A stretch of DNA of 64,000 nt. It comes from Agathobaculum sp. Marseille-P7918. Lineage in GTDB: Bacteria > Bacillota > Clostridia > Oscillospirales > Butyricicoccaceae. The stretch covers positions 62,001 through 126,000 of the forward strand of contig NZ_UYYD01000002.1 in the NCBI RefSeq assembly GCF_900625105.1, given 5' to 3'. The notes below the pieces were generated by a model. That model made no database searches, had not been told where the DNA came from, and saw only the letters and a list, made by a program, of their open reading frames with translations. Position 1 is the first letter of the stretch. Each line of letters begins with the position of its first letter. Made by a program: the position numbers and the translations under genes. Positions 1-64,000 of this stretch are shown here, one piece after another.

Positions 1-150
1 GTTCATCTGGTCGGTAAAGGTCGTGCTGCTTTTGAGCTGTTCCAGCGCGTCCGCCGGGTCGATCGCGGCCTGCTGCTTGCCGCAGCCCGCCGCCGTCACA
101 CAAAGGGCGGCAGCAAACGCTGCCGCACACCGCTTCATCTTCTGTTTCAT
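1..150 (-). CDS. lipoprotein, N-terminal part only (runs off window)
   Basis: Only the first 50 codons lie in the window. They begin with a lysine-rich n-region, an alanine-rich hydrophobic stretch and a lipobox-like TAAGC with the cysteine near residue 23, so this should be a membrane-anchored lipoprotein of the cell surface. The ATG overlaps the stop codon of the upstream SGNH lipoprotein gene (ATGA overlap at 147-150), so the two are probably translationally coupled and may work together. The visible part after the cysteine is too short to assign a family. Confidence 0.7.
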   Translation of the reverse strand, partial: MKQKMKRCAAAFAAALCVTAAGCGKQQAAIDPADALEQLKSSTTFTDQMN

Positions 151-875
151 GCCTGTTCTGCCTCCGCAATGCTTTGCTCAATGAGCGCCGCCCATTTTTC
201 CGTGTATTCCTTGGCCGGATGGATGCCGTCCGCCGCCGCGTCCGCAGGCAGACAGCCGTTTTCATCGGCCAGCGCGGAAAAAGCGTCGATATACACCGCG
301 TCATTCTCCTGCGCGACCTGCCGGATCTCCGCATTGCACGCCTGAATGGAATCGTTATTGGTGTTGTCCTCGTTCCGTGCGGACGCCTCCGCCGACACCG
401 GCGGAATCGCCGACAGGTAGATGGTCGCGTCCGGGCAATACGAACGCGCCGTTTCAATTACTTTGGTGTATTCTTCGGTAAAAGCGTCCCGGTTGGTCCA
501 GCCGAGTTCGTTTTCGCCGAAGAAAAAGACGATATGCGCAAAATCCTTGCCCTCCAGCAGGTCGATGACTGGCGTCTGCGTGTCCGCACCCTGTATCATG
601 GGCTGCTCAAACACGCTGTTCACGTTCAGGCCCACCCGATAGAAATACGACGCTTTCGGTATCGCGTCGTAGGTGTAAAAACTGTCGATATAAGAGTTGC
701 CGACCAGCGCGGTATCCTCATATGTCGTGCGCTGCGTCTGCACCTGTGTTTGTGTTTGTCCGTCCGGCGTATTTGCCAGTTCGGTCCCTTCATTTTCCTG
801 TTTCTGACTGGAGCATCCTGCCAGGCAAAATGCCACCAGAACACCGGCCACTATGGACTGTGCCCTCATTTCCAT
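147..875 (-). CDS. SGNH/GDSL-like hydrolase lipoprotein
   Basis: A 242-residue protein with a lipoprotein signal (hydrophobic segment followed by LAGCSS, cysteine at about 21), so it should sit on the outer face of the membrane. The mature part looks like an SGNH esterase fold: a GNSYIDSF block near residue 59 where GDSL is expected, a GENELGW block corresponding to the GxND region, and DGIHPAKEY near the C-terminus supplying the Asp/His pair. Substrate unknown; surface polysaccharide or cell-wall deacetylation is one possibility. A GAAGGG Shine-Dalgarno precedes the ATG. It is the first gene of a two-gene unit with the lipoprotein at 1-150. Confidence 0.7.
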   Translation of the reverse strand: MEMRAQSIVAGVLVAFCLAGCSSQKQENEGTELANTPDGQTQTQVQTQRTTYEDTALVGNSYIDSFYTYDAIPKASYFYRVGLNVNSVFEQPMIQGADTQTPVIDLLEGKDFAHIVFFFGENELGWTNRDAFTEEYTKVIETARSYCPDATIYLSAIPPVSAEASARNEDNTNNDSIQACNAEIRQVAQENDAVYIDAFSALADENGCLPADAAADGIHPAKEYTEKWAALIEQSIAEAEQA

Positions 876-1295
876 CCGTTCCCTTCATTGCTGTATTTTG
901 TGTCGAATTATCTGGCAAAGAATTATATACCACAAATGTAGAACCGAAACAACAAAGGTAACAACATTGTTGTCATACTGATACCGGAATGAAACTTACG
1001 TTTTTGTTTTCCCCACCGGGTCTGCAAATTTGCCGTTTTCCCCACCCGCTTTCTCCATTCCTGTACGACAGAAATCACACCGGTGCAGGCGCACCGCAAA
1101 GCGGTCTGCGGATGGGGAAAACCGCTGCCGCGCCGCCCGTTTTCCCGCGTCCGTTTTTGGAAAATTCCGGCGACCGATTGCAAACGCTTATCCGCATGAT
1201 TTATAATGGTCTGGCAAGGGCAAACCCACCCGGCAAGCACATATTCCACCCCGGCGCGCCTCCCCACGCCGGGCATAAAAAGGAGCTGCATCCCT
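876..1295. other. intergenic region with divergent promoter signals
   Basis: No gene seen. On the minus strand a TATAAT box (922-927) lies upstream of the SGNH lipoprotein gene, with no good -35. The plus-strand promoter of the Gfo/Idh gene is listed separately. The sequence TTTTCCCCACC occurs twice (near 1007 and 1035) and its complement TGGGGAAAA near 1113; I cannot assign a role. Confidence 0.5.
1178..1207 (+). promoter_or_regulatory. sigma-A promoter of the Gfo/Idh/MocA gene
   Basis: TTGCAA (1178-1183), an 18-base spacer, then a perfect TATAAT (1202-1207), about 90 bases before the start codon. The -35 overlaps TGCAAACGCTTATC, which partly resembles a LacI/CcpA-type half site. Confidence 0.65.
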
Positions 1296-2477
1296 ATGGA
1301 GAAAATCCGCATCGGCGTCATCGGCATTGGTGACATCAGCGACGTCTATCTGAATAACCTGAAGAAATATGACGCGGTCGAGGTCGTCGCGTGCGCCTCG
1401 CGCGGGCTGGAAAAAGCGCAGCGCAAGGCCGCGCAGCACGGCATCCCCAAGGCGTACGCCTCGGGCGCGGAGGTCATCGCCGACCCGGAGGTCGATCTGA
1501 TCCTCAACCTGACCACGCCGCAGGCGCACTACGAGTATAATCTGGCGGCGCTCCAGGCCGGCAAGCATGTCTATACCGAAAAGCCGCTTGCCATGACCTA
1601 TGCTGAGGGCAAAGAGCTGGTAGCGCTGGCAAAGGAAAAGGGGCTGCTGCTCGGCTGCGCGCCGGACACTTTTTTGGGCGGCCGGCTGCAAACCATCCGC
1701 GAGCTGATCGACAGCGGCAAACTCGGCCGCATCACGGGCGGCGGCGCCTACTTCATCGGACACGGGCACGAGTTCCACCACCCCGCGCCCGCCTTTTTCT
1801 ATCAGCCCGGCGCAGGCCCGCTGTATGACATGGGGCCGTATTACCTGACCGCGCTGCTCAGCCTGCTCGGTCCGGTGCGGCGCGTCTGTGCGATGGCTAC
1901 CAAGGCCGCCGACACCCGCACAGTCCCGTCCGGTCCCAGCAAGGGACAGGTGCTGCCCGTCGATGTGGACACCCACATCAACGCCATTCTGGAATTCGAC
2001 TGCGGTTCGGTCGTCACGCTGACGTGCAGCTTTGACGTTTGGGATTCCGAGCTGCCGCGCATGGAGCTGTACGGCACGGAAGGCACCGTGCTGATCGACG
2101 AAAAGGACCCGATCTCCGGCCCCAATCTGTTCGGCGGCGACACGCTGCTGCGCACGCCCGCGGAATACCGCTGGGCCGACCCGGAACGCCGTCCCGAACA
2201 TGTGAACACGCCATGGTCGATCGTGCCCAACCACCACCCGTTCAATTCGGTCAGCCATGCGGAAAACCCGCGCGGCATCGGTCTGGTGGACATGGTCTAC
2301 GCACTGGCGCAGCACCGCGCGCCGCGCGCGTCGGGCGATATGGCGCTGCATTCGCTGGAAGTGATGGAGTGCATCCTCCGGTCCGCGCATGAACATATTT
2401 TCTGCGAGCCGGAAACGACCTTTGAACGCCCCGCGCCCCTGCCGCTCGATTTTCCCGCAAGTGAAGCGGTAAACTGA
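1296..2477 (+). CDS. Gfo/Idh/MocA family NAD(P)-dependent oxidoreductase
   Basis: A 393-residue protein starting IRIGVIGIGDIS, the Rossmann-fold dinucleotide motif of the Gfo/Idh/MocA family. The TEKPLAMTYAE motif near residue 95 carries the conserved catalytic-site lysine (EKP). Family members oxidise or reduce sugars, sugar acids, inositols and related polyols in the cytoplasm; the substrate cannot be read from sequence. The start is the ATG at 1296, preceded by AAGGAG at 8-9 bases; in-frame sequence upstream has no ribosome site. It is transcribed alone, from its own promoter to a hairpin at 2497-2522. Confidence 0.88.
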   Translation: MEKIRIGVIGIGDISDVYLNNLKKYDAVEVVACASRGLEKAQRKAAQHGIPKAYASGAEVIADPEVDLILNLTTPQAHYEYNLAALQAGKHVYTEKPLAMTYAEGKELVALAKEKGLLLGCAPDTFLGGRLQTIRELIDSGKLGRITGGGAYFIGHGHEFHHPAPAFFYQPGAGPLYDMGPYYLTALLSLLGPVRRVCAMATKAADTRTVPSGPSKGQVLPVDVDTHINAILEFDCGSVVTLTCSFDVWDSELPRMELYGTEGTVLIDEKDPISGPNLFGGDTLLRTPAEYRWADPERRPEHVNTPWSIVPNHHPFNSVSHAENPRGIGLVDMVYALAQHRAPRASGDMALHSLEVMECILRSAHEHIFCEPETTFERPAPLPLDFPASEAVN

Positions 2478-2496
2478 AATCTTCTTTTCCATCAAA

Positions 2497-2522
2497 CAAA
2501 GGCTGCCCGCAGGCAGCCTTTG
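2497..2522. terminator. bidirectional intrinsic terminator
   Basis: A perfect 11-bp stem (CAAAGGCTGCC / GGCAGCCTTTG) with a 4-base loop between the convergent Gfo/Idh and D-2-hydroxyacid dehydrogenase genes; short T-rich flanks on both strands. Confidence 0.8.
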
Positions 2523-2547
2523 TTCGTTCGTATAGGGGTAACCCGTA

Positions 2548-3555
2548 TCAGCTTGTTTTGTCCTCGGTCTGGGGCGCCAGCCCGTTGACGATGCGAAACG
2601 CCCGCTCCCGCCGGCCGGTCAGGCAGTCGGTCAGGTTGCGGCAGCTCAGCCGCTGCAATGCCTCGATCGACCGCGCGCTGTAAAACGCGGCGTGCGGCGT
2701 CACGATCACGTTTTCCCGGCCGATGAGCGGGTTGTTCGTCAGGTCGGGTTTTTCCTCGCGCAGCACATCCAGCCCCGCCGCGCGGACCCAGCCCGCATCG
2801 AGCGCGCGCACCAGCGCCGGTTCGTCCACACTGCCGCCGCGCGAAACATTGAGGAAAATCGGGTGCTTCCGCATGCGGCGAAAGCAGTCCTCGTCAAAAA
2901 AGTTCTGGTTTTCCGCGGTCTGGTTCATGTGGTTGGTGATCACGTCCGCATTTTGCAGCAGGGTGTCCGTGTCCGTCAGGCTGACGCCCAGCAGCTGCGC
3001 CTGCTGCTCCTCCGCGTGCGGATCGACCGCCAGCACCCGCATACCGAAGGCCTGCGCGCGCCGCGCGACCGCGCGGCCGATCTTGCCGAACCCGAAAATG
3101 CCCATAACGCTGCCGGAAAGCCCCAGCGGCTGCGGCGCGGCATAGTACTGCCAGCGGTGCTCCCGGTCGATCAATCGAGTGTAGTGTTTGAGGTGGCGCT
3201 CAAGCGCCAGCAGCAGTGCCATGGTGTGATCCGCGACCTCCTGCGTGCAGTATTCGCCGATGGCGCACACCGGGATATCACGCCGCCGGGTTTCCTCCAG
3301 ATCGACGAAGTTATAACCGGTTGCATTGATCGAGATGGCCTTCAGGCGCGGCATCCGGTCGAGCGCCGCCCGGTCCAGCGGAATGAAGGCGGTGAGCAGG
3401 CCGTCCGCATCCGCCATTTCGCGGTAAAACGCTTCCGGGTCGGTATACGGATGCAGCACGATCTCCGCGTCCGGGATCTCCTGCCGCAGCAGCGCATATT
3501 CCCTTTGGATATCGCGCCCCAGCACATCCGGATAATCCGCAATGACGATTTTCAT
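2548..3555 (-). CDS. D-2-hydroxyacid dehydrogenase (NAD)
   Basis: A 335-residue cytoplasmic enzyme of the D-isomer-specific 2-hydroxyacid dehydrogenase family, interconverting 2-oxoacids and (R)-2-hydroxyacids. Visible landmarks are the NAD-binding GFGKIG at 155-160, the substrate-binding arginine in NVSRGG (R239), the acidic catalytic-dyad partner at E267/E268 and the histidine in TPHAA (H288). It is the last gene of a long minus-strand series behind an aminotransferase (12-base gap), so it probably reduces the 2-oxoacid formed upstream or one from a coupled reaction. The exact substrate is unknown; phosphoglycerate and lactate dehydrogenases belong to the same family. Confidence 0.88.
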   Translation of the reverse strand: MKIVIADYPDVLGRDIQREYALLRQEIPDAEIVLHPYTDPEAFYREMADADGLLTAFIPLDRAALDRMPRLKAISINATGYNFVDLEETRRRDIPVCAIGEYCTQEVADHTMALLLALERHLKHYTRLIDREHRWQYYAAPQPLGLSGSVMGIFGFGKIGRAVARRAQAFGMRVLAVDPHAEEQQAQLLGVSLTDTDTLLQNADVITNHMNQTAENQNFFDEDCFRRMRKHPIFLNVSRGGSVDEPALVRALDAGWVRAAGLDVLREEKPDLTNNPLIGRENVIVTPHAAFYSARSIEALQRLSCRNLTDCLTGRRERAFRIVNGLAPQTEDKTS

Positions 3556-3567
3556 GCCGATCCCTCT

Positions 3568-4851
3568 TTACGCCTCGTCCATGGCCTGCTCGAACGCCTG
3601 ATACAGGATGCCCAGCGCGGTGTCGATTTCCTCCTTTTTCACGGTCAGCGGCGCGATAAAGCGCACTACGTTCTTGTCACAGCCGCAGGCCAGCAGGAAC
3701 AGGTCGCGCTCGAGCGCCAGCGCAATGATCTTGTTGGTCAGCTCGCGGTTGGGCGATCCGTCCGGATAAACCAGCTCCATGCCGATCATCAGGCCCAGGC
3801 CGCGCACCTCGCCGATGCACGGATACTTTTCCTGCAATTTCTTCAGCTCGCCGATAAAGTATTCGCCCATGCGGCGGCCGTTGTCGATCGCGCCGTTTTC
3901 CAGCGCGTCGATCGTTGCCAGCGCCGCCGCACAGGAGACCGGATTGGCGCCGAACGTGCCGCCGTGCGCACCGGCCACCCACTTGTCCATGATCTCGCTC
4001 TTGCCGACCACGGCGGACAGCGGCAGCCCGTTGGCAATGCCCTTGGCGCAGGACATGATGTCCGGCTTGACGCCGTGGGTCTGCCAAGCGAACATGTTGC
4101 CGGTGCGGCCGAAGCCGGTCTGCACCTCGTCAAAGATCAGCATGATGCCGTACTTGTCGCACAGCTCGCGCACATACTGTACCCACTCGCGCGGCGGGAC
4201 CACATAGCCGCCCTCGCCCTGTACAGGCTCCATCAGAATGGCCGCGACCGAATACGGGTCGATCAGGTGCTTGAACATATCGTCAAACTGGGTGTAATAC
4301 TCCTTCGGGCAGGCGCCGTCCTGCATCTTATAGGGCGTGCCGAACAGCTTGGGGTATTCCGCAAAGTAGATGGACGGCACCAGGCCCTCATAGTGCTTGC
4401 GGTAGGCGGAGTTGGACGCCGTCAGTGAGGTGCACATCATGGTGCGGCCGTGGAACGAGCCTTTGAACGCGATAACGGCCGGGCGCTCGGTGGCGTATTT
4501 CGCCAACTTGACCGCGCCCTCGACCGCTTCCGCGCCGGAATTGGAGAAATAGACCTTGTAGCCGCCGCCCATCAGGCCGACCAAACGCTCGGCCAGCGCG
4601 GTTTCCACCTCATAATGAAACAGGTTGTGGCAGCAGTGCACCATTTTGTCCAGCTGGTCCTTTGCCGCCTGCACAACCGTCGGATAGTTGTGACCCAGAT
4701 TGTTGACCGCAATGCCGCTGCCGAAGTCGAGCAGCTTTCTGCCGTCATCCGTATACAGATAGCTTCCCTGCGCATGCGTGATCCCAAACGGCAGCGCGTG
4801 CAGCGCCATGGGCGGCATCACCGCCGCCGAACGTTCCTGTAATGTTGCCAT
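3568..4851 (-). CDS. class-III PLP aminotransferase, 4-aminobutyrate aminotransferase-like
   Basis: A 427-residue fold-type I enzyme. Landmarks are SNSGAEAVEGAVKLAK near 103, GSFHGRT near 131, DEVQTGFGRT with the cofactor-contacting Asp241, and SCAKGIANG with the Schiff-base lysine K270. Family members transfer omega-amino groups (GABA, ornithine, putrescine, beta-alanine) or the 2-amino group of some amino acids to 2-oxoglutarate or pyruvate. It lies 24 bases downstream of a RocB-like hydrolase in an operon that starts with an amino-acid ABC transporter, and an Fe-alcohol dehydrogenase is divergent. Together these suggest deamination to a semialdehyde that is then reduced. Substrate remains inferred. 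Confidence 0.88.
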   Translation of the reverse strand: MATLQERSAAVMPPMALHALPFGITHAQGSYLYTDDGRKLLDFGSGIAVNNLGHNYPTVVQAAKDQLDKMVHCCHNLFHYEVETALAERLVGLMGGGYKVYFSNSGAEAVEGAVKLAKYATERPAVIAFKGSFHGRTMMCTSLTASNSAYRKHYEGLVPSIYFAEYPKLFGTPYKMQDGACPKEYYTQFDDMFKHLIDPYSVAAILMEPVQGEGGYVVPPREWVQYVRELCDKYGIMLIFDEVQTGFGRTGNMFAWQTHGVKPDIMSCAKGIANGLPLSAVVGKSEIMDKWVAGAHGGTFGANPVSCAAALATIDALENGAIDNGRRMGEYFIGELKKLQEKYPCIGEVRGLGLMIGMELVYPDGSPNRELTNKIIALALERDLFLLACGCDKNVVRFIAPLTVKKEEIDTALGILYQAFEQAMDEA

Positions 4852-4875
4852 AGAAAAACCCTCCCTGCTGATGAT

Positions 4876-6519
4876 TTATGCAAAATAATACTGAATGGTC
4901 TTGAGAATGAATTTCGGCAATTGGCCGAACGAATACGGCATATAGATGCGCTCGGTCCACTTGTGGCAGTCCTTGCCCCACACACCGTAGTTGACCGCCG
5001 GGATGTTGAGCGCCTTGGCGGTTGCCAAGGGCACGGGATACAGCTTTTCATACCCCGGGAAGCACGCTTGCAGCATGGCGATCGAGTCCGCGTCGTCGTC
5101 GATCTTGAGATAGCTGGAGTCGGTCAGGCTCGGGAAAAACTGCTGCAATTTCATCTGCTCCCCGCTCTCGGCCGAAAATTCCGCGGCGATTTGTTCGACT
5201 TCGGCATACACGCGCGCCTCCTCGGGCACCTCCCGCTTGAGCGTGTTGTGCGGGCAGAACGGCGTGGCCAGAAATACCACGACGGTCGGCGTCTTGATGC
5301 CGCACAGCTCACACAGCGCCTGCACGATACGCAGCGAAGTGATGCGCATGTCGTCGCCCGCGGCGATCGAGTCGTCCGCCGTGCGGTCGATGAAGGCGTC
5401 CAAGTCGCCTTGGTACACCGCCCGCGCCCGGTCGCACAGCTCGCGGTAATCCAGCACCTGCGTCTGTTCCAGCAGGCTGGAATACCGGTTGCCGGACAGC
5501 GTGCAGTAGGTTTTGTAGCGCGCGTCCGCCTGCTGCATGACGTTGTCCAGCGCGGTGCGCGCCGCGCTTTTGAACAGCTCCATGCTTTCGGTGACCTGCC
5601 GGTTGTGCACAAAGTAATTGAAATACACGCAGGCGGTGTGCGGCGTCTGCACGTTGTAGCTCGGCTTGAGGTCCTGCATTTTGAGCACGGTCGGCGGCAG
5701 GGTGTACTCCCCTTGGTAGCCGTCGCAGAAATCCGGATTGCGGTCGATCAGACGCACCAGCTCGGCCGCGGTCAGGTCGGGCGAAAAGCCCTCGAAGCAC
5801 TGCGCCACATGGGTCTCGCGGCCGATGATGTAAAACATCGGCAGCAGCTTGCCGACCGCACCGGTGTACACATACCGTGTGGTGTCGCCGGCGTACATCG
5901 GGCAGATAAAATCGTTGTTGATCGCCAGCCGGAAGTGCAGATCGTGCTCCTGCTGGATCTTTTGCAGCAGCGGCAGCTCCTCAATGATGCCGCGGTGCAG
6001 CGTTTCCTCGACCGGGTTGAACGACAGCAGCAGATTGCCGTGCAGCTTTTCCGGCGCCTGCGCCAGATGGCACACCAGCACCAGGAAAACCGCGTCTCCG
6101 CCCTTCATGTCACACGCGCCGCGGCCGAACAGGTAGTCGCCGGACGCCAGATCGCGCCGGACCTCTTCGGGCAGCTCGGCCGACTGGAGCACTTCGGCGA
6201 GCTTTGCACAGTCAAACGCATACGGCTTATACTTCCCATAGTCGTCCACGTCCACCGTGTCGATGTGCCCATGCAGCATGATGCAGTCCCGCTCGGTGCC
6301 GTCGCCGCCCTTGAGCAGCGCCATCACGTTGTGCCGGTGCAGCGGGTCGTCCTTGAGCTCCTGCGTGATGACAAGCTCCGGATGCGCCTGAAAATACGGG
6401 ATATCCCGCAAATAGGCCTCGATCGCGTCCGCAATGGCGCGTTCGCCCGGTGTGCCGTTGACGCTGGGAATGGCGACCAGCTTTTCGGTCAGCGCTTTGA
6501 TTTCTTCCAACAGCTCCAT
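4876..6519 (-). CDS. M20-family hydrolase, RocB-like
   Basis: A 547-residue zinc hydrolase. The N-terminal half carries LHGHIDTVDVDD and GRGACDMKGGDA, the two metal-binding blocks of the M20 peptidase/deacylase family. Length and overall layout match RocB, the arginine-utilisation protein of Bacillus whose reaction is not well defined. It probably releases an amino acid or amine from a peptide or N-acyl conjugate for the aminotransferase encoded next. GGAGG sits 7 bases before the ATG. A perfect TGTATAC-G-GTATACA operator lies 24 bases upstream of the start, separating it from the binding-protein gene, so this half of the cluster may be controlled independently. Confidence 0.85.
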   Translation of the reverse strand: MELLEEIKALTEKLVAIPSVNGTPGERAIADAIEAYLRDIPYFQAHPELVITQELKDDPLHRHNVMALLKGGDGTERDCIMLHGHIDTVDVDDYGKYKPYAFDCAKLAEVLQSAELPEEVRRDLASGDYLFGRGACDMKGGDAVFLVLVCHLAQAPEKLHGNLLLSFNPVEETLHRGIIEELPLLQKIQQEHDLHFRLAINNDFICPMYAGDTTRYVYTGAVGKLLPMFYIIGRETHVAQCFEGFSPDLTAAELVRLIDRNPDFCDGYQGEYTLPPTVLKMQDLKPSYNVQTPHTACVYFNYFVHNRQVTESMELFKSAARTALDNVMQQADARYKTYCTLSGNRYSSLLEQTQVLDYRELCDRARAVYQGDLDAFIDRTADDSIAAGDDMRITSLRIVQALCELCGIKTPTVVVFLATPFCPHNTLKREVPEEARVYAEVEQIAAEFSAESGEQMKLQQFFPSLTDSSYLKIDDDADSIAMLQACFPGYEKLYPVPLATAKALNIPAVNYGVWGKDCHKWTERIYMPYSFGQLPKFILKTIQYYFA

Positions 6520-6542
6520 GGTGTTTCCTCCTCATTCCGTAT

Positions 6543-6557
6543 TGTATACGGTATACA
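6543..6557. promoter_or_regulatory. GTATAC operator, site A
   Basis: Perfect palindrome TGTATAC-G-GTATACA between the binding-protein and RocB-like genes. The same GTATAC half-site at 7-base spacing recurs at 8328-8342 and 9432-9452, and at 14 bases at 11565-11584. The likely ligand is the GntR regulator encoded at 11603-12247. Confidence 0.75.
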
Positions 6558-6570
6558 TTTTAGCCCCAAG

Positions 6571-6601
6571 GAGAACGCTTCCCGCAAGAGGAAGCGTTCT
6601 C
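6571..6601 (-). other. stable mRNA hairpin downstream of the binding-protein gene
   Basis: A perfect 12-bp stem (GAGAACGCTTCC / GGAAGCGTTCTC) with a 7-base loop, lacking a T-tract on either strand. Such structures after binding-protein genes can block 3' exonucleases and raise the level of that gene over its neighbours. Confidence 0.65.
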
Positions 6602-6615
6602 GTCGGGACGGATAC

Positions 6616-7515
6616 TCAGCTTGCGTTCTGCTCCGCGCAGATCTGGCTGTATTCCTCGATCCACTGATCGATCAGGCCGGCATCCTTGCACTCCTGAATG
6701 GTCTCGTTGATGATTTCCAAAAAGTCTTCGTTGCCCTTGGGCACTGCAACAGCGGTATCCTTGTAGCGGCGATCATCCGGCAGCTGCGCGTCGCACAGCA
6801 CCAGATCCGGGTTGGCAATCAGGTACGGCTGCGCCACCGTGGACTCAATGACAACGCCATCCGCCTTGCCGGTGGTCAGTTCGAGGACCGCCAGCGGGAT
6901 CTTTTCCAGAGAAGTGATCGAAGAGTTGGTCAGCACTTCCTTGGCGTTGGTTTCCTGCGTGGTGTTCTTCTGCACCGCAATGGTCTTGCCGTCAAAGTCG
7001 CTCAGTTCCTTATACTTATCCGCATCCTCCGCACGGACCATCAGGCGCTGTTCGGCCTGCAGGTAAACATCCGAGAAGTCCATGTTTTGCTTGCGTTCCT
7101 CGGTCGGGGACATGCCGGCCAGCATAATATCAACCTGATCGGCCGCGACCGCAGCCAGGTTCGCGGTGAAGGTGGTGTCCTCCACTTCCTTCTCCACATC
7201 GACGCCCAGCTTTTCGCTCAGCTTCTCGGCGATCTTGTCACCGAGCGCCATATCAATGCCGATGACCTTCTGGTCGGTGCTCGAGATGTCGATGAACTCA
7301 TACGGCATGTAGCCGGATGCCGTGGCCACGACCATCTTGCCGGTCTCCTTGATGCGCGTCAGGACCGGACCCAGATCGCTGGTTTCCGCGCCGGACGCCG
7401 CGGTGTCGTTGGACGCCGTGTCATTTGCCGTGTCCGAGCTGCCGCAGGCGGATACCGCCAGCGCCATGCTGGCTGCCATGAGCAGTGCCAGCGTTCGTTT
7501 TACCGTGTTTTTCAT
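6616..7515 (-). CDS. amino-acid ABC transporter, substrate-binding lipoprotein
   Basis: A 299-residue family-3 periplasmic-type solute-binding protein. A signal peptide ending in AVSACGSS gives a lipidated cysteine, then a Ser/Thr/Asp/Ala-rich linker and the amino-acid-binding core (VATASGYMPYEFID; GIDMALGDKIAEKL). The start is the ATG at 7515, preceded by GGAGG; longer in-frame upstream sequence is not coding. It captures a polar amino acid outside the cell for the permease and ATPase encoded upstream at 7592-9171. Ligand specificity is unknown, but the catabolic genes behind it point to an amino acid used as a fermentation substrate. Confidence 0.9.
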   Translation of the reverse strand: MKNTVKRTLALLMAASMALAVSACGSSDTANDTASNDTAASGAETSDLGPVLTRIKETGKMVVATASGYMPYEFIDISSTDQKVIGIDMALGDKIAEKLSEKLGVDVEKEVEDTTFTANLAAVAADQVDIMLAGMSPTEERKQNMDFSDVYLQAEQRLMVRAEDADKYKELSDFDGKTIAVQKNTTQETNAKEVLTNSSITSLEKIPLAVLELTTGKADGVVIESTVAQPYLIANPDLVLCDAQLPDDRRYKDTAVAVPKGNEDFLEIINETIQECKDAGLIDQWIEEYSQICAEQNAS

Positions 7516-7591
7516 TTCTTTTCCTCCTCCTTTGGAAACAGACGTTTCTATCATTAAATAATGATAACTATGGAATGGTTGGCGCACCGGT

Positions 7592-8299
7592 TTACCGGTC
7601 GCTCTTTTTGAAGTGACGTTCCATCGCGCGTACCCCAAGGCCGATCACGAAGGTCACCACGAAATACAACAGTGCAATGACGAGCAGCGGCAGGAACGGC
7701 CGTCCGCTGGTACCGCTGATGGTGTTATACGAGAACATCAGCTCCGCCACACCGATGACCATGACCTGCGAGGACGCCTTGACCAGGTTAGCAAATTCGT
7801 TGCCGAAGTTCGGCAGAATGTTTTTGACCGCCTGCGGCATCACGATCCGCAGCATGGAGCTGACCGAACCAAAGCCTAGCGACCGCGCTGCCTCCATCTG
7901 GCCGGGATCGACCGACTGGATGCCCGAGCGGATGATCTCACAGATATAACCGCCCGAGTTGATCGTCAGCGCGATGATGCCGTACATCGAACGCTCGCCC
8001 GCGCTGCCCAAAAAGCTGGGCACCGGCAGTTCTACGCCGATCATCGGCAGACCGTAATAGACCATCATAATCTGTACCAGCACCGGCGTGCCGCGGACAA
8101 ATTCGATCCAGATATTCGCCAGCCAGCGCAGCGGCGCGATTTTGTTCATGCGCAGCACGCACAAACCGCCGCCTACCAATATACTCAGCACGCCTGCGAT
8201 GATCGACAGGATCAATGTGTTGCGCAGGCCGCCGATAAACAATGCCGAGTAGCGGGACAGGAATTGTCCCACATCCATCAGCCATGCATTGACATCCAT
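7592..8299 (-). CDS. amino-acid ABC transporter permease (HisM/GlnP type)
   Basis: A 235-residue inner-membrane protein with about five hydrophobic segments. The EAA loop that contacts the ATPase is seen as EAARSLGFGSVSSMLRIV around residue 146. The family forms homo- or heterodimeric channels; as this operon has one permease gene, a homodimer is likely. The ATG follows GAAGGAGG. A GTATAC operator (8328-8342) lies between this gene and the ATPase gene. Confidence 0.92.
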   Translation of the reverse strand: MDVNAWLMDVGQFLSRYSALFIGGLRNTLILSIIAGVLSILVGGGLCVLRMNKIAPLRWLANIWIEFVRGTPVLVQIMMVYYGLPMIGVELPVPSFLGSAGERSMYGIIALTINSGGYICEIIRSGIQSVDPGQMEAARSLGFGSVSSMLRIVMPQAVKNILPNFGNEFANLVKASSQVMVIGVAELMFSYNTISGTSGRPFLPLLVIALLYFVVTFVIGLGVRAMERHFKKSDR

Positions 8300-8327
8300 A
8301 ATACCCCTCCTTCTTTTCCCGCAAAAT

Positions 8328-8342
8328 CGTATACTGTATACA
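8328..8342. promoter_or_regulatory. GTATAC operator, site B
   Basis: CGTATAC-T-GTATACA, one mismatch from the perfect palindrome of site A, in the 50-base gap between ATPase and permease genes. No convincing separate promoter is seen here, so it may act as a roadblock or internal control point. Confidence 0.65.
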
Positions 8343-8349
8343 ATTTTGA

Positions 8350-9171
8350 CTAAGCGAGCACCTTGCCAAGGAAGTTGATCAACCGTTCATTCTGCGGATG
8401 CTCGAAAATCTTTTCCGGCGGACCGTATTCCTGAATGATACCATCTGCCATAAAGACAACCTTGTTGGCAACCTCGCGTGCAAACCCCATCTCGTGGGTG
8501 ACGATGATCATGGTCATGCCGTCGCGCGCCAGATCCTTCATGACCTCCAGCACCTCGCCGACCATCTCCGGGTCGAGCGCCGAAGTCGGCTCGTCGAACA
8601 GCATCACATCGGGCTCCATCGCCAGCGCCCGCGCAATCGCAATGCGCTGCTTCTGGCCGCCGGACAGCTGGCTCGGATACGCGTCCCGCTTATCCGAAAG
8701 ACCGACCCGCTCGAGCAGGCGTTCCGCCAAAGCGTTGGCCTCGGGCGTTGGCATCTTGTGCAGCTTGCGCGGCCCGAGCGTGATGTTCTCCAGCACGGTC
8801 AAATGCGGAAACAGGTTAAAATGTTGGAAAACCATGCCGATTCTCTGCCGAACCCGGTTAATATCTACCGGTCCGTTCGCAATGCTGTGTCCTTCAAACT
8901 GGATGTCGCCGCCCTGGATATGTTCCAGTTGATTGATGCAGCGCAATAACGTGGATTTGCCCGAACCCGAAGGTCCGATCAGCACCGTCACGCTGCCTTT
9001 TTTCACATAGAGCTCAACCCCTTTGAGCACTTCCAGACTTTTGAAACGCTTATGCAAATCAATCACCGCAATCAGCGGATCAATTTCCGGATTGAACGCA
9101 CGTCCTGTCACGCCGTAGCTCTTGGATTGTGGGCTCTTTTCATGGCCGAATGCCAGATGACCCAACTTCAT
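8350..9171 (-). CDS. amino-acid ABC transporter ATP-binding protein
   Basis: A 273-residue cytoplasmic ATPase. Walker A is GPSGSGKST near residue 67, the ABC signature is [15 protein letters not shown] near 168, and Walker B is [14 protein letters not shown] near 188; the H-loop is [10 protein letters not shown]. It energises the permease encoded at 7592-8299. About 30 residues precede the usual family start (AVIDLHKRF). The ATG at 9171 is kept because it has AGGAGG ahead of it. It is the promoter-proximal gene of the catabolic series, behind a consensus promoter and a leader hairpin. Confidence 0.93.
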
Positions 9172-9200
9172 AGCCGCTTCCTCCTATCAGTTCCGGATAA

Positions 9201-9240
9201 AACAAAAGACGAGGTTTGTCCTTGCCGGACATCCTCGTCT
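9201..9240 (-). terminator. terminator-like hairpin in the leader of the amino-acid ABC operon
   Basis: On the minus strand, AGACGAGG and CCTCGTCT flank an inner TGTCC/GGACA stem, followed by TTTGTTTT. It lies between the consensus promoter (9256-9284) and the first gene, so it may be an attenuator. No known riboswitch consensus is recognised. Confidence 0.65.
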
Positions 9241-9255
9241 CTGCTTGATGCGCTC

Positions 9256-9284
9256 ATTATAGACCGCGCCAATTGCGTTGTCAA
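9256..9284 (-). promoter_or_regulatory. consensus sigma-A promoter of the amino-acid operon
   Basis: Perfect TTGACA (complement of 9279-9284), 17-base spacer, perfect TATAAT (complement of 9256-9261). A promoter this strong normally requires downstream control, here perhaps the adjacent hairpin. Confidence 0.88.
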
Positions 9285-9409
9285 CCGATTTTTTTGTTTT
9301 CAGCATTGTTTCCATTTTGCACAAATCAATCCGCTTCTTTTTTAGCAAAATCACACAACGCCCTTTTGTCGTGCTTCCCTTCCGCACGGAAAATTCTTGT
9401 TCTTCCCCA

Positions 9410-9452
9410 TTGACATCCCACTCTCGCAGACGTATTCTGTATACAGTATACT
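9410..9452 (+). promoter_or_regulatory. promoter with GTATAC operator, site C
   Basis: TTGACA (9410-9415), 17-base spacer, TATTCT (9433-9438). Overlapping and following the -10 are three half-sites at 7-base steps: GTATTC (9432), GTATAC (9439), GTATAC (9446). Binding there should repress the Fe-alcohol dehydrogenase gene. Confidence 0.8.
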
Positions 9453-9476
9453 ACTTGTCCTGAGGAGGTCTGTTCC

Positions 9477-10604
9477 ATGAAAAATCTTCGTTTGACCGGC
9501 GAACGCCTGATCACCGGCGCCGGCGCGCTCAACGCGCTGGGCGGGCTGGAATTCACCCGCGCGCTTCTGATCACCGGCGGCAGCTCGATGTTCCGCAATG
9601 GCACGATCCATCGCGCCGAGGCGCTGCTCTCCCCCCACGGGACGGTGGAGGTCTACCACGGCATTTCCGCCAACCCGAGCTGTGAGGATGTAGAAGATGG
9701 CCTTGCCGTCATGCGTCGCTTCGCCCCCGATCTGGTCATCGCGATCGGCGGCGGCTCGGCGATCGACGCCGCCAAAGCCATGCTGCTGTTCTATGAATGG
9801 CCTTCGCTCAACTTTGATAATGTGTTCCACTCCACGCTGCCGCAAAAGCGCAGTAAAACCACCTTTGTCGCCGTGCCGTCCACCTCGGGCACGGCCAGCG
9901 AGGTCACCCATGTCACGGTCATCACCTTCTCCGAGCAGCAGAACAAGCTGGCGATCAAAACCGAGGCGCTGCGCCCGGATATCGCCATTCTGGACGGGGA
10001 TCTGTGCATGTCCCTGCCCGCGCACATCGCCGCCGAGACCGGCATGGATGCGCTGACGCACGCGATCGAGTGCTTCACCAACCGCAGCAAGGAGACCTTC
10101 ACCGATCTGCTGGCGGCCGGCGCGATCTCGGGTATTTTGCAGTGGCTGCCGCAGTCGGTTTTGCAGGCCACGCCCGAAAGCCGCCAGAAGATGCACGAAT
10201 ATTCCTGCATGGCCGGCATGGCGTTTTCCAACGCCGGTCTGGGCATGGTGCACGGCATTTCGCATGCGTTTTCCGCCCATTACAACACCGCGCACGGCCT
10301 AGCCAACGCGGTCATCCTGCCCTATGTGCTGGACTACAACCGGCAGGACCCCTGGGTCGCCGCCGAGCTCGACCGCCTGTCCCGCATGACCGGCGGCGAC
10401 ATCGTCGCGCAGGTGCGCGCGCTGTCCGCGCAGGTCGGCATCCCGACCTGCCTGCGGGACTGCGGCATCGCGGAAGCGGATTTCCAGCGCGATGAAGCAA
10501 CGCTCATCGCCGGGTCCATGCTGGGCTCGACCGCGGTCAACCCGATCCCGATGACACCGGAAACCATTGCCCCGATCGTGCGCGCCGCTTACTACGGCAG
10601 CTGA
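9477..10604 (+). CDS. iron-containing alcohol dehydrogenase
   Basis: A 375-residue cytoplasmic enzyme of the group III metal-dependent alcohol dehydrogenases. IGGGSAIDAAKAM near residue 90 is the NAD(P)-binding motif. The metal-ligand region reads TGMDALTHAIE near 190 and GISHAFSAHYNTAHG near 260, with the expected histidines. Family members reduce aldehydes such as succinic semialdehyde (4-hydroxybutyrate dehydrogenase), butyraldehyde or lactaldehyde. Its promoter carries the same operator as the divergent aminotransferase operon, which makes a semialdehyde from that pathway a plausible substrate. GAGG lies 11-14 bases before the ATG. Confidence 0.88.
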   Translation: MKNLRLTGERLITGAGALNALGGLEFTRALLITGGSSMFRNGTIHRAEALLSPHGTVEVYHGISANPSCEDVEDGLAVMRRFAPDLVIAIGGGSAIDAAKAMLLFYEWPSLNFDNVFHSTLPQKRSKTTFVAVPSTSGTASEVTHVTVITFSEQQNKLAIKTEALRPDIAILDGDLCMSLPAHIAAETGMDALTHAIECFTNRSKETFTDLLAAGAISGILQWLPQSVLQATPESRQKMHEYSCMAGMAFSNAGLGMVHGISHAFSAHYNTAHGLANAVILPYVLDYNRQDPWVAAELDRLSRMTGGDIVAQVRALSAQVGIPTCLRDCGIAEADFQRDEATLIAGSMLGSTAVNPIPMTPETIAPIVRAAYYGS

Positions 10605-11542
10605 TGGAAACCGTACTGCTCACCCTGCATCAGGTGGTGCTCATGCTCGCCCTGCTCGCCATCGGGGCGATTTGCGCCCGGCTCGGCTGGTTTTCCGAAA
10701 CGGTCGCGCAAGGACTGAGCAAGTTTCTGCTCTGGTTTGTCACCCCGGCGCTGCTGATCGACGCATACAGCAGGCCATTTGAGGCGCAGATGGCCGTGTA
10801 TCTGCTGCTTGCAGGCGTGCTCGGCGCGCTGTTCCACCTGATGTCGGCGCTTTTGGCGCAGGGGCTCGTCCGCAAAGGCGACCGCGATCAGCGCGCGGTG
10901 GCGCGCATGAGTGTGGTGTATTCCAACTGCGGATTTATGGCGTTCCCGCTGATTTCCAGCGTGCTGGGCGACACCGGTCTGTTTTACGGCAGCGCCTTTG
11001 TCGGCGTGTTCAACCTGTCCCTGTGGACGCACGGGCAGTATCTGCTGCGCGGCCGCGAGGGGCTGAGTCCGCGCCGCGCGCTGTGCAATGCGGGCGTGCT
11101 CGGCACACTGACCGGCCTGCTGCTGTATCTTTCGCAGCTGCCGCTGCCGTCCATTGTTGCGGACACCATTTCGTCGCTGGCCTCGCTCAACACGCCGCTG
11201 GCCATGCTGGTCATCGGGTCGTTTCTGGCCCATTGCCGGCTGCACACACTGCTGCGGCAGGACGTGATCTATCCCGCCCTGCTGCGCATGCTGGTGTGCC
11301 CGCTCTGCCTGCTCGGGCTGCTGTACCTCATCCGCGTGCCGCACTGGTGCGCGGCCGGCGCGCAACTCGGACTGGTGACCATGCTGTGCGCAAGCTGCCC
11401 TTCCGCCGCGTCCAGCGTGCTGATGACCGCGTCGCTCGGCATGGATTCCGGATACGGGTCGCGCATCATCCTGCTGACCAGTCTGCTGTCGGTCGCCGTG
11501 ATCCCCGCGCTGTCGCTTGCCACCACTCTGGTGCTGGCATGA
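10604..11542 (+). CDS. AEC (auxin efflux carrier) family transporter
   Basis: A 312-residue membrane protein with about ten hydrophobic segments arranged as two halves, typical of AEC/bile-acid-fold carriers that move small carboxylates such as malate, lactate or other organic acids. The ATG overlaps the stop of the alcohol dehydrogenase gene (TGATG), so the two are translationally coupled. In this context it may export the hydroxyacid end product or import a carboxylate substrate; direction cannot be deduced. Confidence 0.85.
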   Translation: METVLLTLHQVVLMLALLAIGAICARLGWFSETVAQGLSKFLLWFVTPALLIDAYSRPFEAQMAVYLLLAGVLGALFHLMSALLAQGLVRKGDRDQRAVARMSVVYSNCGFMAFPLISSVLGDTGLFYGSAFVGVFNLSLWTHGQYLLRGREGLSPRRALCNAGVLGTLTGLLLYLSQLPLPSIVADTISSLASLNTPLAMLVIGSFLAHCRLHTLLRQDVIYPALLRMLVCPLCLLGLLYLIRVPHWCAAGAQLGLVTMLCASCPSAASSVLMTASLGMDSGYGSRIILLTSLLSVAVIPALSLATTLVLA

Positions 11543-11584
11543 TTGACAACCCACAGGCAAAACGGTATACTGAATGCAGTATAC
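11543..11584 (+). promoter_or_regulatory. autoregulated promoter of the GntR gene, operator site D
   Basis: TTGACA (11543-11548), 17-base spacer, TATACT (11566-11571). The -10 lies inside GTATAC (11565) and a second GTATAC follows at 11579, with a degenerate GAATGC half-site exactly midway (11572), again a 7-base period. This points to autorepression. Confidence 0.8.
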
Positions 11585-11602
11585 TTTTGGAGGACCATCG
11601 TC

Positions 11603-12247
11603 TTGAAAAATCTGAAAAAAGAGCCTTCGCTCACTGATAAAGCCTATGCCGCCATCAAGGAGGCCATCATTTCCAACGAGCTTGCGCCCGGCACCATGCT
11701 GGCGGAAGAAAGCCTTGCCGCGCAGCTCGGCATCAGCCGCACCCCCATCCGGGCGGCCTTGCAGCGGCTGGTGCTGGAAAAGATCGTGGTATCCTCGGGC
11801 AAAAAGCTGGTCGTCGCCGAAGTGACGGCGCAGGATGTGCGCGATATCGACATCATCCGCATCCATCTCGAGCCGCTTTCCATCCAGCTCATCGCGCAGC
11901 GCGGCGGACTGACCGCGCGGCAGCTGTCCCAGCTGCATGGCTACAACGAGCGGCAGCGCGAAGCGGCAGAAACCGGGGACAGCCTGTCCTTTCTGGAACA
12001 GGATACGCTGTTCCATGTGATGTTGGCGCAGCTGTCCGGCAACCATTTTCTATATGATCTGGTCAGCCGGAGCAATCTGACCATCCAGCGATTCCACACC
12101 CTGACCGGCACCCTGTCGCAGCACGCGCCGGTGGCGGTGGAAGAGCACAAAGCCATTCTGGACGCGCTCGAGCGCAGGGACTATCCGCAGGCGGAAGCCG
12201 CGCTGCGCTCGCATCTGGAAAAGGTGGACAGCCGTATGCTGCGCTGA
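11603..12247 (+). CDS. GntR family regulator (FCD-type effector domain)
   Basis: A 214-residue DNA-binding regulator. The N-terminal winged helix shows KAYAAIKEAII and AAQLGISRTPIRAALQRL (about residues 10-55); the C-terminal helical part, with DIIRIHLEPLS and late histidines, resembles the FCD ligand/metal-binding domain. The start is a TTG at 11603 with GGAGG 9 bases upstream; no ATG is available in frame nearby. It almost certainly binds the GTATAC sites at 6543, 8328, 9432 and 11565, controlling both operons and itself. The effector is presumably the transported amino acid or a catabolite. Confidence 0.88.
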   Translation: MKNLKKEPSLTDKAYAAIKEAIISNELAPGTMLAEESLAAQLGISRTPIRAALQRLVLEKIVVSSGKKLVVAEVTAQDVRDIDIIRIHLEPLSIQLIAQRGGLTARQLSQLHGYNERQREAAETGDSLSFLEQDTLFHVMLAQLSGNHFLYDLVSRSNLTIQRFHTLTGTLSQHAPVAVEEHKAILDALERRDYPQAEAALRSHLEKVDSRMLR

Positions 12248-12275
12248 CAGTTTGCCAACCGATCTCTCCGACAAC

Positions 12276-12316
12276 AAAACCCCGGATACCGCTTTTCCGC
12301 GGCATCCGGGGTTTTT
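12276..12316. terminator. bidirectional intrinsic terminator
   Basis: AAAACCCCGGAT paired with ATCCGGGGTTTTT, with an inner CCGC/GCGG stem, between the convergent GntR and Rrf2 genes. T-tracts are present on both strands. Confidence 0.85.
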
Positions 12317-12347
12317 CTATGCGTTCCAACGGGGATTCGGCCGGTTA

Positions 12348-12788
12348 TCACTCCGGCGCCTGCACCCGCTTGTGAAAATCATCCAGCATGGACTGCAAGG
12401 TGATGCCCTGCATGGTCTGCTTGACCGCGTCCTCAATCTGATGATACGGGGTTTGCAGCACCTGCCGGATATTCTGCGCCACCGGGCATTTGCGCCCCTG
12501 ACAGTTGTGAATCCCAATCAGGGCGGACAGGCCGTCCGGTTCGAGCGCGCTGTAAATTTGATACAGGGTGATCTGCGCCGGGTCGGCGCACAGCGCCGCG
12601 CCGCCGGTGCCCCGCGCGACCGAAATCAGTCCGGCCTTTTTGAGCTTTCCCATGATGTTCCGGATGACCACGGGATTGCATCCCGTGCTTTGCGCGAGCA
12701 AATCGCTTGTCACTTTGGCAATGCCCTTGGCTTCATGGATGAATATCAAACAATGCACGGCGATCGAGCATTTGGTGCTGATCTGCAT
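12348..12788 (-). CDS. Rrf2 family transcriptional regulator
   Basis: A 146-residue winged-helix regulator starting MQISTKCSIAVHCL. The recognition region is NPVVIRNIMGKLKKAGL, followed by a wing with GTGGAAL. Cysteines in HNCQGRKCPVAQNI (about 95-107) resemble the Fe-S or redox-sensing cysteine loop of IscR/NsrR/RsrR-type members, though only two cysteines are clustered here. The start at 12788 is chosen because the family fold begins there; the upstream in-frame stretch crosses the promoter region. It is divergent from a quinone-oxidoreductase/flavodoxin-ferredoxin operon whose promoter has two matching palindromes, so a redox or electrophile sensor is likely. Confidence 0.85.
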   Translation of the reverse strand: MQISTKCSIAVHCLIFIHEAKGIAKVTSDLLAQSTGCNPVVIRNIMGKLKKAGLISVARGTGGAALCADPAQITLYQIYSALEPDGLSALIGIHNCQGRKCPVAQNIRQVLQTPYHQIEDAVKQTMQGITLQSMLDDFHKRVQAPE

Positions 12789-12826
12789 GATGGGATCCCC
12801 TCTTTCCGTTTGGCTGACACGCCGGA

Positions 12827-12888
12827 TGTAACTATTGACATTACAACAAGCGCGTGGTATAGTAGCAGATGTAATTTCATCTGTTACA
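12827..12888 (+). promoter_or_regulatory. promoter with two TGTAA-N9-TTACA operators
   Basis: TTGACA (12835-12840), 17-base spacer, TATAGT (12858-12863). One operator, TGTAA-N9-TTACA (12827-12845), covers the -35; an identical-format copy (12870-12888) lies over the transcription start. They are 43 bases apart, about four helical turns. Probable Rrf2 sites. Confidence 0.78.
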
Positions 12889-12975
12889 ACACATTGTATC
12901 GGGTTTTCCGATAAAATGCAAGCGTCCGGCACGAAAACGGCCGGCACATCCCGATGAAACAGAAAGGACCGGCAC

Positions 12976-13977
12976 ATGAAAGCAGTACAGATCGACCAAT
13001 ATACCAAAGAGATCCGCACCCGTCTTTGCGACCTTCCCCTGCCGGAGATCGCAGCAGACGAAGTGCTGGTAAAAGTCAAAGCAGCCGCGGTCAACCCGCT
13101 CGAGCTGCTGATCCTCTCGGGCAGCGTCCGGCTGATCCAAAACTACACCATGCCGCTGACGCTGGGCAACGAATGTGCCGGCATCGTGGAACAGGTTGGC
13201 CGCCATGTGACCGCCTTCCAGCCGGGCGACCGGGTTTACACCCGCCTGCCGCAGCAAAAAATCGGCGCGTTCGCGGAATATGTCGCGGTCCCGCAATCCG
13301 CGCTCGCCCGCATGCCCGCGGAGTATGACTTCGCCACCGCCGCCGCGATCCCGCTGACCGGACTGACCGCCTATCAGGCCATCACGGAAGAACTTGAGGC
13401 CCAGCCGGGGCAAACCCTGCTCATCACCGGCGCATCGGGCAGCTTCGGCCAGATGGCCGTGCCCATCGCCAAAGCGTGCGGACTGCGGGTTTTCGTGACC
13501 GGCAACCACCGCGCGCGCGACCAGTTTCTCGCCATGGGGGTGGAGCGATACATCGACTACCGGCAGGAAAACTACTGGGAGGTGCTGTCCGGGGTGGACC
13601 ATGTGATCGATACCCTCGGCGCCGCAGAATTCGACCATGCGCTGCATGTGCTCAAACCCGGCGGGCGGCTGGTGAGCCTCAAGGCCGTGCCGAACAAGGC
13701 GTTTGCCGTCCGGCAGCATGCTGCGCCGTGGAAAAAAGCGCTGTTCACCCTTGCCGGCGCCAAATATGACGCCGCCGCCCGCAAGCAGGGCAAGGAATAC
13801 CGTTTTCTGTTTGTCCATGCCGACGGTGCGCAGCTGAAAAAAATCACGAAAATCGTCGAGCAAACCCAAATCAGGCCCGCCGTTGACCCGCATGTCTTTT
13901 CTCTGGCACGGGCCGACGACGCGCTGCGGCTTGTCGCGCAGGGCCGCCTGAGCGGCAAGGTGCTCATTCAAATCTGA
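12976..13977 (+). CDS. MDR-family NADPH:quinone oxidoreductase-like protein
   Basis: A 333-residue medium-chain reductase of the zinc-free quinone oxidoreductase branch. The N-terminal GroES-like domain shows VNPLELLILSG and LGNECAGIVEQVG, without zinc-binding cysteines. The Rossmann domain shows ITGASGSFGQMAVPIAKA near 150. Such enzymes reduce quinones, enones or other electrophiles with NADPH in the cytoplasm. It is the first gene behind an Rrf2-regulated promoter, followed after 15 bases by a flavodoxin/ferredoxin fusion, suggesting a detoxification or redox-balance role. Confidence 0.85.
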   Translation: MKAVQIDQYTKEIRTRLCDLPLPEIAADEVLVKVKAAAVNPLELLILSGSVRLIQNYTMPLTLGNECAGIVEQVGRHVTAFQPGDRVYTRLPQQKIGAFAEYVAVPQSALARMPAEYDFATAAAIPLTGLTAYQAITEELEAQPGQTLLITGASGSFGQMAVPIAKACGLRVFVTGNHRARDQFLAMGVERYIDYRQENYWEVLSGVDHVIDTLGAAEFDHALHVLKPGGRLVSLKAVPNKAFAVRQHAAPWKKALFTLAGAKYDAAARKQGKEYRFLFVHADGAQLKKITKIVEQTQIRPAVDPHVFSLARADDALRLVAQGRLSGKVLIQI

Positions 13978-13992
13978 CAGGAGGAAGCGTAC

Positions 13993-14757
13993 ATGAAACT
14001 TTATGAGGTTGTCTTCAGCCCGACGGGCGGCACCCAAAAGGTGGCCGACCGGCTGGCCCAATCCTTGTCCGGGGAAATCGTCCCCGTTGACCTGACCGAC
14101 CATACGCTGGCATTTGCCAGTATCGCGCTGACGCCAGACGATGTGGCCGTCCTTGCCGTGCCTTCCTATGGCGGCCGGGTGCCGGCCCCCGTGGTCGAGC
14201 GGCTGGCTGCGCTGCACGGCAACGGCGCCCGCGCGGTGCTGGTCTGCGTCTACGGCAACCGCGCCTATGAGGACACACTGGCCGAATTGCAGGATACCGC
14301 CAAGCAAGCCGGGTTCCGACCGATCGCGGCGGTGGCCGCAGTGGCCGAACATTCCATCGCCCGGCAGTTTGCCGCCGGCCGTCCGGATGCACAGGACGCG
14401 CAGCAGCTTGCAGCTTTCGCCGCACAGACCCGCGGCAAACTTACCGCCGGCTCGGCCGCGGAGCCGCAGATTCCCGGCAACCGCCCCTATCAAAAGGCGG
14501 GCGGCGCCGGCATGGTGCCCAAGCCGACCAAAGCATGCGTCCGCTGCGGTGCGTGCGCCAAAACCTGCCCCGTGCAGGCCATTTCTGCGGACGACCCCAA
14601 AAAAGTAAACGCCAAAGCCTGCATTTCCTGCATGCGCTGCGTCTCCATCTGCCCGCACGACGCCCGCAAGGTCAATCCGCTGCTGCTGTCCGCCGCCGGA
14701 TTGATGCTGAAAAAGGTCTGCGCACAGCGCAAGGACAACGAGCTGTTCCTCGCCTGA
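13993..14757 (+). CDS. EFR1-type flavodoxin-ferredoxin fusion
   Basis: A 254-residue protein. The N-terminal half is flavodoxin-like: FSPTGGTQKVADRL near residue 9 matches the FMN phosphate loop, and VPSYGGRVPAP near 54 a second FMN contact. The C-terminus holds two [4Fe-4S] motifs, CVRCGACAKTCP near 179 and CISCMRCVSICP near 210. This is the EFR1 architecture, a small electron carrier widespread in anaerobes. It probably passes electrons between an oxidoreductase and a low-potential acceptor. It shares an operon and AGGAGG-led translation with the MDR reductase. Confidence 0.9.
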   Translation: MKLYEVVFSPTGGTQKVADRLAQSLSGEIVPVDLTDHTLAFASIALTPDDVAVLAVPSYGGRVPAPVVERLAALHGNGARAVLVCVYGNRAYEDTLAELQDTAKQAGFRPIAAVAAVAEHSIARQFAAGRPDAQDAQQLAAFAAQTRGKLTAGSAAEPQIPGNRPYQKAGGAGMVPKPTKACVRCGACAKTCPVQAISADDPKKVNAKACISCMRCVSICPHDARKVNPLLLSAAGLMLKKVCAQRKDNELFLA

Positions 14758-14817
14758 CGCACCGGTCCAAGCAGGCAGAGGCACGGCCGACGGGAACTGC
14801 CCGCGCCAGGATGCCGG

Positions 14818-15672
14818 TTACAGCATCAGCAGCGTACCGGCCACGACGCACAACAGACCGATCCCGGCCTTTTTCGACAGTTTCTCTCGGAACACCACAT
14901 AGGAAAACGCAATGGTCACCAGGATACTGAGTTTGTCGATCGGCACCACCACGCTGGCAAGGCCGTCCTGCAAGGCCTTATAGTAACACAGCCAGGACGC
15001 GCCGGTCGCGATGCCGGACAGGACAAGAAAGCCAAATTCCTTGCCCGGAATCTGCCGCACAGACCCCTGCTTTCCCTTGACGAACACCACCAGCCATGCC
15101 ATCAGCAGCACAACGCCGGTGCGCAGCGCGGTGCCGAGGTTGGACTCCACGCCCGTGATGCCGATTTTGCCGAAAATCGCGGTCAGACTGGCGAAAACCG
15201 CGGACAACACCGCATAAACCAGCCAGGAATAACCGGCGGTCTGCGCCGTCTGCTCTTTTTTCTGGAGCATCAGCAGCGTGCCCCCGGCAATCGCCACCAA
15301 GCCGACCAGTTTCCAAAGGTGGATCGGCTCCTTCAACAACACAAACGCCAGCAGCACCGTCAAAACGGTGCTGCATTTGTCTATGGGCACGACCTTGTTG
15401 ATATCCCCCAATTGCAGCGCGCGAAAATAGCACAGCCAGGACGCGCCGGTCGCCAAACCGGACAGGATCAGGAAGGTCCAGGTATAGGCGGAGATATCCG
15501 CGATCTGCGGCGCGGAGCCCACCAAAAACACCATCAGCCACGAAAATACCAGCACGACGATGGTGCGGATGGCTGTCGCCACATCGGAATCGGTCTTTTG
15601 AATGCCGCATTTTGCCAAAACAGCGGTAATGCCGGCAAAGAACGCAGAACTCACTGCAAACAAAATCCACAT
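14818..15672 (-). CDS. EamA/DMT family transporter
   Basis: A 284-residue membrane protein with ten predicted helices in two homologous EamA halves. The internal duplication is visible: GLATGASWLCYFRALQLG in the first half and GIATGASWLCYYKALQDG in the second, each followed by VVPIDK. DMT carriers export amino acids, sugars or metabolites; the substrate is unknown. AGGAGG precedes the ATG, and a TTGCAA/TATAAT promoter lies just upstream. It is transcribed alone, convergent with the EFR1 gene. Confidence 0.9.
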   Translation of the reverse strand: MWILFAVSSAFFAGITAVLAKCGIQKTDSDVATAIRTIVVLVFSWLMVFLVGSAPQIADISAYTWTFLILSGLATGASWLCYFRALQLGDINKVVPIDKCSTVLTVLLAFVLLKEPIHLWKLVGLVAIAGGTLLMLQKKEQTAQTAGYSWLVYAVLSAVFASLTAIFGKIGITGVESNLGTALRTGVVLLMAWLVVFVKGKQGSVRQIPGKEFGFLVLSGIATGASWLCYYKALQDGLASVVVPIDKLSILVTIAFSYVVFREKLSKKAGIGLLCVVAGTLLML

Positions 15673-15700
15673 CTGTCATTCCTCCTCAGGCATCCACTCT

Positions 15701-15729
15701 ATTATAGAACCGCCCCCGGACGGTTGCAA
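15701..15729 (-). promoter_or_regulatory. sigma-A promoter of the EamA gene
   Basis: TTGCAA (15724-15729), 17-base spacer, perfect TATAAT (complement of 15701-15706), about 30 bases before the start codon. Confidence 0.78.
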
Positions 15730-15821
15730 GAGCAAACCAGCCGGGGCGAGGAATGATGATGTGACGCAGCCTCCTGCCGAAAGCCAAACCGGCCAACGGC
15801 TCTGACCGTGCCGCCGCGGGA

Positions 15822-15851
15822 CAAAAAGCGGCATCTACCATGGTATGCCGA
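15822..15851 (-). terminator. terminator of the sugar/polyol operon
   Basis: On the minus strand, CGGCATACC and GGTAGATGCCG form an imperfect stem followed by CTTTTTG, 31 bases after the stop of the zinc dehydrogenase gene. Confidence 0.65.
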
Positions 15852-15881
15852 CTTTGCACATCGGTCAAACCACCCATGAAA

Positions 15882-16940
15882 TTAGCAGTTGCCGTCCTCA
15901 AAATCCAAAACGACCTTGAGCGCCCGATGACTCCGCACCAATGCCAATGCCTCGTCAATCTGCTCAAACGGCAGCACATGCGAGTAAAAATCCTTTGGAT
16001 TGACCTTGCCCTGCAAAATATAGGCGATCGTCTCATCCATGATATCGTATTCCCCATACGGGAAATTGAGCATATGCAGACTGATATTATTGGGCAATTG
16101 ACTCAAATCGATCTGCGTATCTCCCTTGCGCAACACACCGAGCGAACACAGTTTTCCACCCTGACGCAAATACTGCGCGCCTTCCAGCAGCACGGTGCTT
16201 TTGCCCACCGCATCCACGACCAGATCAAATTTCTCGTCCCCGATCTGCGCCGCTGTATCCTGTTGAGCAAAGTTGATCGTCCGGTCGGTATGTGCCACAC
16301 GGACCGAATTGGCCAGCCGTTCCGGCACGCTGTCGATGACCGTCAGCTCGGCCGCACCGCGCAGTTTCATAAACATTGCCAGCGCCGTGCCCATCGGCCC
16401 CGCGCCGTACAGCAGCACCCGATCCCCCGGCTGCACGCCGAAGTTGACGGCCGCACTGTGGCATTCGCTCAGCGACAGCAGCAGCGCCGCGTCTTTCCAG
16501 TCGATCTCCGCCGGAAAGCGGTGCTGTTTTTTGTAAAACGGCACCTGCTCCGGTGTACAGACCCCATCTTCCACCATCGCCTGCTGATCCACGACCACAC
16601 CATACTGCGCCATGCCGCCGTAAGTTTTGGTATACCCGTTGCCCGCGTCCGGCCACAGGTTGGGATGGATGAAGCGATCCCCTATCCTGATGTTGCGCAC
16701 TTTGGAGCCAACGCGAATGACCTCGCCCGCACCCTCGTGGCCAAGTACGGTCGGGAAGCCGAGAAAGCCCTGTTTTTCTGTTGTCTCCCCGTTGATGATG
16801 CCCATATCCGTGCCGCTGCACACGCCGCAGGCATGATTGCGGCAAAGCGCCCCATATTCGCCGATTTCCGGGATCGGGACATCGTCCACAACACGCACGA
16901 CGCCTTTTTCCAGCACGGCGATCGCCTTCATACAGTTCAT
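15882..16940 (-). CDS. zinc-dependent alcohol/polyol dehydrogenase (MDR family)
   Basis: A 352-residue enzyme. CGVCSGTDMG near residue 39 and LGHEGAGEV near 67 supply the catalytic zinc ligands; VLLYGAGPMGTALAMF near 169 binds NAD(P). The four-cysteine structural zinc loop of classical alcohol dehydrogenases is absent. Relatives include sorbitol and threonine dehydrogenases. The ATG overlaps the stop of the FGGY kinase gene (ATGA), placing it last in the seven-gene sugar operon. It most likely oxidises a polyol or hydroxyacid to the ketone that the pathway uses. Confidence 0.85.
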   Translation of the reverse strand: MNCMKAIAVLEKGVVRVVDDVPIPEIGEYGALCRNHACGVCSGTDMGIINGETTEKQGFLGFPTVLGHEGAGEVIRVGSKVRNIRIGDRFIHPNLWPDAGNGYTKTYGGMAQYGVVVDQQAMVEDGVCTPEQVPFYKKQHRFPAEIDWKDAALLLSLSECHSAAVNFGVQPGDRVLLYGAGPMGTALAMFMKLRGAAELTVIDSVPERLANSVRVAHTDRTINFAQQDTAAQIGDEKFDLVVDAVGKSTVLLEGAQYLRQGGKLCSLGVLRKGDTQIDLSQLPNNISLHMLNFPYGEYDIMDETIAYILQGKVNPKDFYSHVLPFEQIDEALALVRSHRALKVVLDFEDGNC

Positions 16941-18445
16941 TCCACTTCATTCCTTTCCAATTCTGACATTGCGGTATGGATCGGCCGAAGCGCTCCTTCC
17001 AGCTGGCAGAAAACCGGATACGCCCGCCGGTAATATGCCGTGTGATCCATGCGCGGCGCAACCGTACGCACGATCCGCACGGCCCGACGTATCGCCTCAT
17101 CCACTCCGGCATAAACGCCTGCCCCGATGCCCGCCAGCAGCGCAGCGCCAAAGGCAGCGGCCTCCGCCGTTTCCGAAACCTCGATCGGCAGGCCGAGCAT
17201 GTCCGCCTTGGTTTGCAGCCATACCGCGTTTTGGGTTCCGCCTCCGGTGGATACGATCCGGCGCACCGGCTGGCCGGCCGACAGTCGTTCGATCATCCGC
17301 TTCATCTCGTACGCAATGCCTTCATACACCGCCTGCATGAAATCCGCGCGCGTATGCTGTGCCTGCACGCCTGCAAAAGCGCCTCGGCTTTGCAGATCAC
17401 GGGCTGGCGAGCTCGAACCGCGCAGATGCGGCAGAAACAGCAGGCCATGCGCCCCCGGCGCAGCATCAATATCCGGCTGCGCCCCGGCAAATTCCCGTTG
17501 AAACCAATCGACCGACGCGCCGGACGCCGGAATTCCGCCCGAAGCATACCAGCGTTCCGGCGCCACATGGCAGCCCGTGTTAAAGCCCTTCCGGCCGAGC
17601 GTCTCCACGCTTGCCGCATCGGTTTTTGCCATGAGCAATTCCTCACAGGTGCCGGACGAATCCAGCACCACGCCCGGCTCCACCACACCGGTCGCCAATG
17701 CGCTGCAAATATGGTCATGCCCGCCGGTAAAAACCGGCGTGCCCGGTGCGACACCGCAGCGTGATGCGGCCTGTGCCGTCACCCTGCCGACCGGGCTGCC
17801 GGACGGCACCAGCTGCGGCAGTACCGACGCATCCATGCCGATCATGTGCAGCAGCTTGTCCGACCAGCACCGTTTTGAAAAATCCATCAGCATCGTACGG
17901 GACGCCAATGTGTAATCCATGCAGGAACCGCCGGTCAGGCAGAACCCCACATAATCCGGCACGCAATGCCAGCGATGCATGCGTGCAAACACGTCCGGCC
18001 GATTGTCTCTGAGCCAAAGCAGCTTGTTTGCTGTGAAGATATGCTGACGGCGCAGGTGCGTGATGGCGAACAGTTCCTCATCCGTCAGCCGCTCCGCCCA
18101 CCAGCTTTCATATTGTTCGGTGCGCCGGTCGAACCACGCAATGATCGGAAACAACGGCTGCCCTTCCCGGTCGAGCGGCACACCCGCCTCACCCATACCG
18201 GTCACGGCGATCCCGCAAAGGCGGCTGACCGCCCCCGGCAGCGCAGCTTCCAGCTGTGCTGCGGCCTGTTTCATCAGGTGAAAAACGATTTCGCGAATCT
18301 CTTCCGAGTCATACACCGCGCTGTCTTCGGAAGCGCGTCTGAGCGGCGAAGGGCTGCGCGCCTGTGCGGCCGTATTCCCTTCCTCGTCCCACACGACCAC
18401 CTTGATATTCGTCGTGCCGACATCAATCCCCATCAGATACTGCAA
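16937..18445 (-). CDS. FGGY family carbohydrate kinase
   Basis: A 502-residue cytoplasmic kinase starting LMGIDVGTTNIKVVV, the phosphate-1 motif of the FGGY/hexokinase fold. FTGGHDHICSALA near 255 and IVSTGGGTQNAVWLQ near 405 (adenosine motif) confirm the family, and length matches xylulo-, ribulo- and erythritol kinases. The start is taken as the TTG at 18445, which has GGAAGG 8 bases upstream; the ATG four codons later is the alternative. It should phosphorylate the imported sugar or its ketose for the aldolase. The precise substrate cannot be named. Confidence 0.88.
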   Translation of the reverse strand: MQYLMGIDVGTTNIKVVVWDEEGNTAAQARSPSPLRRASEDSAVYDSEEIREIVFHLMKQAAAQLEAALPGAVSRLCGIAVTGMGEAGVPLDREGQPLFPIIAWFDRRTEQYESWWAERLTDEELFAITHLRRQHIFTANKLLWLRDNRPDVFARMHRWHCVPDYVGFCLTGGSCMDYTLASRTMLMDFSKRCWSDKLLHMIGMDASVLPQLVPSGSPVGRVTAQAASRCGVAPGTPVFTGGHDHICSALATGVVEPGVVLDSSGTCEELLMAKTDAASVETLGRKGFNTGCHVAPERWYASGGIPASGASVDWFQREFAGAQPDIDAAPGAHGLLFLPHLRGSSSPARDLQSRGAFAGVQAQHTRADFMQAVYEGIAYEMKRMIERLSAGQPVRRIVSTGGGTQNAVWLQTKADMLGLPIEVSETAEAAAFGAALLAGIGAGVYAGVDEAIRRAVRIVRTVAPRMDHTAYYRRAYPVFCQLEGALRPIHTAMSELERNEVE

Positions 18446-18483
18446 ATTGTCCGCCTTCCTTTCTGTGTGCGCGGCACACCCGT

Positions 18484-19305
18484 TCATCGATAGAAATACG
18501 GCGCCAGCCGCAGTTCCTTGCACTGCCACGGATCATGCGAAAAGATAATGCGCGCATTGTATTTGCGCTGCAGCGCGCGCAGCTTTTTGACCGCACGCAC
18601 AAATCCAAGCGAATCTGCGATCATGCTGGGATAGACGACCGGAGGGCCATAGTTGATCGACGAGGTCACGGCATCGCTCGGGAAGATATAGGTTTGTTCC
18701 TCGCAATGCAGCACCAAGCCGATGACGCCGGGCGTATGCCCCTCAAACAGCACCAGCTCTACGCCTTCACAAAGTTCCATATCTTCGTCGATCAGGTCGA
18801 AATCCGCGCCCACTTCAAAATCCTGCCGGTAATACCCGGTGTCGGAGTAACCGCATGCCGCCCGATGGGTAGCCACCAGGCCGTTTGCAAAATCCTTTTC
18901 GCTCATGATCACGCCCTGAAAGCCCGGCGCGCCGCGCAGCAGCTCAAGCCCGCCGAAATGATCCCAGTGGCCGTGCGAAACAATGATCCGGCGGATCTCC
19001 CCGACCGAAACGCCGACCTTTTCCAGCTGCCGGTCGATGAATTCCTCGCGCTGGATGAACGCCGGATTGATCCGGCATGACTCCGGCGAGCGCCGCCCAT
19101 CCTGCGCGCCCAGCCCGGGTCCGCAGTCGTACAGCAGATACCCCTCCTTGGGATGCTTGATGAGCACACAGAGATAGGGAAATTTCATCCAGACATGCTG
19201 CGGGGTCTTATGGTCCCGGTCGCCAAAACTATATCCGCAGAAATTATAATCCGCGTCATTTTCACCATGCCCGATCTGAAAAATGGTAAACGAAAGTCCT
19301 TCCAT
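18484..19305 (-). CDS. metallo-beta-lactamase-fold hydrolase, lactonase-like
   Basis: A 273-residue protein with the dinuclear metal motif HGHWDH (111-116), a following GHTPG histidine, a PSDAV aspartate and FSHDP histidine. This pattern fits the N-acyl homoserine lactonase-like branch of the MBL fold. Inside an operon for sugar uptake, phosphorylation and cleavage, opening of a sugar lactone is more likely than quorum quenching. GAGGAGG precedes the ATG. It sits between the ABC permease (18-base gap) and the FGGY kinase. Confidence 0.82.
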   Translation of the reverse strand: MEGLSFTIFQIGHGENDADYNFCGYSFGDRDHKTPQHVWMKFPYLCVLIKHPKEGYLLYDCGPGLGAQDGRRSPESCRINPAFIQREEFIDRQLEKVGVSVGEIRRIIVSHGHWDHFGGLELLRGAPGFQGVIMSEKDFANGLVATHRAACGYSDTGYYRQDFEVGADFDLIDEDMELCEGVELVLFEGHTPGVIGLVLHCEEQTYIFPSDAVTSSINYGPPVVYPSMIADSLGFVRAVKKLRALQRKYNARIIFSHDPWQCKELRLAPYFYR

Positions 19306-19323
19306 TTGGTATGCCTCCTCTTC

Positions 19324-20271
19324 TCAGCGTTTGCGGACCTCTACATTGCTCATCGCAACTGCCGCCAGCAGCACCACGCCCTTGATGACCCACTGCCAAT
19401 AATCGTTCAGGCCGACCATAATCATGCCGTTGCTGAGCACGCCCATGATAAACACGCCGAACAATACGCCGCTGATCTTGCCGCTGCCGCCATTGATGCT
19501 GACGCCGCCCAGCACGATCGCGGTGATGACATCCATCGGAAAATCCGTGCCGATCGCCGGCTGACCCGAACCGAGGCGGCCCGCCATCATCAGGCCTGCG
19601 ATCGAAGCAAACAGTGCGCTCGCACCGAACGCAATCATATACACCTTGTTGGTGTTGATGCCGGACAGGCGCGCTGCCTCCGCGTTGCCGCCGACTGCAT
19701 AAATATAGCGGCCGATGTACGTATGATCGAGCACCCAGAAGCCAAACGCAAACGCGATGATCATCAGCAGCAGCGGAAATGGGAAAAAGCCGAACAAATA
19801 GCCTTGCCCAATGAATTTGAACGCATCCGCGATGCCGTATATCGGCTTTGCGGAAGTCAGCAGATAGGCAATGCCCTTGAGAATGGTCTGCATCGCAAGC
19901 GTTGCGATCAGCGGCGACACCTTAAACCGGGTGTATGCCACGCCGTTGATCAAGCCAAACCCCAGCCCGCAGAGCAGCGTAATCACAAACGCGACCGGCA
20001 GCGGAAGACCCAGATTGACCGACAGCAGCGCTGCGAGCACGCCGGAAAACGCCAGCATGGAGCCGTTGGAAATATCAATGCCGCCCGTCAGCATCAGGAA
20101 GGTCGCGCCGACCGCGGCGATACCGGTGCTTGCAACCTGCCGCCCGATCGTCATGACGTTTTCCAAGGTACGGAAATTCTCGCTGAGCAGCATAAAGATC
20201 AGAACTTCCACGACCAGAATGATAAACACACCGTATTTCCGGTATATGGCACTCCATTTCATCTGTTTCAT
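19324..20271 (-). CDS. sugar ABC transporter permease (RbsC type)
   Basis: A 315-residue membrane protein with about ten hydrophobic segments. It shows the family signatures GGIDISNGSMLAFSG near 67 and VLGGVSINGGSGKISGV near 255. RbsC-type permeases form the homodimeric channel for pentose, hexose and polyol uptake. It is preceded by the RbsA-type ATPase gene (9-base gap) and followed by the MBL hydrolase gene. Confidence 0.92.
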   Translation of the reverse strand: MKQMKWSAIYRKYGVFIILVVEVLIFMLLSENFRTLENVMTIGRQVASTGIAAVGATFLMLTGGIDISNGSMLAFSGVLAALLSVNLGLPLPVAFVITLLCGLGFGLINGVAYTRFKVSPLIATLAMQTILKGIAYLLTSAKPIYGIADAFKFIGQGYLFGFFPFPLLLMIIAFAFGFWVLDHTYIGRYIYAVGGNAEAARLSGINTNKVYMIAFGASALFASIAGLMMAGRLGSGQPAIGTDFPMDVITAIVLGGVSINGGSGKISGVLFGVFIMGVLSNGMIMVGLNDYWQWVIKGVVLLAAVAMSNVEVRKR

Positions 20272-20280
20272 TTTTTCACC

Positions 20281-21798
20281 TCATGATCCGATGTTGACTG
20301 CCGGAAGCGTTCCGCCGGAAGCCAATTCCAAAATATTTTCCTGCGTCACCTGATCGCCGCGCAGCTCACCGTTGAGGCGGCCCTCACACATCACCAGCAC
20401 GCGCGAGCACAGGCCGACCACTTCCAGCATCTCGGACGAGATCACAATAATCGATCGTCCTTCCGCGCGCAGCCGATCCATCAGCTCATAGATTTCTTTT
20501 TTTGCGCCGACGTCGATGCCGCGGGTCGGTTCGTCCAGAAACAGGATATCCGCTTCGGTGGACAGCCATTTGGACAGCACGACTTTTTGCTGATTGCCGC
20601 CGGACAGGCTGGAGGCATGGGCCTCCGGGGAGGCTAATTTGATCGACAGCGCTTTGATAAACCGGTCGATCAAAGCGCGCTCTTTGGGACGCGATACGGT
20701 GAGCAGTTTGCTCAGCGCATTGATCTTGATCAATGAAATATTATCGGCAATCGGCAATTCCAAATGCAGGCCCTGCCGCTTGCGATCCTCCGGGATCATT
20801 GCGATGCCCTGCTCGATCGCATCGCGCGGTGTGTTGATGCGCACCGCTCTGCCGTTGACCGTGATTTCGCCCGTCTCCCGACGGTCCGCACCAAAAATCG
20901 CGCGGATGATTTCCGATCGTCCGGAACCGACCAGTCCGGCAAGGCCCAACACCTCGCCTTTATACAAAGAGAATGAGATATCATGTAATTCTCGTGTGTT
21001 CAAATTTTTGACCTGCAATACCGGCTCTTCCATGTTGCCGGGCGTGCGGATGCTTTCGGGAAATTCTCCTCCCAGTTCGCGCCCCACCATCAGCCGGATC
21101 AGCTCCGCCCGGTTGGTTCTTGCGGTTTCCAGCGTCTGGATCACTTCGCCATCCCGCATAATGGTCACGCGGTCCGCCAGCTCGAGCAATTCTTCGATTC
21201 GGTGGGAGATATAAATAATCGTTACGTTCTGCGATTTCAGTTTTCGCACCAGCTGAAACAGTGCCTCTACCTCCTGCGTGGTCAGCGGTGCCGTCGGCTC
21301 GTCCATGATGAGAAAACGAACCTTTTCCAGCATGGATTTCCCGATCTCGACCAACTGGCAGTAAGCCACGCTCAGTTCGTTGATCTTTTTTGTCGGATCG
21401 ACTTCCACGCCGAGCTCTGCAAACAGCTCTTTCGACCGTGCGATCATCGCATTCCGGTCAACATCCAGCCCCTTTCTGATCTCCTTGCCCAAAAACAGGT
21501 TTTCATAGACCGTCATTTCCGGAACAAGATTAAACTCCTGATAGATCATTCCGATGCCTTCTGCTTTGGCTGCATTCGGCGTCAGCCCGTCATACTCTCT
21601 GCTGTCGATCCGAATCACGCCGGAATCCGGCCTGCTCGCCCCGGACAGCATTTTGCACAGCGTAGACTTACCCGCGCCGTTCTCGCCCAGCAAAGCGTGT
21701 ACCTCGCCGGGCACAAAGGTGAGGCTCACGTCCTTGAGAGCATGGATGCCGACAAAGTATTTGTTTATATTTTCTACGGATAACGATGCTTGCTTCAT
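20281..21798 (-). CDS. sugar ABC transporter ATP-binding protein (RbsA type)
   Basis: A 505-residue protein containing two fused ABC domains. The first has Walker A GENGAGKST near 38, a divergent signature (LSVAYCQ) and Walker B LIMDEPTAPL; the second has LSGGNQQKVVLSKWL near 400 and ILFLDEPTRGIDVGAK. A degenerate second Walker A is normal for RbsA/MglA. It energises the permease at 19324-20271. AGGGTGAG lies ahead of the ATG. Confidence 0.94.
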   Translation of the reverse strand: MKQASLSVENINKYFVGIHALKDVSLTFVPGEVHALLGENGAGKSTLCKMLSGASRPDSGVIRIDSREYDGLTPNAAKAEGIGMIYQEFNLVPEMTVYENLFLGKEIRKGLDVDRNAMIARSKELFAELGVEVDPTKKINELSVAYCQLVEIGKSMLEKVRFLIMDEPTAPLTTQEVEALFQLVRKLKSQNVTIIYISHRIEELLELADRVTIMRDGEVIQTLETARTNRAELIRLMVGRELGGEFPESIRTPGNMEEPVLQVKNLNTRELHDISFSLYKGEVLGLAGLVGSGRSEIIRAIFGADRRETGEITVNGRAVRINTPRDAIEQGIAMIPEDRKRQGLHLELPIADNISLIKINALSKLLTVSRPKERALIDRFIKALSIKLASPEAHASSLSGGNQQKVVLSKWLSTEADILFLDEPTRGIDVGAKKEIYELMDRLRAEGRSIIVISSEMLEVVGLCSRVLVMCEGRLNGELRGDQVTQENILELASGGTLPAVNIGS

Positions 21799-21812
21799 GT
21801 GCTCACCCTATC

Positions 21813-21845
21813 GGGCCGGCTGCTGTGCTGCGGCAGCGGCCGGCC
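21813..21845 (-). other. GC-rich mRNA hairpin after the sugar-binding protein gene
   Basis: GGCCGGC pairs with GCCGGCC, with an inner GC-rich stem and a bulge; no T-tract. It occupies the gap between the binding-protein and ATPase genes, as in the other two ABC operons of this window. Confidence 0.6.
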
Positions 21846-21870
21846 TGATTCATCCTTTCTCAGTACTGCG

Positions 21871-22884
21871 TTACTGGAACTGCGTATAATCCGGCGTCTT
21901 GGCCAGATAATCCTTTACATTATCCTGTGTGATCGCCATGACCTCTACCGTGAAGATCTCCTCATAGTCCTTGCCCAGTGCGGCATTCGTGATGTTCTGC
22001 ATGCAAGCATAGCCGATTTCCTGGAACATCCAGGCGCCTGCGACGGTGGCACGATAGACGCCGCCTTCCTGAATCTTCTCCAACGCCGCATCCGTTCCGT
22101 CGATGCCGCCCAGGAACATATCGTCCAAATTCTTGCCCGAGCTTTGCAGTGCCTCATACGCGCCCAACGCACCGGAATCGTTGACGCACAGAATCACCTT
22201 GACATCGGGATGCGCCTGCAGAATGGACTCGGTCACGCTCATGCCGGTATCGGTCTCATGGCCTTCTTCCTCCGCTACGATCGTTGCATTCGGGCATTTT
22301 TCCGCCAGCACATCCTTGAACCCATCCACGCGTTCCATGACCGCGTCCACCGCCGGCTGGGTCAGCAGCGCGACCTCCGCCGTGCCGCCCAGTTTATCAT
22401 TGATCCACTCCGCGGCAGCCTCAGCCAGCTTTACGCCCTGGTCATAGTCGTCATACTTGAGCACGGCGGTGCGTCCCTCAATATCCGGATAGGTGTTGAC
22501 CGCAACGCCCTTTGCTTCCGCGTTCTGCACCGCATCGGCCAGCGCCAGACCGTCAATGGCACGGCAATCGATCGCCGCGCAGCCCATTGCAACCAGATTC
22601 TCCATGCCGGATACCTGTTTTTCCGCCGAGGAGGCGCCGTCCACTACATTCAGTTCGTACCCATGCTCATCCGCAAATGCCTGCGCGCCTTCAATGGTCT
22701 GGACAAACACCTGATTGGCCAAATCCATTGCCACGAACCCCAATTTGATCGTATCACCGTTTTCCGGCGCATCCGCCGACCCTCCGCCGACCGAAGGCTC
22801 CATGCTGCAAGCCGAAAAAGTCAGGCACAGAAGGGATGCCGTCAAGCCGGCTACAATTCTTTTTCTCAGCATTTTCTGGTTCAT
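21871..22884 (-). CDS. sugar ABC transporter substrate-binding lipoprotein
   Basis: A 337-residue periplasmic-binding-protein-like lipoprotein of the ribose/galactose-binding (peripla_BP_4) type. The signal peptide ends in TFSACSME, giving a lipidated cysteine near residue 26. The core shows KLGFVAMDLANQVFVQTIEGAQ, typical of the first strand-helix of this fold, and VILCVNDSGALGAYEAL later. The start is the ATG at 22884 with AAAGGAG upstream. It defines the external ligand of the operon, a sugar or polyol that cannot be identified from sequence. Confidence 0.92.
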   Translation of the reverse strand: MNQKMLRKRIVAGLTASLLCLTFSACSMEPSVGGGSADAPENGDTIKLGFVAMDLANQVFVQTIEGAQAFADEHGYELNVVDGASSAEKQVSGMENLVAMGCAAIDCRAIDGLALADAVQNAEAKGVAVNTYPDIEGRTAVLKYDDYDQGVKLAEAAAEWINDKLGGTAEVALLTQPAVDAVMERVDGFKDVLAEKCPNATIVAEEEGHETDTGMSVTESILQAHPDVKVILCVNDSGALGAYEALQSSGKNLDDMFLGGIDGTDAALEKIQEGGVYRATVAGAWMFQEIGYACMQNITNAALGKDYEEIFTVEVMAITQDNVKDYLAKTPDYTQFQ

Positions 22885-22926
22885 CGTTTTTGCTCCTTTC
22901 ATTTCTCAGTCTGTTTCCGTTATCCT

Positions 22927-23769
22927 TCAATACCGGTTTGCCGCCCTGCATACCTCGATCCACTGAGCGACCACCGGTTTGATCGCCGCCTTGACCGGCT
23001 CCATCAAATCCGAAATGTTGGTCGATGCCGCATCGATGCGCGTCTTGAGATCTTTGATATAGGTGGCGTGCAGCTGCGTACCTACATTTACCTTTGCCAT
23101 CCCCTCCTTGATACATTCCTTTATTACCTCAAAAGGCACTCCGGTCCCGCCATGCAGCACCAGCGGAATAGAGACCAGCCGATTGACTTGGCGCAAGCGT
23201 TCCAGATCGATATGCGGTTTGCTTTTATAAAAGCCATGTGCCGTTCCGATCCCAACGGCAAGCGAGTCCACCCCGGTGCTTTCCGCCAGCGCAACCGCAT
23301 CCGCCGGACGCACCAGATAGTCATCCCCCTCATAGGTTCCTTCCACACCTCTGCCAAGGATGCGGCCGATTTCTGCCTCCACAATCGCGCCATGCCGATG
23401 GGCATATTCGACCACTTCCCGCGTCTGCCTAATATTCTCCTCGAGCGAGCACATGGAAGCGTCGATCATCACCGACTGGTAACCGCTGTCCACCGCCGCC
23501 TTGCACAGGTCCACCGAATTGGAATGATCCAGATGCAGAATGACATGGCCGCCGGATTTTTGCCTTGCGACCTCGGCCATGGCATACAGGTAATCCAGCC
23601 CGACCGACTGCGCCACACGCATATTGGTTGCCAGATAGACCACCGCCCGTTTCTCTGCCGCGGCCTCGGCCACTGCCTGCATCTCCCAGCAGTCCGAACA
23701 GTTAAACGCGGGAATGGCATATCCTTTTGCGTCCGCATCCAGCAGGGCCTGTTTATAATCCACTTTCAT
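22927..23769 (-). CDS. class II ketose-bisphosphate aldolase
   Basis: A 280-residue zinc-dependent aldolase of the fructose/tagatose-bisphosphate family. HLDHSNS near residue 81 carries the catalytic Asp and zinc His; EAEIGRI near 130, GIGTAHGFYK near 174 and LHGGTG near 207 are further metal and phosphate sites. It should cleave a phosphorylated ketose to dihydroxyacetone phosphate and an aldehyde. It is the first gene of the sugar operon, with GGAGG ahead of its ATG. The ACTTTCATTT repeat, a candidate regulator site, overlaps its start codon. Confidence 0.88.
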   Translation of the reverse strand: MKVDYKQALLDADAKGYAIPAFNCSDCWEMQAVAEAAAEKRAVVYLATNMRVAQSVGLDYLYAMAEVARQKSGGHVILHLDHSNSVDLCKAAVDSGYQSVMIDASMCSLEENIRQTREVVEYAHRHGAIVEAEIGRILGRGVEGTYEGDDYLVRPADAVALAESTGVDSLAVGIGTAHGFYKSKPHIDLERLRQVNRLVSIPLVLHGGTGVPFEVIKECIKEGMAKVNVGTQLHATYIKDLKTRIDAASTNISDLMEPVKAAIKPVVAQWIEVCRAANRY

Positions 23770-23831
23770 TTAGCACCTCCAGATGTATTATTTGCTTTTA
23801 ATTACTTTCATTTTGTTTTGTTTATGATCGA

Positions 23832-23860
23832 ATAATATCATAACGTTTTCCGGAATGCAA
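23832..23860 (-). promoter_or_regulatory. promoter of the sugar/polyol operon
   Basis: On the minus strand TTGCAT (23855-23860), 17-base spacer, TATTAT (23832-23837). Two ACTTTCATTT repeats, 23804-23813 and 23762-23771, lie downstream of it and a third (23967-23976) lies at the divergent promoter. Confidence 0.72.
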
Positions 23861-23963
23861 GTAAGAAAAAGGGAATTCTCGCACATCTGACGTAGATAAT
23901 ATCTCATATTTTTTGTGCAAACCGCCGGTTTCCTTGTTTTTCTCCAACTTTGGAATAACACTA

Positions 23964-23991
23964 TTGACTTTCATTTCATTTTTACTATAAT
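23964..23991 (+). promoter_or_regulatory. promoter and operator of the DeoR gene
   Basis: TTGACT (23964-23969), 16-base spacer, perfect TATAAT (23986-23991). The spacer contains ACTTTCATTTCATTT, direct repeats resembling known operators of DeoR-family sugar regulators, so autoregulation is likely. Confidence 0.75.
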
Positions 23992-24024
23992 TAAGTTAAA
24001 TAGAGAAAATATGGAGGAATTGCT

Positions 24025-24798
24025 GTGATCAATCTCAACAGCAGGCAAAGCGAAATCTATCACATGGTCAAAGAACGTTCGGTTATGAAAGTTCGTGATA
24101 TCATTTCGCTGTTTGATGTTTCCGCCGCCACCATACGAAAAGATCTGACCCTTTTGGAAGAATCCGGTCTGCTCCGTCGGACGCATGGCGAAGTCCACGC
24201 CATTGCGCCAAACGGGCTGCAAATGACGCCATTTGAAGCCCGCAGTTTTTTGTGCATCGAGGCCAAGCGCAAAATTGCGCAGGCAGCCGTGCAGCAAATC
24301 AATGACGGCGAAAGCATCATTCTGGATTCCGGCAGCACCACCGCGGAAATCGCCAAACTTCTGGTGGATCGCAAAAACCTGACTGTGATCACCAATTCCC
24401 TTCCCGTCGCGCTCGCGCTCAGCTCGAGCGCCGTGACCGTCATCATCGTCGGCGGCATGTTTTTGGGGCAAAACATTTCCATACAGGGGCCGGATGCGGA
24501 AGCGTTTTTGCAGCAGATCGAAGCAGACAAAGCCTTTATCTCTGCCACCGGCGTGCGCAACAACATTGGCCTGACGGCATCCAACCCTCTGGAAGCCAGC
24601 ATCAAAAAATGCATGATCCACGCCGCGCACAAAGTATATGCCGTTCTGGATTCTTCCAAGTTTTCGATCGGAAGCATCAATCTGTTTGCTGATTTCAGCG
24701 AAATTGATACCCTGATCACCGAGGCGCTGCCCGATGATCCAAGCCTCACCCAACGTTTTGATGCGCTCGGAACGCAGATCATCTTTGCAGACTCATAA
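24025..24798 (+). CDS. DeoR/GlpR family sugar-operon regulator
   Basis: A 257-residue repressor-type protein. The N-terminal winged helix reads MKVRDIISLFDVSAATIRKD (about 20-40), the family recognition motif. The C-terminal half is the isomerase-like effector domain with ILDSGSTTAEIAKLL near 95, VITNSLP and DSSKFSIGS, which usually senses a phosphorylated sugar. The start is GTG at 24025 with GGAGG 8 bases upstream. It is divergent from the aldolase-led operon and shares its operator repeats. Confidence 0.9.
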   Translation: MINLNSRQSEIYHMVKERSVMKVRDIISLFDVSAATIRKDLTLLEESGLLRRTHGEVHAIAPNGLQMTPFEARSFLCIEAKRKIAQAAVQQINDGESIILDSGSTTAEIAKLLVDRKNLTVITNSLPVALALSSSAVTVIIVGGMFLGQNISIQGPDAEAFLQQIEADKAFISATGVRNNIGLTASNPLEASIKKCMIHAAHKVYAVLDSSKFSIGSINLFADFSEIDTLITEALPDDPSLTQRFDALGTQIIFADS

Positions 24799-24820
24799 CC
24801 GTCGCACGAAGGAGACCCTC

Positions 24821-25366
24821 ATGACAGAAAAAGAAAAAATGCTCGCCGGACTGCAATTTGATCCCGCCGATCCTGCGCTGCGCGCAATGCGCAATGCCTG
24901 TTATGCGCTGCTCGATCAGCTCAACCGCATCAGCAACAGCGATAAACCCGCGCGTGCCCGCATTTTGCAGCAATTATGCGGCGCAGTGGGACGCAATATC
25001 AACATCAAATCCATGTTTCAATGCGATTATGGCAGCAATATTTTCATTGGGGATGATGTGTTCATCAACTATAACTGCGTTTTCTCCGATTGCGGCCGCA
25101 TCACCATCGGCGACCGCACGCTGATCGGTCCGCAGGTAGGCATTTATGCGGTAAACCATCCGCTCGACGCAGCAGAACGCGCCACCGGACGCGAAACCGG
25201 CATCGGGGTCACCATTGGCGCCGATTGCTGGATCGGCGGACATGCCACCATCAATCCGGGCGTGACACTGGGCGACCGCGTGGTTGTCGCCTCGGGTGCG
25301 GTTGTAACGCATTCTTTTCCGGACGATGTGCTGATCGGCGGCGTGCCCGCACGCGTGCTCCGATAA
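24821..25366 (+). CDS. sugar O-acetyltransferase (maltose/galactoside acetyltransferase type)
   Basis: A 181-residue left-handed beta-helix acetyltransferase. The N-terminal maltose-acetyltransferase segment (TEKEKMLAGLQFDP) is followed by hexapeptide repeats, with YAVNHPLD carrying the catalytic histidine and IGADCWIGGHATINPGVTLG in the coil region. It acetylates sugars with acetyl-CoA, often to detoxify non-metabolisable analogues. It lies 22 bases behind the DeoR regulator, so is co-transcribed with it. GAAGGAG precedes the ATG at 24821. A second member occurs at 56607. Confidence 0.9.
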   Translation: MTEKEKMLAGLQFDPADPALRAMRNACYALLDQLNRISNSDKPARARILQQLCGAVGRNINIKSMFQCDYGSNIFIGDDVFINYNCVFSDCGRITIGDRTLIGPQVGIYAVNHPLDAAERATGRETGIGVTIGADCWIGGHATINPGVTLGDRVVVASGAVVTHSFPDDVLIGGVPARVLR

Positions 25367-25424
25367 CGCAGCGATCCATCCGGGAATACATCCCCATTGC
25401 CGTGCGGCAGGCGACCCACAAAAA

Positions 25425-25476
25425 CAAAATCCCCCTATTCTGTGCTTGATTTACAAACACGGAATAGGGGGATTTG
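25425..25476. terminator. long hairpin terminator
   Basis: A stem of about 18 bp with one bulge (arms 25425-25444 and 25458-25476, core ATCCCCCTATTC / GAATAGGGGGAT). On the minus strand it is followed by TTTTGTTTTTG, so it mainly ends the SGNH-deformylase-SDR operon, but it may also stop the acetyltransferase transcript. Confidence 0.8.
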
Positions 25477-25508
25477 CTTATGAAAGCGGTTTTGATTTCT
25501 GTAGGCTT

Positions 25509-25688
25509 TTAATGGAACTTTCCAAAATACACGCCGGATGCAAAGCCGATGCAGTCATAGTCCTCCAGACGGACCATCTGCCGGGCGGTCACGTCGATCA
25601 AGTCCATTGCGTCTGCTCTTGCCATGGCTTGCAGCACCTGCAAGGTATTGCCATGATGCCGGGAATAGTAGCAAACCGCGGTTTTCAT
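25509..25688 (-). pseudogene. truncated flavodoxin (N-terminal 59 residues)
   Basis: A 59-codon reading frame starting at the ATG that overlaps the SDR stop (ATGA). It reads like the first third of a flavodoxin: KTAVCYYSRHHGNTLQVLQ (FMN phosphate loop), DLIDVTARQ, then DYDCIGFASGVYFGKFH, where a full-length flavodoxin of about 160 residues would continue. It stops at TAA, and neither the same frame beyond the stop nor the adjacent sequence resembles the rest. The terminator hairpin begins 33 bases later. It is either a decayed gene or a minimal peptide; decay is more likely. Confidence 0.7.
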
Positions 25689-26398
25689 CGCCCATCTCCC
25701 GCCAGCGTCCAGCCGAAATCGTTATGATAGATCATCTGGCGGGTCATGCCGCCGTCGATGCAGATGTTTTCGCCTGTGATGAAGCCCGCCCGATCCGAGC
25801 AGAGGTAGAGCACCATATTGGCGATGTCCATCGGGTTGCCCACCCGACCGGCGGGCTGCTGAGCAGCGTCCGGCCCGTCATACACGGTGTAATCCGTGTC
25901 GATCCAGCCAGGAGAGATCGAGTTGACCCGCACCTTGCCCGCAAAGCTCACCGCCAGTGCATGCGTCAGCGCCGAGATGCCGCCTTTGGCCGCCGTGTAG
26001 CTCTCGGTCTGCGGCTGGCTCATGCGGTCCCGCGAGGAGGAGATATTGACGATCGCCGCGCCGGGCGCAAAATAGGGTGCAAACAGCTTGGCAAGATAAA
26101 AAGGCGCGGTGACCCCCACCCGCAGGGCGTAGTTAAACTCCTCATAGGTGCAGGTGTCGATACCCTTCATCAGCGGCAGGGCGTTGTTGACCAGATAGTC
26201 TACCCGCCCGCCGTCCGCAATGACCTTGCGGGCAAAGTCCTCCAAAACCGCCTGATCGGCCAGATCACCCACATAGCAGTCATTTTCCAGCAAATCGATG
26301 ATATACACCTGCGCGCCCGCTTTGCGGAACTCGTCCGCAATGGCCTTGCCGATGCCCTTGGCGCCGCCGGTCACGACCGCCACTTTCCGTTCCAACAT
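25685..26398 (-). CDS. SDR family NAD(P)-dependent oxidoreductase
   Basis: A 237-residue short-chain dehydrogenase. VTGGAKGIGKAI at about 9-20 is the cofactor loop, LVNNALP near 77 the structural NNA motif, SSSRD the catalytic serine region, and YTAAK near 144 the catalytic Tyr-x3-Lys. Members reduce or oxidise hydroxyl/keto groups on small molecules; substrate unknown. GAGGAGG precedes the ATG. It follows the peptide deformylase-like gene by 12 bases and is coupled to the truncated flavodoxin. Confidence 0.88.
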   Translation of the reverse strand: MLERKVAVVTGGAKGIGKAIADEFRKAGAQVYIIDLLENDCYVGDLADQAVLEDFARKVIADGGRVDYLVNNALPLMKGIDTCTYEEFNYALRVGVTAPFYLAKLFAPYFAPGAAIVNISSSRDRMSQPQTESYTAAKGGISALTHALAVSFAGKVRVNSISPGWIDTDYTVYDGPDAAQQPAGRVGNPMDIANMVLYLCSDRAGFITGENICIDGGMTRQMIYHNDFGWTLAGDGR

Positions 26399-26410
26399 GG
26401 TCGTCCCTCC

Positions 26411-26821
26411 TCAGATGATAATGCCTTCGCAGTGGTCGATCTCGTGCTGGATGATCTGCGCCGTCCAGCCGGTGAAGGTTTTCACGCGTTCCTGAAACTT
26501 CTCGTTCTGCCAGCGTACCTTGATGGACTGCCAGCGTTTGGCCGGGCGGGTCCCGGCAAGGGAGAGGCAACCCTCTTCCGCGTCGTACGGCCCGGATTTC
26601 TTGACGATCTCCGGGTTGAACATGACCATGTACTTGCCCTCGTTGTCAAAGGCGATGATGCGCTTGTTTACCCCGATCATGTTGGCCGCCATGCCGACGC
26701 AACCCGCCTTGTGGTACTCGAGCGTCTCCAGCAGATCGGCCGCAACCGCCAAATCGGCCGGCGTGGCCGGCTCGGCCTTTTGTGCCAGAAAGGCTTCATC
26801 TTTGCAAATTTCCCGAATCAT
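26411..26821 (-). CDS. peptide deformylase family protein, atypical motif I
   Basis: A 136-residue metal-dependent amidase of the peptide deformylase family. Motif II is EEGCLSL (metal Cys85) and motif III is HEIDH (126-130, with two metal His and catalytic Glu127), both intact. Motif I reads CVGMAANMIG, so the glutamine that normally contacts the formyl group is Met48. It is shorter than housekeeping deformylases and lies in an operon with an SGNH hydrolase and SDR, not with fmt. It may deformylate a special substrate or be a divergent paralogue. Confidence 0.85.
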   Translation of the reverse strand: MIREICKDEAFLAQKAEPATPADLAVAADLLETLEYHKAGCVGMAANMIGVNKRIIAFDNEGKYMVMFNPEIVKKSGPYDAEEGCLSLAGTRPAKRWQSIKVRWQNEKFQERVKTFTGWTAQIIQHEIDHCEGIII

Positions 26822-26823
26822 CC

Positions 26824-27390
26824 TTATCTCTCCCCCTGTTGCTGTATCACTGCCGCAATGGTCTCCGCCGCGATGCGCGAGCCGCGCGCATTGGGATGGA
26901 TGCCGTCCGCGGCGTAAAGGTTCTGCGTCTCGGACAACGCGTAAAACCGCTGCCCCACATCGGCCAGCAGCGCACGGTTTTCCTCGGCCGCCTTGCGATA
27001 GGCTTGTGACAGCCCGCGTGCCATCTCGTCATAGTCCCAGCCCTTTGCAGTCAGTTTGTCCCCGCCCCTCTGATACGCCCAGGTGGCATAGAGGATCGGG
27101 ACGGCTCCGTTCTCCCGGATTTGCCCGCAGAGCTGCTGCACGCTGGAGAAAAAGCTTTTGGGCGCCGTGATCGGCCCGTGGCTCATCTCCTGCAGCACCA
27201 CATAATCCCAGCGCTGCTCACGCAGCGCCGCCTGTGTCCTTGCCCCCAACTTGGTTTTGGGGTTTAACTGCTCGGACAAACGCGCCCCGCCCCGGGTATG
27301 GCAGACGACTTCCGCGCCGGTCAGCTCCGCCAGCATTTGCGGCATGTCATTGGTAAAAATAAAGCTGTTGCCCAGCATGAGAATGCGCAT
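26824..27390 (-). CDS. SGNH/GDSL-type esterase
   Basis: A 188-residue protein without a signal peptide, so probably cytoplasmic. LMLGNSFIFTND at the N-terminus contains the nucleophile serine (GNSF), VLQEMSHGP lies in the block II/III region, and AADGIHPNARGS near 160 supplies the Asp-x-x-His pair. It is the first gene of the operon with the deformylase (2-base gap), SDR and flavodoxin fragment. Acyl-ester substrate unknown. Confidence 0.82.
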   Translation of the reverse strand: MRILMLGNSFIFTNDMPQMLAELTGAEVVCHTRGGARLSEQLNPKTKLGARTQAALREQRWDYVVLQEMSHGPITAPKSFFSSVQQLCGQIRENGAVPILYATWAYQRGGDKLTAKGWDYDEMARGLSQAYRKAAEENRALLADVGQRFYALSETQNLYAADGIHPNARGSRIAAETIAAVIQQQGER

Positions 27391-27723
27391 CTTGATGCTC
27401 CTTTTCCATATTGCTGTTGGTTTTCATTATACCGCATTCTCCCGCATTGCAAAAGAGGCTGTTTCCCGCCGTCGCTTCGCTTGCGAACCATATAGCGGCA
27501 ACTGCCGAATCAACCGTATCCAAACCTTCCCGTATTCCTGTTCAGTTCATCCAATCTTCTCTGAAAAAAGCGGCTTCTTCCTTCCCCCGCTTGCATTTTG
27601 CGCCGCTCTGCAGCTTCCATCTCGTGACCATGCGATTCAAAAAAAGATAAATCAAAACTTGCATTGCACAATCAAGCCAACTATTTTCAGTGTAACAGCA
27701 TTGGTTGATATCAGGCAACAGAA
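27391..27723. other. intergenic region, no gene supported
   Basis: Lower in GC than its surroundings. A minus-strand TATAAT (27426-27431) with a weak TTTGCA -35 probably drives the SGNH operon. Open frames in the rest lack ribosome sites and family resemblance. Confidence 0.6.
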
Positions 27724-27756
27724 AAAGCACCGAAACAAACTGTTTCAGTGCTTTTA
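27724..27756 (-). terminator. tRNA-Ser terminator
   Basis: AAAAGCACTGAAAC pairs with GTTTCGGTGCTTTTT on the minus strand, starting 3 bases after the tRNA 3' end and ending in a T-tract. Confidence 0.88.
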
Positions 27757-27758
27757 TC

Positions 27759-27849
27759 TGGCGGAGAGTCAGGGATTTGAACCCTGGAGACGCTCATCAC
27801 GCCTACACGATTTCCAATCGTGCGCCTTCGACCACTCAGCCAACTCTCC
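27759..27849 (-). tRNA. tRNA-Ser (anticodon GGA)
   Basis: A 91-base class II tRNA with encoded CCA. The acceptor stem GGAGAGT pairs with ACTCTCC, the anticodon loop TTGGAAA carries GGA, a long variable arm (TAGGCGTGATGAGCGTC) is typical of serine tRNAs, and the T-loop is GGTTCAAATCC. It reads UCC and UCU codons. Confidence 0.97.
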
Positions 27850-27883
27850 AAATATTGAATTGTTCTCACAAAGGACAAGAAAT

Positions 27884-27912
27884 ATTATACCCGACAAATC
27901 CGCATCCGTCAA
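27884..27912 (-). promoter_or_regulatory. promoter of tRNA-Ser
   Basis: TTGACG (27907-27912), 17-base spacer, TATAAT (27884-27889) on the minus strand, 34 bases before the tRNA 5' end. Confidence 0.85.
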
Positions 27913-27960
27913 GTGTTTTTTTACTTTTATTTCATTTTTTATTTCGCCGCCCCGTAGTGA

Positions 27961-27994
27961 AAAAAAGCCCTGCGTTTTGCAACGCAGGGCTTTT
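27961..27994 (-). terminator. terminator of the liv operon
   Basis: AAAAGCCCTGCGTT pairs with AACGCAGGGCTTTTTT on the minus strand just after the cytidylate-kinase-like gene, ending in a T-tract. Confidence 0.9.
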
Positions 27995-27999
27995 GACAA

Positions 28000-28626
28000 T
28001 CACTTCTGGAACTGAGCGCGCACTTCCATATACTGAATCACTTCTTCGACCACGCCGTCAAATCCCAGCACACCGCTGTTGAGCGACAGGTCATAGTTGC
28101 GCGCATCATACCAGTCGTGGCCGGTGTGATGCTTATAGTATTTCGCACGATAGTCGTCGATCTCCGCGATCTTGCGCACGACTTCGTCCTGCGGCAGCGA
28201 ATCCACCTTCATCGCCTGCTCCAGGCAGAAGTCCGGATCGGCATGCACGAACACACGCACGACATCCGGGCGGCCCTTGAGCACATAGTCCGCGCAGCGC
28301 CCGATCATGACACACGGGCCCTGATCGGCCAGCTTGCGGATGATCTTCGCCTGATAGTCGAACAGCGCGTCGTCCCGCAGATAGGCCTTGGACGAATCGT
28401 TCGGCAGCGGCAGGTCGCCCTTGTAGCGGCTTTTCAGGCGCGTAATCAGGTCGGGTTTGAGGCGCTCATCCGTAAACAGCATGGCATTGATGCCGCTGTC
28501 CTCGGACGCCATGGTGATGATTTCACGGTTGTAAAACGGGATGTGCAGCCGGTCAGACAGCATCTTGCCGACGGTCTTGCCGCCCGAACCATACTGGCGG
28601 GCGATGGTAATAATGTACGGCTTCAT
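28000..28626 (-). CDS. cytidylate kinase-like family protein
   Basis: A 208-residue P-loop protein. ITIARQYGSGGKTVGKML at residues 6-23 is the phosphate loop of the cytidylate-kinase-like family (GSGGK), followed by PFYNREII. VMIGRCADYVLKG near 107 and VFVHAD are further family features. True Cmk proteins are larger and lie near ribosomal S1; this paralogue family is common in Clostridia and its substrate is undefined. It ends the livKHMGF operon, 12 bases after livF. Confidence 0.88.
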   Translation of the reverse strand: MKPYIITIARQYGSGGKTVGKMLSDRLHIPFYNREIITMASEDSGINAMLFTDERLKPDLITRLKSRYKGDLPLPNDSSKAYLRDDALFDYQAKIIRKLADQGPCVMIGRCADYVLKGRPDVVRVFVHADPDFCLEQAMKVDSLPQDEVVRKIAEIDDYRAKYYKHHTGHDWYDARNYDLSLNSGVLGFDGVVEEVIQYMEVRAQFQK

Positions 28627-28638
28627 ACGTTTTCCCCC

Positions 28639-29346
28639 TTATTCACCCAGATATGCCTTTTTGATCGCGTCATCATTGAGCAGGTCGGACGCCTTACCGG
28701 TCTTGACGATCTTGCCGGTTTCCAGCACATACGCACGGTCCGCGATCGACAGCGCCTTCTTCGCGTTCTGCTCGACCAGCAGCACGGTCGTGCCGGCCGC
28801 CGAAACTTCCTGAATGATCTTGAACACCTCGCCGACAAACAGCGGGGACAGGCCCATAGACGGCTCGTCCAGCAGCAGGATGCGCGGCTTGGCCATCAGG
28901 GCGCGGCCCATGGCAAGCATCTGCTGCTCGCCACCGGACAGCGTGCCCGCAGGCTGGTTTTTGCGTTCCTCCAGACGGGGGAAGCGCTTGTAAACCTCGG
29001 CCAGCGAGGATTCCACCTCGCCCTTGGGACGGGTATACGCGCCCATCTTGAGGTTTTCGCGCACGGTCAGCCCCGCGAACACGCGGCGGCCTTCCGGCAC
29101 ATGGCTCATTCCCAGGCGCACGATCTCGTGGCCGGGCTTTTTGGTGATATCCTTGCCCTCAAAGGTCACCGTGCCGCCCTTGGACGGCAGCAGGCCGGTG
29201 ATCGTGTGCAGGGTCGTGGTCTTGCCCGCGCCGTTTGCGCCGATCAGCGCAACGACTTCGCCCTCGTTTACCTCGAAGGAAACGTCGCGCAGCGCGTGGA
29301 TCAGGCCGTAATACACGTTGATATCCTTGACTTCCAGCATTGCCAT
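28639..29346 (-). CDS. livF: branched-chain amino-acid ABC transporter ATPase LivF
   Basis: A 235-residue ATPase with Walker A GANGAGKTT near 37, signature LSGGEQQMLAMGRAL near 135, and Walker B ILLLDEPSMGLSPLF. The short length and LSGGEQQML signature are typical of LivF rather than LivG. With LivG it drives uptake of leucine, isoleucine, valine or related ligands through LivHM. GGAGG lies upstream of its ATG. Confidence 0.94.
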   Translation of the reverse strand: MAMLEVKDINVYYGLIHALRDVSFEVNEGEVVALIGANGAGKTTTLHTITGLLPSKGGTVTFEGKDITKKPGHEIVRLGMSHVPEGRRVFAGLTVRENLKMGAYTRPKGEVESSLAEVYKRFPRLEERKNQPAGTLSGGEQQMLAMGRALMAKPRILLLDEPSMGLSPLFVGEVFKIIQEVSAAGTTVLLVEQNAKKALSIADRAYVLETGKIVKTGKASDLLNDDAIKKAYLGE

Positions 29347-29363
29347 TTTGGTTTCCTCCTTTC

Positions 29364-30128
29364 TTATTCGCCGAGGTAGGCCGTGACGACCTCCGGGTTT
29401 TTGAGCACTTCGCTCGGCGTGCCCTCGGCCAGCAGGCGGCCGAAATTGAGCACATACAGGTATTCGCAGATGCCCGAAACCAGCTTCATATCATGCTCGA
29501 TCAGCAGCACGGTCACGCCGAACTTCTTGCGCACCAGCTCGATCGTCTCCATCAGTTCTTCGGTCTCATTCGGGTTCATGCCGGCCGCCGGCTCGTCGAG
29601 CAGCAGCAGCTTGGGATCGGTCGCGAGCGCACGCGCGATCTCCAGCTTGCGCTGCTTGCCGTACGGCAGGTTGGCCGCCTTATAGTCCGCGACGCTCCCC
29701 AGATCGAATACGTCCAGCAGCTCCATCGCACGCGCATCCATCTGGCGCTCCTTCTTGTGATACGAACCGAGGTGCAGCAGGCTTTCCGCCAGCGTGTAGG
29801 TGACCTCGTTGTGCAGGCCGGTCTTGACGTTGTCCAGTACGGACAGGTTGGAGAACAGACGGATATTCTGGAACGTGCGCGCCACACCCATCTTGCAGAT
29901 GTCGTGCGGCTTTTTGCCGATCAGGTTCTGGCCGTCCAGACGGATGCCGCCGTCGGTCGGGCGGTATACGCCGGTCAGCATGTTGAACACGGTCGTCTTG
30001 CCCGCGCCGTTCGGCCCGATCAGGCCGACCAGACCGCCCTCTTCGATTTTCATGCTCAGCTCATCGACGGCGCGCAGGCCGCCGAAGGAAATGCCCAGCG
30101 AAGTAACTTCCAGCATTGCCATGGTCAC
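29364..30128 (-). CDS. livG: branched-chain amino-acid ABC transporter ATPase LivG
   Basis: A 254-residue ATPase: Walker A GPNGAGKTT near 39, signature region LPYGKQRKLEIARALA near 155 and Walker B LLLLDEPAAGMNPNE near 173, the LivG pattern. The start is GTG at 30128, overlapping the livM stop (GTGA) with AAGGAGG just ahead; an ATG two codons later has better spacing and is the alternative. It pairs with LivF under the LivHM channel. Confidence 0.94.
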   Translation of the reverse strand: MTMAMLEVTSLGISFGGLRAVDELSMKIEEGGLVGLIGPNGAGKTTVFNMLTGVYRPTDGGIRLDGQNLIGKKPHDICKMGVARTFQNIRLFSNLSVLDNVKTGLHNEVTYTLAESLLHLGSYHKKERQMDARAMELLDVFDLGSVADYKAANLPYGKQRKLEIARALATDPKLLLLDEPAAGMNPNETEELMETIELVRKKFGVTVLLIEHDMKLVSGICEYLYVLNFGRLLAEGTPSEVLKNPEVVTAYLGE

Positions 30129-31201
30129 GCGCCCTCCTTATCATGTTTCTCCAGCTTCTCCATCTGCTTCATGGCGCGCTTCTCCAGCAGGCGCTCCTTG
30201 AGCGAGGAGTTGTTAAACAGCATCATCGCAATCAGCAGGATTGCGTAAATCAGCATACGGTAGCTGTTGACCGCGCGCAGCAGCTCAGGCAGCAGGGTCA
30301 GCAGGGTCGCCGCGATGATCGAGCCCCAGATGTTGCCCAGACCGCCCAGCACCACGAATACCAGGATCAGGATGGACGTGTTGAAGTCGAACTTGGCCGC
30401 CGTGATGGTCGAATAGTTCATCGCGTACAGCGCGCCCGCCATGCCCGCGAACGCCGCGGAGATGACGAAAGCCATCAGCTTGTAGTGCGTGGTGGAAATG
30501 CCGATCGAGTCGGCCGCGATCTTGTTGTCGCGCACCGCCATGATCGCGCGGCCCGAACGGCTGTTGATCAGGTTGAGAATGATGAACAGCGTGATCAGGA
30601 TGAGGATGAAGCCCGAAACAAAGCTGGACAGCTTTTCCACGCCCGAAACGCCCATCGGCCCGTTAATAATCATGCTGCCGGTCTCATCGAGCGTAAACTT
30701 CTGCTCGAGGATGCTGAAGTGCAGGCCGGACGCATCCTTGCCGATGTACAGGACGTTGATGATGTTCTTGATGATCTCGCCGAAGGCCAGCGTGACGATC
30801 GCCAGATAGTCGCCCTTGAGGCGCAGCACCGGCACGCCGACGATCACGCCCGCGATCGCGGCGCAGATCGCGCCGACGATGATCGCAAGGATCAGACGGA
30901 CCACGCCGGACGGAATGGTGTCCGCCAGGCTCGTGGTGACCACGATGCCGGAAAACGCGCCGACCGACATAAAGCCCGCGTGGCCGAGCGACAGCTCGCC
31001 CAGAATACCGACCGTCAGGTTAAGCGATACCGCCATGATGATATACGCGCAGATCGGCACGAGCAAGCCCTTCATCGAGCTGGAAATGCCGCCGGTCAGC
31101 ACCAGCGCCTGCACCACAACGAATGCGACAATGACAATACCAAAGGAAAGCAGCGTATCGCGTCCGCTGCGGGAGGCGGCGTATTTTTTCAGTTTGTTCA
31201 T
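30125..31201 (-). CDS. livM: branched-chain amino-acid ABC transporter permease LivM
   Basis: A 358-residue membrane protein with about ten hydrophobic segments. GELSLGHAGFMSVGAFSG near 68 and the EAA-like loop region VPVLRLKGDYLAIVTLAFGE near 124 are LivM signatures, with VVLGGLGNIWGSIIAA near the C-terminus. It forms the heterodimeric channel with LivH, whose gene ends 14 bases upstream. Confidence 0.94.
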   Translation of the reverse strand: MNKLKKYAASRSGRDTLLSFGIVIVAFVVVQALVLTGGISSSMKGLLVPICAYIIMAVSLNLTVGILGELSLGHAGFMSVGAFSGIVVTTSLADTIPSGVVRLILAIIVGAICAAIAGVIVGVPVLRLKGDYLAIVTLAFGEIIKNIINVLYIGKDASGLHFSILEQKFTLDETGSMIINGPMGVSGVEKLSSFVSGFILILITLFIILNLINSRSGRAIMAVRDNKIAADSIGISTTHYKLMAFVISAAFAGMAGALYAMNYSTITAAKFDFNTSILILVFVVLGGLGNIWGSIIAATLLTLLPELLRAVNSYRMLIYAILLIAMMLFNNSSLKERLLEKRAMKQMEKLEKHDKEGA

Positions 31202-31215
31202 TTTGTTCCGCCCCC

Positions 31216-32097
31216 TTAAACCTTTTCACTGACATGCTTGCCGAGCAGGCCGTCCGGCTTGACCAGCAGCACGATGATCAGCACCGCAAATACGATTGCG
31301 TCCGACAGCTGGGTCGAGATGTACGCCTTGGCGAAAATCTCGATCACGCCCAGCAGGATGCCGCCCAGCAGCGCGCCCGGGATCGAGCCGATGCCGCCGA
31401 ATACAGCCGCGGTGAACGCCTTGATGCCGGGCATCGAGCCGGTCGTCGGCAGCAGGGTCGGATACGCCGAGCAGAGCAGCACGCCCGCGATCGCCGCAAG
31501 GCCCGAGCCGATGGCAAAGGTCAGCGAAATGGTCGTGTTGACGTTGATGCCCATCAGCTGCGCCGCGCCCTTATCCTCGGACACCGCGCGCATCGCAGTG
31601 CCCATCTTGCTCTTGGTGGTGAACAGCGTCAGCGCCACCATGATGATGACGCACGCCACGATCGTGACGATGGTCACGCGGGTGATGGTCAGCTGTCCGC
31701 CGAACAGCTGGATCGGGTCGCCGCCGACCACCGAGGTAAAGCTCTTTGTGCTCGAGCCCCAGATAAGCAGCGCCGCGTTCTGCAAAAAGTAGGAAACGCC
31801 GATGGCCGTGATCAGAACGGCGAGCGACGGCGCCATGCGCAGCGGCTTGTACGCCAGGCGCTCGATGACCACGCCGAGCACCGTGCAGACCACGACCGCC
31901 AGCAGCACGCCCGCGATCGGCGGCCAGCCCAGATAGGTCGTGGCGCAGAAGCACATATAGCCGCCGACCATGATGACATCGCCGTGAGCAAAGTTCAGCA
32001 TTTTTGCAATGCCGTAGACCATCGTGTATCCCAGCGCGATGATCGCATAAATACTTCCCAGACTGATGCCGCTGATCAGATGATTGAGAAAGCTCAT
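31216..32097 (-). CDS. livH: branched-chain amino-acid ABC transporter permease LivH
   Basis: A 293-residue membrane protein with NHLISGISLGSIYAIIALGY at the N-terminus and FGGIGSIPGALLGG near residue 230, both LivH signatures. The start is placed at the ATG at 32097, 9 bases after GAGGTG; an ATG four codons earlier is too close to that site. It follows the binding-protein gene after a 247-base gap holding two hairpins. Confidence 0.93.
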   Translation of the reverse strand: MSFLNHLISGISLGSIYAIIALGYTMVYGIAKMLNFAHGDVIMVGGYMCFCATTYLGWPPIAGVLLAVVVCTVLGVVIERLAYKPLRMAPSLAVLITAIGVSYFLQNAALLIWGSSTKSFTSVVGGDPIQLFGGQLTITRVTIVTIVACVIIMVALTLFTTKSKMGTAMRAVSEDKGAAQLMGINVNTTISLTFAIGSGLAAIAGVLLCSAYPTLLPTTGSMPGIKAFTAAVFGGIGSIPGALLGGILLGVIEIFAKAYISTQLSDAIVFAVLIIVLLVKPDGLLGKHVSEKV

Positions 32098-32141
32098 GGT
32101 TTCATACACCTCAAATCTTTTTCATTTCTCTTGTCCGTTTG

Positions 32142-32254
32142 TGGGATGGGGCGGTGGCTTGGCAGGGTCGGTCAAGCCGTCGCCCCACCCCATAATGCCG
32201 GTAAATGGGAGAAGGACAAAGGAGGGCCCGTCATCAATACGGCGCCCTCCTTTG
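32142..32254 (-). other. two mRNA hairpins between livK and livH
   Basis: One 22-bp imperfect stem, with only wobble-type mismatches (32142-32163 against 32171-32192), and one 11-bp perfect stem CAAAGGAGGGC/GCCCTCCTTTG (32217-32227 against 32244-32254). No T-tract follows either, so they probably stabilise the livK transcript or reduce read-through. Confidence 0.65.
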
Positions 32255-32344
32255 ATTCTCACTTGCGTCTTTTGTGTTCGGGTGCGCGCCGCGCACACCA
32301 TTTTAACATGTTCCGAAAGGGATATCGTCCCTCTCAGGCCGGTT

Positions 32345-33511
32345 TTACATACCTACGTATGCGCCGTTCTCGATGACCATGCCCTTCGGGCTCTTGGAAA
32401 CCGCACCGGTGGAATCCCAGGTCATGTTCTCGCCGGTCAGGCCGTTGAAGGTCATGGAGGTGAACTGCTCGATCATCGCGTCGCACAGCTCTTCGTTGGA
32501 CATGTCGGGCGTAGCGCCGGCAGCCTCAAGCGCCTGTGCATACGCGTAGATGCAGTCATATGCGTCCGCTGCGAACTGGTTCGGAACCTCGCTGTATGCT
32601 TCCTTGTACTTCTCAACGAAAGCCACGGTCTTGTCGTCGGTTGCGTCCGCGTTGAACGGGGTCAGCAGCATAACGCCTTCCGCCAGGCTGGTGTCGAAGT
32701 TTTCAACCGTCAGGATGCCGTCCATGCCATCCACGCCGAAGAACTTCGGTGCGTAGCCCATGGAGTTGGCCTGCGTCAGGATCAGGGATGCCGGGGTGTA
32801 GTACATCGGCAGGAAAATCAGGTCCGCGCCCTTGCTCTTGGCGTCGTTCAGCTGAACCGAGAAGTCGGTTGCGGAAGCGTCGGTGAAGGTGGTTTCGGAA
32901 ACGATCTCCAGACCCTTGGCCTTGGCCTCAGCGACAAACTTGTCGTGGATGCCGGTGGAGTAAACGTCGTCGTTCTTCCAGATGATCGCGATCTTGGTGC
33001 CGAGCTTCTGCTCCGAGATGTAGTCAGCGGAAGCGGTGCCCTGGTTCGGGTCAGCGAAGCACATCTGGAACACGTTGTCCTTGCCCTCGGTGGTGGCAAC
33101 CGAAGATGCCGACGGGGTCAGTGCAAAGATGCGGTCGGTGTTGATATCGGTGGAAATGGCCTCACAGGGCTTGGAAGTAACCGAACCCAGAGACAGCTGC
33201 ATGCCCCAGTCCTTGAGGTTGTTGTACGCGTTGACAGCCTTCTCGGTGTTGTTCTCGTCGTCCTCAAACTTCAGCTCGATCTGGATGCCGCCCTGGGCGT
33301 TGATCTCGTCCGCCGCGATCTGCGCGCCGCGCGCAACCGCGTTGCCGTAAATCGCCGCGTCGCCGGTCAGCGGAGCGGTACCGCCGATCTTAAACGCCGT
33401 GCCGGATGCACTGCTGTCGCCGGAATCCGTGCTCGCGGTATCGCCGCCGCAGCCAGCCAGCGCACCGACCAGCATCAGGCCGGCCAGCAGCATGCTGAGA
33501 CTTTTCTTCAT
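32345..33511 (-). CDS. branched-chain amino-acid ABC transporter binding lipoprotein LivK-like
   Basis: A 388-residue lipoprotein of the leucine-binding (peripla_BP_6) family. The signal peptide ends in GALAGCGG, with the cysteine near 21, followed by a Ser/Asp/Thr-rich linker and the ligand-binding core (FKIGGTAPLTGDAAIYG). It captures the ligand for LivHMGF; branched-chain amino acids are typical but aromatic or amide ligands occur. It is the promoter-proximal gene of the operon. GGAG precedes the ATG. Confidence 0.93.
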   Translation of the reverse strand: MKKSLSMLLAGLMLVGALAGCGGDTASTDSGDSSASGTAFKIGGTAPLTGDAAIYGNAVARGAQIAADEINAQGGIQIELKFEDDENNTEKAVNAYNNLKDWGMQLSLGSVTSKPCEAISTDINTDRIFALTPSASSVATTEGKDNVFQMCFADPNQGTASADYISEQKLGTKIAIIWKNDDVYSTGIHDKFVAEAKAKGLEIVSETTFTDASATDFSVQLNDAKSKGADLIFLPMYYTPASLILTQANSMGYAPKFFGVDGMDGILTVENFDTSLAEGVMLLTPFNADATDDKTVAFVEKYKEAYSEVPNQFAADAYDCIYAYAQALEAAGATPDMSNEELCDAMIEQFTSMTFNGLTGENMTWDSTGAVSKSPKGMVIENGAYVGM

Positions 33512-33589
33512 GGTAATCTTCTCCTTTACTGTATAATCTCCCCCGCCCCGCAGAATATTTTGTTCTGTAAAGCGTTCAGATTAGTTTTT

Positions 33590-33595
33590 ATTATA
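33590..33595 (-). promoter_or_regulatory. -10 box of the liv operon promoter
   Basis: Perfect TATAAT on the minus strand about 80 bases before livK; at 17-base spacing the -35 reads ATGCCA, a weak match. Confidence 0.6.
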
Positions 33596-33806
33596 CTACG
33601 TTTCCGCCAAACTGGCATCGTTTTTTTCAATTTACGGGCAATTTCGGATAAAATACCGATTATCTTTTGAACAAAAATGTAAATTTTGTGCTTTCTTCCG
33701 AAAAACATTTGTCCGCCGTGCAAGGAATCATGCAACCGGTTTCAGTCCCACGCAGGTTTCTTTGCATCCGCCGCACCCGCCGCCGGGACGACGCGGCCCG
33801 CGGCGC

Positions 33807-33839
33807 AAAAAAGCAGGCCCGGACGGCGTCCGGGTCTGC
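33807..33839 (-). terminator. terminator after ispF
   Basis: GCAGACCCGGACG pairs with CGTCCGGGCCTGC on the minus strand, then TTTTTT. The 33600-33806 stretch between it and the liv promoter shows no gene. Confidence 0.9.
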
Positions 33840-33863
33840 CCGTGTGTGCGGTTTATCCGCGCC

Positions 33864-34340
33864 TTATTCCGCCCGCTCGAGCAGGCAGACGCAATGCGCC
33901 GCGATGCCCTGCTTTGCGCCGGTAAAGCCGAGTTTTTCCTCGGTCGTCGCCTTGACCGACACGCGCCCCACCTCGCAGCCGAGCGCCGCAGCAATGTTCT
34001 CGCGCATCTGCAGGATGTGCGGGGCGAGCTTGGGCGCCTGCGCGAGCACGGTCGCGTCCAGATTGCCCAGCCGGTAGCCCTCCTTGGCGATCAGCGCCGC
34101 CACATGCCGCAAAAGCGCCATGCTGTCCGCGCCCTTGTAGCGCGGGTCGGTGTCCGGAAAGTGCTTGCCGATGTCGCCCAGCGCCAGCGCGCCGAGCAGC
34201 GCGTCCATCACTGCGTGCACCAGCACGTCCGCGTCCGAATGCCCGTCCAGCCCGGTCTCGTGCGGGATGTCCACCCCGCCGATGATGCATTTGCGGCCTT
34301 CCACCAGCCGGTGTACGTCGTATCCGTGTCCAATGCGCAT
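33864..34340 (-). CDS. ispF: 2-C-methyl-D-erythritol 2,4-cyclodiphosphate synthase
   Basis: A 158-residue enzyme of the non-mevalonate isoprenoid pathway, converting CDP-methylerythritol 2-phosphate to the cyclodiphosphate. [10 protein letters not shown] at the N-terminus gives the zinc Asp and His; [19 protein letters not shown] near 35 and [11 protein letters not shown] near 57 match the family; the end reads [12 protein letters not shown]. The start is the ATG at 34340, 2 bases after the ispD stop. Isoprenoids made here serve undecaprenyl and quinone synthesis. Confidence 0.97.
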
Positions 34341-34342
34341 GG

Positions 34343-35056
34343 TCAGTCGTCCTCCCTGTTCAAAAACGCCTCGGCGGCCGGAATGTCCTCGGGCGTGGTG
34401 ATCTTGATGTTTTCGTAGCTGCCGTGCGTGGCGCGCACGGTCTGCCCCAGCGCTTCGACCGCCGCGCAGTCGTCGGTGAACGAACGGCCCTGCCGCTGCG
34501 CCTCGCGCAGCGCGCGCAGCAGCACCTCGCGCCGGAACACCTGCGGGGTCTGCACCGCCGCCAGCGTGTCGCGCGGCACATCGGCCGCGATGCAGCCGTT
34601 TTCGATGCGCTTGATGCTGTCCTTGACCGGCACGACCGGCGCCGCCGCGCCGCACTCGGCCGCGGCATACACCGCTTCGGTGATGACCGCCTCGGAAACC
34701 AGCGGCCGCGCGCCGTCATGCACTGCAACCAGCACGGTATCCTCGGGCGCAGCCGTGATGCCCGCCAGCACGGACGCCGTGCGGCTGTCGCCGCCGCGCG
34801 TGACCGTGCGCAGCTTGGAAATGCCGCACGCACGCGCCAGATCGGTATAGGGCATGATGTCCTGCTCGCGGCAGACCAGCACAATGTCGCGCACGGTCGC
34901 GCACTTTTCAAAGGCGGACAGCGTGTGCGCCAGCACAGGCGCGCCCGCGAGCGGCAGCAGCAGCTTGTTCTCTCCGCCCATGCGGCGCGACGAACCCGCC
35001 GCCACGATCACCGCGCACACCGCTGCGGGTGCGGATTTTTTCTTTTTTCCCTGCAT
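34343..35056 (-). CDS. ispD: 2-C-methyl-D-erythritol 4-phosphate cytidylyltransferase
   Basis: A 237-residue cytidylyltransferase transferring CMP to methylerythritol phosphate, the step two before Isp[20 protein letters not shown] near residue 14 is the nucleotide-binding loop, [13 protein letters not shown] near 105 the metal/substrate site, and VPVKDSIK and VQTPQVFR follow. The start is placed at the ATG at 35056 (GGAG 9 bases before); a TTG two codons earlier is too near the ribosome site. A terminator hairpin separates it from carD. Confidence 0.95.
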
Positions 35057-35073
35057 ATACAACTTCTCCTTTG

Positions 35074-35103
35074 AAAAAAGGCTTTGCCCTGATGCAAAGC
35101 CTT
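35074..35103 (-). terminator. terminator between the CarD gene and ispD
   Basis: AAGGCTTTGC and GCAAAGCCTT with a 6-base loop, then TTTTTT on the minus strand. It is inside a co-directional gene series, and no promoter is visible between it and ispD. Confidence 0.85.
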
Positions 35104-35107
35104 GCGG

Positions 35108-35587
35108 TTATCCATTCAAATGTTGATCAATCACCTGGGCGATCTCCTGCGGGCTGCATTCCAGCGCGAAGCACAGCTCGGACTCCAGAATCTGCCGCGC
35201 AGAAAGCAGCATTTTCTTCTCCCCGGTGGACAGGCCGCGCTCCCGGTCGCGTGCGGTCAGGCTTTTGACCACCTGCGCCACCTCGTGCAGGTCGCCCGAC
35301 CGGATGTGCAGCATATTCTCCCGGTACCGCTGGTTCCAGCCCTTGTTTTCGCTGCGGGCGATGTCGTCCAGCTGCTGCAAAAAGGCCTCCGCCTGCGCGC
35401 GGGAACAGACCGGACGGATGCCCAGCTTTTCACACGCATCGATCGGGATGAACAGTTCTGTATCGTCCAGCGCGAGCCGGAGTGCAAAATACATCGCGGG
35501 CACACCGTCAATCGTGCGCTCGACAATATCTGCAATCACGCCTGCGCCATGCAGTGGATGAACGACCTTATCGCCGATCTGATACAT
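35108..35587 (-). CDS. CarD family transcriptional regulator
   Basis: A 159-residue protein starting MYQIGDKVVHPLHGAGVI, the beta-rich RNA-polymerase-interacting domain shared by CarD and Mfd; the C-terminal part is helical (KMLLSARQILESELC) as in CarD/CdnL. CarD proteins bind the polymerase beta subunit and stabilise open promoter complexes. GGAGG lies 5 bases before the ATG. Its promoter lies in the end of the upstream M50 gene. Neighbouring ispDF is a recurrent clostridial arrangement. Confidence 0.92.
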   Translation of the reverse strand: MYQIGDKVVHPLHGAGVIADIVERTIDGVPAMYFALRLALDDTELFIPIDACEKLGIRPVCSRAQAEAFLQQLDDIARSENKGWNQRYRENMLHIRSGDLHEVAQVVKSLTARDRERGLSTGEKKMLLSARQILESELCFALECSPQEIAQVIDQHLNG

Positions 35588-35624
35588 AATGCCTCCGTTC
35601 CAGCAAGCCTCTGTGATTACTTTT

Positions 35625-35653
35625 ATCTTACCGCATTTTGATGTCATTGGCAA
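35625..35653 (-). promoter_or_regulatory. promoter of the CarD gene
   Basis: TTGCCA (35648-35653), 17-base spacer, TAAGAT (35625-35630) on the minus strand, overlapping the 3' end of the M50 peptidase gene. Confidence 0.65.
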
Positions 35654-36191
35654 GGTTTTTCGCACTTTTCACCCCGATCAGCGCACCGATGAGCAGCAGC
35701 CAGCACCCGCCGCCCGTACGCAGCAGCCAAAATCCGCCAAACAGCAGGCCCGCGCCGCTCAGCAGCGCGAGCGCGGCACGCACAGGCTGCGCGCTGCCCG
35801 CGCACAGATGCGCAAGCGCCATCCCGCCGTCAAGCGGCGGCAGAGGCAGCAGGTTGAACGCGCCGAGCAGCATGCTTGCGCCCGCGAGCCGGTACCCGCC
35901 GCATCCCTCTGCCAGCGCGGTGAGCGCAAAGCTTGCCGCCGGACCGGCCAGACAGACCGCCGCCCGCGCGCAGCGCTCCGCGGGCAGCGCGCAGTGCAGC
36001 ACCGCCCCACAGCAGGTCAGCGTCAGGCGGCGCAGCCGTCCGCCGGACAGATGCAGCACCAGCAAGTGCCCGCCCTCATGCACCGCCGCGGCCAGCAGCA
36101 CAAGCGGCAGCACGTTTGTCCGGTCTGCGCACCACAGCGCGGCCAGCAGCACGACAAACCCGTCCCGTACCTCGACCCGGCCGCGCGTCAC
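35628..36191 (-). CDS. M50 intramembrane metalloprotease, SpoIVFB-like
   Basis: A 187-residue multi-spanning membrane protein. AAAVHEGGHLLVLH near residue 36 carries the HExxH zinc site and FNLLPLPPLDGGMAL near 113 the third ligand loop (DG), both within hydrophobic segments, as in site-2 proteases. The start is GTG at 36191, overlapping the stop of the M23 gene (GTGA). Pairing with an M23-domain protein matches SpoIVFA-SpoIVFB, where SpoIVFB cleaves pro-sigma-K in the outer forespore membrane. Short length is typical of SpoIVFB. Confidence 0.87.
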   Translation of the reverse strand: MTRGRVEVRDGFVVLLAALWCADRTNVLPLVLLAAAVHEGGHLLVLHLSGGRLRRLTLTCCGAVLHCALPAERCARAAVCLAGPAASFALTALAEGCGGYRLAGASMLLGAFNLLPLPPLDGGMALAHLCAGSAQPVRAALALLSGAGLLFGGFWLLRTGGGCWLLLIGALIGVKSAKNLANDIKMR

Positions 36192-36907
36192 GCCGCTTCC
36201 AGATAGTCCGACGGGTCGAGCGCCATGCCGTCCTTCCACAGCTCAAAATGCAGGTGCGGGCCGGTCGCGTTGCCCGTCTGGCCGACGAGCGCGATCTCGC
36301 CGCCGCACTGCACTTCATCGCCCACGCCCACCGAAATGCTGCTGCAATGCGCATATAACGTCGAAAAGCCGTCCGCGTGATCGACGATCAGGTACTTGCC
36401 GTAGTCGGATTCGCCGACCTCGCGCACCGTGCCGTCGGCAAAGGCCGCGATCGGCGTGCCCTCATCCGCGGCGATGTCCAGCCCGTAGTGGAACGCGGGT
36501 TCGCCCGTGGTCGGGCTGAGCCGGCTGCCAAAACCCGAGGTCAGCGTGCCCTCGGTCGGCTGCGCGTGCTCGAAGGACAGCGCGTGCACGGTTTGGTCCA
36601 CCGTATCCGGGAACAGACTCTGCTCCCGGCCGAGCACATCCTCCGCGCCGCCCGAGGACGCCGCGTAATCCGACGCCGCTCCGTCCTGCTCGCCGAACAC
36701 CGCGTCCGCGTCCTCCCCGCCAAATACCGAGAGCACCCGGTCCACGCCCGGCGCGCCCGCAAGCACGTCCGCCGCCTTTTCCCGCGCGGCGACCGCAAAC
36801 GGCGTATCCGCATATTTGACGATTCCCGCAGCAAGCACCAGCGCTACCACCAGCAAAAGCCCCTTGCCGCTGCCCGCGCGCTTGCGCACCGGCCGTCTTC
36901 CCGTCAT
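36188..36907 (-). CDS. M23 (LytM-type) peptidase-domain membrane protein, SpoIVFA-like
   Basis: A 239-residue protein with a basic N-terminus, one membrane segment (about 16-34), a linker and a C-terminal LytM domain. The domain has FHYGLDIA, LYAHCSS and HLHFELW, so the zinc ligands of an active M23 endopeptidase all seem present. SpoIVFA of Bacillus anchors and inhibits SpoIVFB and is thought to be catalytically dead. Here the gene is coupled to the M50 gene (GTGA overlap). GGAGG precedes the ATG. Confidence 0.85.
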   Translation of the reverse strand: MTGRRPVRKRAGSGKGLLLVVALVLAAGIVKYADTPFAVAAREKAADVLAGAPGVDRVLSVFGGEDADAVFGEQDGAASDYAASSGGAEDVLGREQSLFPDTVDQTVHALSFEHAQPTEGTLTSGFGSRLSPTTGEPAFHYGLDIAADEGTPIAAFADGTVREVGESDYGKYLIVDHADGFSTLYAHCSSISVGVGDEVQCGGEIALVGQTGNATGPHLHFELWKDGMALDPSDYLEAA

Positions 36908-37003
36908 GTTCCGCCGCCTCCTTTCACTTGGTACAGCTTATGCGAAGGAGGGACAGGAATATGCCCGCCGCGCCCACATGCGCGCCCCGCGCGCCGTCCA
37001 TCA

Positions 37004-37122
37004 GAAACAGGCGGCGAAGGGAACCGAAAGCCGCCTGTTTCAAAAACCGGCCCGGCTCTGCCGGACCGGTTTTTACAAACAGAAAAACAGGCCCGGAATC
37101 ATCATTCCGAGCCTGTTTTTCT
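37004..37122. terminator. stack of three tandem terminator hairpins
   Basis: 37004-37041 (GAAACAGGCGGC / GCCGCCTGTTTC), 37042-37074 (AAAAACCGGCCCGG / CCGGACCGGTTTTT, imperfect) and 37081-37122 (AGAAAAACAGGC / GCCTGTTTTTCT with inner CGGAAT/ATTCCG). They separate gdhA from the M23 gene, both on the minus strand. First and third share GAAACAGG/CCTGTTTC. Confidence 0.82.
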
Positions 37123-37162
37123 GCAATAACCCTTACAGGCGAAGCCTGTCAAGGGTGTTCAT

Positions 37163-37188
37163 TCGATTGAAAGCGTGGTTTCAATCGA
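37163..37188. repeat. palindromic element, copy 1
   Basis: TCGATTGAAA / TTTCAATCGA with a 6-base loop, immediately after the gdhA stop. A close relative (TCGATTGCAAG / CTTGCAATCGA) occurs at 43846-43872; both have the flanks TTCGATTG and CAATCGAGAA. Confidence 0.6.
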
Positions 37189-37191
37189 GAA

Positions 37192-38601
<1,410 letters not shown>

Positions 38602-38628
38602 TCACATACTTGCGGTAGTGCAACCCCT

Positions 38629-38657
38629 ATTATATAGTATTTCGCCGGAGAGCGCAA
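38629..38657 (-). promoter_or_regulatory. promoter of gdhA
   Basis: TTGCGC (38652-38657), 17-base spacer, perfect TATAAT (38629-38634) on the minus strand, giving a leader of about 90 bases. On the other strand an extended -10 (TGATATAAT, ending at 38733) serves the MGMT-like gene. Confidence 0.78.
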
Positions 38658-38760
38658 TACTTTAGCGTGTTAATAATATACATTTTTTTCTTTCGCGAAA
38701 GGGATGGAAATTGTGACTTTTCGCTGATATAATGAAACCGTAAAAGGAGAAACTTGCAAA

Positions 38761-39069
38761 ATGACGACTTTTGAACGAATTTATGCAGTGGTGCGCCGCA
38801 TCCCGCGCGGCACCGTGGCGACCTATGGCCAGGTGGCATTTCTCGCGGGCAACCCACGCTGGGCGCGGGTGGTCGGCTATGCGCTGCACGCCAACCCCGA
38901 TCCCGAAGGCATCCCCTGTTATCGCGTGGTGACCAAGGACGGCCGCACCTCGCCCGCTTTTGCGTTTGGCGGCGCGGATGTGCAGCGCGCCCTGCTCGAA
39001 GCGGACGGCATAGCGTTCACGGAGGACGGCCGCGTGGACATGAGCAAATACCAATGGGAGGGCTTCTAA
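38761..39069 (+). CDS. MGMT/alkyltransferase-like DNA-binding protein
   Basis: A 102-residue protein equal to the DNA-binding/active-site domain of O6-alkylguanine-DNA alkyltransferase, lacking the N-terminal domain. RIPRGTVATYGQVA is the recognition helix region, and the active-site motif reads GIPCYRVV, with Cys53 present but the histidine of PCHR replaced by Tyr. True repair enzymes have PCHR; alkyltransferase-like proteins have PWHR. It may be a weak transferase or a damage-sensing protein. It is followed by an HD-domain gene one base after the stop. Confidence 0.88.
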   Translation: MTTFERIYAVVRRIPRGTVATYGQVAFLAGNPRWARVVGYALHANPDPEGIPCYRVVTKDGRTSPAFAFGGADVQRALLEADGIAFTEDGRVDMSKYQWEGF

Positions 39070-39070
39070 T

Positions 39071-39577
39071 ATGATAGACATTGCCAAGCTGACCGAACTG
39101 GCCATCGCCTATGACGCAGGCGATGCGCGCCGCGTGCAGCATTTTCTTAAGGTGCATGCCTTCTGCCGCCTGATCGCGCAGCGCGAAGGCTTGGACGCGC
39201 ACACGCAGAACACGCTGGAAGCCGCCGCCGTCCTGCACGACATCGGCATCCACGAGGCCGAACGCAAACACGGCTCGTCCGCCGGACCGTGGCAGGAGGC
39301 GGAAGGCCCGGCGGTCGCCGCGCCGCTGCTGGCGCAGGTGGGCGCGGACCCGGCGGCAAGCGAGCGAATCCTGTGGCTGATCGCGCATCATCACACCTAT
39401 GCTGCATCCGAGGACACGGACTTCCGCATCCTGCTGGAAGCGGATTTTCTGGTCAACGCCTATGAGGACGGTCTTGCGCGGGAAGCCTGCCAAACCGCGG
39501 ACGAGCGGCTGTTCCGCACGCGCACCGGCCGCGCGCTTTTGCAGGCGCTGTATCTCGCCCCTCCCTACCAACCATAA
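39071..39577 (+). CDS. HD domain phosphohydrolase
   Basis: A 168-residue protein with the HD metal motif: a first histidine in QHFLKVHAF near 27, LHDIGIHEAE near 57, IAHHHTY near 106 and EADFLVNAYE near 121 for the final aspartate. HD proteins are metal-dependent phosphohydrolases of nucleotides or related compounds. Start codon follows the MGMT-like stop by one base, with GGAGGG inside that gene's end, so the two are an operon. A role in nucleotide clean-up next to DNA damage is only a guess. Confidence 0.87.
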   Translation: MIDIAKLTELAIAYDAGDARRVQHFLKVHAFCRLIAQREGLDAHTQNTLEAAAVLHDIGIHEAERKHGSSAGPWQEAEGPAVAAPLLAQVGADPAASERILWLIAHHHTYAASEDTDFRILLEADFLVNAYEDGLAREACQTADERLFRTRTGRALLQALYLAPPYQP

Positions 39578-39602
39578 AACTGCACAAAAACCATCCGGTC
39601 CC

Positions 39603-39637
39603 AGCCTGCCGTATTGACATGCGGCAGGCTTTTTTTG
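39603..39637 (+). terminator. terminator after the HD gene
   Basis: AGCCTGCCG and CGGCAGGCT with a short loop, then TTTTTT. Confidence 0.9.
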
Positions 39638-39655
39638 AACATTCTGTGAAGATGG

Positions 39656-39697
39656 TTGACATTGCCCCGCAACCCGCTATAATGTGTTAGTAAGCTA
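39656..39697 (+). promoter_or_regulatory. promoter and possible operator of the MarR operon
   Basis: TTGACA (39656-39661), 16-base spacer, TATAAT (39678-39683). Just downstream, TTAG-N4-CTAA (39687-39698 region) is a small inverted repeat, a candidate autoregulatory MarR site. Confidence 0.72.
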
Positions 39698-39717
39698 ATA
39701 GTAAGGAGGCTAACAAA

Positions 39718-40179
39718 GTGTGTGACAAGCGTATCGGCACGGAGCTTGGCATGCTGGGTAACCTGCTCAAACGGCAAATGATCTGCACCACCGGCAAGGG
39801 CGAAATGGAAAACATCACCGGGATGCAGTCCATGATCCTGTGGTTCTTGATGCAGACCACGGAACCCCGCTTCCAGCGGGATGTCGAAACCCAATTCCGC
39901 ATCCGGCGGTCAACGGCCACGGGCATCCTCAACCTGATGGAGGAGCACGGTCTGCTGCTGCGGGAGCCGGTCGAACAGGACCGGCGGCTCAAGCGGCTGG
40001 TGCTGACCGACCGGGCCAAAGCGCTGTATGAGCGCATCCAACAGGCCATGGTACAGACCGAGGCGCTCATGGAAGAGGGCATCGATCCGGAAGATCTGGC
40101 CGTCTGGTTTCGTGTCTGTGACAAAATCCGTGCCAATCTGGAAAATTATCAACGCAAAGCTTCGGAGGGACAAGGATGA
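39718..40179 (+). CDS. MarR family transcriptional regulator
   Basis: A 153-residue winged-helix protein. FQRDVETQFRIRRSTATGIL (about 52-71) is the recognition helix region and VEQDRRLKRLVLTDRAK near 84 the wing with the conserved DxR. The start is GTG at 39718 with AAGGAGG 8 bases upstream. Its stop overlaps the ATG of the first ABC exporter gene (ATGA), so it should control its own exporter operon and derepress it when a drug or toxic metabolite binds. Confidence 0.9.
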   Translation: MCDKRIGTELGMLGNLLKRQMICTTGKGEMENITGMQSMILWFLMQTTEPRFQRDVETQFRIRRSTATGILNLMEEHGLLLREPVEQDRRLKRLVLTDRAKALYERIQQAMVQTEALMEEGIDPEDLAVWFRVCDKIRANLENYQRKASEGQG

Positions 40180-41906
40180 TTAAGAGGCTGTTACAAAGCG
40201 TGCGTGAGTTCAAAAAAGACGCGCTGCTCACGCCGTTTTTCGTCGTGCTCGAGGTCGTGATGGAGGTCGTCATCCCCGCGGTGATGGCACTGCTGATCGA
40301 CAAGGGCATTGATGCGCAAAATATGGGAGAAATCTGGAAATACGGCATCATTCTGATCGTCTGCGCTATGCTCGCGCTGGTTTTCGGCGCGGCGGCGGGC
40401 ACCTATGCCGCGCGGGCTTCCACGGGCTTTGCCCGCAACCTGCGCCACGACATGTATTATGCGGTACAGGATTTCTCGTTCTCCAATATCGATAAATTCT
40501 CCACCGGCTCGATCGTCACCCGTCTGACGACCGACGTCACCAACGTGCAGAACTCGTTCCAGATGTGCACGCGCATCGCGGTGCGCTGCCCGGTCATGCT
40601 GGTGTTCGCGCTGGTGATGGCCTTCCAGATCAACGGCCAGCTGGCGCTCATCTTCCTGTGCGTGCTGCCGGTGCTGGCCATCGGTCTGGGTCTGCTGATG
40701 AAGAGCGTCGCGCCGGTATTTGAGCGCGTGTTCAAAACCTACGACCGCATGAACACGGTCGTGCAGGAAAATGTGCGCGGCATCCGCGTGGTCAAGGCCT
40801 ATGTGCGTGAGGATCACGAAACCGAAAAGTTCAAGGGCGTATCCGGCCTGCTGTACCGCCAGTTCTCCAAGGCGCAGAAAACCATGGCCGGCGTTATGCC
40901 GCTCATGCAGTTCTGCATGTACGCCTGCATGCTGCTCATCTCGTGGTTCGGCGCGCGTCTGATCGTCGGCGGCTCCATGACGACCGGCGAGCTGACCAGC
41001 CTGTTCTCCTACGCGATGCAGATCCTGATGAGCCTGATGATGGTCGCCATGGTTTTCGTCATGATCACCATGTCCAAGGCCAGTGCGGAACGTATCGTCG
41101 AGCTGCTGGAGGAGAAATCCGACCTGCATAACCCGGAAAACCCGGTTATGGAAGTGAAAAGCGGCGATATCGACTTTGAAAACGTCAATTTCAGCTACAA
41201 GGGCGACGAGCACAAGCTCGCGCTGCGCGACGTCAACCTGCACATCAAGGCCGGCCAGACCATCGGCATCCTGGGCGGCACCGGTTCGGCAAAATCCACC
41301 CTCGTGCAGCTCATCCCGCGTCTGTATGATGTGACCACCGGTTCGGTCAAGGTCGGCGGCGTGGACGTGCGCGACTACGACATCGAGGCGCTGCGCGAGC
41401 AGGTCGCGATGGTATTGCAGAAAAACGTGCTGTTCTCCGGCACGATCAAGGAAAACCTGCGCTGGGGCGACGAGCACGCCAGCGACGAGGAGCTCGAGCG
41501 TGTGTGCCGTCTGGCGCAGGCCGACGAGTTCATCGAGCAGATGCCGGATAAGTACGACACCTACATCGAGCAGGGCGGCACCAACGTATCCGGCGGCCAG
41601 AAGCAGCGCCTGTGTATCGCCCGCGCACTGCTGAAAAAGCCCAAGGTGCTCATCCTCGACGACTCGACCAGCGCGGTCGATACCAAGACCGACGCGCTCA
41701 TCCGCAAGGCGTTCGCGGAGGAGATCCCGAACACGACCAAGCTGATCATTGCGCAGCGCATCTCGTCCGTGCAGGACGCGGACCAGATCGTCATCCTGGA
41801 CGGCGGCGCCATCCAGGCGGTCGGCACGCATGACGAGCTGCTGGCAAGCAACACCATTTATCAGGAAATCTACAACCAGCAGATGAAGAAAGGAGGCGAG
41901 GAATAA
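40176..41906 (+). CDS. ABC exporter half-transporter, degenerate-site subunit
   Basis: A 576-residue fusion of a six-helix membrane domain and an ATPase domain. Walker A is GGTGSAKST near 369, signature VSGGQKQRLCIARAL near 472, and Walker B ends LILDDSTSAVD, with aspartate where the catalytic glutamate is usual. This matches the degenerate subunit of heterodimeric multidrug exporters such as TM287/288. It partners with the next gene, whose start overlaps its stop (TAATG). Substrate probably a hydrophobic drug or metabolite. Confidence 0.9.
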   Translation: MIKRLLQSVREFKKDALLTPFFVVLEVVMEVVIPAVMALLIDKGIDAQNMGEIWKYGIILIVCAMLALVFGAAAGTYAARASTGFARNLRHDMYYAVQDFSFSNIDKFSTGSIVTRLTTDVTNVQNSFQMCTRIAVRCPVMLVFALVMAFQINGQLALIFLCVLPVLAIGLGLLMKSVAPVFERVFKTYDRMNTVVQENVRGIRVVKAYVREDHETEKFKGVSGLLYRQFSKAQKTMAGVMPLMQFCMYACMLLISWFGARLIVGGSMTTGELTSLFSYAMQILMSLMMVAMVFVMITMSKASAERIVELLEEKSDLHNPENPVMEVKSGDIDFENVNFSYKGDEHKLALRDVNLHIKAGQTIGILGGTGSAKSTLVQLIPRLYDVTTGSVKVGGVDVRDYDIEALREQVAMVLQKNVLFSGTIKENLRWGDEHASDEELERVCRLAQADEFIEQMPDKYDTYIEQGGTNVSGGQKQRLCIARALLKKPKVLILDDSTSAVDTKTDALIRKAFAEEIPNTTKLIIAQRISSVQDADQIVILDGGAIQAVGTHDELLASNTIYQEIYNQQMKKGGEE

Positions 41907-43843
41907 TGCCGGGACCCGGAATGAGAGGACCGATGGGCGGTCCGGGCCGCCGCGGCCAGATGGCCGGCGGCAAGCGCAGCAAAAACCCGAAGAAAACGCT
42001 CGCACGCCTGCTTCGTTACTTTAGAGGCGGCTACGCCGTGCAGTTCGCCGTGGTGCTGATCTGCATCCTGTTGTCCGCGGTGGCGAACGTGGCAGGTTCG
42101 ATGTTCCTGCGCGTGCTGATCGACGACTATATCGCGCCGCTGCTTTTGCAGGCCTCGCCGGTCTTTACCGGCCTGATCCACGCGATCACGCTCATGGCGC
42201 TGGTTTATCTGGTGGGCATTCTTTCGACCTTCCTGTATAACCGCATCATGGTTTCGATCTCGCAGGGCATCCTCAAGCAGGTGCGCGACGAAATGTTCGA
42301 GCGCATGCAGAAGCTGCCCATCCGCTATTTCGACACGCACACCCACGGCGATCTGATGAGCCACTTCACCAACGATACCGACACGCTGCAGCAGATGCTC
42401 AGCCAGTCCGTGCCGCAGATGTTCTCCTCGCTGATCACCATCATCGCAGTGTTCATCGCCATGCTGGTGACCAACGTCTGGCTGACCATCTTCGTGCTGC
42501 TCGGCATCGCCGTGATGCTGGTGGTCGTCAAGCGCATCGGCGGCCAGTCCGCCCGCTTCTTCCTCGAACAGCAGACCGCGCTGGGCAAGGTCAACGGCTA
42601 TATTGAGGAAATGATCGGCGGCCAGAAGGTCGTCAAGGTGTTCTGCCACGAGGAAAAGTGCGAAGAACAGTTTGATGTGCTCAACGACGCGCTGCGCGAA
42701 AGCGCCAAGAACGCGAACACCTTTGCCAACATCCTCATGCCGATCATGTCCAACATCGGCAACCTGCTGTATGTGCTGGTGGCTGTGGTCGGCGGCACGC
42801 TGGCGCTGTCCGGCGTGGTCGGCAGCAGCATCACCATCGGCGTTATCGCCTCCTTCCTGCAGCTGACCAAGTCGTTCACCATGCCGGTGACCCAGATCTC
42901 GCAGCAGTTCAACTCGATCATCATGGCGCTGGCCGGCGCCGAGCGTATCTTCGAGCTGATGGACGAAGAGCCTGAGCAGGACAACGGCTATGTCACGCTG
43001 GTCAACGCCAAGTACGACAAGCAGGGCAACCTGGTCGAAACCCCGGAAAAGACCAACATCTGGGCGTGGAAGCACCCGCACGAGGACGGCACGATCACCT
43101 ATCAGCAGGTCAAGGGTGATGTGCGGTTCTACGACGTGGACTTCGGTTACAACCCGGATAAGATCGTGCTGCACAACATCACGCTGTACGCCGAGCCCGG
43201 CCAGAAAGTCGCGTTCGTCGGCGCGACCGGCGCGGGCAAGACCACGATCACCAACCTCATCAACCGCTTTTACGACATCGCAGACGGCAAGATCCGCTAC
43301 GACGGCATCAACATCAACAAGATCAAAAAAGCCGATCTGCGCCGCTCGCTGGGCATCGTTTTGCAGGATACCAACCTGTTCACCGGCACGATCCGCGACA
43401 ACATCCGGTACGGCAACCTGGACGCGACCGATCAGGAAGTCGAGGCGGCCGCGCAGCTGGCGAACGCCGATGACTTCATCCGCCGCCTGCCGGACGGCTA
43501 CGACACCGTCATCGACGGCGAGGGCGGCAGCCTGTCGCAGGGCCAGCGCCAGCTGATCTCGATCGCGCGCGCGGCCGTGGCCGACCCGCCGGTCATGATC
43601 CTCGACGAGGCGACGAGCAGCATCGACACCCGCACCGAGTCGATCGTACAGGCCGGCATGGACAGCCTGATGTACGGCCGCACGGTATTCGTCATCGCGC
43701 ACCGTCTGTCCACCGTCCAGAACGCGGACGTCATCATGGTGCTCCAGCTCGGCCACATCATCGAGCGCGGCAACCATGAGCAGCTGATCGCCGAACACGG
43801 CAAATACTATCAGCTGTATACCGGCGCGTTTGAACTCGAATAA
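41906..43843 (+). CDS. ABC exporter half-transporter, catalytic-site subunit
   Basis: A 645-residue exporter half. A Gly/Pro/Arg-rich tail of about 25 residues (PGPGMRGPMGGPG) precedes the membrane domain. The ATPase domain has Walker A GATGAGKTT near 440, signature LSQGQRQLISIARAA and a canonical Walker B VMILDEATSSID. Between the domains, around residues 355-400, is a roughly 30-residue insertion (TLVNAKYDKQGNLVETPEK) seen in this subfamily. It forms a heterodimer with the preceding subunit in the MarR-controlled operon. Confidence 0.9.
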   Translation: MPGPGMRGPMGGPGRRGQMAGGKRSKNPKKTLARLLRYFRGGYAVQFAVVLICILLSAVANVAGSMFLRVLIDDYIAPLLLQASPVFTGLIHAITLMALVYLVGILSTFLYNRIMVSISQGILKQVRDEMFERMQKLPIRYFDTHTHGDLMSHFTNDTDTLQQMLSQSVPQMFSSLITIIAVFIAMLVTNVWLTIFVLLGIAVMLVVVKRIGGQSARFFLEQQTALGKVNGYIEEMIGGQKVVKVFCHEEKCEEQFDVLNDALRESAKNANTFANILMPIMSNIGNLLYVLVAVVGGTLALSGVVGSSITIGVIASFLQLTKSFTMPVTQISQQFNSIIMALAGAERIFELMDEEPEQDNGYVTLVNAKYDKQGNLVETPEKTNIWAWKHPHEDGTITYQQVKGDVRFYDVDFGYNPDKIVLHNITLYAEPGQKVAFVGATGAGKTTITNLINRFYDIADGKIRYDGININKIKKADLRRSLGIVLQDTNLFTGTIRDNIRYGNLDATDQEVEAAAQLANADDFIRRLPDGYDTVIDGEGGSLSQGQRQLISIARAAVADPPVMILDEATSSIDTRTESIVQAGMDSLMYGRTVFVIAHRLSTVQNADVIMVLQLGHIIERGNHEQLIAEHGKYYQLYTGAFELE

Positions 43844-43845
43844 CT

Positions 43846-43872
43846 TCGATTGCAAGACACGCTTGCAATCGA
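43846..43872. repeat. palindromic element, copy 2
   Basis: TCGATTGCAAG / CTTGCAATCGA with an ACACG loop, directly after the exporter stop codon; relative of the element at 37163-37188. Confidence 0.6.
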
Positions 43873-43875
43873 GAA

Positions 43876-44018
43876 GGGACGCACCGCGCAAAAGCGCGGA
43901 TGCGTCCCAAACGATAAAACATTCCGACACGCGAAATGTTTTCTCTTCCTTGTATAAAAGCCGAGGCGCATGTCCTCGGCTTTTATGAAAACAGGTTCCC
44001 ATTTGGGAGCCTGTTTTC
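43876..44018. terminator. stack of four hairpins between convergent genes
   Basis: 43876-43908 (GGGACGCA/TGCGTCCC), 43916-43942 (AAAACATT/AATGTTTT), 43954-43986 (ATAAAAGCCGAGG/CCTCGGCTTTTAT) and 43987-44018 (GAAAACAGG..CCC/GGG..CCTGTTTTC). The last two carry A/T-tracts in both directions and end the exporter and MATE transcripts. The final one shares GAAAACAGG/CCTGTTTTC with hairpins at 37004 and 37081. Confidence 0.82.
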
Positions 44019-44031
44019 TGTTATATACGCC

Positions 44032-45426
44032 TTACGGCGCTGTTTTCGTTTGATCCGGCATGCCACGCACGATCTGCCGGAAGCGGATGAGGAACAACGT
44101 GGTGGTCGTCGCAGCGGCGAGCAGGTCCGCGACCGGCTCGGCAAAGAACACCGCAAACAGCTTGTCCTCAAAGAAGTACGGCAGGATCAGGATCATCGGG
44201 ATGAGCAGGATGATCTTGCGCTCAAGCGCGAGGAACAGCGAGATCTTGGCCTCGCCCAGCGCGACAAAGCTTTGCTGGAACGTGTTCTGGAACGCCGCGA
44301 CAAAGCCGACGGCGAAATAGATGCGCAGCGCCCACGCCGTCTCGTCGATCAACGCACTGTCGTGCGCGAACAGGCGCGCCAACATGTGCGGCGCAAGCAT
44401 CGCGAGCGCCCAGACGGCTGTCGCAAACACGAACGCCGCCAGCAGGTTGTACCGCACGGTCTGCTTCATGCGGTCGGGCCGCCGCGCGCCGTAGTTGAAG
44501 CTGAGGATGGGCTGCGCGCCCTGCGCTAGTCCCATCAGCGGCATCTGCACCATCTGCGCGACCGAGGTCAGGATGGTCATCGCGCCGACGGCGAGGTCGC
44601 CGCCATATTGCTGCAAGGAGACGTTGAAGGTCACGGTCAGCAGGCTTTCGGTGGACTGCATGACAAACGGCGACGCGCCCAGCGCGATCGCGGGCAGCAA
44701 CAGCCGCTTGTCCAGCCGGAAAAACGCTTTTTTCAGCCGCAGCGTAGTCTTGCTGCCGGTCAAAAACCGCACCACCCACAAGGCGGAAACCGCCTGCGAA
44801 ATGACGGTCGCGATCGCGGCGCCACGCACGCCCAGCCCGAACACAAAGATGAACACCGGGTCGAGCACGACATTCAAAATCGCGCCGATCAGCACGGTTT
44901 TCATTGCAACGCCGGACTTGCCCTGCGCGGTGATAAAGCCGTTGAGGCCGAGCGCGGTCATCACAAAGATCGTGCCCAGCACATAGATGTTGAGGTACTG
45001 CATCGCATAGGGCAGCGTATCCTGCGACGCGCCGAACAGCACGAGCAGCGGCTCCTGAAACAGCAGGAACAGCACGGTCAGCACGATCGCCAGCCCCCAC
45101 AGCGCGGCGGTGCAGGTGCCGAGCGTGCGCTCTGCCCGCTCGTGCTCGCCCGCGCCCAGCGCGATCGAGGCGCGCGGCGCGCCGCCCATGCCGATGAGCG
45201 CGGCAAATGCCGAGATCAGCGTGATGACCGGGAAGGTCACGCCCATGCCGGTCAGCGCAAGCTTGCCCTCGACCGGAATCTGCCCGATATAGATGCGGTC
45301 GACGATGTTGTACAAAAGGTTGACCACCTGCGCGCACACAGTCGGCAGCGCAAGGCGCAGGAGAAGCGGGCCGACCGGGTCCTTGCCCAGATCGGCCGCG
45401 CGCTTTGGTTTGTTCTGCTTTTCCAT
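44032..45426 (-). CDS. MATE family efflux transporter
   Basis: A 464-residue protein with about twelve hydrophobic segments in two related halves. RLALPTVCAQVVNLLYNIVD near residue 25 is the typical first MATE helix, and QGAQPILSFNYGARRPDRM near 300 the conserved mid-protein loop. MATE proteins expel cationic drugs or metabolites by sodium or proton antiport. Its gene starts one base after the uridine phosphorylase stop, so they are co-transcribed. Confidence 0.92.
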   Translation of the reverse strand: MEKQNKPKRAADLGKDPVGPLLLRLALPTVCAQVVNLLYNIVDRIYIGQIPVEGKLALTGMGVTFPVITLISAFAALIGMGGAPRASIALGAGEHERAERTLGTCTAALWGLAIVLTVLFLLFQEPLLVLFGASQDTLPYAMQYLNIYVLGTIFVMTALGLNGFITAQGKSGVAMKTVLIGAILNVVLDPVFIFVFGLGVRGAAIATVISQAVSALWVVRFLTGSKTTLRLKKAFFRLDKRLLLPAIALGASPFVMQSTESLLTVTFNVSLQQYGGDLAVGAMTILTSVAQMVQMPLMGLAQGAQPILSFNYGARRPDRMKQTVRYNLLAAFVFATAVWALAMLAPHMLARLFAHDSALIDETAWALRIYFAVGFVAAFQNTFQQSFVALGEAKISLFLALERKIILLIPMILILPYFFEDKLFAVFFAEPVADLLAAATTTTLFLIRFRQIVRGMPDQTKTAP

Positions 45427-45427
45427 G

Positions 45428-46189
45428 TCAGTGCGCCTTGTCCTCCCGGATCAGGATGCGCAGCGCCTCGACCGCCGTGCGCACGCCGCGCTCGGCAGCG
45501 TCGGGCGGGATATTGGGCGCCTCGTCGTTGTCCGCGTTCCACAGGACGTTGAGCACCGCGCCGCAGCGCACATGCAGCACCTGCGAGACGATCAGCAGCG
45601 CCGCGGTCTCCATTTCGCTCGTCAGCGCGCCCGCCGCCTTCCATGCCTTCCACTTGGCAAGCAGTTCGTCCGCGATCGGCTGCTGCGCCGGGCGGATCTC
45701 GCCGTAAAAGCTGTCCTTGGACTGGATGACGCCGATGTGGTGCTTGAGGCCGAGCTTTACCGCCGCGTCCCGCAGCGCGCTAACGACCTCAAAATTCGCC
45801 GCCGCCGGGAACTCGACCGGCAGGTATTCGCGGCTCGTGCCCTCCTGTCGGATGGCCGCGGTCGCGATCACGATATCACCGCCGCAGACCTCGTCCACGA
45901 TGCCGCCCGAGGTGCCCACGCGGATAAAGGTGTCCGCGCCGCACTCGACCAGCTCTTCCAGCGCGATCGCGGCCGACGGACCGCCGATGCCGGTCGAGCA
46001 CACCGCGACCGGCTCGCCGTCCAGCGTACCCGTCCAGATCGTGTACTCGCGGTTCTGCGCGATCTGTTTGGGGTCGTCAAAATAGCGCGCGATCTTCGCG
46101 CAGCGCGCCGGGTCGCCCGGCAAAATCACATAGCGGCCCACATCGCCCTTGGTGATCTGCAAATGCATCTGTTTTCCGTCGATCAACAT
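45428..46189 (-). CDS. uridine phosphorylase-type nucleoside phosphorylase
   Basis: A 253-residue enzyme of the PNP/UDP family that cleaves nucleosides with phosphate. VILPGDPARCAKIA near 21 is the phosphate-binding N-terminus, STGIGGPSAAIALEEL near 64 and RVGTSGGIVDEV near 90 the phosphate and ribose sites, and TSEMETAAL near 191 the ribose-binding glutamate. Uridine is the usual substrate for this layout. The gene overlaps the DUF951 gene by seven bases. Confidence 0.9.
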   Translation of the reverse strand: MLIDGKQMHLQITKGDVGRYVILPGDPARCAKIARYFDDPKQIAQNREYTIWTGTLDGEPVAVCSTGIGGPSAAIALEELVECGADTFIRVGTSGGIVDEVCGGDIVIATAAIRQEGTSREYLPVEFPAAANFEVVSALRDAAVKLGLKHHIGVIQSKDSFYGEIRPAQQPIADELLAKWKAWKAAGALTSEMETAALLIVSQVLHVRCGAVLNVLWNADNDEAPNIPPDAAERGVRTAVEALRILIREDKAH

Positions 46190-46377
46190 ACCGGTTTCCC
46201 CTCCCGTTCGATCAGTTTGATGTTCTTTTCCGCTTTGGCACGCGGCAGCATGACCTCATGCCCGCAGCCCGTGCACTTGAGTTTGAAATCCATTCCCGTG
46301 CGCAGCACCTTCCACTGTTTGGAGCCGCAGGGATGCGGCTTTTTCATCGTCAGCAGATCGCCGACCTGCACGTCCAT
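46183..46377 (-). CDS. DUF951 family protein
   Basis: A 64-residue protein with the family pattern VGDLLTMKKPHPCGSKQW, then LKCTGCGHEVMLPRAKAEK. The three cysteines in CGSK and CTGC suggest a small zinc site. Function is unknown; the family is conserved in Firmicutes. The start is the ATG at 46377 behind GGGGGAA. Its end overlaps the phosphorylase start, so translation is coupled. Confidence 0.92.
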   Translation of the reverse strand: MDVQVGDLLTMKKPHPCGSKQWKVLRTGMDFKLKCTGCGHEVMLPRAKAEKNIKLIEREGKPVC

Positions 46378-46496
46378 ACTGCATTCCCCCTTTCCGAACC
46401 GAATGATATCCGCTTTCATCATACCACATTTGCAGTGCTAATCCCAGCCGTTTTTTCATATAGTAAGGCAGACCCCAAAGGAGGCTCTGCTATATT

Positions 46497-47435
46497 ATGA
46501 AAACAAGCGAATGCTATCTGCCCGAGGGCAGTTACACCGCGCAGCCCGCCGTGCAGCAGGCGCTCGCGTCCCTTGACGGGCTGCGGGCGGCGCAGGATGC
46601 GGGCACCATTCTGGAAGCGGTCGCGCAGCGGTGCACCGCCGCGCACGACCTGCTGTTCGACTTCGGCTTTGCCGAGGGCATCATGCCGCGCGCGTGCTGC
46701 GCGCTGGGCGTGGCCGAAGGCGAAACCCGCGAAATCGCCATCCTGTCCCGCGTGGGCAAGCCCACCTGCTTTGTCGTCACCGAGATCGACGAAAGCGCGG
46801 ATACCCCGCTCATCTGGCTGTCACGCACGATCGCCCAGCAGCGCGCGCAGGACTTTTTGCTCGAAACCCTGCGCCCGGGCGACGTCATTCCGGCCGCCGT
46901 CACCCATCTGGAGAGCTTTGGCGCGTTTGTCGATATCGGCTGCGGCGTGGCCTCGCTCATCGGCATCGAAAACCTGTCGGTTTCGCGCATTTTCCACCCT
47001 GCCGACCGGCTGCATGTCGGTCAGCGCATCCGCGCGGCGGTGCGCGCGGTCGATCGGGCGGCGCGGCGCGTTTCGCTCACCCACCGCGAGCTGCTCGGCA
47101 CATGGGAGCAGAACGCCGCGCTGTTTTCGCCCGGCGAAACCGTGCGCGGGGTGGTGCGCTCGGTCGAGCCATACGGCATCTTCATCGAGCTGGCGCCCAA
47201 CCTGTCCGGTCTGGCCGAACCGCGCGACGACCTCGCGCCCGGCACGATCGTGTCGGTTTACATCAAGTCCATCCTGCCGCAGCGCATGAAGATCAAGCTG
47301 ACCGTGATCGACGTGCTCGCCCCTGCGGGCGCGCCCGACCCGCCGCAGTATTTCGTCTCCGAGGGCCACATCGACAAATGGATCTACACCCCGGCCTGCT
47401 GCGACCGCAAATACATTGCCACCGTGTTCGACTGA
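46497..47435 (+). CDS. S1 RNA-binding domain protein
   Basis: A 312-residue protein. Two S1 domains are visible in the second half: VIPAAVTHLESFGAFVDIG near 127 and VRGVVRSVEPYGIFIELA near 220. The first 110 residues, with a DFGFAEGIMPRACC segment, resemble the N-terminal part of S1-like proteins in Clostridia. The C-terminus ends with a conserved-looking tail, PACCDRKYIATVFD. It probably binds RNA, perhaps during translation or decay, but is much shorter than ribosomal S1. AAAGGAGG precedes the ATG; it appears to be a single gene. Confidence 0.85.
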   Translation: MKTSECYLPEGSYTAQPAVQQALASLDGLRAAQDAGTILEAVAQRCTAAHDLLFDFGFAEGIMPRACCALGVAEGETREIAILSRVGKPTCFVVTEIDESADTPLIWLSRTIAQQRAQDFLLETLRPGDVIPAAVTHLESFGAFVDIGCGVASLIGIENLSVSRIFHPADRLHVGQRIRAAVRAVDRAARRVSLTHRELLGTWEQNAALFSPGETVRGVVRSVEPYGIFIELAPNLSGLAEPRDDLAPGTIVSVYIKSILPQRMKIKLTVIDVLAPAGAPDPPQYFVSEGHIDKWIYTPACCDRKYIATVFD

Positions 47436-47438
47436 ACG

Positions 47439-48689
47439 TTATGGCGTGCCCTTGATGCGCGCCCAGTAGGCACGGGCGGCCTGCTCCACCTTATTCGGCC
47501 CATAGTCGTAGTAATGCGCGTCTTTGATCTCGTCCGGCAGATACTGCTGCTGCACCCAATGGTTGGGGAAGGCGTGCGGATACTGATAGGTCAGCCCGCG
47601 GCCGAGCTTTTGCGCGCCGCCGTAGTGCGCGTCCTTGATGTGCGCCGGGATATCGCCCGTGCGCCCTGCGCGCACATCGGCCATGGCCGCGTCGATCGCA
47701 GCGGCGGCGCTGTTGGACTTGGGCGCGGTCGCCATCAGGATGATCGCCTCGGCGAGCGGAATGCGTGCCTCGGGCAGGCCGAGCTGGAACGCGCTGTCCA
47801 CGAGCGCTTTGACAATCGCGGCGCACTGCGGATAGGCAAGGCCGATGTCCTCACTGGCGATGACCAGCATGCGCCGCGCGGCCGAGATCATATCGCCCGC
47901 CTCCAAAAGGCGCGCGAGATAATACAGCGCGGCGTCGGGGTCCGAGCCGCGCACGGACTTTTGCAGCGCGGACAGAATATCGTAATGGCTGTCGCCGTCG
48001 CGGTCGTAGCGCATGTTGGAGCGCTGCGCGGCCTGCTGCGCATCCGCAAGCGTTACGCCGTCCTTGCCCGCGCCCAGCACGAGCAGTTCGACCGCGCCGA
48101 GCGCCTTGCGCACGTCTCCGCCGACCGCCTGTGCGATATAAGCCGCGACGCCGTCCTCGATGGGCGTGCCCTTGTCCCCGATGGCGAGCGAAAACGCCCG
48201 CTCGACCGCGCGCTGCATGTCCGCAGCCTCGATAGGCTTGAACTCAAAGACCGTGCTGCGGCTGAGGATCGCGTTATAGACGTAGAAATACGGGTTTTCG
48301 GTCGTGGACGCGATCAGCGTCATCTTGCCCGTCTCGATGAACTCCAAAAGGCTCTGCTGCTGTTTTTTGTTGAAATACTGGATCTCGTCCAGATAGACCA
48401 GCGCGCCGTTGGGCGCAAGGAAGGTGTCCAGCTCGTCGATGATCGCCTTGATGTCCGCGATGCCCGCGGTGGTGGCGTTGAGGTGGTATAGCTTTCTTTC
48501 CGTCTGCTTTGCAATAATGGACGCGACCGTGGTCTTGCCCACGCCGGACGGGCCATAAAAAATCATATTTGGGATCGTGCCCGACTCGATCACACGGCGC
48601 AGCAGGCCGGTTTTGCCGAGCAGATGCTGCTGGCCGACCACATCGTCCAGCGTTTTCGGGCGGATTTTATCCGCTAAAGGTTGGTACAT
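47439..48689 (-). CDS. rarA: replication-associated recombination ATPase RarA (MgsA)
   Basis: A 416-residue AAA+ ATPase related to clamp-loader subunits. LADKIRPKTLDDVVGQQHLL opens the protein, Walker A is GPSGVGKTT near 47, Walker B LVYLDEIQ near 100 and the sensor region STTENPYFYVYNAILSR follows. The C-terminal AGDMISAARRMLVIASEDIGLAYP is diagnostic for RarA. It acts at stalled replication forks. The start is the ATG at 48689 behind AAGGAG. Confidence 0.95.
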   Translation of the reverse strand: MYQPLADKIRPKTLDDVVGQQHLLGKTGLLRRVIESGTIPNMIFYGPSGVGKTTVASIIAKQTERKLYHLNATTAGIADIKAIIDELDTFLAPNGALVYLDEIQYFNKKQQQSLLEFIETGKMTLIASTTENPYFYVYNAILSRSTVFEFKPIEAADMQRAVERAFSLAIGDKGTPIEDGVAAYIAQAVGGDVRKALGAVELLVLGAGKDGVTLADAQQAAQRSNMRYDRDGDSHYDILSALQKSVRGSDPDAALYYLARLLEAGDMISAARRMLVIASEDIGLAYPQCAAIVKALVDSAFQLGLPEARIPLAEAIILMATAPKSNSAAAAIDAAMADVRAGRTGDIPAHIKDAHYGGAQKLGRGLTYQYPHAFPNHWVQQQYLPDEIKDAHYYDYGPNKVEQAARAYWARIKGTP

Positions 48690-48707
48690 CTTTTTCTCCT
48701 TATCCAA

Positions 48708-49016
48708 TCAGACTGCGGCAACCAACGCGGTGATGATTGCCCAGCCGAATACACTGATGAGCGACAGCGGGATCAGCCCCAGCGCAGCAATGCGCTCTGC
48801 GCCGCCCGCATGCCCGCGGAACAACCGCACAATCGCACCACAGGTCAGCGCTGAAAACAGTACGAGCCACAATACGGGCGTTTGATACATCCATGCCGCG
48901 CCGCTGTACAGGCCAAGAAAGCCGCCTGTATCGAAAACCGTCAGGGCATATAGAACCATCACATAGAACGACCACAGCACCGCTGCATAGCAAACCACAT
49001 ATCCCGCCTTTTTCAT
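48708..49016 (-). CDS. small membrane protein of unknown function
   Basis: A 102-residue protein with three hydrophobic segments (about 4-26, 47-65 and 76-101) and few charged residues. No family recognised. The start is the ATG at 49016 with GGGAGGG upstream. It lies 18 bases ahead of rarA on the same strand, so may be co-transcribed with it. Confidence 0.7.
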   Translation of the reverse strand: MKKAGYVVCYAAVLWSFYVMVLYALTVFDTGGFLGLYSGAAWMYQTPVLWLVLFSALTCGAIVRLFRGHAGGAERIAALGLIPLSLISVFGWAIITALVAAV

Positions 49017-49080
49017 CCCGATCCCTCCCAGGCTTGATAGCATGATTATACCACGCTTTGGAAAGGCGCACAAACAGGGC

Positions 49081-49109
49081 TTGACTTTCTTGCTTTACTG
49101 TGATAAACT
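49081..49109 (+). promoter_or_regulatory. promoter of hisC
   Basis: TTGACT (49081-49086), 17-base spacer, TAAACT (49104-49109), about 40 bases before the start codon. Confidence 0.68.
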
Positions 49110-49147
49110 ACCCGCAGTCAGTAAAACGTATAAAGGAGAGTTTCCCC

Positions 49148-50203
49148 ATGGACAAGCCCTTTCTCGCCAAGCTCCGCCGCATCGACCCCTATGTGCCGGG
49201 CGAGCAGCCGCAGAGCGACGATATCATCAAGTTAAACGCCAACGAAAACCCGTATCCGCCCGCGCCGGGCGTGCAGCAGGTGCTGCGCACCTTTGACGCG
49301 TCGCGCCTTGCGCTCTATCCGGACGCAAACGGCAAGGCGCCCAAAAAAGCGCTGGCCGGCCGCTTCGGCGTCAAGCCGACGCAGGTATTCCTCGGCAACG
49401 GCTCGGACGACGTGCTCGCACTCGCGTTTCAGTCATTCTTCTGCTCGGGTGAGCCGATTCTCTATCCGGACATCACCTACTCGTTCTATCCGGTCTGGTG
49501 CGACCTGTTCCGCATTCCGTACGAGACTATGCCGCTCGACGACAACTTCTGCGTGGATATCCGCGACTACGACAAGCCGAACGGCGGCGTCGTGCTGCCC
49601 AACCCGAACGCACCGACCGGGCGCGGCTTGTCGCTCGCGTCGCTCGAGGACCTGCTGCAGCACAACGCGGACTGCGTGGTCATCATCGACGAAGCCTATG
49701 TGGACTTCGGCGCACAGAGCGCCGTGCCGCTGATCGAGAAATACGAAAACCTGCTCGTCGTGCAGACGATGAGCAAGTCGCGCTCGCTCGCGGGTCTGCG
49801 CATCGGCTATGCGCTCGGCTCGGAAACGCTGATCGCGACGCTCGAGGCGGTCAAGAACTCCTATAACTCCTACACGCTCGATTCGCTCGCGCTGGCCGCG
49901 GGCGAGGCCTCGGTCGCAGACGAGGCGTATTTTCAGGACACCTGCCGCAAGGTCATGGCGACGCGCGAGCGCGCCGCGGACGCGCTGCGCGAGCTGGGCT
50001 TTACCGTCTCCCCCTCGCTGACCAACTTCCTGTTTGTCACGCATCCCAAAAAGGAAGCCCCGGTCATTTTTGAGTATTTGAGACAGAAAAACATCTTTAT
50101 CCGGTATTTCAAGCTGCCGCGCATTGATAATTATTTGCGCATCACGGTCGGCACGGATGAGCAGATGGACCGCATGATCGAAGCACTGCGCGCCTTCCTG
50201 TAA
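49148..50203 (+). CDS. hisC: histidinol-phosphate aminotransferase
   Basis: A 351-residue fold-type I PLP enzyme. KLNANENPYPPAP near 25 and LGNGSDDVLALAF near 79 are HisC signatures; PNPNAPTGRGL near 153 and TMSKSRSLAGLRIGYALG near 213 contain the active-site region with the Schiff-base lysine. It makes histidinol phosphate in histidine synthesis and often also accepts aromatic substrates. It stands alone, not in a his operon, so a broader aminotransferase role is possible. AAAGGAGAG precedes the ATG. Confidence 0.88.
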   Translation: MDKPFLAKLRRIDPYVPGEQPQSDDIIKLNANENPYPPAPGVQQVLRTFDASRLALYPDANGKAPKKALAGRFGVKPTQVFLGNGSDDVLALAFQSFFCSGEPILYPDITYSFYPVWCDLFRIPYETMPLDDNFCVDIRDYDKPNGGVVLPNPNAPTGRGLSLASLEDLLQHNADCVVIIDEAYVDFGAQSAVPLIEKYENLLVVQTMSKSRSLAGLRIGYALGSETLIATLEAVKNSYNSYTLDSLALAAGEASVADEAYFQDTCRKVMATRERAADALRELGFTVSPSLTNFLFVTHPKKEAPVIFEYLRQKNIFIRYFKLPRIDNYLRITVGTDEQMDRMIEALRAFL

Positions 50204-50220
50204 GACAGAACGGTAACAAG

Positions 50221-50252
50221 AAAAAGAGCGGAAGCCTCGCTTCCGCTCTTTT
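50221..50252. terminator. bidirectional terminator between hisC and the copper operon
   Basis: AAAAAGAGCGGAAGC pairs with GCTTCCGCTCTTTT around a 3-base loop; tracts on both strands. Confidence 0.88.
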
Positions 50253-50253
50253 G

Positions 50254-50898
50254 TTATGCCTTGATCACGACACCCAGCCGCTTTGCCAGCATGGCCGCCT
50301 GCTCCATGGTCACGACCGCGCCGCGCAGCTCGGCATTCGTGTCCGACACCGCAATGCCGTCCAGCTCACAGCCGGTCAAGTCCAGCCCCATAAGCGGCGT
50401 ATGCAGCAGACGCGCCGCGCGCAGGCTGGTGCGCGTCAGCATCCAGCCCTTCCACTGGCAGTCACAGAACGACGCACCTGACAGGTCGCAGCCCATAGCC
50501 GCCACCCGACGCAGCCGCGCCCGGTCGAACACCACGTCGGACAAACGGCAGTCCCGCCAGTCCGCATCCCGCCAGCCGGTTTCGGCAAAATCCGCGCCGA
50601 CGGCCTTGCAGCCAGTGAGCTCGACCCGCTCGAAAAACGCATCCCGCCAGCCGCTGCCGGAAAGCTCGCAGCCGTCCAGCACCACGTCCGCAAAGTCTGC
50701 GCGCTCCCAGCGGGAGCCGGTCAGGCGGCAGTTTTCCAGACGAACGCCGCGCAGCCGCAGCCCATCGTACCGCGTGCCGGACAGATCCGCTCCACGGATG
50801 CACACGTTTTCCACGGTTTCCTCATCGCGCGCGGCGCGGATGAGCAGCGCCGCCGCGTCCTGCACGGGCGCGAGCGACGCGGGCAAACGCGCGCTCAT
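50254..50898 (-). CDS. pentapeptide-repeat protein in the copper operon
   Basis: A 214-residue protein whose residues about 28-195 follow the pentapeptide pattern (A/C)(D/N/x)(L/F/W)xx, such as GADLSG, ADFADV, CELSG, CKAVGADFAE and CDLSGASF, forming a right-handed quadrilateral beta-helix. The turns are unusually rich in cysteine and tryptophan. It is coupled by an ATGA overlap to csoR. Pentapeptide proteins may mimic DNA or act as scaffolds; a copper-related or protein-protecting role is only inferred from the operon. Confidence 0.87.
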   Translation of the reverse strand: MSARLPASLAPVQDAAALLIRAARDEETVENVCIRGADLSGTRYDGLRLRGVRLENCRLTGSRWERADFADVVLDGCELSGSGWRDAFFERVELTGCKAVGADFAETGWRDADWRDCRLSDVVFDRARLRRVAAMGCDLSGASFCDCQWKGWMLTRTSLRAARLLHTPLMGLDLTGCELDGIAVSDTNAELRGAVVTMEQAAMLAKRLGVVIKA

Positions 50899-51161
50899 GA
50901 CTTATCGAGCAGCTTGATGATCTCGTCGATCTTGCCTTCGCGAGCCTGCTCGTCGCCCGTCTCGAACGCATCCTGCACACAACCCGCCAGATGCGCGCGC
51001 AGCACCTCGCGCTGCGCCTTGTGCACCAGCGACTCGACCGCCTGCAACTGCGTGACGATCTCCATGCAATAGCGGTCATCCTCGATCATCTTGAGCACGC
51101 CGTCGAGCTGGCCGCGCGCAGTGCGCAGCAGCGGCTCGACCTTTTTCCGGTCCGCCCTCAT
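50895..51161 (-). CDS. csoR: CsoR family copper-sensing repressor
   Basis: An 88-residue all-helical repressor. RTARGQLDGVLKMIEDDRYC near 13 is the family signature with the first copper cysteine, and RAHLAGCVQDA near 55 supplies the histidine and second cysteine, so the Cu(I) triad is complete. When copper binds it leaves the operator. It lies between copA and the pentapeptide gene with four-base overlaps on both sides. The GC palindrome at 53710-53730 is its likely operator. Confidence 0.93.
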   Translation of the reverse strand: MRADRKKVEPLLRTARGQLDGVLKMIEDDRYCMEIVTQLQAVESLVHKAQREVLRAHLAGCVQDAFETGDEQAREGKIDEIIKLLDKS

Positions 51162-51370
51162 TGCAGGCCAACCACTTTGTATCCCGCCTGCTCGACCGCC
51201 TCGGTCAGTTTGGCGTCGTCCGGCAGCTGTGCGCCCGTGACCTTGGCCGTGCCGCTCTGGAGGTCCACCTGCGCGGTCACACCCGGCAGCGCCTCAAGCG
51301 CCTTTTTCACATGCGCCACGCAGTGCTCGCACATCATGCCCTCAATTTTGATCACTTTGGTCTGTTCCAT
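51158..51370 (-). other. possible internally translated CopZ-like chaperone
   Basis: Within copA, GGAGG lies 11 bases before an in-frame ATG (51370) that starts exactly at the C-terminal HMA domain. Initiation there would give a 70-residue CopZ-like protein with GMMCEHC. It is a candidate, not proven. Confidence 0.4.
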
Positions 51371-53683
51371 TTTCTTTGTTTCCTCCTTCGGCAATACCAC
51401 ATAACGGCCGCCCTCCGGCTTGGGAGAGGCCGTGAAAAACTTCAAACGCAATGCGTTGGAAACCACACAAACCGAGCTCAGGCTCATCGCCGCGGCGCCG
51501 ATCATCGGGCTGAGTTTGAGCCCCAGCGGCAGCCACAGCACGCCCGCTGCGATCGGGATACCGATGCAGTTATAGAAGAACGCCCAGAACAGGTTCTGAC
51601 GGATGTTGCGCATGGTCTGTCGCGACAGACGGATCGCATCCACCGCGTCCATCAGGTCGCTCTTCATCAGCACAACGTCGGCCGACGCGATGGCAACGTC
51701 CGTGCCCGCGCCGATGGCGATGCCCACATCCGCGCGCGCCAGGGCCGGCGCATCGTTGATGCCGTCGCCGACCATGGCGACCTTGCGGCCCTGCGCCTGC
51801 TTTTCGCGCACCACGCGCTCCTTATCCTGCGGCAGCACCTCGGCCACCACATCGCGGATGCCCAGCTCGGCGGCGATCGACTGCGCGGTCGCCTTGTTGT
51901 CGCCGGTCAGCAGCGTGACCTCGACGCCCAGCTGCTGCAGGGCCTCGACCGCGCTGCGGCTGGTCGGCTTGAGCACATCCGCCACTGCGAAAATGCCGAC
52001 GACCTGCCGGTTGGCCGCGAAATACAGCGGGGTTTTGCCCGCGGCGGCCAGGCTTTCGCCCATCTGCTGCGCCGAGCGCGGCAGCGCAAGGCCGTTTGCC
52101 AGCAGCATGCGGCGGTTGCCCGCCATGCAGCGCACGCCGTCGATCACCGCGCGCACGCCCTGCCCTTCGACCATTTCAAACGAGGTCGCCTCGCGCTCCT
52201 TGACATGCTTGGAACGCGCATAGCGCACGATCGCATCCGCCAGCGGATGGTCGCTTTTGACCTCGAGCGCCAGCGCGAGCGACAGCAGATCCTCCGGGTC
52301 CGCGCCAAACGAGTGCACATCGGTCACGACCGGGCGGCCTTCGGTGACCGTGCCGGTCTTATCCAGCACAACGCAGTCCACATTGTGCAGATTCTCGAGC
52401 GCCTCGGCCGACTGGAACAGCACGCCGTTTTTCGCGCCCACGCCCGTGCCGACCATGATGGCGACCGGCGTGGCAAGGCCGAGCGCGCACGGGCACGAAA
52501 TGACGAGCACCGCGATCGCGCGGGTCAGCGCAAAGCTGGGCGTTTCACCCGCCACCAGCCAGATGACCGCGGTGACCAGTGCGATCAGCATGACGACCGG
52601 CACAAACACGCCCGCGACCTTATCCGCGAGCTTGGCGATCGGCGCCTTGGACGCGCCCGCCTCCTCAACCAGACGGATGATCTGGGAAAGCGTGGTATCA
52701 TCGCCCACGCGGGACGCTTTCATCGCAAAATAGCCGTTTTTCGTCACGGTCGCGCCGATGACCGTGTCGCCCTTGTGCTTCTCGACCGGCATGGACTCGC
52801 CCGTGATGGCGCTCTCGTCCAGATAGGCATGGCCTTCCACGATCTCGCCGTCCACCGGCACGGACTGTCCGGCGCGCACGATGACGAAATCGCCCACGCG
52901 CACCTCTTCGATCGGCACCTCGACCTCCTGCTGGCCGCGGATGACCGACGCGGTCTGCGGCCGCAGATCCATGAGCGCGGCGATGGCCTCGCCGGTCTTG
53001 CGCTTGGCGCGCGCCTCGAAGAACTTGCCGAGCGTCACGAGCGTCAGGATCATGCCCGCGGATTCAAAATACAGGTCGTGCGCATATTCATGCACGCGCG
53101 CCATGTCGCCCGCGGCACACGCATAGCCGATCTGGAACAGCGCATACACGCCGTAAATCACGGATGCGCCCGAACCGACCGCGATCAGCGCGTCCATGGT
53201 GGGCGCGCGGTGCAGCAGCGTGCGCCCGCCGTTGATAAAATACTTGCGGTTGATAACCAGGATGGGCAGCGTCAGCAGCAGCTGCACGAGCGCGAGCGCA
53301 AAGGCATGCGTCTCGCCGCTGACAAAGCCGGGCAGCGGCAGGCCGATCATCGGGCCCATCGAGAAGTACATCAGAATCACGAGGAACACCGCAGAAACGA
53401 TGATGCGTGTTTTCATCTCGTGCAGCTCGTCCTCGGGCGCAGCGCCCTTGGCGGGCGCTGCCGCGCGCGTGCCGCTGTCCACGGCAGCGGTATAGCCGCC
53501 CTCTTCGACCGCGCGAATGATCCGCTGCGCGTCGCACGCACCCTCGTCGTATTCCACCATCATACTGCCCGCCAGCAGGTTGACCTGTACCTCGCGCACG
53601 CCCGGCACCGCGGAAACGCTCTTTTCCACATGTGCCGAACACGCCGCGCAGCTCATCCCGCCGACGCGAAATCGTTGTTTCAT
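51158..53683 (-). CDS. copA: copper-exporting P1B-type ATPase with N- and C-terminal HMA domains
   Basis: An 841-residue membrane pump. Residues 1-70 are an HMA domain with GMSCAACS (C12, C15). The membrane part carries the CPC motif in SCPCALGLATP; the soluble part has TGES, DKTGTVTEG, SDHPLADAI and GDGINDAPALARAD. After the last helices a linker leads to a second HMA domain (772-841) with MCEHC (C785, C788), CopZ-like. It exports Cu(I). The start is the ATG at 53683 behind AAGGAG. Its stop overlaps csoR (ATGA). Confidence 0.96.
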   Translation of the reverse strand: MKQRFRVGGMSCAACSAHVEKSVSAVPGVREVQVNLLAGSMMVEYDEGACDAQRIIRAVEEGGYTAAVDSGTRAAAPAKGAAPEDELHEMKTRIIVSAVFLVILMYFSMGPMIGLPLPGFVSGETHAFALALVQLLLTLPILVINRKYFINGGRTLLHRAPTMDALIAVGSGASVIYGVYALFQIGYACAAGDMARVHEYAHDLYFESAGMILTLVTLGKFFEARAKRKTGEAIAALMDLRPQTASVIRGQQEVEVPIEEVRVGDFVIVRAGQSVPVDGEIVEGHAYLDESAITGESMPVEKHKGDTVIGATVTKNGYFAMKASRVGDDTTLSQIIRLVEEAGASKAPIAKLADKVAGVFVPVVMLIALVTAVIWLVAGETPSFALTRAIAVLVISCPCALGLATPVAIMVGTGVGAKNGVLFQSAEALENLHNVDCVVLDKTGTVTEGRPVVTDVHSFGADPEDLLSLALALEVKSDHPLADAIVRYARSKHVKEREATSFEMVEGQGVRAVIDGVRCMAGNRRMLLANGLALPRSAQQMGESLAAAGKTPLYFAANRQVVGIFAVADVLKPTSRSAVEALQQLGVEVTLLTGDNKATAQSIAAELGIRDVVAEVLPQDKERVVREKQAQGRKVAMVGDGINDAPALARADVGIAIGAGTDVAIASADVVLMKSDLMDAVDAIRLSRQTMRNIRQNLFWAFFYNCIGIPIAAGVLWLPLGLKLSPMIGAAAMSLSSVCVVSNALRLKFFTASPKPEGGRYVVLPKEETKKMEQTKVIKIEGMMCEHCVAHVKKALEALPGVTAQVDLQSGTAKVTGAQLPDDAKLTEAVEQAGYKVVGLQ

Positions 53684-53709
53684 ACCGGGATCTCCTTTTC
53701 CTATCTTCT

Positions 53710-53730
53710 CCCCCTCCCCCGGGGAGGGGG
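53710..53730. promoter_or_regulatory. GC palindrome, candidate CsoR operator
   Basis: CCCCCTCCCC-C-GGGGAGGGGG, a perfect 10-1-10 palindrome about 15-35 bases downstream of the copA -10 box. CsoR operators are known to be G/C-tract pseudo-palindromes. Confidence 0.65.
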
Positions 53731-53745
53731 TCTGTTGCACAAGTT

Positions 53746-53774
53746 AGTATACTGCACCGCCCCTGCTTTGTCAA
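53746..53774 (-). promoter_or_regulatory. promoter of the copper operon
   Basis: Perfect TTGACA (53769-53774), 17-base spacer, TATACT (53746-53751) on the minus strand. Confidence 0.85.
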
Positions 53775-53810
53775 CCCTCTGTGGAAAATGCCGGTTTTTC
53801 GCCGCTGCGC

Positions 53811-53839
53811 TTGACGAATTCGCCTGAAAATGGTAAAAT
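53811..53839 (+). promoter_or_regulatory. promoter of the DUF2798 gene
   Basis: TTGACG (53811-53816), 17-base spacer, TAAAAT (53834-53839), followed by a leader of about 105 bases holding a terminator. Confidence 0.72.
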
Positions 53840-53874
53840 AAGCACAATTAATGGTAGTTGAAGTGGTTCGTAAG

Positions 53875-53912
53875 GACGCAGTGAAACGAAAGTTTACACT
53901 GCGTCTTTTTTT
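53875..53912 (+). terminator. terminator in the leader of the DUF2798 gene
   Basis: GACGCAGTG-AAAC / GTTT-A-CACTGCGTC with a GAAA tetraloop, then TTTTTTT. It lies between promoter and start codon, so it may be an attenuator; no ligand aptamer is recognised in the 35 bases before it. Confidence 0.82.
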
Positions 53913-53950
53913 GTGCCGCTGCGAAAAAAAGTAAAGGAGAAATATTTCGG

Positions 53951-54415
53951 ATGCCCAAAAACAAAAAACAAGATGTTGTCTTTACCCTGCTGATGGCCGC
54001 CGCCATGGTGTACGGCATGATCTGCTACAATGTCACGCTCAATATCGGCGGCATGCGCAACGAGGTCTTTCTGGCGGCCTTCCACGAGTTCCCGATCATG
54101 TGGCCGGTGGCCGTTCTGCTCGAGCTGATCTTCGTCGGCCGTCTGGCGCAGAAGCTCGCGTTCCGTCTGGTGGACCCGCGCACGGCCCCGCCGGCCGCGA
54201 TCATGCTCGCGATTTCGGCGATGTCGGTCTGGCTGATGTGCCCCTGCATGAGCTTTTTCGCCTGCCTGTTCTTCAAGGGCGGCCTGCTGCAAAGCGAGTT
54301 CATTGCGATCTGGGTGCAGACCACGGTGCTCAACTTCCCGATGGCGCTGCTGCTGCAATTCTTCGCGGCCGGCCCGCTGGTGCGCCTGATTTTCCGCCAT
54401 ATTTTCCACGATTAA
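53951..54415 (+). CDS. DUF2798 family membrane protein
   Basis: A 154-residue protein with four hydrophobic segments. The two halves look related, as expected for DUF2798 repeats: VFTLLMAAAMVYGMICYNV and later AIMLAISAMSVWLMCPCMS, each followed by a loop and a second helix (PVAVLLELIFVGRLAQKLA; PMALLLQFFAAGPLVRLI). Function unknown. AAAGGAG precedes the ATG. It sits alone behind a promoter-linked terminator and next to the copper operon, divergently. Confidence 0.85.
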   Translation: MPKNKKQDVVFTLLMAAAMVYGMICYNVTLNIGGMRNEVFLAAFHEFPIMWPVAVLLELIFVGRLAQKLAFRLVDPRTAPPAAIMLAISAMSVWLMCPCMSFFACLFFKGGLLQSEFIAIWVQTTVLNFPMALLLQFFAAGPLVRLIFRHIFHD

Positions 54416-54430
54416 ACGCTGCCTGACAGC

Positions 54431-54464
54431 AAAAAGCCGCACGGAACACCGTGCGGCTTTTTTT
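54431..54464. terminator. bidirectional terminator
   Basis: AAAAAGCCGCACGG and CCGTGCGGCTTTTTTT with an AACA loop, between convergent DUF2798 and epimerase-like genes. Confidence 0.92.
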
Positions 54465-54469
54465 GTTTG

Positions 54470-55351
54470 TCATTCCTCGATGGTCGTGGAGAACGCGAGC
54501 GTTTCCTCCTGTCCGGGGCGCAGCACCCGCACGCCGACCTTGTTTTCGATCGCGTGGTCGAGGTAGCCGCCGTCCGGCAGCGTGCTCCACGGCTCCAGGC
54601 ACACATAGGGCACATCAAAGTCCTTATACGCGCTCCAAACTGCGAAATACGGGAAGTCCGTGAACGTCATCGTCACCGTGCGGTCGTTTTTCGTGCTGCC
54701 GATGGTCGCGCGGCGCACCGGCAGGTCGTCCATGATGATCGCGTCATGGCGAAAGGTCTCGCGCGTGATGGGCAGGCAGCATTCTTTGAGCGGCAGGTCG
54801 CCGTGCTGTTTGCTCAGCAGCACGTTTTCGTCCGTCAGGATCGGGTGCAGCACCTCGGTGCCTTCAAACAGGACGAAATAATCCGTGATCGACTCGCCCG
54901 GCTGCCAGCACAGCGTATAGGCGTCATGGCCGCCGACCTCATAATACATATCGGTATCGCTGCGGTTAAAGACGATGTGCTCCTTTTGGAGCGTCGCATC
55001 CGTCAGCGTATAGCGCACCGTGCAGACAAAGTCCCACGGATACATCGTTTTGGTGAAATCATTCGCTTCCAACACAAATTCCACCCAGTTTGCGCCCTTG
55101 TTGCCGATCTGCCATTCCAGATCGCGGCCGAAACCGTGCTGGGTGATCTCGTAGGCCGTGCCGCCCGCGGTGTAGGTCTTGTCCTTGAGCCGCCCGACGA
55201 TCGGGAACAGGATGGGCGCGTGCCGCTTCCACACAGCGGGGTCGGCCTGCCAGATGTATTCCGTGCCGGTCTTTTTGCTCCGAAAACTGCTCAGTTCCGC
55301 GCCAAACGGGTTGATCTCCACCCGGAAGCGTTCGTTTTCCAATACCTGCAT
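54470..55351 (-). CDS. aldose 1-epimerase family protein
   Basis: A 293-residue beta-sandwich protein of the galactose-mutarotase/LacX-like group. FRVEINPFGAELSSFRSKKT opens the domain; HAPILFPIVGRL near 45 and HGFGRDLEW near 72 hold conserved residues, VGGHDAYTL near 138 the catalytic histidine area, and LEPWSTLPDG near 255 the late acidic region. It interconverts sugar anomers or a related epimerisation. The start is the ATG at 55351 behind GAGAGG. Confidence 0.88.
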   Translation of the reverse strand: MQVLENERFRVEINPFGAELSSFRSKKTGTEYIWQADPAVWKRHAPILFPIVGRLKDKTYTAGGTAYEITQHGFGRDLEWQIGNKGANWVEFVLEANDFTKTMYPWDFVCTVRYTLTDATLQKEHIVFNRSDTDMYYEVGGHDAYTLCWQPGESITDYFVLFEGTEVLHPILTDENVLLSKQHGDLPLKECCLPITRETFRHDAIIMDDLPVRRATIGSTKNDRTVTMTFTDFPYFAVWSAYKDFDVPYVCLEPWSTLPDGGYLDHAIENKVGVRVLRPGQEETLAFSTTIEE

Positions 55352-55385
55352 GCGTATCATCCTCTCTTGCTGCTCTGTTGTTTCA

Positions 55386-55414
55386 AGCATAGCTTTTTTC
55401 CCCTGCAAAGTCAA
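55386..55414 (-). promoter_or_regulatory. promoter of the epimerase-like gene
   Basis: TTGACT (55409-55414), 17-base spacer, TATGCT (55386-55391) on the minus strand. Confidence 0.68.
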
Positions 55415-55492
55415 TCCGCCGCCCGTTTTTTAGCGTTTGTGCCGGATTTTGCCGTCCGCTTTTGGTCGTTTCGCCGGTTTTATCTAATTCGG

Positions 55493-55544
55493 TTGACAAC
55501 GCCGCTATCTTGCATTACAATATAGTCACTACCTTGCAATGCAA
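55493..55544 (+). promoter_or_regulatory. promoter and candidate PadR operator
   Basis: TTGACA (55493-55498), 17-base spacer, TACAAT (55516-55521). TTGCATTACAA overlaps the -10 and the palindrome TTGCAATGCAA (55534-55544) follows the start site, a likely autoregulatory pair. Confidence 0.7.
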
Positions 55545-55571
55545 AATACTAAGGAAAGGGGTGCGGCCGGG

Positions 55572-55907
55572 GTGATTCCATCGCAAATGCTCAAGGGCAC
55601 GCTCGAGGGCTGTATTCTGGCCGTGCTCAGCTGCGCGCCGACCTATGGCTACGAGATCACCGAACAGCTCGCGCAATACGGCTTCGGCCCAATCGCCGAG
55701 GGCACGATCTATCCGCTGCTGCTGCGGCTGGAGAAAAACGGGCTGGCGCAGGCGGAATACCGCGCCTCCGAGGTCGGCCCCAAGCGAAAATACTACGCGC
55801 TGACCGACAAGGGCCGCGCGGAATTGCAGAACTTTCTCGCCAGCTACCGCGAGCTGACCGCGGCGGTAGACCGGCTGCTCACCGATACGGGAGGGATAGC
55901 GCCATGA
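55572..55907 (+). CDS. PadR family transcriptional regulator
   Basis: A 111-residue winged-helix regulator. IPSQMLKGTLEGCILAVLS opens the protein as is typical of PadR, YGYEITEQL leads to the recognition region, and EGTIYPLLLRLEKNGL with YYALTDKGRAEL complete the wing. The start is GTG at 55572 because the family begins there; an ATG at 55539 would lie almost at the transcription start and has no ribosome site. Its stop overlaps the next gene (ATGA), a membrane protein it probably regulates. Confidence 0.9.
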   Translation: MIPSQMLKGTLEGCILAVLSCAPTYGYEITEQLAQYGFGPIAEGTIYPLLLRLEKNGLAQAEYRASEVGPKRKYYALTDKGRAELQNFLASYRELTAAVDRLLTDTGGIAP

Positions 55908-56557
55908 ACCAACGCACCAAAGCACTGCTACACGAAAACAACCAAGCCGAAACCCAGCTTTCCCCCGCCGCGCAGCAGGTTTTGACCGACATCGTCGTCT
56001 ACCTGCGCACGGCGCCGATCAGCATGTACCGGCAGGAGACCGTGCGGCGGGATATCACGCGCATGCTGCTCGACGGCGAAGCCCGCGGCGACGACGCAAA
56101 AGCCGTCATCGGGGACGACTATCAGGCGTTTTGCGACAGCGTGATCGCCGAGCTGCCGCCGCTGTCCGGCCGCGCCCGCGTGCTGACCGCGCTGCGCGAC
56201 GTGCTGCCCGCCGCGGTCGTGCTGCTGGTCATCTGGCTGGTCGGCCGGCTGGCCGAATATGCGGCCGGGATCGCGGCATGGCCTGCGCTGACCGTCACCG
56301 TCGGGGATGTCATCGGCGGGGTGCTGCTGCTCGCCGTCGCCTCCGCCGCGGTGACCATGATCTGCCGCACGGCGTTCTCGACGCGCAAGCGTGTCAGTGC
56401 TCTGCTGTTCGTGCTGCTGTTTGCCGGTCTGTTTGCCGCGCTGTGCGCTGGCTTTTTCCTCAAACAGCCGCTGCTGACCGTGCATTTTGGGACGGCGCTC
56501 ATCGTGCCGCTCGCACTGTTTGCCGTGTACAAACTGCTGGACGCAAAACTCGACTGA
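55904..56557 (+). CDS. membrane protein paired with PadR (unknown family)
   Basis: A 217-residue protein. Residues 1-95 form a soluble helical region (TDIVVYLRTAPIS, RRDITRMLLDGEARGDDA) resembling the helical domains found beside PadR regulators (HAAS-like), followed by four hydrophobic segments between about 98 and 212. Such proteins are thought to sense or assemble at the membrane, but the function is not known. Coupled to PadR by a four-base overlap. Confidence 0.8.
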   Translation: MNQRTKALLHENNQAETQLSPAAQQVLTDIVVYLRTAPISMYRQETVRRDITRMLLDGEARGDDAKAVIGDDYQAFCDSVIAELPPLSGRARVLTALRDVLPAAVVLLVIWLVGRLAEYAAGIAAWPALTVTVGDVIGGVLLLAVASAAVTMICRTAFSTRKRVSALLFVLLFAGLFAALCAGFFLKQPLLTVHFGTALIVPLALFAVYKLLDAKLD

Positions 56558-56561
56558 ACGC

Positions 56562-56593
56562 AAAAAAAGTCCTGTCAAATGGCAGGACTTTTC
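56562..56593. terminator. terminator between convergent genes
   Basis: AAAAAAAGTCCTG pairs with CAGGACTTTTC; tracts in both directions. Confidence 0.88.
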
Positions 56594-56606
56594 TTTATCT
56601 TTCGGG

Positions 56607-57212
56607 TCACAGCAGATCCATTTTGGAGTCCGCTTCGGTGATCTCGCGCAGCGGCCGGCACGGCACGCCGACCGCGAGATAATTTGCCGGGATATCGCGC
56701 GTCACCACGCTGCCCGCGCCGATGACCGCGCCGTCCCCGATCGTCACGCCGCCGAGCACCACGACATTCGCCGCGAGCCAGACGTTGTTGCCGATGTGGA
56801 TGTCCTTGGCAAACTCGGACATGGACACATGCCCGTCCGGATAGCGCATGCTGGTGCGCTCGGACGCGATGAGCGGATGGTCGGTCGCCATGAGCGACAC
56901 GTTCGGCCCGAACATCACGTTGTCGCCGATGAAAATGCGCGCGTCGTCCATGACGGTCAGGTTGAAATTGCAGAAGAAATTCTCCCCGATGAAGGTGTGC
57001 GAACCGTAGTTGAACTGGATCGGCCCCTGAAAATAGTATTTCTCGCCGATCTGCCCGATGAACTCGCGCACAATGGGCAGCCGCGCGGGATCGTATTCAT
57101 CCATCGCGTTGAATTTCTGGCACCGGATGTGCGCCTTGTGCTTGATGTCGCGCAGTTCCTTGGTGCGCGCGTCAAACAGCTTGCCTGCAAAGATTTTTTC
57201 TTCTTCCGTCAT
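56607..57212 (-). CDS. sugar O-acetyltransferase (maltose/galactoside acetyltransferase type)
   Basis: A 201-residue left-handed beta-helix enzyme. The N-terminal EEEKIFAGKLFDARTKEL segment is the maltose-acetyltransferase domain; MATDHPLIASERTS holds the catalytic histidine near 110, and IGNNVWLAANVVVLGGVTIG with GAGSVV form the hexapeptide coil. It acetylates sugars with acetyl-CoA. The sequence is clearly different from the paralogue at 24821. It precedes metK's end by 37 bases on the same strand, with a probable transcript read-through from metK. Confidence 0.88.
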   Translation of the reverse strand: MTEEEKIFAGKLFDARTKELRDIKHKAHIRCQKFNAMDEYDPARLPIVREFIGQIGEKYYFQGPIQFNYGSHTFIGENFFCNFNLTVMDDARIFIGDNVMFGPNVSLMATDHPLIASERTSMRYPDGHVSMSEFAKDIHIGNNVWLAANVVVLGGVTIGDGAVIGAGSVVTRDIPANYLAVGVPCRPLREITEADSKMDLL

Positions 57213-57249
57213 GTTTTTGCCGCCTCCCGCAATCTTTCTTGCCGTGCGC

Positions 57250-58434
<1,185 letters not shown>

Positions 58435-58474
58435 GATATCATTCATTCCTTTCTGATATACAGTCGGGCGCAAC

Positions 58475-58617
58475 AAAAAACGCTCCCGACAGGGAGCGAA
58501 AAAGACCGTTTTGCCCCCTCATCTTTCGTGTTCCTACGCCGGATTTGGCACCTTACGCATGGTTTTGCGCAGGTTGCCGGGTTTCATTGGGCCGTTCCCT
58601 CCACCGCTCTGGATAAG
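58475..58617 (-). ncRNA. SAM-I (S-box) riboswitch with expression-platform terminator
   Basis: On the minus strand the aptamer (58617-58518) reads CTTATCCAGAG, GGTGGAGGGAACGGCCC, AUGAAACCCGGCAACC, then AAGGTGCCAA and the closing GATGAG, all core S-box elements. A terminator follows: CGCTCCC / GGGAGCG, then TTTTTT (58475-58499). SAM binding should end transcription before metK. Confidence 0.97.
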
Positions 58618-58641
58618 GTCATATATTTACTTACGCGGTCT

Positions 58642-58670
58642 ATTTTATATAAAAACAGGGTATTTGTCAA
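58642..58670 (-). promoter_or_regulatory. promoter of the metK riboswitch transcript
   Basis: Perfect TTGACA (58665-58670), 17-base spacer, TAAAAT (58642-58647) on the minus strand, about 25 bases before the aptamer. Confidence 0.82.
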
Positions 58671-58706
58671 GGGAAAAATTCGGCAGTTTAGGATATTGTA
58701 TGCGGA

Positions 58707-58735
58707 TTGACATTTTCTCGGTACGACGTTATATT
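58707..58735 (+). promoter_or_regulatory. promoter of the activase-dehydratase operon
   Basis: Perfect TTGACA (58707-58712), 17-base spacer, TATATT (58730-58735), with a leader of about 115 bases. Confidence 0.78.
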
Positions 58736-58756
58736 AAATATGTAAGAATGTGCCCT

Positions 58757-58833
58757 GCCGCCAGCTGGTCTGTGCGGCTTTTTGGTATGTTCTTATCCGT
58801 ATCCACCATGCGTCCCGCGGACGCATTGTTTTT
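58757..58833 (+). terminator. two terminator-like hairpins in the activase leader
   Basis: GCCGC / GCGGC then TTTTT (58757-58783), and ATGCGTCC / GGACGCAT with a 3-base loop then TGTTTTT (58808-58833). Both lie between promoter and start codon. Confidence 0.6.
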
Positions 58834-58856
58834 ATCATAGGAGAGAAAAAGGATAT

Positions 58857-61820
58857 ATGAACGTAAATGTAGGAATCGATATCGGTTCAACGACGGTCAA
58901 GATCGTCGTTGTGCGCGATGGAGAGATCATCCACAAGCATTATGAGCGCCACTTTTCCAAGGTACGCGAAAAGGCGGTCGAACTGGTGCAGAATGCGCGC
59001 GCCGTCATTGGGGACGACACCGAACTGCGCTGTGCGATCACGGGCTCGGCCGGTCTGGGTGTATCCAAAGCGGCGGACATTGACTTCGTACAGGAGGTTT
59101 TTGCCACACGCAAGGCCGTCGGCGTGCATGTACCCCAGGCAGATGTCGTCATCGAGCTGGGCGGCGAGGACGCCAAGATCGTCTTTTTGTCCGGCCAGCT
59201 GGAAGAACGCATGAACGGTTCGTGCGCGGGCGGCACCGGCGCTTTTATCGACCAGATGGCCGTGCTGCTGGACGTGACCCCGTCCGAGCTCGACCAGCTC
59301 GCGCTGCACGCGGAACGCATCTACACCATCGCGTCCCGCTGCGGCGTATTCGCCAAGTCGGACATCCAGCCGCTGATGAACGACGGCGCGCGCAAGGAGG
59401 ACGTCGCCGCGTCCATTTTCCAGGCGGTCGTCAACCAGACGGTTGCGGGCCTGGCGCAGGGCCGCGAGATCAAGGGCAACGTGCTGTTCCTCGGCGGCCC
59501 GCTGTTCTTCTTCAAGAGCTTGCAGCAGCGTTTCCAGCAAACGCTCGGGCTGGACGACGAACACGCCCACTTCCCCGACCTCGCCCCGTACGCGATCGCG
59601 GCGGGCGCGGCGGAATACGCGGGCGACACGCAGAAAACCTATACCGTCGATTCGCTGCTCGAGGCACTCGAGCAGGCCGCGAGCGCGCCGGTGGTCGCCA
59701 ACTACCTGCCGCCGCTGTTTGAAAACGAGCAGCAGTACGAGGAATTCAAGCACCGCCACGGCGTGCACGACGTGATGACCCAGAACGTCACCATGTACGA
59801 GGGCGACGCCTATCTCGGCATCGACTGCGGCTCGACCACGACCAAGCTGGTGCTGATCGGCGAGGATCACCAGATCCTGTTCCACCACTACCAGTCCAAC
59901 AAGGGCAACCCGGCGGACGTCATCCGCGAACAGCTGACCCGGCTGTACGAGCTGTGCGGCGACCGCGTACATATCGTCTCCTCGGCCGTCACGGGCTACG
60001 GCGAAGCGCTCATCCAGAATGCCTTCGGCGTGGACTTCGGTCTGGTCGAAACGGTCGCGCACTTCCGCGCGGCGCGCCACTTCTGCCCGGACGTCGATTT
60101 CATCATCGACATCGGCGGTCAGGACATCAAGTGCTTCAAGATCCGCAACAAGTGCATCGACAATATCTCGCTCAACGAGGCGTGCTCGTCGGGCTGCGGC
60201 TCGTTCATCGAGACCTTCGCCCGTTCGATGGGCTACTCGATCGAGGAATTCTGCAAGCTCGGCCTGTTCGCCAAGCACCCGATCGACCTTGGCTCGCGCT
60301 GCACGGTGTTTATGAACTCCTCGGTCAAGCAGGCGCAGAAGGACGGCGCCGGCATCGACGCGATCTCGGCCGGTCTGTCGGTTTCGGTTGTCAAGAACGC
60401 GCTGTATAAGGTCATCCGCGCGCACTCACCGGACGACCTCGGCCAGCACATCGTCGTGCAGGGCGGCACGTTCCTCAACGACGCGATCCTGCGCTCGTTC
60501 GAGCAGGAGATCGGCCGCGACGTCACCCGTCCGGCGATTTCCGGCCTGATGGGCGCGTACGGCGCGGCGCTGCACGCCAAGGACAACCGCCCGGAGAAAA
60601 CCTCCCTGATCGGCCCGGACGTGCTCGCCGGTTTCGCGCACACCGTGCGCACCGCGCGCTGCGGCCTGTGCGAAAACCACTGCAACCTGACCATCAACGA
60701 CTTCGGCGGCGGCCGCCGCTTCATCTCGGGCAACCGCTGCGAGCGCCCGCTCGGCGGCGTGAAAAAGACCGAGCTGCCCAACCTGTACAAGTGGAAGCTG
60801 GAAAAGCTCCGCAGCTACGGCGAACCGTCCGGCAACCCCGCGCCGATCGCCACGATCGGCCTGCCGTTCGGCCTGAACTTCTACGAGCTGCTGCCGTTCT
60901 GGACCACCTTCCTGCGCTCGCTCGGCTTTGAAACCGTGCTGAGCGACGTGTCCACCCGCGACATGTACATGAAGGGCCAGCACTCCATCCCGTCGGACAC
61001 GGTGTGCTATCCGGCAAAGCTGATGCACGGCCACATCGAAAACCTGCTCGAGAAGGGCGTGGACGCGATCTTCTATCCGTGCATGACCTACAATCTGGAC
61101 GAAGGCCGTGCGACCAACTGCTACAACTGCCCGGTCGTGGCGTATTACCCCGAACTTTTGAAGGCGAACGTCGCCGCGCTTGCCGACTTTGACTTTATGA
61201 TGCCGTATTTTGAACTGGTCGATCCCAAGCGGTTCACCCAGCATGCGGCCAAGTATTTCTGCGGCAAATACCCGCAGCTCAAGAAAAAGCAGGTGGAAGC
61301 TGCTTCCGCCGCCGCGTATCAGGAACTGGCGAACTACTATGCGGAGGTCCGCGACGAGGGACAGAAGGCCATCGCCTACGCCGACACGCACGGGCTGGAC
61401 ATCGCGGTCATCGCGGGCCGTCCGTACCACGTCGATCCCGAGATCAACCACGGCATCGACCAGCTGATCGCTTCGTTCGGTCTGGTCATCGTGTCCGAGG
61501 ACGCGGTCTGGCGCCTGACCGAAGCGCCGCAGGTGCATGTGCTCAACCAGTGGACCTACCACTCCCGTATGTACGGCGCGGCCAAGTACGTCACCAAGAA
61601 GGAAAACGCACAGCTCATCCAGCTGGTGTCCTTCGGCTGCGGCATTGACGCCATCACCACCGACGAAATGCGCGCCATTTGCGAAAACGGCGGCAAACTT
61701 TATACACAGCTCAAAATTGACGAAATCAGCAACCTGGGCGCGGCCAAGATCCGCATCCGCAGCATGCTGGCCGCCGTAGAGGAGGGCAGAAAACTTGCAA
61801 AACAACAACACGACGCCTAA
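58857..61820 (+). CDS. 2-hydroxyacyl-CoA dehydratase activase, tandem ATPase domains plus DUF2229
   Basis: A 987-residue protein with two BcrAD/BadFG ATPase domains, GIDIGSTTVKIVV near 5 and LGIDCGSTTTKLVL near 320, each with a cluster-binding cysteine block (SCAGGTGAFID near 122; ACSSGCGSFIE near 442). Cysteines in RCGLCENHCNL near 600 and a C-terminal DUF2229 domain follow. Such activases use ATP and a [4Fe-4S] cluster to inject one low-potential electron into the dehydratase. The start is the ATG at 58857 behind GGAGAG; upstream frame is non-coding. The dehydratase-like gene overlaps its end. Confidence 0.92.
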   Translation: MNVNVGIDIGSTTVKIVVVRDGEIIHKHYERHFSKVREKAVELVQNARAVIGDDTELRCAITGSAGLGVSKAADIDFVQEVFATRKAVGVHVPQADVVIELGGEDAKIVFLSGQLEERMNGSCAGGTGAFIDQMAVLLDVTPSELDQLALHAERIYTIASRCGVFAKSDIQPLMNDGARKEDVAASIFQAVVNQTVAGLAQGREIKGNVLFLGGPLFFFKSLQQRFQQTLGLDDEHAHFPDLAPYAIAAGAAEYAGDTQKTYTVDSLLEALEQAASAPVVANYLPPLFENEQQYEEFKHRHGVHDVMTQNVTMYEGDAYLGIDCGSTTTKLVLIGEDHQILFHHYQSNKGNPADVIREQLTRLYELCGDRVHIVSSAVTGYGEALIQNAFGVDFGLVETVAHFRAARHFCPDVDFIIDIGGQDIKCFKIRNKCIDNISLNEACSSGCGSFIETFARSMGYSIEEFCKLGLFAKHPIDLGSRCTVFMNSSVKQAQKDGAGIDAISAGLSVSVVKNALYKVIRAHSPDDLGQHIVVQGGTFLNDAILRSFEQEIGRDVTRPAISGLMGAYGAALHAKDNRPEKTSLIGPDVLAGFAHTVRTARCGLCENHCNLTINDFGGGRRFISGNRCERPLGGVKKTELPNLYKWKLEKLRSYGEPSGNPAPIATIGLPFGLNFYELLPFWTTFLRSLGFETVLSDVSTRDMYMKGQHSIPSDTVCYPAKLMHGHIENLLEKGVDAIFYPCMTYNLDEGRATNCYNCPVVAYYPELLKANVAALADFDFMMPYFELVDPKRFTQHAAKYFCGKYPQLKKKQVEAASAAAYQELANYYAEVRDEGQKAIAYADTHGLDIAVIAGRPYHVDPEINHGIDQLIASFGLVIVSEDAVWRLTEAPQVHVLNQWTYHSRMYGAAKYVTKKENAQLIQLVSFGCGIDAITTDEMRAICENGGKLYTQLKIDEISNLGAAKIRIRSMLAAVEEGRKLAKQQHDA

Positions 61821-63063
61821 AACCTATGAATACGCGCAGTTCACCGAAGAGATGCGCAAAGACTACACCATCCTGGTGCCCAACATGCTGCCCGTGCAGC
61901 TGGGCCTGATGTGCCGTCTGATGAAAAACTTCGGCTACAACATGGAACTGCTGCACACCTTCGGGCCGAACATCGCCGAACAGGGCCTGCGCAACGTGCA
62001 CAACGACACCTGCTACCCCGCCCTGCTGGTCATCGGCCAGTTGCTCGACGCAATCGAGTCCGGCAAGTACGACATCCACAAGATCGCGCTCATCCTGCCG
62101 CAGACCGGCGGCGGCTGCCGCGCCTCCAACTACATCCACCTGATGCGCAAGGCGTTGGAAAAGAACGGCTACGGCTTTATCCCGGTCATCTCGCTCAACT
62201 TTGCCGGTCTGGAAGCGGACGCAAACCCCGGCTTCAAGCTGACCAAGACCATGGTGATGCAGATCGCCTATGCGCTGATGATCGGCGACCTGATCATGAT
62301 GGTGGCCAACCAGTGCCGCCCGTACGAGGTCGTGCCCGGCTCGACCGACAAGGCGATCGAGATCTGTATGAACGCGGTCACCGCCCGCTTTACCGGCGAC
62401 CGCATGGTGCGCTATGGCGAGGTCAAGCACCTGTACAAGTATGTCTTGACCGCGTTCGGCAAGCTGCGGCTGGACAAGACGCAGAAAAAGAAGATGGTCG
62501 GCATCGTCGGCGAGATCTACGTCAAGTTCTCCCCGCTCGGCAACAACCGTCTGGAAGAGTTCCTGCTCTCCGAGGGCTGCGAGCCGGTGCTGCCCGGTCT
62601 GGTCGATTTCTGCATGTACTCGATCTACAACTCGGTCATCGACCATGACCTGTACGGCCGCTCGGCCAAGCGCGCCGCGATCTATAAGCTGGTTTACCAG
62701 TTCCTGCTGGGCAAGCAGGCCGACCTGATCAAGATCATGAAAAAGGACGGCCACTTCCGTCCCCCGATGCCGTTTGACGAGGTGCGCAAAAAGTCGCACG
62801 CGATCATCGGCGAGGGCGTCAAGATGGGCGAGGGCTGGCTGCTGCCGGCCGAAATGGTCGAGCTGATCACCGAAGGCGTGACCAACATCGTCTGCACCCA
62901 GCCGTTCGGCTGCCTGCCCAACCACATCGCGGGCAAGGGCATGATCCGCAAGATCCGCGAGGTCTACCCGCAGGCGAACATCGTCGCGGTCGATTACGAC
63001 CCCGGCGCCTCCAAAATCAATCAGGAAAACCGCATCAAGCTGATGCTGTCGAGTGCGGAATGA
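61795..63063 (+). CDS. 2-hydroxyacyl-CoA dehydratase-family protein (HgdB-like)
   Basis: A 422-residue Fe-S protein of the HgdB/FldC family. Conserved blocks include HNDTCYPA near 75, QTGGGCRASNYIHLM near 103, ANQCRPYEVVPG near 175 and CTQPFGCLPNHIAGKG near 365, giving candidate cluster cysteines. There is only one subunit, unlike typical HgdAB. It might dehydrate a 2-hydroxyacyl-CoA or be a double-cubane-type reductase. The start is TTG at 61795, 26 bases inside the activase gene, with GGAGG 9 bases before; tight coupling supports complex formation. Confidence 0.9.
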   Translation: MQNNNTTPKTYEYAQFTEEMRKDYTILVPNMLPVQLGLMCRLMKNFGYNMELLHTFGPNIAEQGLRNVHNDTCYPALLVIGQLLDAIESGKYDIHKIALILPQTGGGCRASNYIHLMRKALEKNGYGFIPVISLNFAGLEADANPGFKLTKTMVMQIAYALMIGDLIMMVANQCRPYEVVPGSTDKAIEICMNAVTARFTGDRMVRYGEVKHLYKYVLTAFGKLRLDKTQKKKMVGIVGEIYVKFSPLGNNRLEEFLLSEGCEPVLPGLVDFCMYSIYNSVIDHDLYGRSAKRAAIYKLVYQFLLGKQADLIKIMKKDGHFRPPMPFDEVRKKSHAIIGEGVKMGEGWLLPAEMVELITEGVTNIVCTQPFGCLPNHIAGKGMIRKIREVYPQANIVAVDYDPGASKINQENRIKLMLSSAE

Positions 63064-63066
63064 CGC

Positions 63067-63098
63067 AAAAAACCGGAACCCAAGGGTTCCGGTTTTTT
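63067..63098. terminator. bidirectional terminator
   Basis: AAAAAACCGGAACC / GGTTCCGGTTTTTT with a short loop, between the dehydratase gene and the convergent anti-sigma gene. Confidence 0.93.
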
Positions 63099-63116
63099 GC
63101 GTTTATGGGTGCGGGA

Positions 63117-63950
63117 TTATCCCCTCCGCCAGCCGGGATAGCTGGCGTCCAGGTAATACGGAAGATACGCCAGCAGTTCATCGGGCGTTGGGTAGTCTGT
63201 TACGGTGATGCCCGCGGCCGCGGCAGCCTCCGCGGCGGGCGAGCGGCGCGTCTCCGCCAGCCCAAAGCGCGCGGCGATCTCGGCCAGCTGGTCGTCAGTC
63301 GCGCGGGGCAAGTCCATGCCCTGCCGCCAGATCAGCACGGCATCCTCCCCTTCGCCCCAGTAATAGGCGGTCGTCGTCTGCGCGCCGTCCCGCACGCGGG
63401 AGACGTTTTCCTCCTCCCAGTCGTAGATATGCCAATCGCCGCTCCGCCAGTCGCGATTACCCTGCTCGCCCAGCCCGGTGATGGAATGATAAGGGATTTT
63501 GTACTTCTCCCCGTTTTCCCCTTCCTCGAAGCGGTATTCCATATAGCGGTCGCCCGGATAGTCCAGCCGGTAGGCGATGCGCCCGTCCGGCAGCACACAC
63601 TGATCATATACCCGCATGTCCGACAGGTCATACGGCACCGACGCATGCCAGCCGACCAAAGCCGCGAACAGCCCAAGCAGCACGGCGCACAGCAGCGCCG
63701 TGACCGCGCAGCCCTTGGCAAACGCCCGCAGCTTGCCGCGCCGCCACGTTTTTGCCACGCCGTCCAGCGCACGCACCTCATGCTGCTCTTCCGCCGTCTG
63801 TCCAAACGGCGCATCCAGCGCTTCCAGCTCCGCGCGGCAAGCCGCGCAGTCCGCCAGATGCGCCTCGACCAGCGCGCGCGTCTCATCCGCACACACGCCA
63901 TCCCGATAGAGCGGCAGCAGGTCGCGGATTACATTACAGCTCAGCTTCAT
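63117..63950 (-). CDS. zf-HC2 anti-sigma factor, membrane-anchored
   Basis: A 277-residue protein. The N-terminal zinc-finger segment has CNVIRDLLPLYRDGVC and HLADCAACRAEL, the H-x3-C-x2-C pattern (H31, C35, C38) of anti-sigma domains. One transmembrane helix follows (about 77-101, GCAVTALLCAVLLGLFAALV), and the remainder is a predicted extracellular domain rich in Asp, Tyr and Trp (YWGEGED, YDWEEEN). It overlaps the sigma factor gene by 17 bases, so it should bind and restrain it at the membrane. The signal sensed is unknown. Confidence 0.87.
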   Translation of the reverse strand: MKLSCNVIRDLLPLYRDGVCADETRALVEAHLADCAACRAELEALDAPFGQTAEEQHEVRALDGVAKTWRRGKLRAFAKGCAVTALLCAVLLGLFAALVGWHASVPYDLSDMRVYDQCVLPDGRIAYRLDYPGDRYMEYRFEEGENGEKYKIPYHSITGLGEQGNRDWRSGDWHIYDWEEENVSRVRDGAQTTTAYYWGEGEDAVLIWRQGMDLPRATDDQLAEIAARFGLAETRRSPAAEAAAAAGITVTDYPTPDELLAYLPYYLDASYPGWRRG

Positions 63951-64000
63951 CTCGCAATTCCTCCTTCAGTTTTTGTCTTGCGCGGTAATAGGTCACGCGC
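63934..64000 (-). CDS. ECF RNA polymerase sigma factor, C-terminal end only
   Basis: The last 21 or so codons before TAA read RVTYYRARQKLKEELRDEAE, the end of sigma region 4.2 of an ECF sigma factor (helix-turn-helix followed by a charged tail). The rest lies beyond the window. The gene overlaps the zf-HC2 anti-sigma gene, the standard sigma/anti-sigma arrangement. Confidence 0.8.
   Translation of the reverse strand, partial: RVTYYRARQKLKEELRDEAEL

Follow-up and report, generated by a model that had tools for sequence, protein, structure and literature searches.

A GTATAC doublet as predicted operator of a linked GntR regulator, at promoters and within an ABC-transporter operon of Agathobaculum

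The window analysed here is a 64,000-nucleotide stretch of the Agathobaculum sp. Marseille-P7918 genome. It contains two divergent operons and a gntR gene (Table 1). The minus-strand operon encodes an amino-acid ABC transporter with its substrate-binding protein (SBP), followed by a deacylase, an aminotransferase and a dehydrogenase; the plus-strand operon encodes an iron-containing alcohol dehydrogenase (Fe-ADH) and an AEC-family transporter. Orthologs of the deacylase gene rocB, 77–84% identical, occur in five other genomes of the family, and a PDB search with the deacylase found no relative. The hairpin between SBP and site A may stabilise the mRNA or act as a leaky terminator. An Rfam scan of window positions 1–14000 returned nothing.

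Table 1. Genes, promoters, hairpins and predicted operators at the locus (window coordinates)
Feature	Position	Strand	Evidence and conservation
D-2-hydroxyacid dehydrogenase, last gene of operon	2548..3555	-	PF02826/PF00389; same place in five complete loci and the G011 fragment
Class-III aminotransferase (GABA-transaminase-like)	3568..4851	-	PF00202; NCBIfam PRK08117 above cut-off; best PDB hits 4-aminobutyrate aminotransferases
M20-family deacylase, named rocB here	4876..6519	-	PF01546
Operator A GTATACGGTATAC, between SBP and rocB, 24 bp before rocB start	6544..6556		exact doublet; position kept in 6/6 loci
Strong hairpin without U-run, between SBP and site A	6560..6615	-	-34.5 kcal/mol, z = -5.7; hairpin-forming sequence in 6/6 loci
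Amino-acid ABC transporter SBP	6616..7515	-	PF00497
Amino-acid ABC transporter permease	7592..8299	-	PF00528, TIGR01726 above cut-off
Operator B GTATACTGTATAC, between ATPase and permease genes, 29 bp before permease start	8329..8341		exact doublet in 5/5 loci
Amino-acid ABC transporter ATPase, first gene of operon	8350..9171	-	PF00005; GlnQ-like
Leader hairpin with U-run (terminator-like), just downstream of operon promoter	9205..9240	-	-24.8 kcal/mol, z = -5.5; conserved in 5/5 loci
ABC operon promoter TTGACA-17-TATAAT (12/12)	9256..9284	-	conserved in 5/5 loci
Fe-ADH operon promoter TTGACA-17-TATTCT	9410..9438	+	TTGACA-17-TANNNT in 5/5 loci
Operator C GTATTC-T-GTATAC-A-GTATAC	9432..9451		same -10 register (offset -6) in 5/5 loci
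Iron-containing alcohol dehydrogenase	9477..10604	+	PF00465/PF25137
AEC-family (auxin efflux carrier type) transporter	10604..11542	+	PF03547
gntR promoter TTGACA-17-TATACT	11543..11571	+	TTGACN-17/18-TATACT in 5/5 loci
Operator D GTATAC-T-GAATGC-A-GTATAC, 20 bp, overlaps -10 box and gntR start	11565..11584		triplet spacing in 5/5 loci
gntR, GntR/FCD (VanR-type) regulator	11603..12247	+	PF00392, PF07729; orthologs 62-65% identical

The gntR gene starts at a TTG at 11603 after GGAGG; a longer frame from 11543 would start within the -35 box. Its product combines an N-terminal winged helix (PF00392, 7.6e-17) with a C-terminal FCD domain (PF07729, 1.2e-23), both above gathering. The folds closest to its AF2 model (pLDDT 87.6) are McbR and Atu1419, and it keeps the recognition residues of Atu1419 (E35, R46, T47 and R50 here). 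The FCD metal ligands D134, H138, H182 and H204 are invariant in five orthologs and align to N137, H141, H192 and H214 of Atu1419. The first helix begins at about residue 10, so an N-terminal extension of about 32 residues like that of NanR is missing.

The hexamer GTATAC, a GT-N2-AC palindromic core, occurs 15 times in the window against 2.56 expected. It is present at every site from A to D, with some units of C and D degenerate. Exact GTATAC-N-GTATAC doublets in the window lie at 6544–6556 (A), 8329–8341 (B) and 9439–9451 (C). With up to two mismatches there are six doublet matches, against 0.22 expected, and none of 100 shuffles reaches six. A sequence-only reading of this DNA had given every GTATAC coordinate correctly: exact doublets at 6544, 8329 and 9439, a degenerate GTATTC at 9432 and the triplet at 11565–11584. 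A weight matrix trained on relatives' sites only, leaving out those of the window, ranks A, B, C and D first in the window (scores 31.7 to 9.5; next best 4.7). Single TTGTATACAA sites number four across the whole genome against three in the control, with none inside the cluster.

That reading described the sites as an array with a 7-base period. In five loci A–D all carry tandem copies of the short unit at a fixed pitch, so the 7-bp doublet holds everywhere, but a third unit is clear at D alone, where it averages 4.4/6 matches over five loci; the background averages 1.3 and peaks at 2.4. At C a third unit is weak and inseparable from the -10 box, and comparison across loci leaves A and B as plain doublets. 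Graded or cooperative occupancy along a tandem array stays conjectural: the doublets at A and B have no third unit, and one dimer with two overlapping registers could fit the 7-bp geometry equally well.

Sites C and D lie in a fixed promoter register, with TTGACN-17/18-TANNNT in 5/5 loci. The proposed overlap with -10 boxes is borne out at both, by TTGACA-17-TATTCT at 9410–9438 and TTGACA-17-TATACT at 11543–11571. The C doublet (9439–9451) begins right after the -10 box and spans the predicted start site. In the relatives too, the C doublet starts immediately past the -10 box and the D array includes that box, so the sequences of C and D are partly under promoter constraint. We read these two sites as probable cases of ordinary repression, with autoregulation of gntR.

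The repeat might instead be an RNA element, forming 5' leader hairpins just ahead of ribosome-binding sites. A Shine-Dalgarno sequence follows every site, and site D of the window folds stably (-10.2 kcal/mol). However, the predicted start site lies inside the repeat at C and D, which would therefore be only partly transcribed; the 8-bp arms of D are not conserved in relatives; and site C of the window folds no better than shuffles (z = -0.96). On these grounds we rejected the RNA element as very improbable and retain a DNA operator.

Sites A and B are the best conserved copies of the operator. Across six loci A is exact in five and has one mismatch in the sixth, with a core identity of 0.97 against 0.37–0.42 in the flanks; across five loci B varies at the centre base only (flank identity 0.32–0.40). 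Each is a near-invariant 13-bp core within diverged flanks. The sequence-only reading had singled out B as unusual for lying inside an operon. B is indeed real and conserved but is not the sole case, as A is also internal to the minus-strand operon, between SBP and rocB. The two sites lie about 0.9 (B) and 2.7 kb (A) downstream of TTGACA-17-TATAAT at 9284–9256, an order kept in five loci; that a single transcript spans the operon is our assumption. This consensus promoter carries no doublet. In five loci, no conserved -35/-10 pair was found at A or B (scores 6–9/12, no common register).

A and B could be operators of weak internal promoters, which would divide the operon into three units repressed at initiation: ATPase; permease–SBP; and rocB–aminotransferase–dehydrogenase. 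A start codon follows each of the four sites at a short distance, and rocB may need its own promoter because a strong hairpin parts it from SBP. B carries TTGACC-18-TANNNT (9/12) in two of five loci, and a promoter at A or B might be weak or atypical. Set against this, A and B have neither a conserved -35/-10 pair nor a fixed register, whereas the pair at C and D is kept in all five loci. We regard internal promoters as unlikely, though worth serious attention.

Looping is another way in which A and B could act. A tetrameric repressor would bridge the sites, with A and B as auxiliary operators, and loops of 1.1–2.9 kb with C would extend silencing to the ABC promoter, which lies some 150 bp away from C. 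Among DNA-bound structural relatives the nearest is Atu1419, whose tetramer loops the DNA separating two palindromes of this kind (PMC7797058). The ABC promoter, moreover, has no site of its own. Yet the spacings between sites (about 1.1, 1.8 and 2.1 kb) simply reflect gene lengths, and DNA loops longer than 1 kb are generally weak in living cells. Such bridging seems improbable to us.

In multiple copies, the motif is confined to this cluster. Scanning its own and related genomes for scattered copies, as the sequence-only reading had proposed, we found multiple exact doublets only here, tracking the GntR ortholog. The 2.83-Mb genome has no exact doublet besides A, B and C. Elsewhere in it there are four one-mismatch doublets, against one for the reversed-pattern control that served as genome-wide background; all four fall inside open frames (113 to 335 codons) and do not make a convincing wider regulon. 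Of D-type matches beyond the cluster there are 15 with at most three mismatches (control 9); all have at least two mismatches and were likewise set aside.

Four relatives with the same GntR (62–65% identical) keep all four site positions, two or three of them exact and the others with one mismatch. Among 87 family genomes, the five with at least two exact doublets are the five with a GntR ortholog, a co-occurrence with a chance probability of about 3e-8 if genomes are assumed independent. When one mismatch is tolerated, every ortholog genome shows the full set of four sites, and extra matches do not exceed the reversed-pattern control. Where a genome has no such GntR and its rocB relatives are all distant, the family scan found no exact doublet. 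Since the ortholog loci all come from one bacterial family, their conservation is not fully independent.

These scans also bear on whether TATAC-like -10 boxes merely recur, by chance or driven by promoters, with no common regulator. A -10 box such as TATACT does provide one motif unit at D. But A and B, the best conserved copies, have no conserved promoter, and the genome-wide confinement and co-occurrence with GntR contradict such recurrence, the least probable of the explanations weighed here.

From the sites, their conservation, their promoter register and their co-occurrence with GntR we infer binding, repression, roadblock and response to a ligand. We think it likely that the linked FCD-type GntR represses through the doublet, blocking initiation at C and D and elongation at A and B. 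GTATAC-N-GTATAC would then be its operator, and one operator would unite the two divergent operons and gntR, as the sequence-only reading claimed, with the linked GntR its most likely binder. At C and D the repressor would cover the -10 box, the start site or both, keeping transcription of the Fe-ADH/AEC operon and gntR from starting; D would thus provide negative autoregulation. B would most likely form a roadblock to elongating RNA polymerase ahead of permease and SBP, and A one ahead of rocB, aminotransferase and dehydrogenase; we propose roadblocks because no promoter is recognised at either site. A small carboxylate- or amino-acid-type ligand in the FCD domain would be expected to release the repressor from all four sites.

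Several known systems share parts of this arrangement. The operator of Bacillus subtilis GntR, ATACTTGTATACAAGTAT, has in common the GTATAC core of a FadR-subfamily repressor and is a single palindrome. Atu1419, a VanR-type FCD GntR of Agrobacterium fabrum, is reported to be tetrameric; its sites overlap -10 boxes and its dimer binds ATGTATACAT (PMC7797058). It resembles our regulator in FCD fold, Arg/Thr/Arg plus Glu of the recognition helix, metal ligands, GTATAC core palindrome, -10 overlap and autoregulation, but its sites are single 10-bp ATGTATACAT palindromes, whereas here the hexamer is doubled at a 7-bp pitch and two sites lie deep within an operon. Escherichia coli NanR, likewise an FCD GntR, binds tandem arrays of a short AT-rich unit, GGTATA, in two or three copies; no fewer than two are required, several dimers sit side by side and cooperativity depends on a 32-residue N-terminal extension (PMC8012715). 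Its repeats, however, are direct and not self-palindromic, and the extension is missing here.

The sequence-only reading contrasted the array with the short palindromes usual for GntR regulators. This contrast is softer than proposed: GTATAC is itself the GT-N2-AC core of the FadR subfamily, and an extra box 7–12 nt from the site centre has been described in 13 FadR-type ortholog groups (PMC4494728). The extra box there is weaker (about half the score; PMC4494728), whereas at A and B both copies are about equally conserved. The operator itself varies a known FadR-type theme, and it is the conserved intra-operon sites that are unusual. For these, AnsR of Corynebacterium glutamicum, a FadR-type GntR with a site downstream of the start site, offers a precedent in its proposed roadblock (PMC9145765), although here the sites are intergenic and some 0.9 and 2.7 kb inside the operon.

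A candidate operator, regulator and regulon are now in hand for an uncharacterised catabolic cluster of gut Clostridia. With operators at the same two intra-operon places in five genomes and no recognisable promoter, the locus is a good natural case for roadblock repression. The doublet geometry raises the question of how FCD dimers share 13 bp.

A sampled order-wide search found this GntR in this family only, and in an order-wide scan for the motif no genome outside the family had more than one flanked doublet. Six single flanked-doublet loci there were inspected: three fall within long open frames, and a fourth is the GntR locus of a genome from another family (G434), where an FCD GntR only 29% identical has the same 7-bp-period sites at its own and the divergent promoter. 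The doublet is not general to paralogous FCD GntRs, 20 of whose loci gave four matches against four in the control. A fuller picture, possible but tentative, is that a VanR-type repressor of the FCD subfamily, lacking an extension like that of NanR, places two dimers on the 13-bp doublet of self-palindromic hexamers, that two staged roadblocks at conserved positions control the six-gene operon mainly from inside while its own consensus promoter and leader terminator answer another signal, and that the G434 regulon uses the same 7-bp grammar. As for isolated single doublets, those of G017 and G064 lie within open frames; G038 and G050, which lack a GntR ortholog, have one doublet at a promoter-like place.

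The GTATAC-N-GTATAC doublet is a real and conserved operator. Every site coordinate proposed in the sequence-only reading proved correct on re-reading the window sequence. At up to two mismatches the window holds 6 doublet matches against 0.22 expected, which excludes a chance origin. A scan of the whole 2.83-Mb genome finds the exact doublet only at sites A, B and C. A weight matrix trained on 13 sites from relatives, with the window left out, yields TATTGTATACAGTATACAATA; its six best hits in the window are B, A, C, C', D and D' (31.7 to 9.5), and the next best scores 4.7. Identity between loci is 97% (A) and 100% (B) over the 12 fixed core bases, and 32–42% in the flanks.

Genes of the cluster and operator sites (window positions)
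Feature	Position	Strand	Detail
ABC ATPase	9171-8350	minus	
Permease	8299-7592	minus	
Substrate-binding protein (SBP)	7515-6616	minus	
M20 deacylase	6519-4876	minus	named rocB here
Class-III aminotransferase	4851-3568	minus	
D-2-hydroxyacid dehydrogenase	3555-2548	minus	
Iron alcohol dehydrogenase	from 9477	plus	
AEC transporter	from 10604	plus	
GntR/FCD regulator	start at 11603	plus	TTG start, after GGAGG
Operator site A	6544		exact GTATAC-N-GTATAC, sequence match
Operator site B	8329		exact GTATAC-N-GTATAC, sequence match
Operator site C	9439		exact GTATAC-N-GTATAC, sequence match; triplet through degenerate unit at 9432
Operator site D	11565-11584		GTATAC-T-GAATGC-A-GTATAC, sequence match

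Four other genomes of the family (Butyricicoccus sp. Marseille-Q5471, Butyricicoccus pullicaecorum ET57 and two MAGs) encode a GntR ortholog, 62–65% identical. In all four, the nine genes keep their arrangement and the four operators their positions. Among 87 family genomes, at least two exact doublets occur in the five that encode this GntR and in no others; the probability of this overlap is 1 in C(87,5), or ~3e-8, if genomes are independent, and relatedness lowers its real weight. Allowing one mismatch recovers all four sites in each of the five, and extra matches in the ortholog genomes are no more frequent than for the motif read backwards. In the same family scan, genomes having only distant rocB relatives lack the exact doublet. 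A truncated contig (G011) retains the rocB end of the cluster and site A. The linked repressor is most likely the owner of the operator.

Promoter scores and register in the five loci divide the sites into promoter operators (C and D) and operators without a recognizable promoter (A and B). At C, TTGACA-17-TANNNT ends exactly at the doublet start in 5/5 loci, which places the predicted start site within the doublet. All five loci have TTGACN-17/18-TATACT at D, with the -10 box within one array unit, the middle one in the four relatives and the first in the window. Every C and D site scores at least 10 of 12, a level reached by 0.7% of random windows. Scores at A and B are 6–9 of 12 (~9% of random windows score at least 8), with no shared register across loci. 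The ABC operon promoter, TTGACA-17-TATAAT in 5/5 loci, carries no doublet. A longer gntR frame from 11543 was rejected, as its start would fall within the -35 box of the gntR promoter.

Positions, conservation, promoter register and co-occurrence with the GntR are what can be read from sequence. On this basis, the linked FCD GntR would likely repress by blocking initiation at C and D. At B and A we favor, with some hesitation, a roadblock to elongation, ranked above internal promoters at these sites, which seem doubtful. Ligand binding would presumably release the repressor.

The 7-base periodicity noted earlier as a tandem array holds as the pitch of two units, and of three at the autoregulatory promoter (D), but not as an array at A and B. 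Scoring hexamer matches at each multiple of 7 gives a clear signal for a third unit at D (4.4 of 6, against a background mean of 1.3 and maximum of 2.4), a weak one at C, coinciding with the -10 box, and none above background at A or B.

The regulator is a VanR-like FCD GntR, with McbR and Atu1419 as the closest matches to its AF2 model. The FCD metal ligands are conserved in it, as are the residues with which Atu1419 recognizes ATGTATACAT, but it lacks the 32-residue extension that gives NanR its cooperativity. Among FadR-type regulators, AnsR offers a precedent for a site that lies downstream of the start (PMC9145765), and Atu1419 one for -10 overlap and looping (PMC7797058). Extra boxes 7–12 nt from the centers of FadR-type sites are already known (PMC4494728), so the doublet is a variant rather than a new kind. 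Twenty paralog loci (30–37% identity) do not share the operator grammar of GTATAC arrays with a 7-bp period. In another family of the order (genome G434), an FCD GntR only 29% identical to the window's has two such arrays 110 bp from each other, one at its own promoter and one at the divergent promoter (extracted locus L092:1503-1632); the operator grammar is thus not a one-off. The operator is ordinary in kind; its strict doublet and two conserved intra-operon sites are unusual.

The cluster looks like one that imports and degrades an amino-acid-like compound. Its patchy distribution (2548-12247; 6/87 family genomes, two genera, protein identity about 62–87%) suggests horizontal spread or repeated loss. 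Right after the perfect consensus ABC promoter, a leader conserved in 5/5 loci (CATCAACCAGAGACAAGGACGTCC..., 9195-9250, minus strand) contains a terminator-like hairpin with a U-run. This genome holds only one close copy of it, and an Rfam search gave no match; the leader is a possible attenuator. The SBP gene is separated from site A by a very stable hairpin without a U-run (6560-6615, minus strand); the hairpin-forming sequence is present in 6/6 loci, and it may be a transporter mRNA stabilizer or a weak terminator.

Doublets also occur elsewhere in the family. In a genome with no close GntR ortholog (locus L054:4743-4755), one lies on a promoter-like ATGACA-17-TATACT, 80 bp upstream of a Gfo/Idh oxidoreductase gene whose product is 82% identical to that of the window gene at 1287-2477; the window gene has no doublet at the corresponding place. 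Another, in a different genus (locus L053:4722-4734), lies on a promoter-like TTGACA-17-TATACT upstream of an SDR dehydrogenase/sugar-kinase-like pair.
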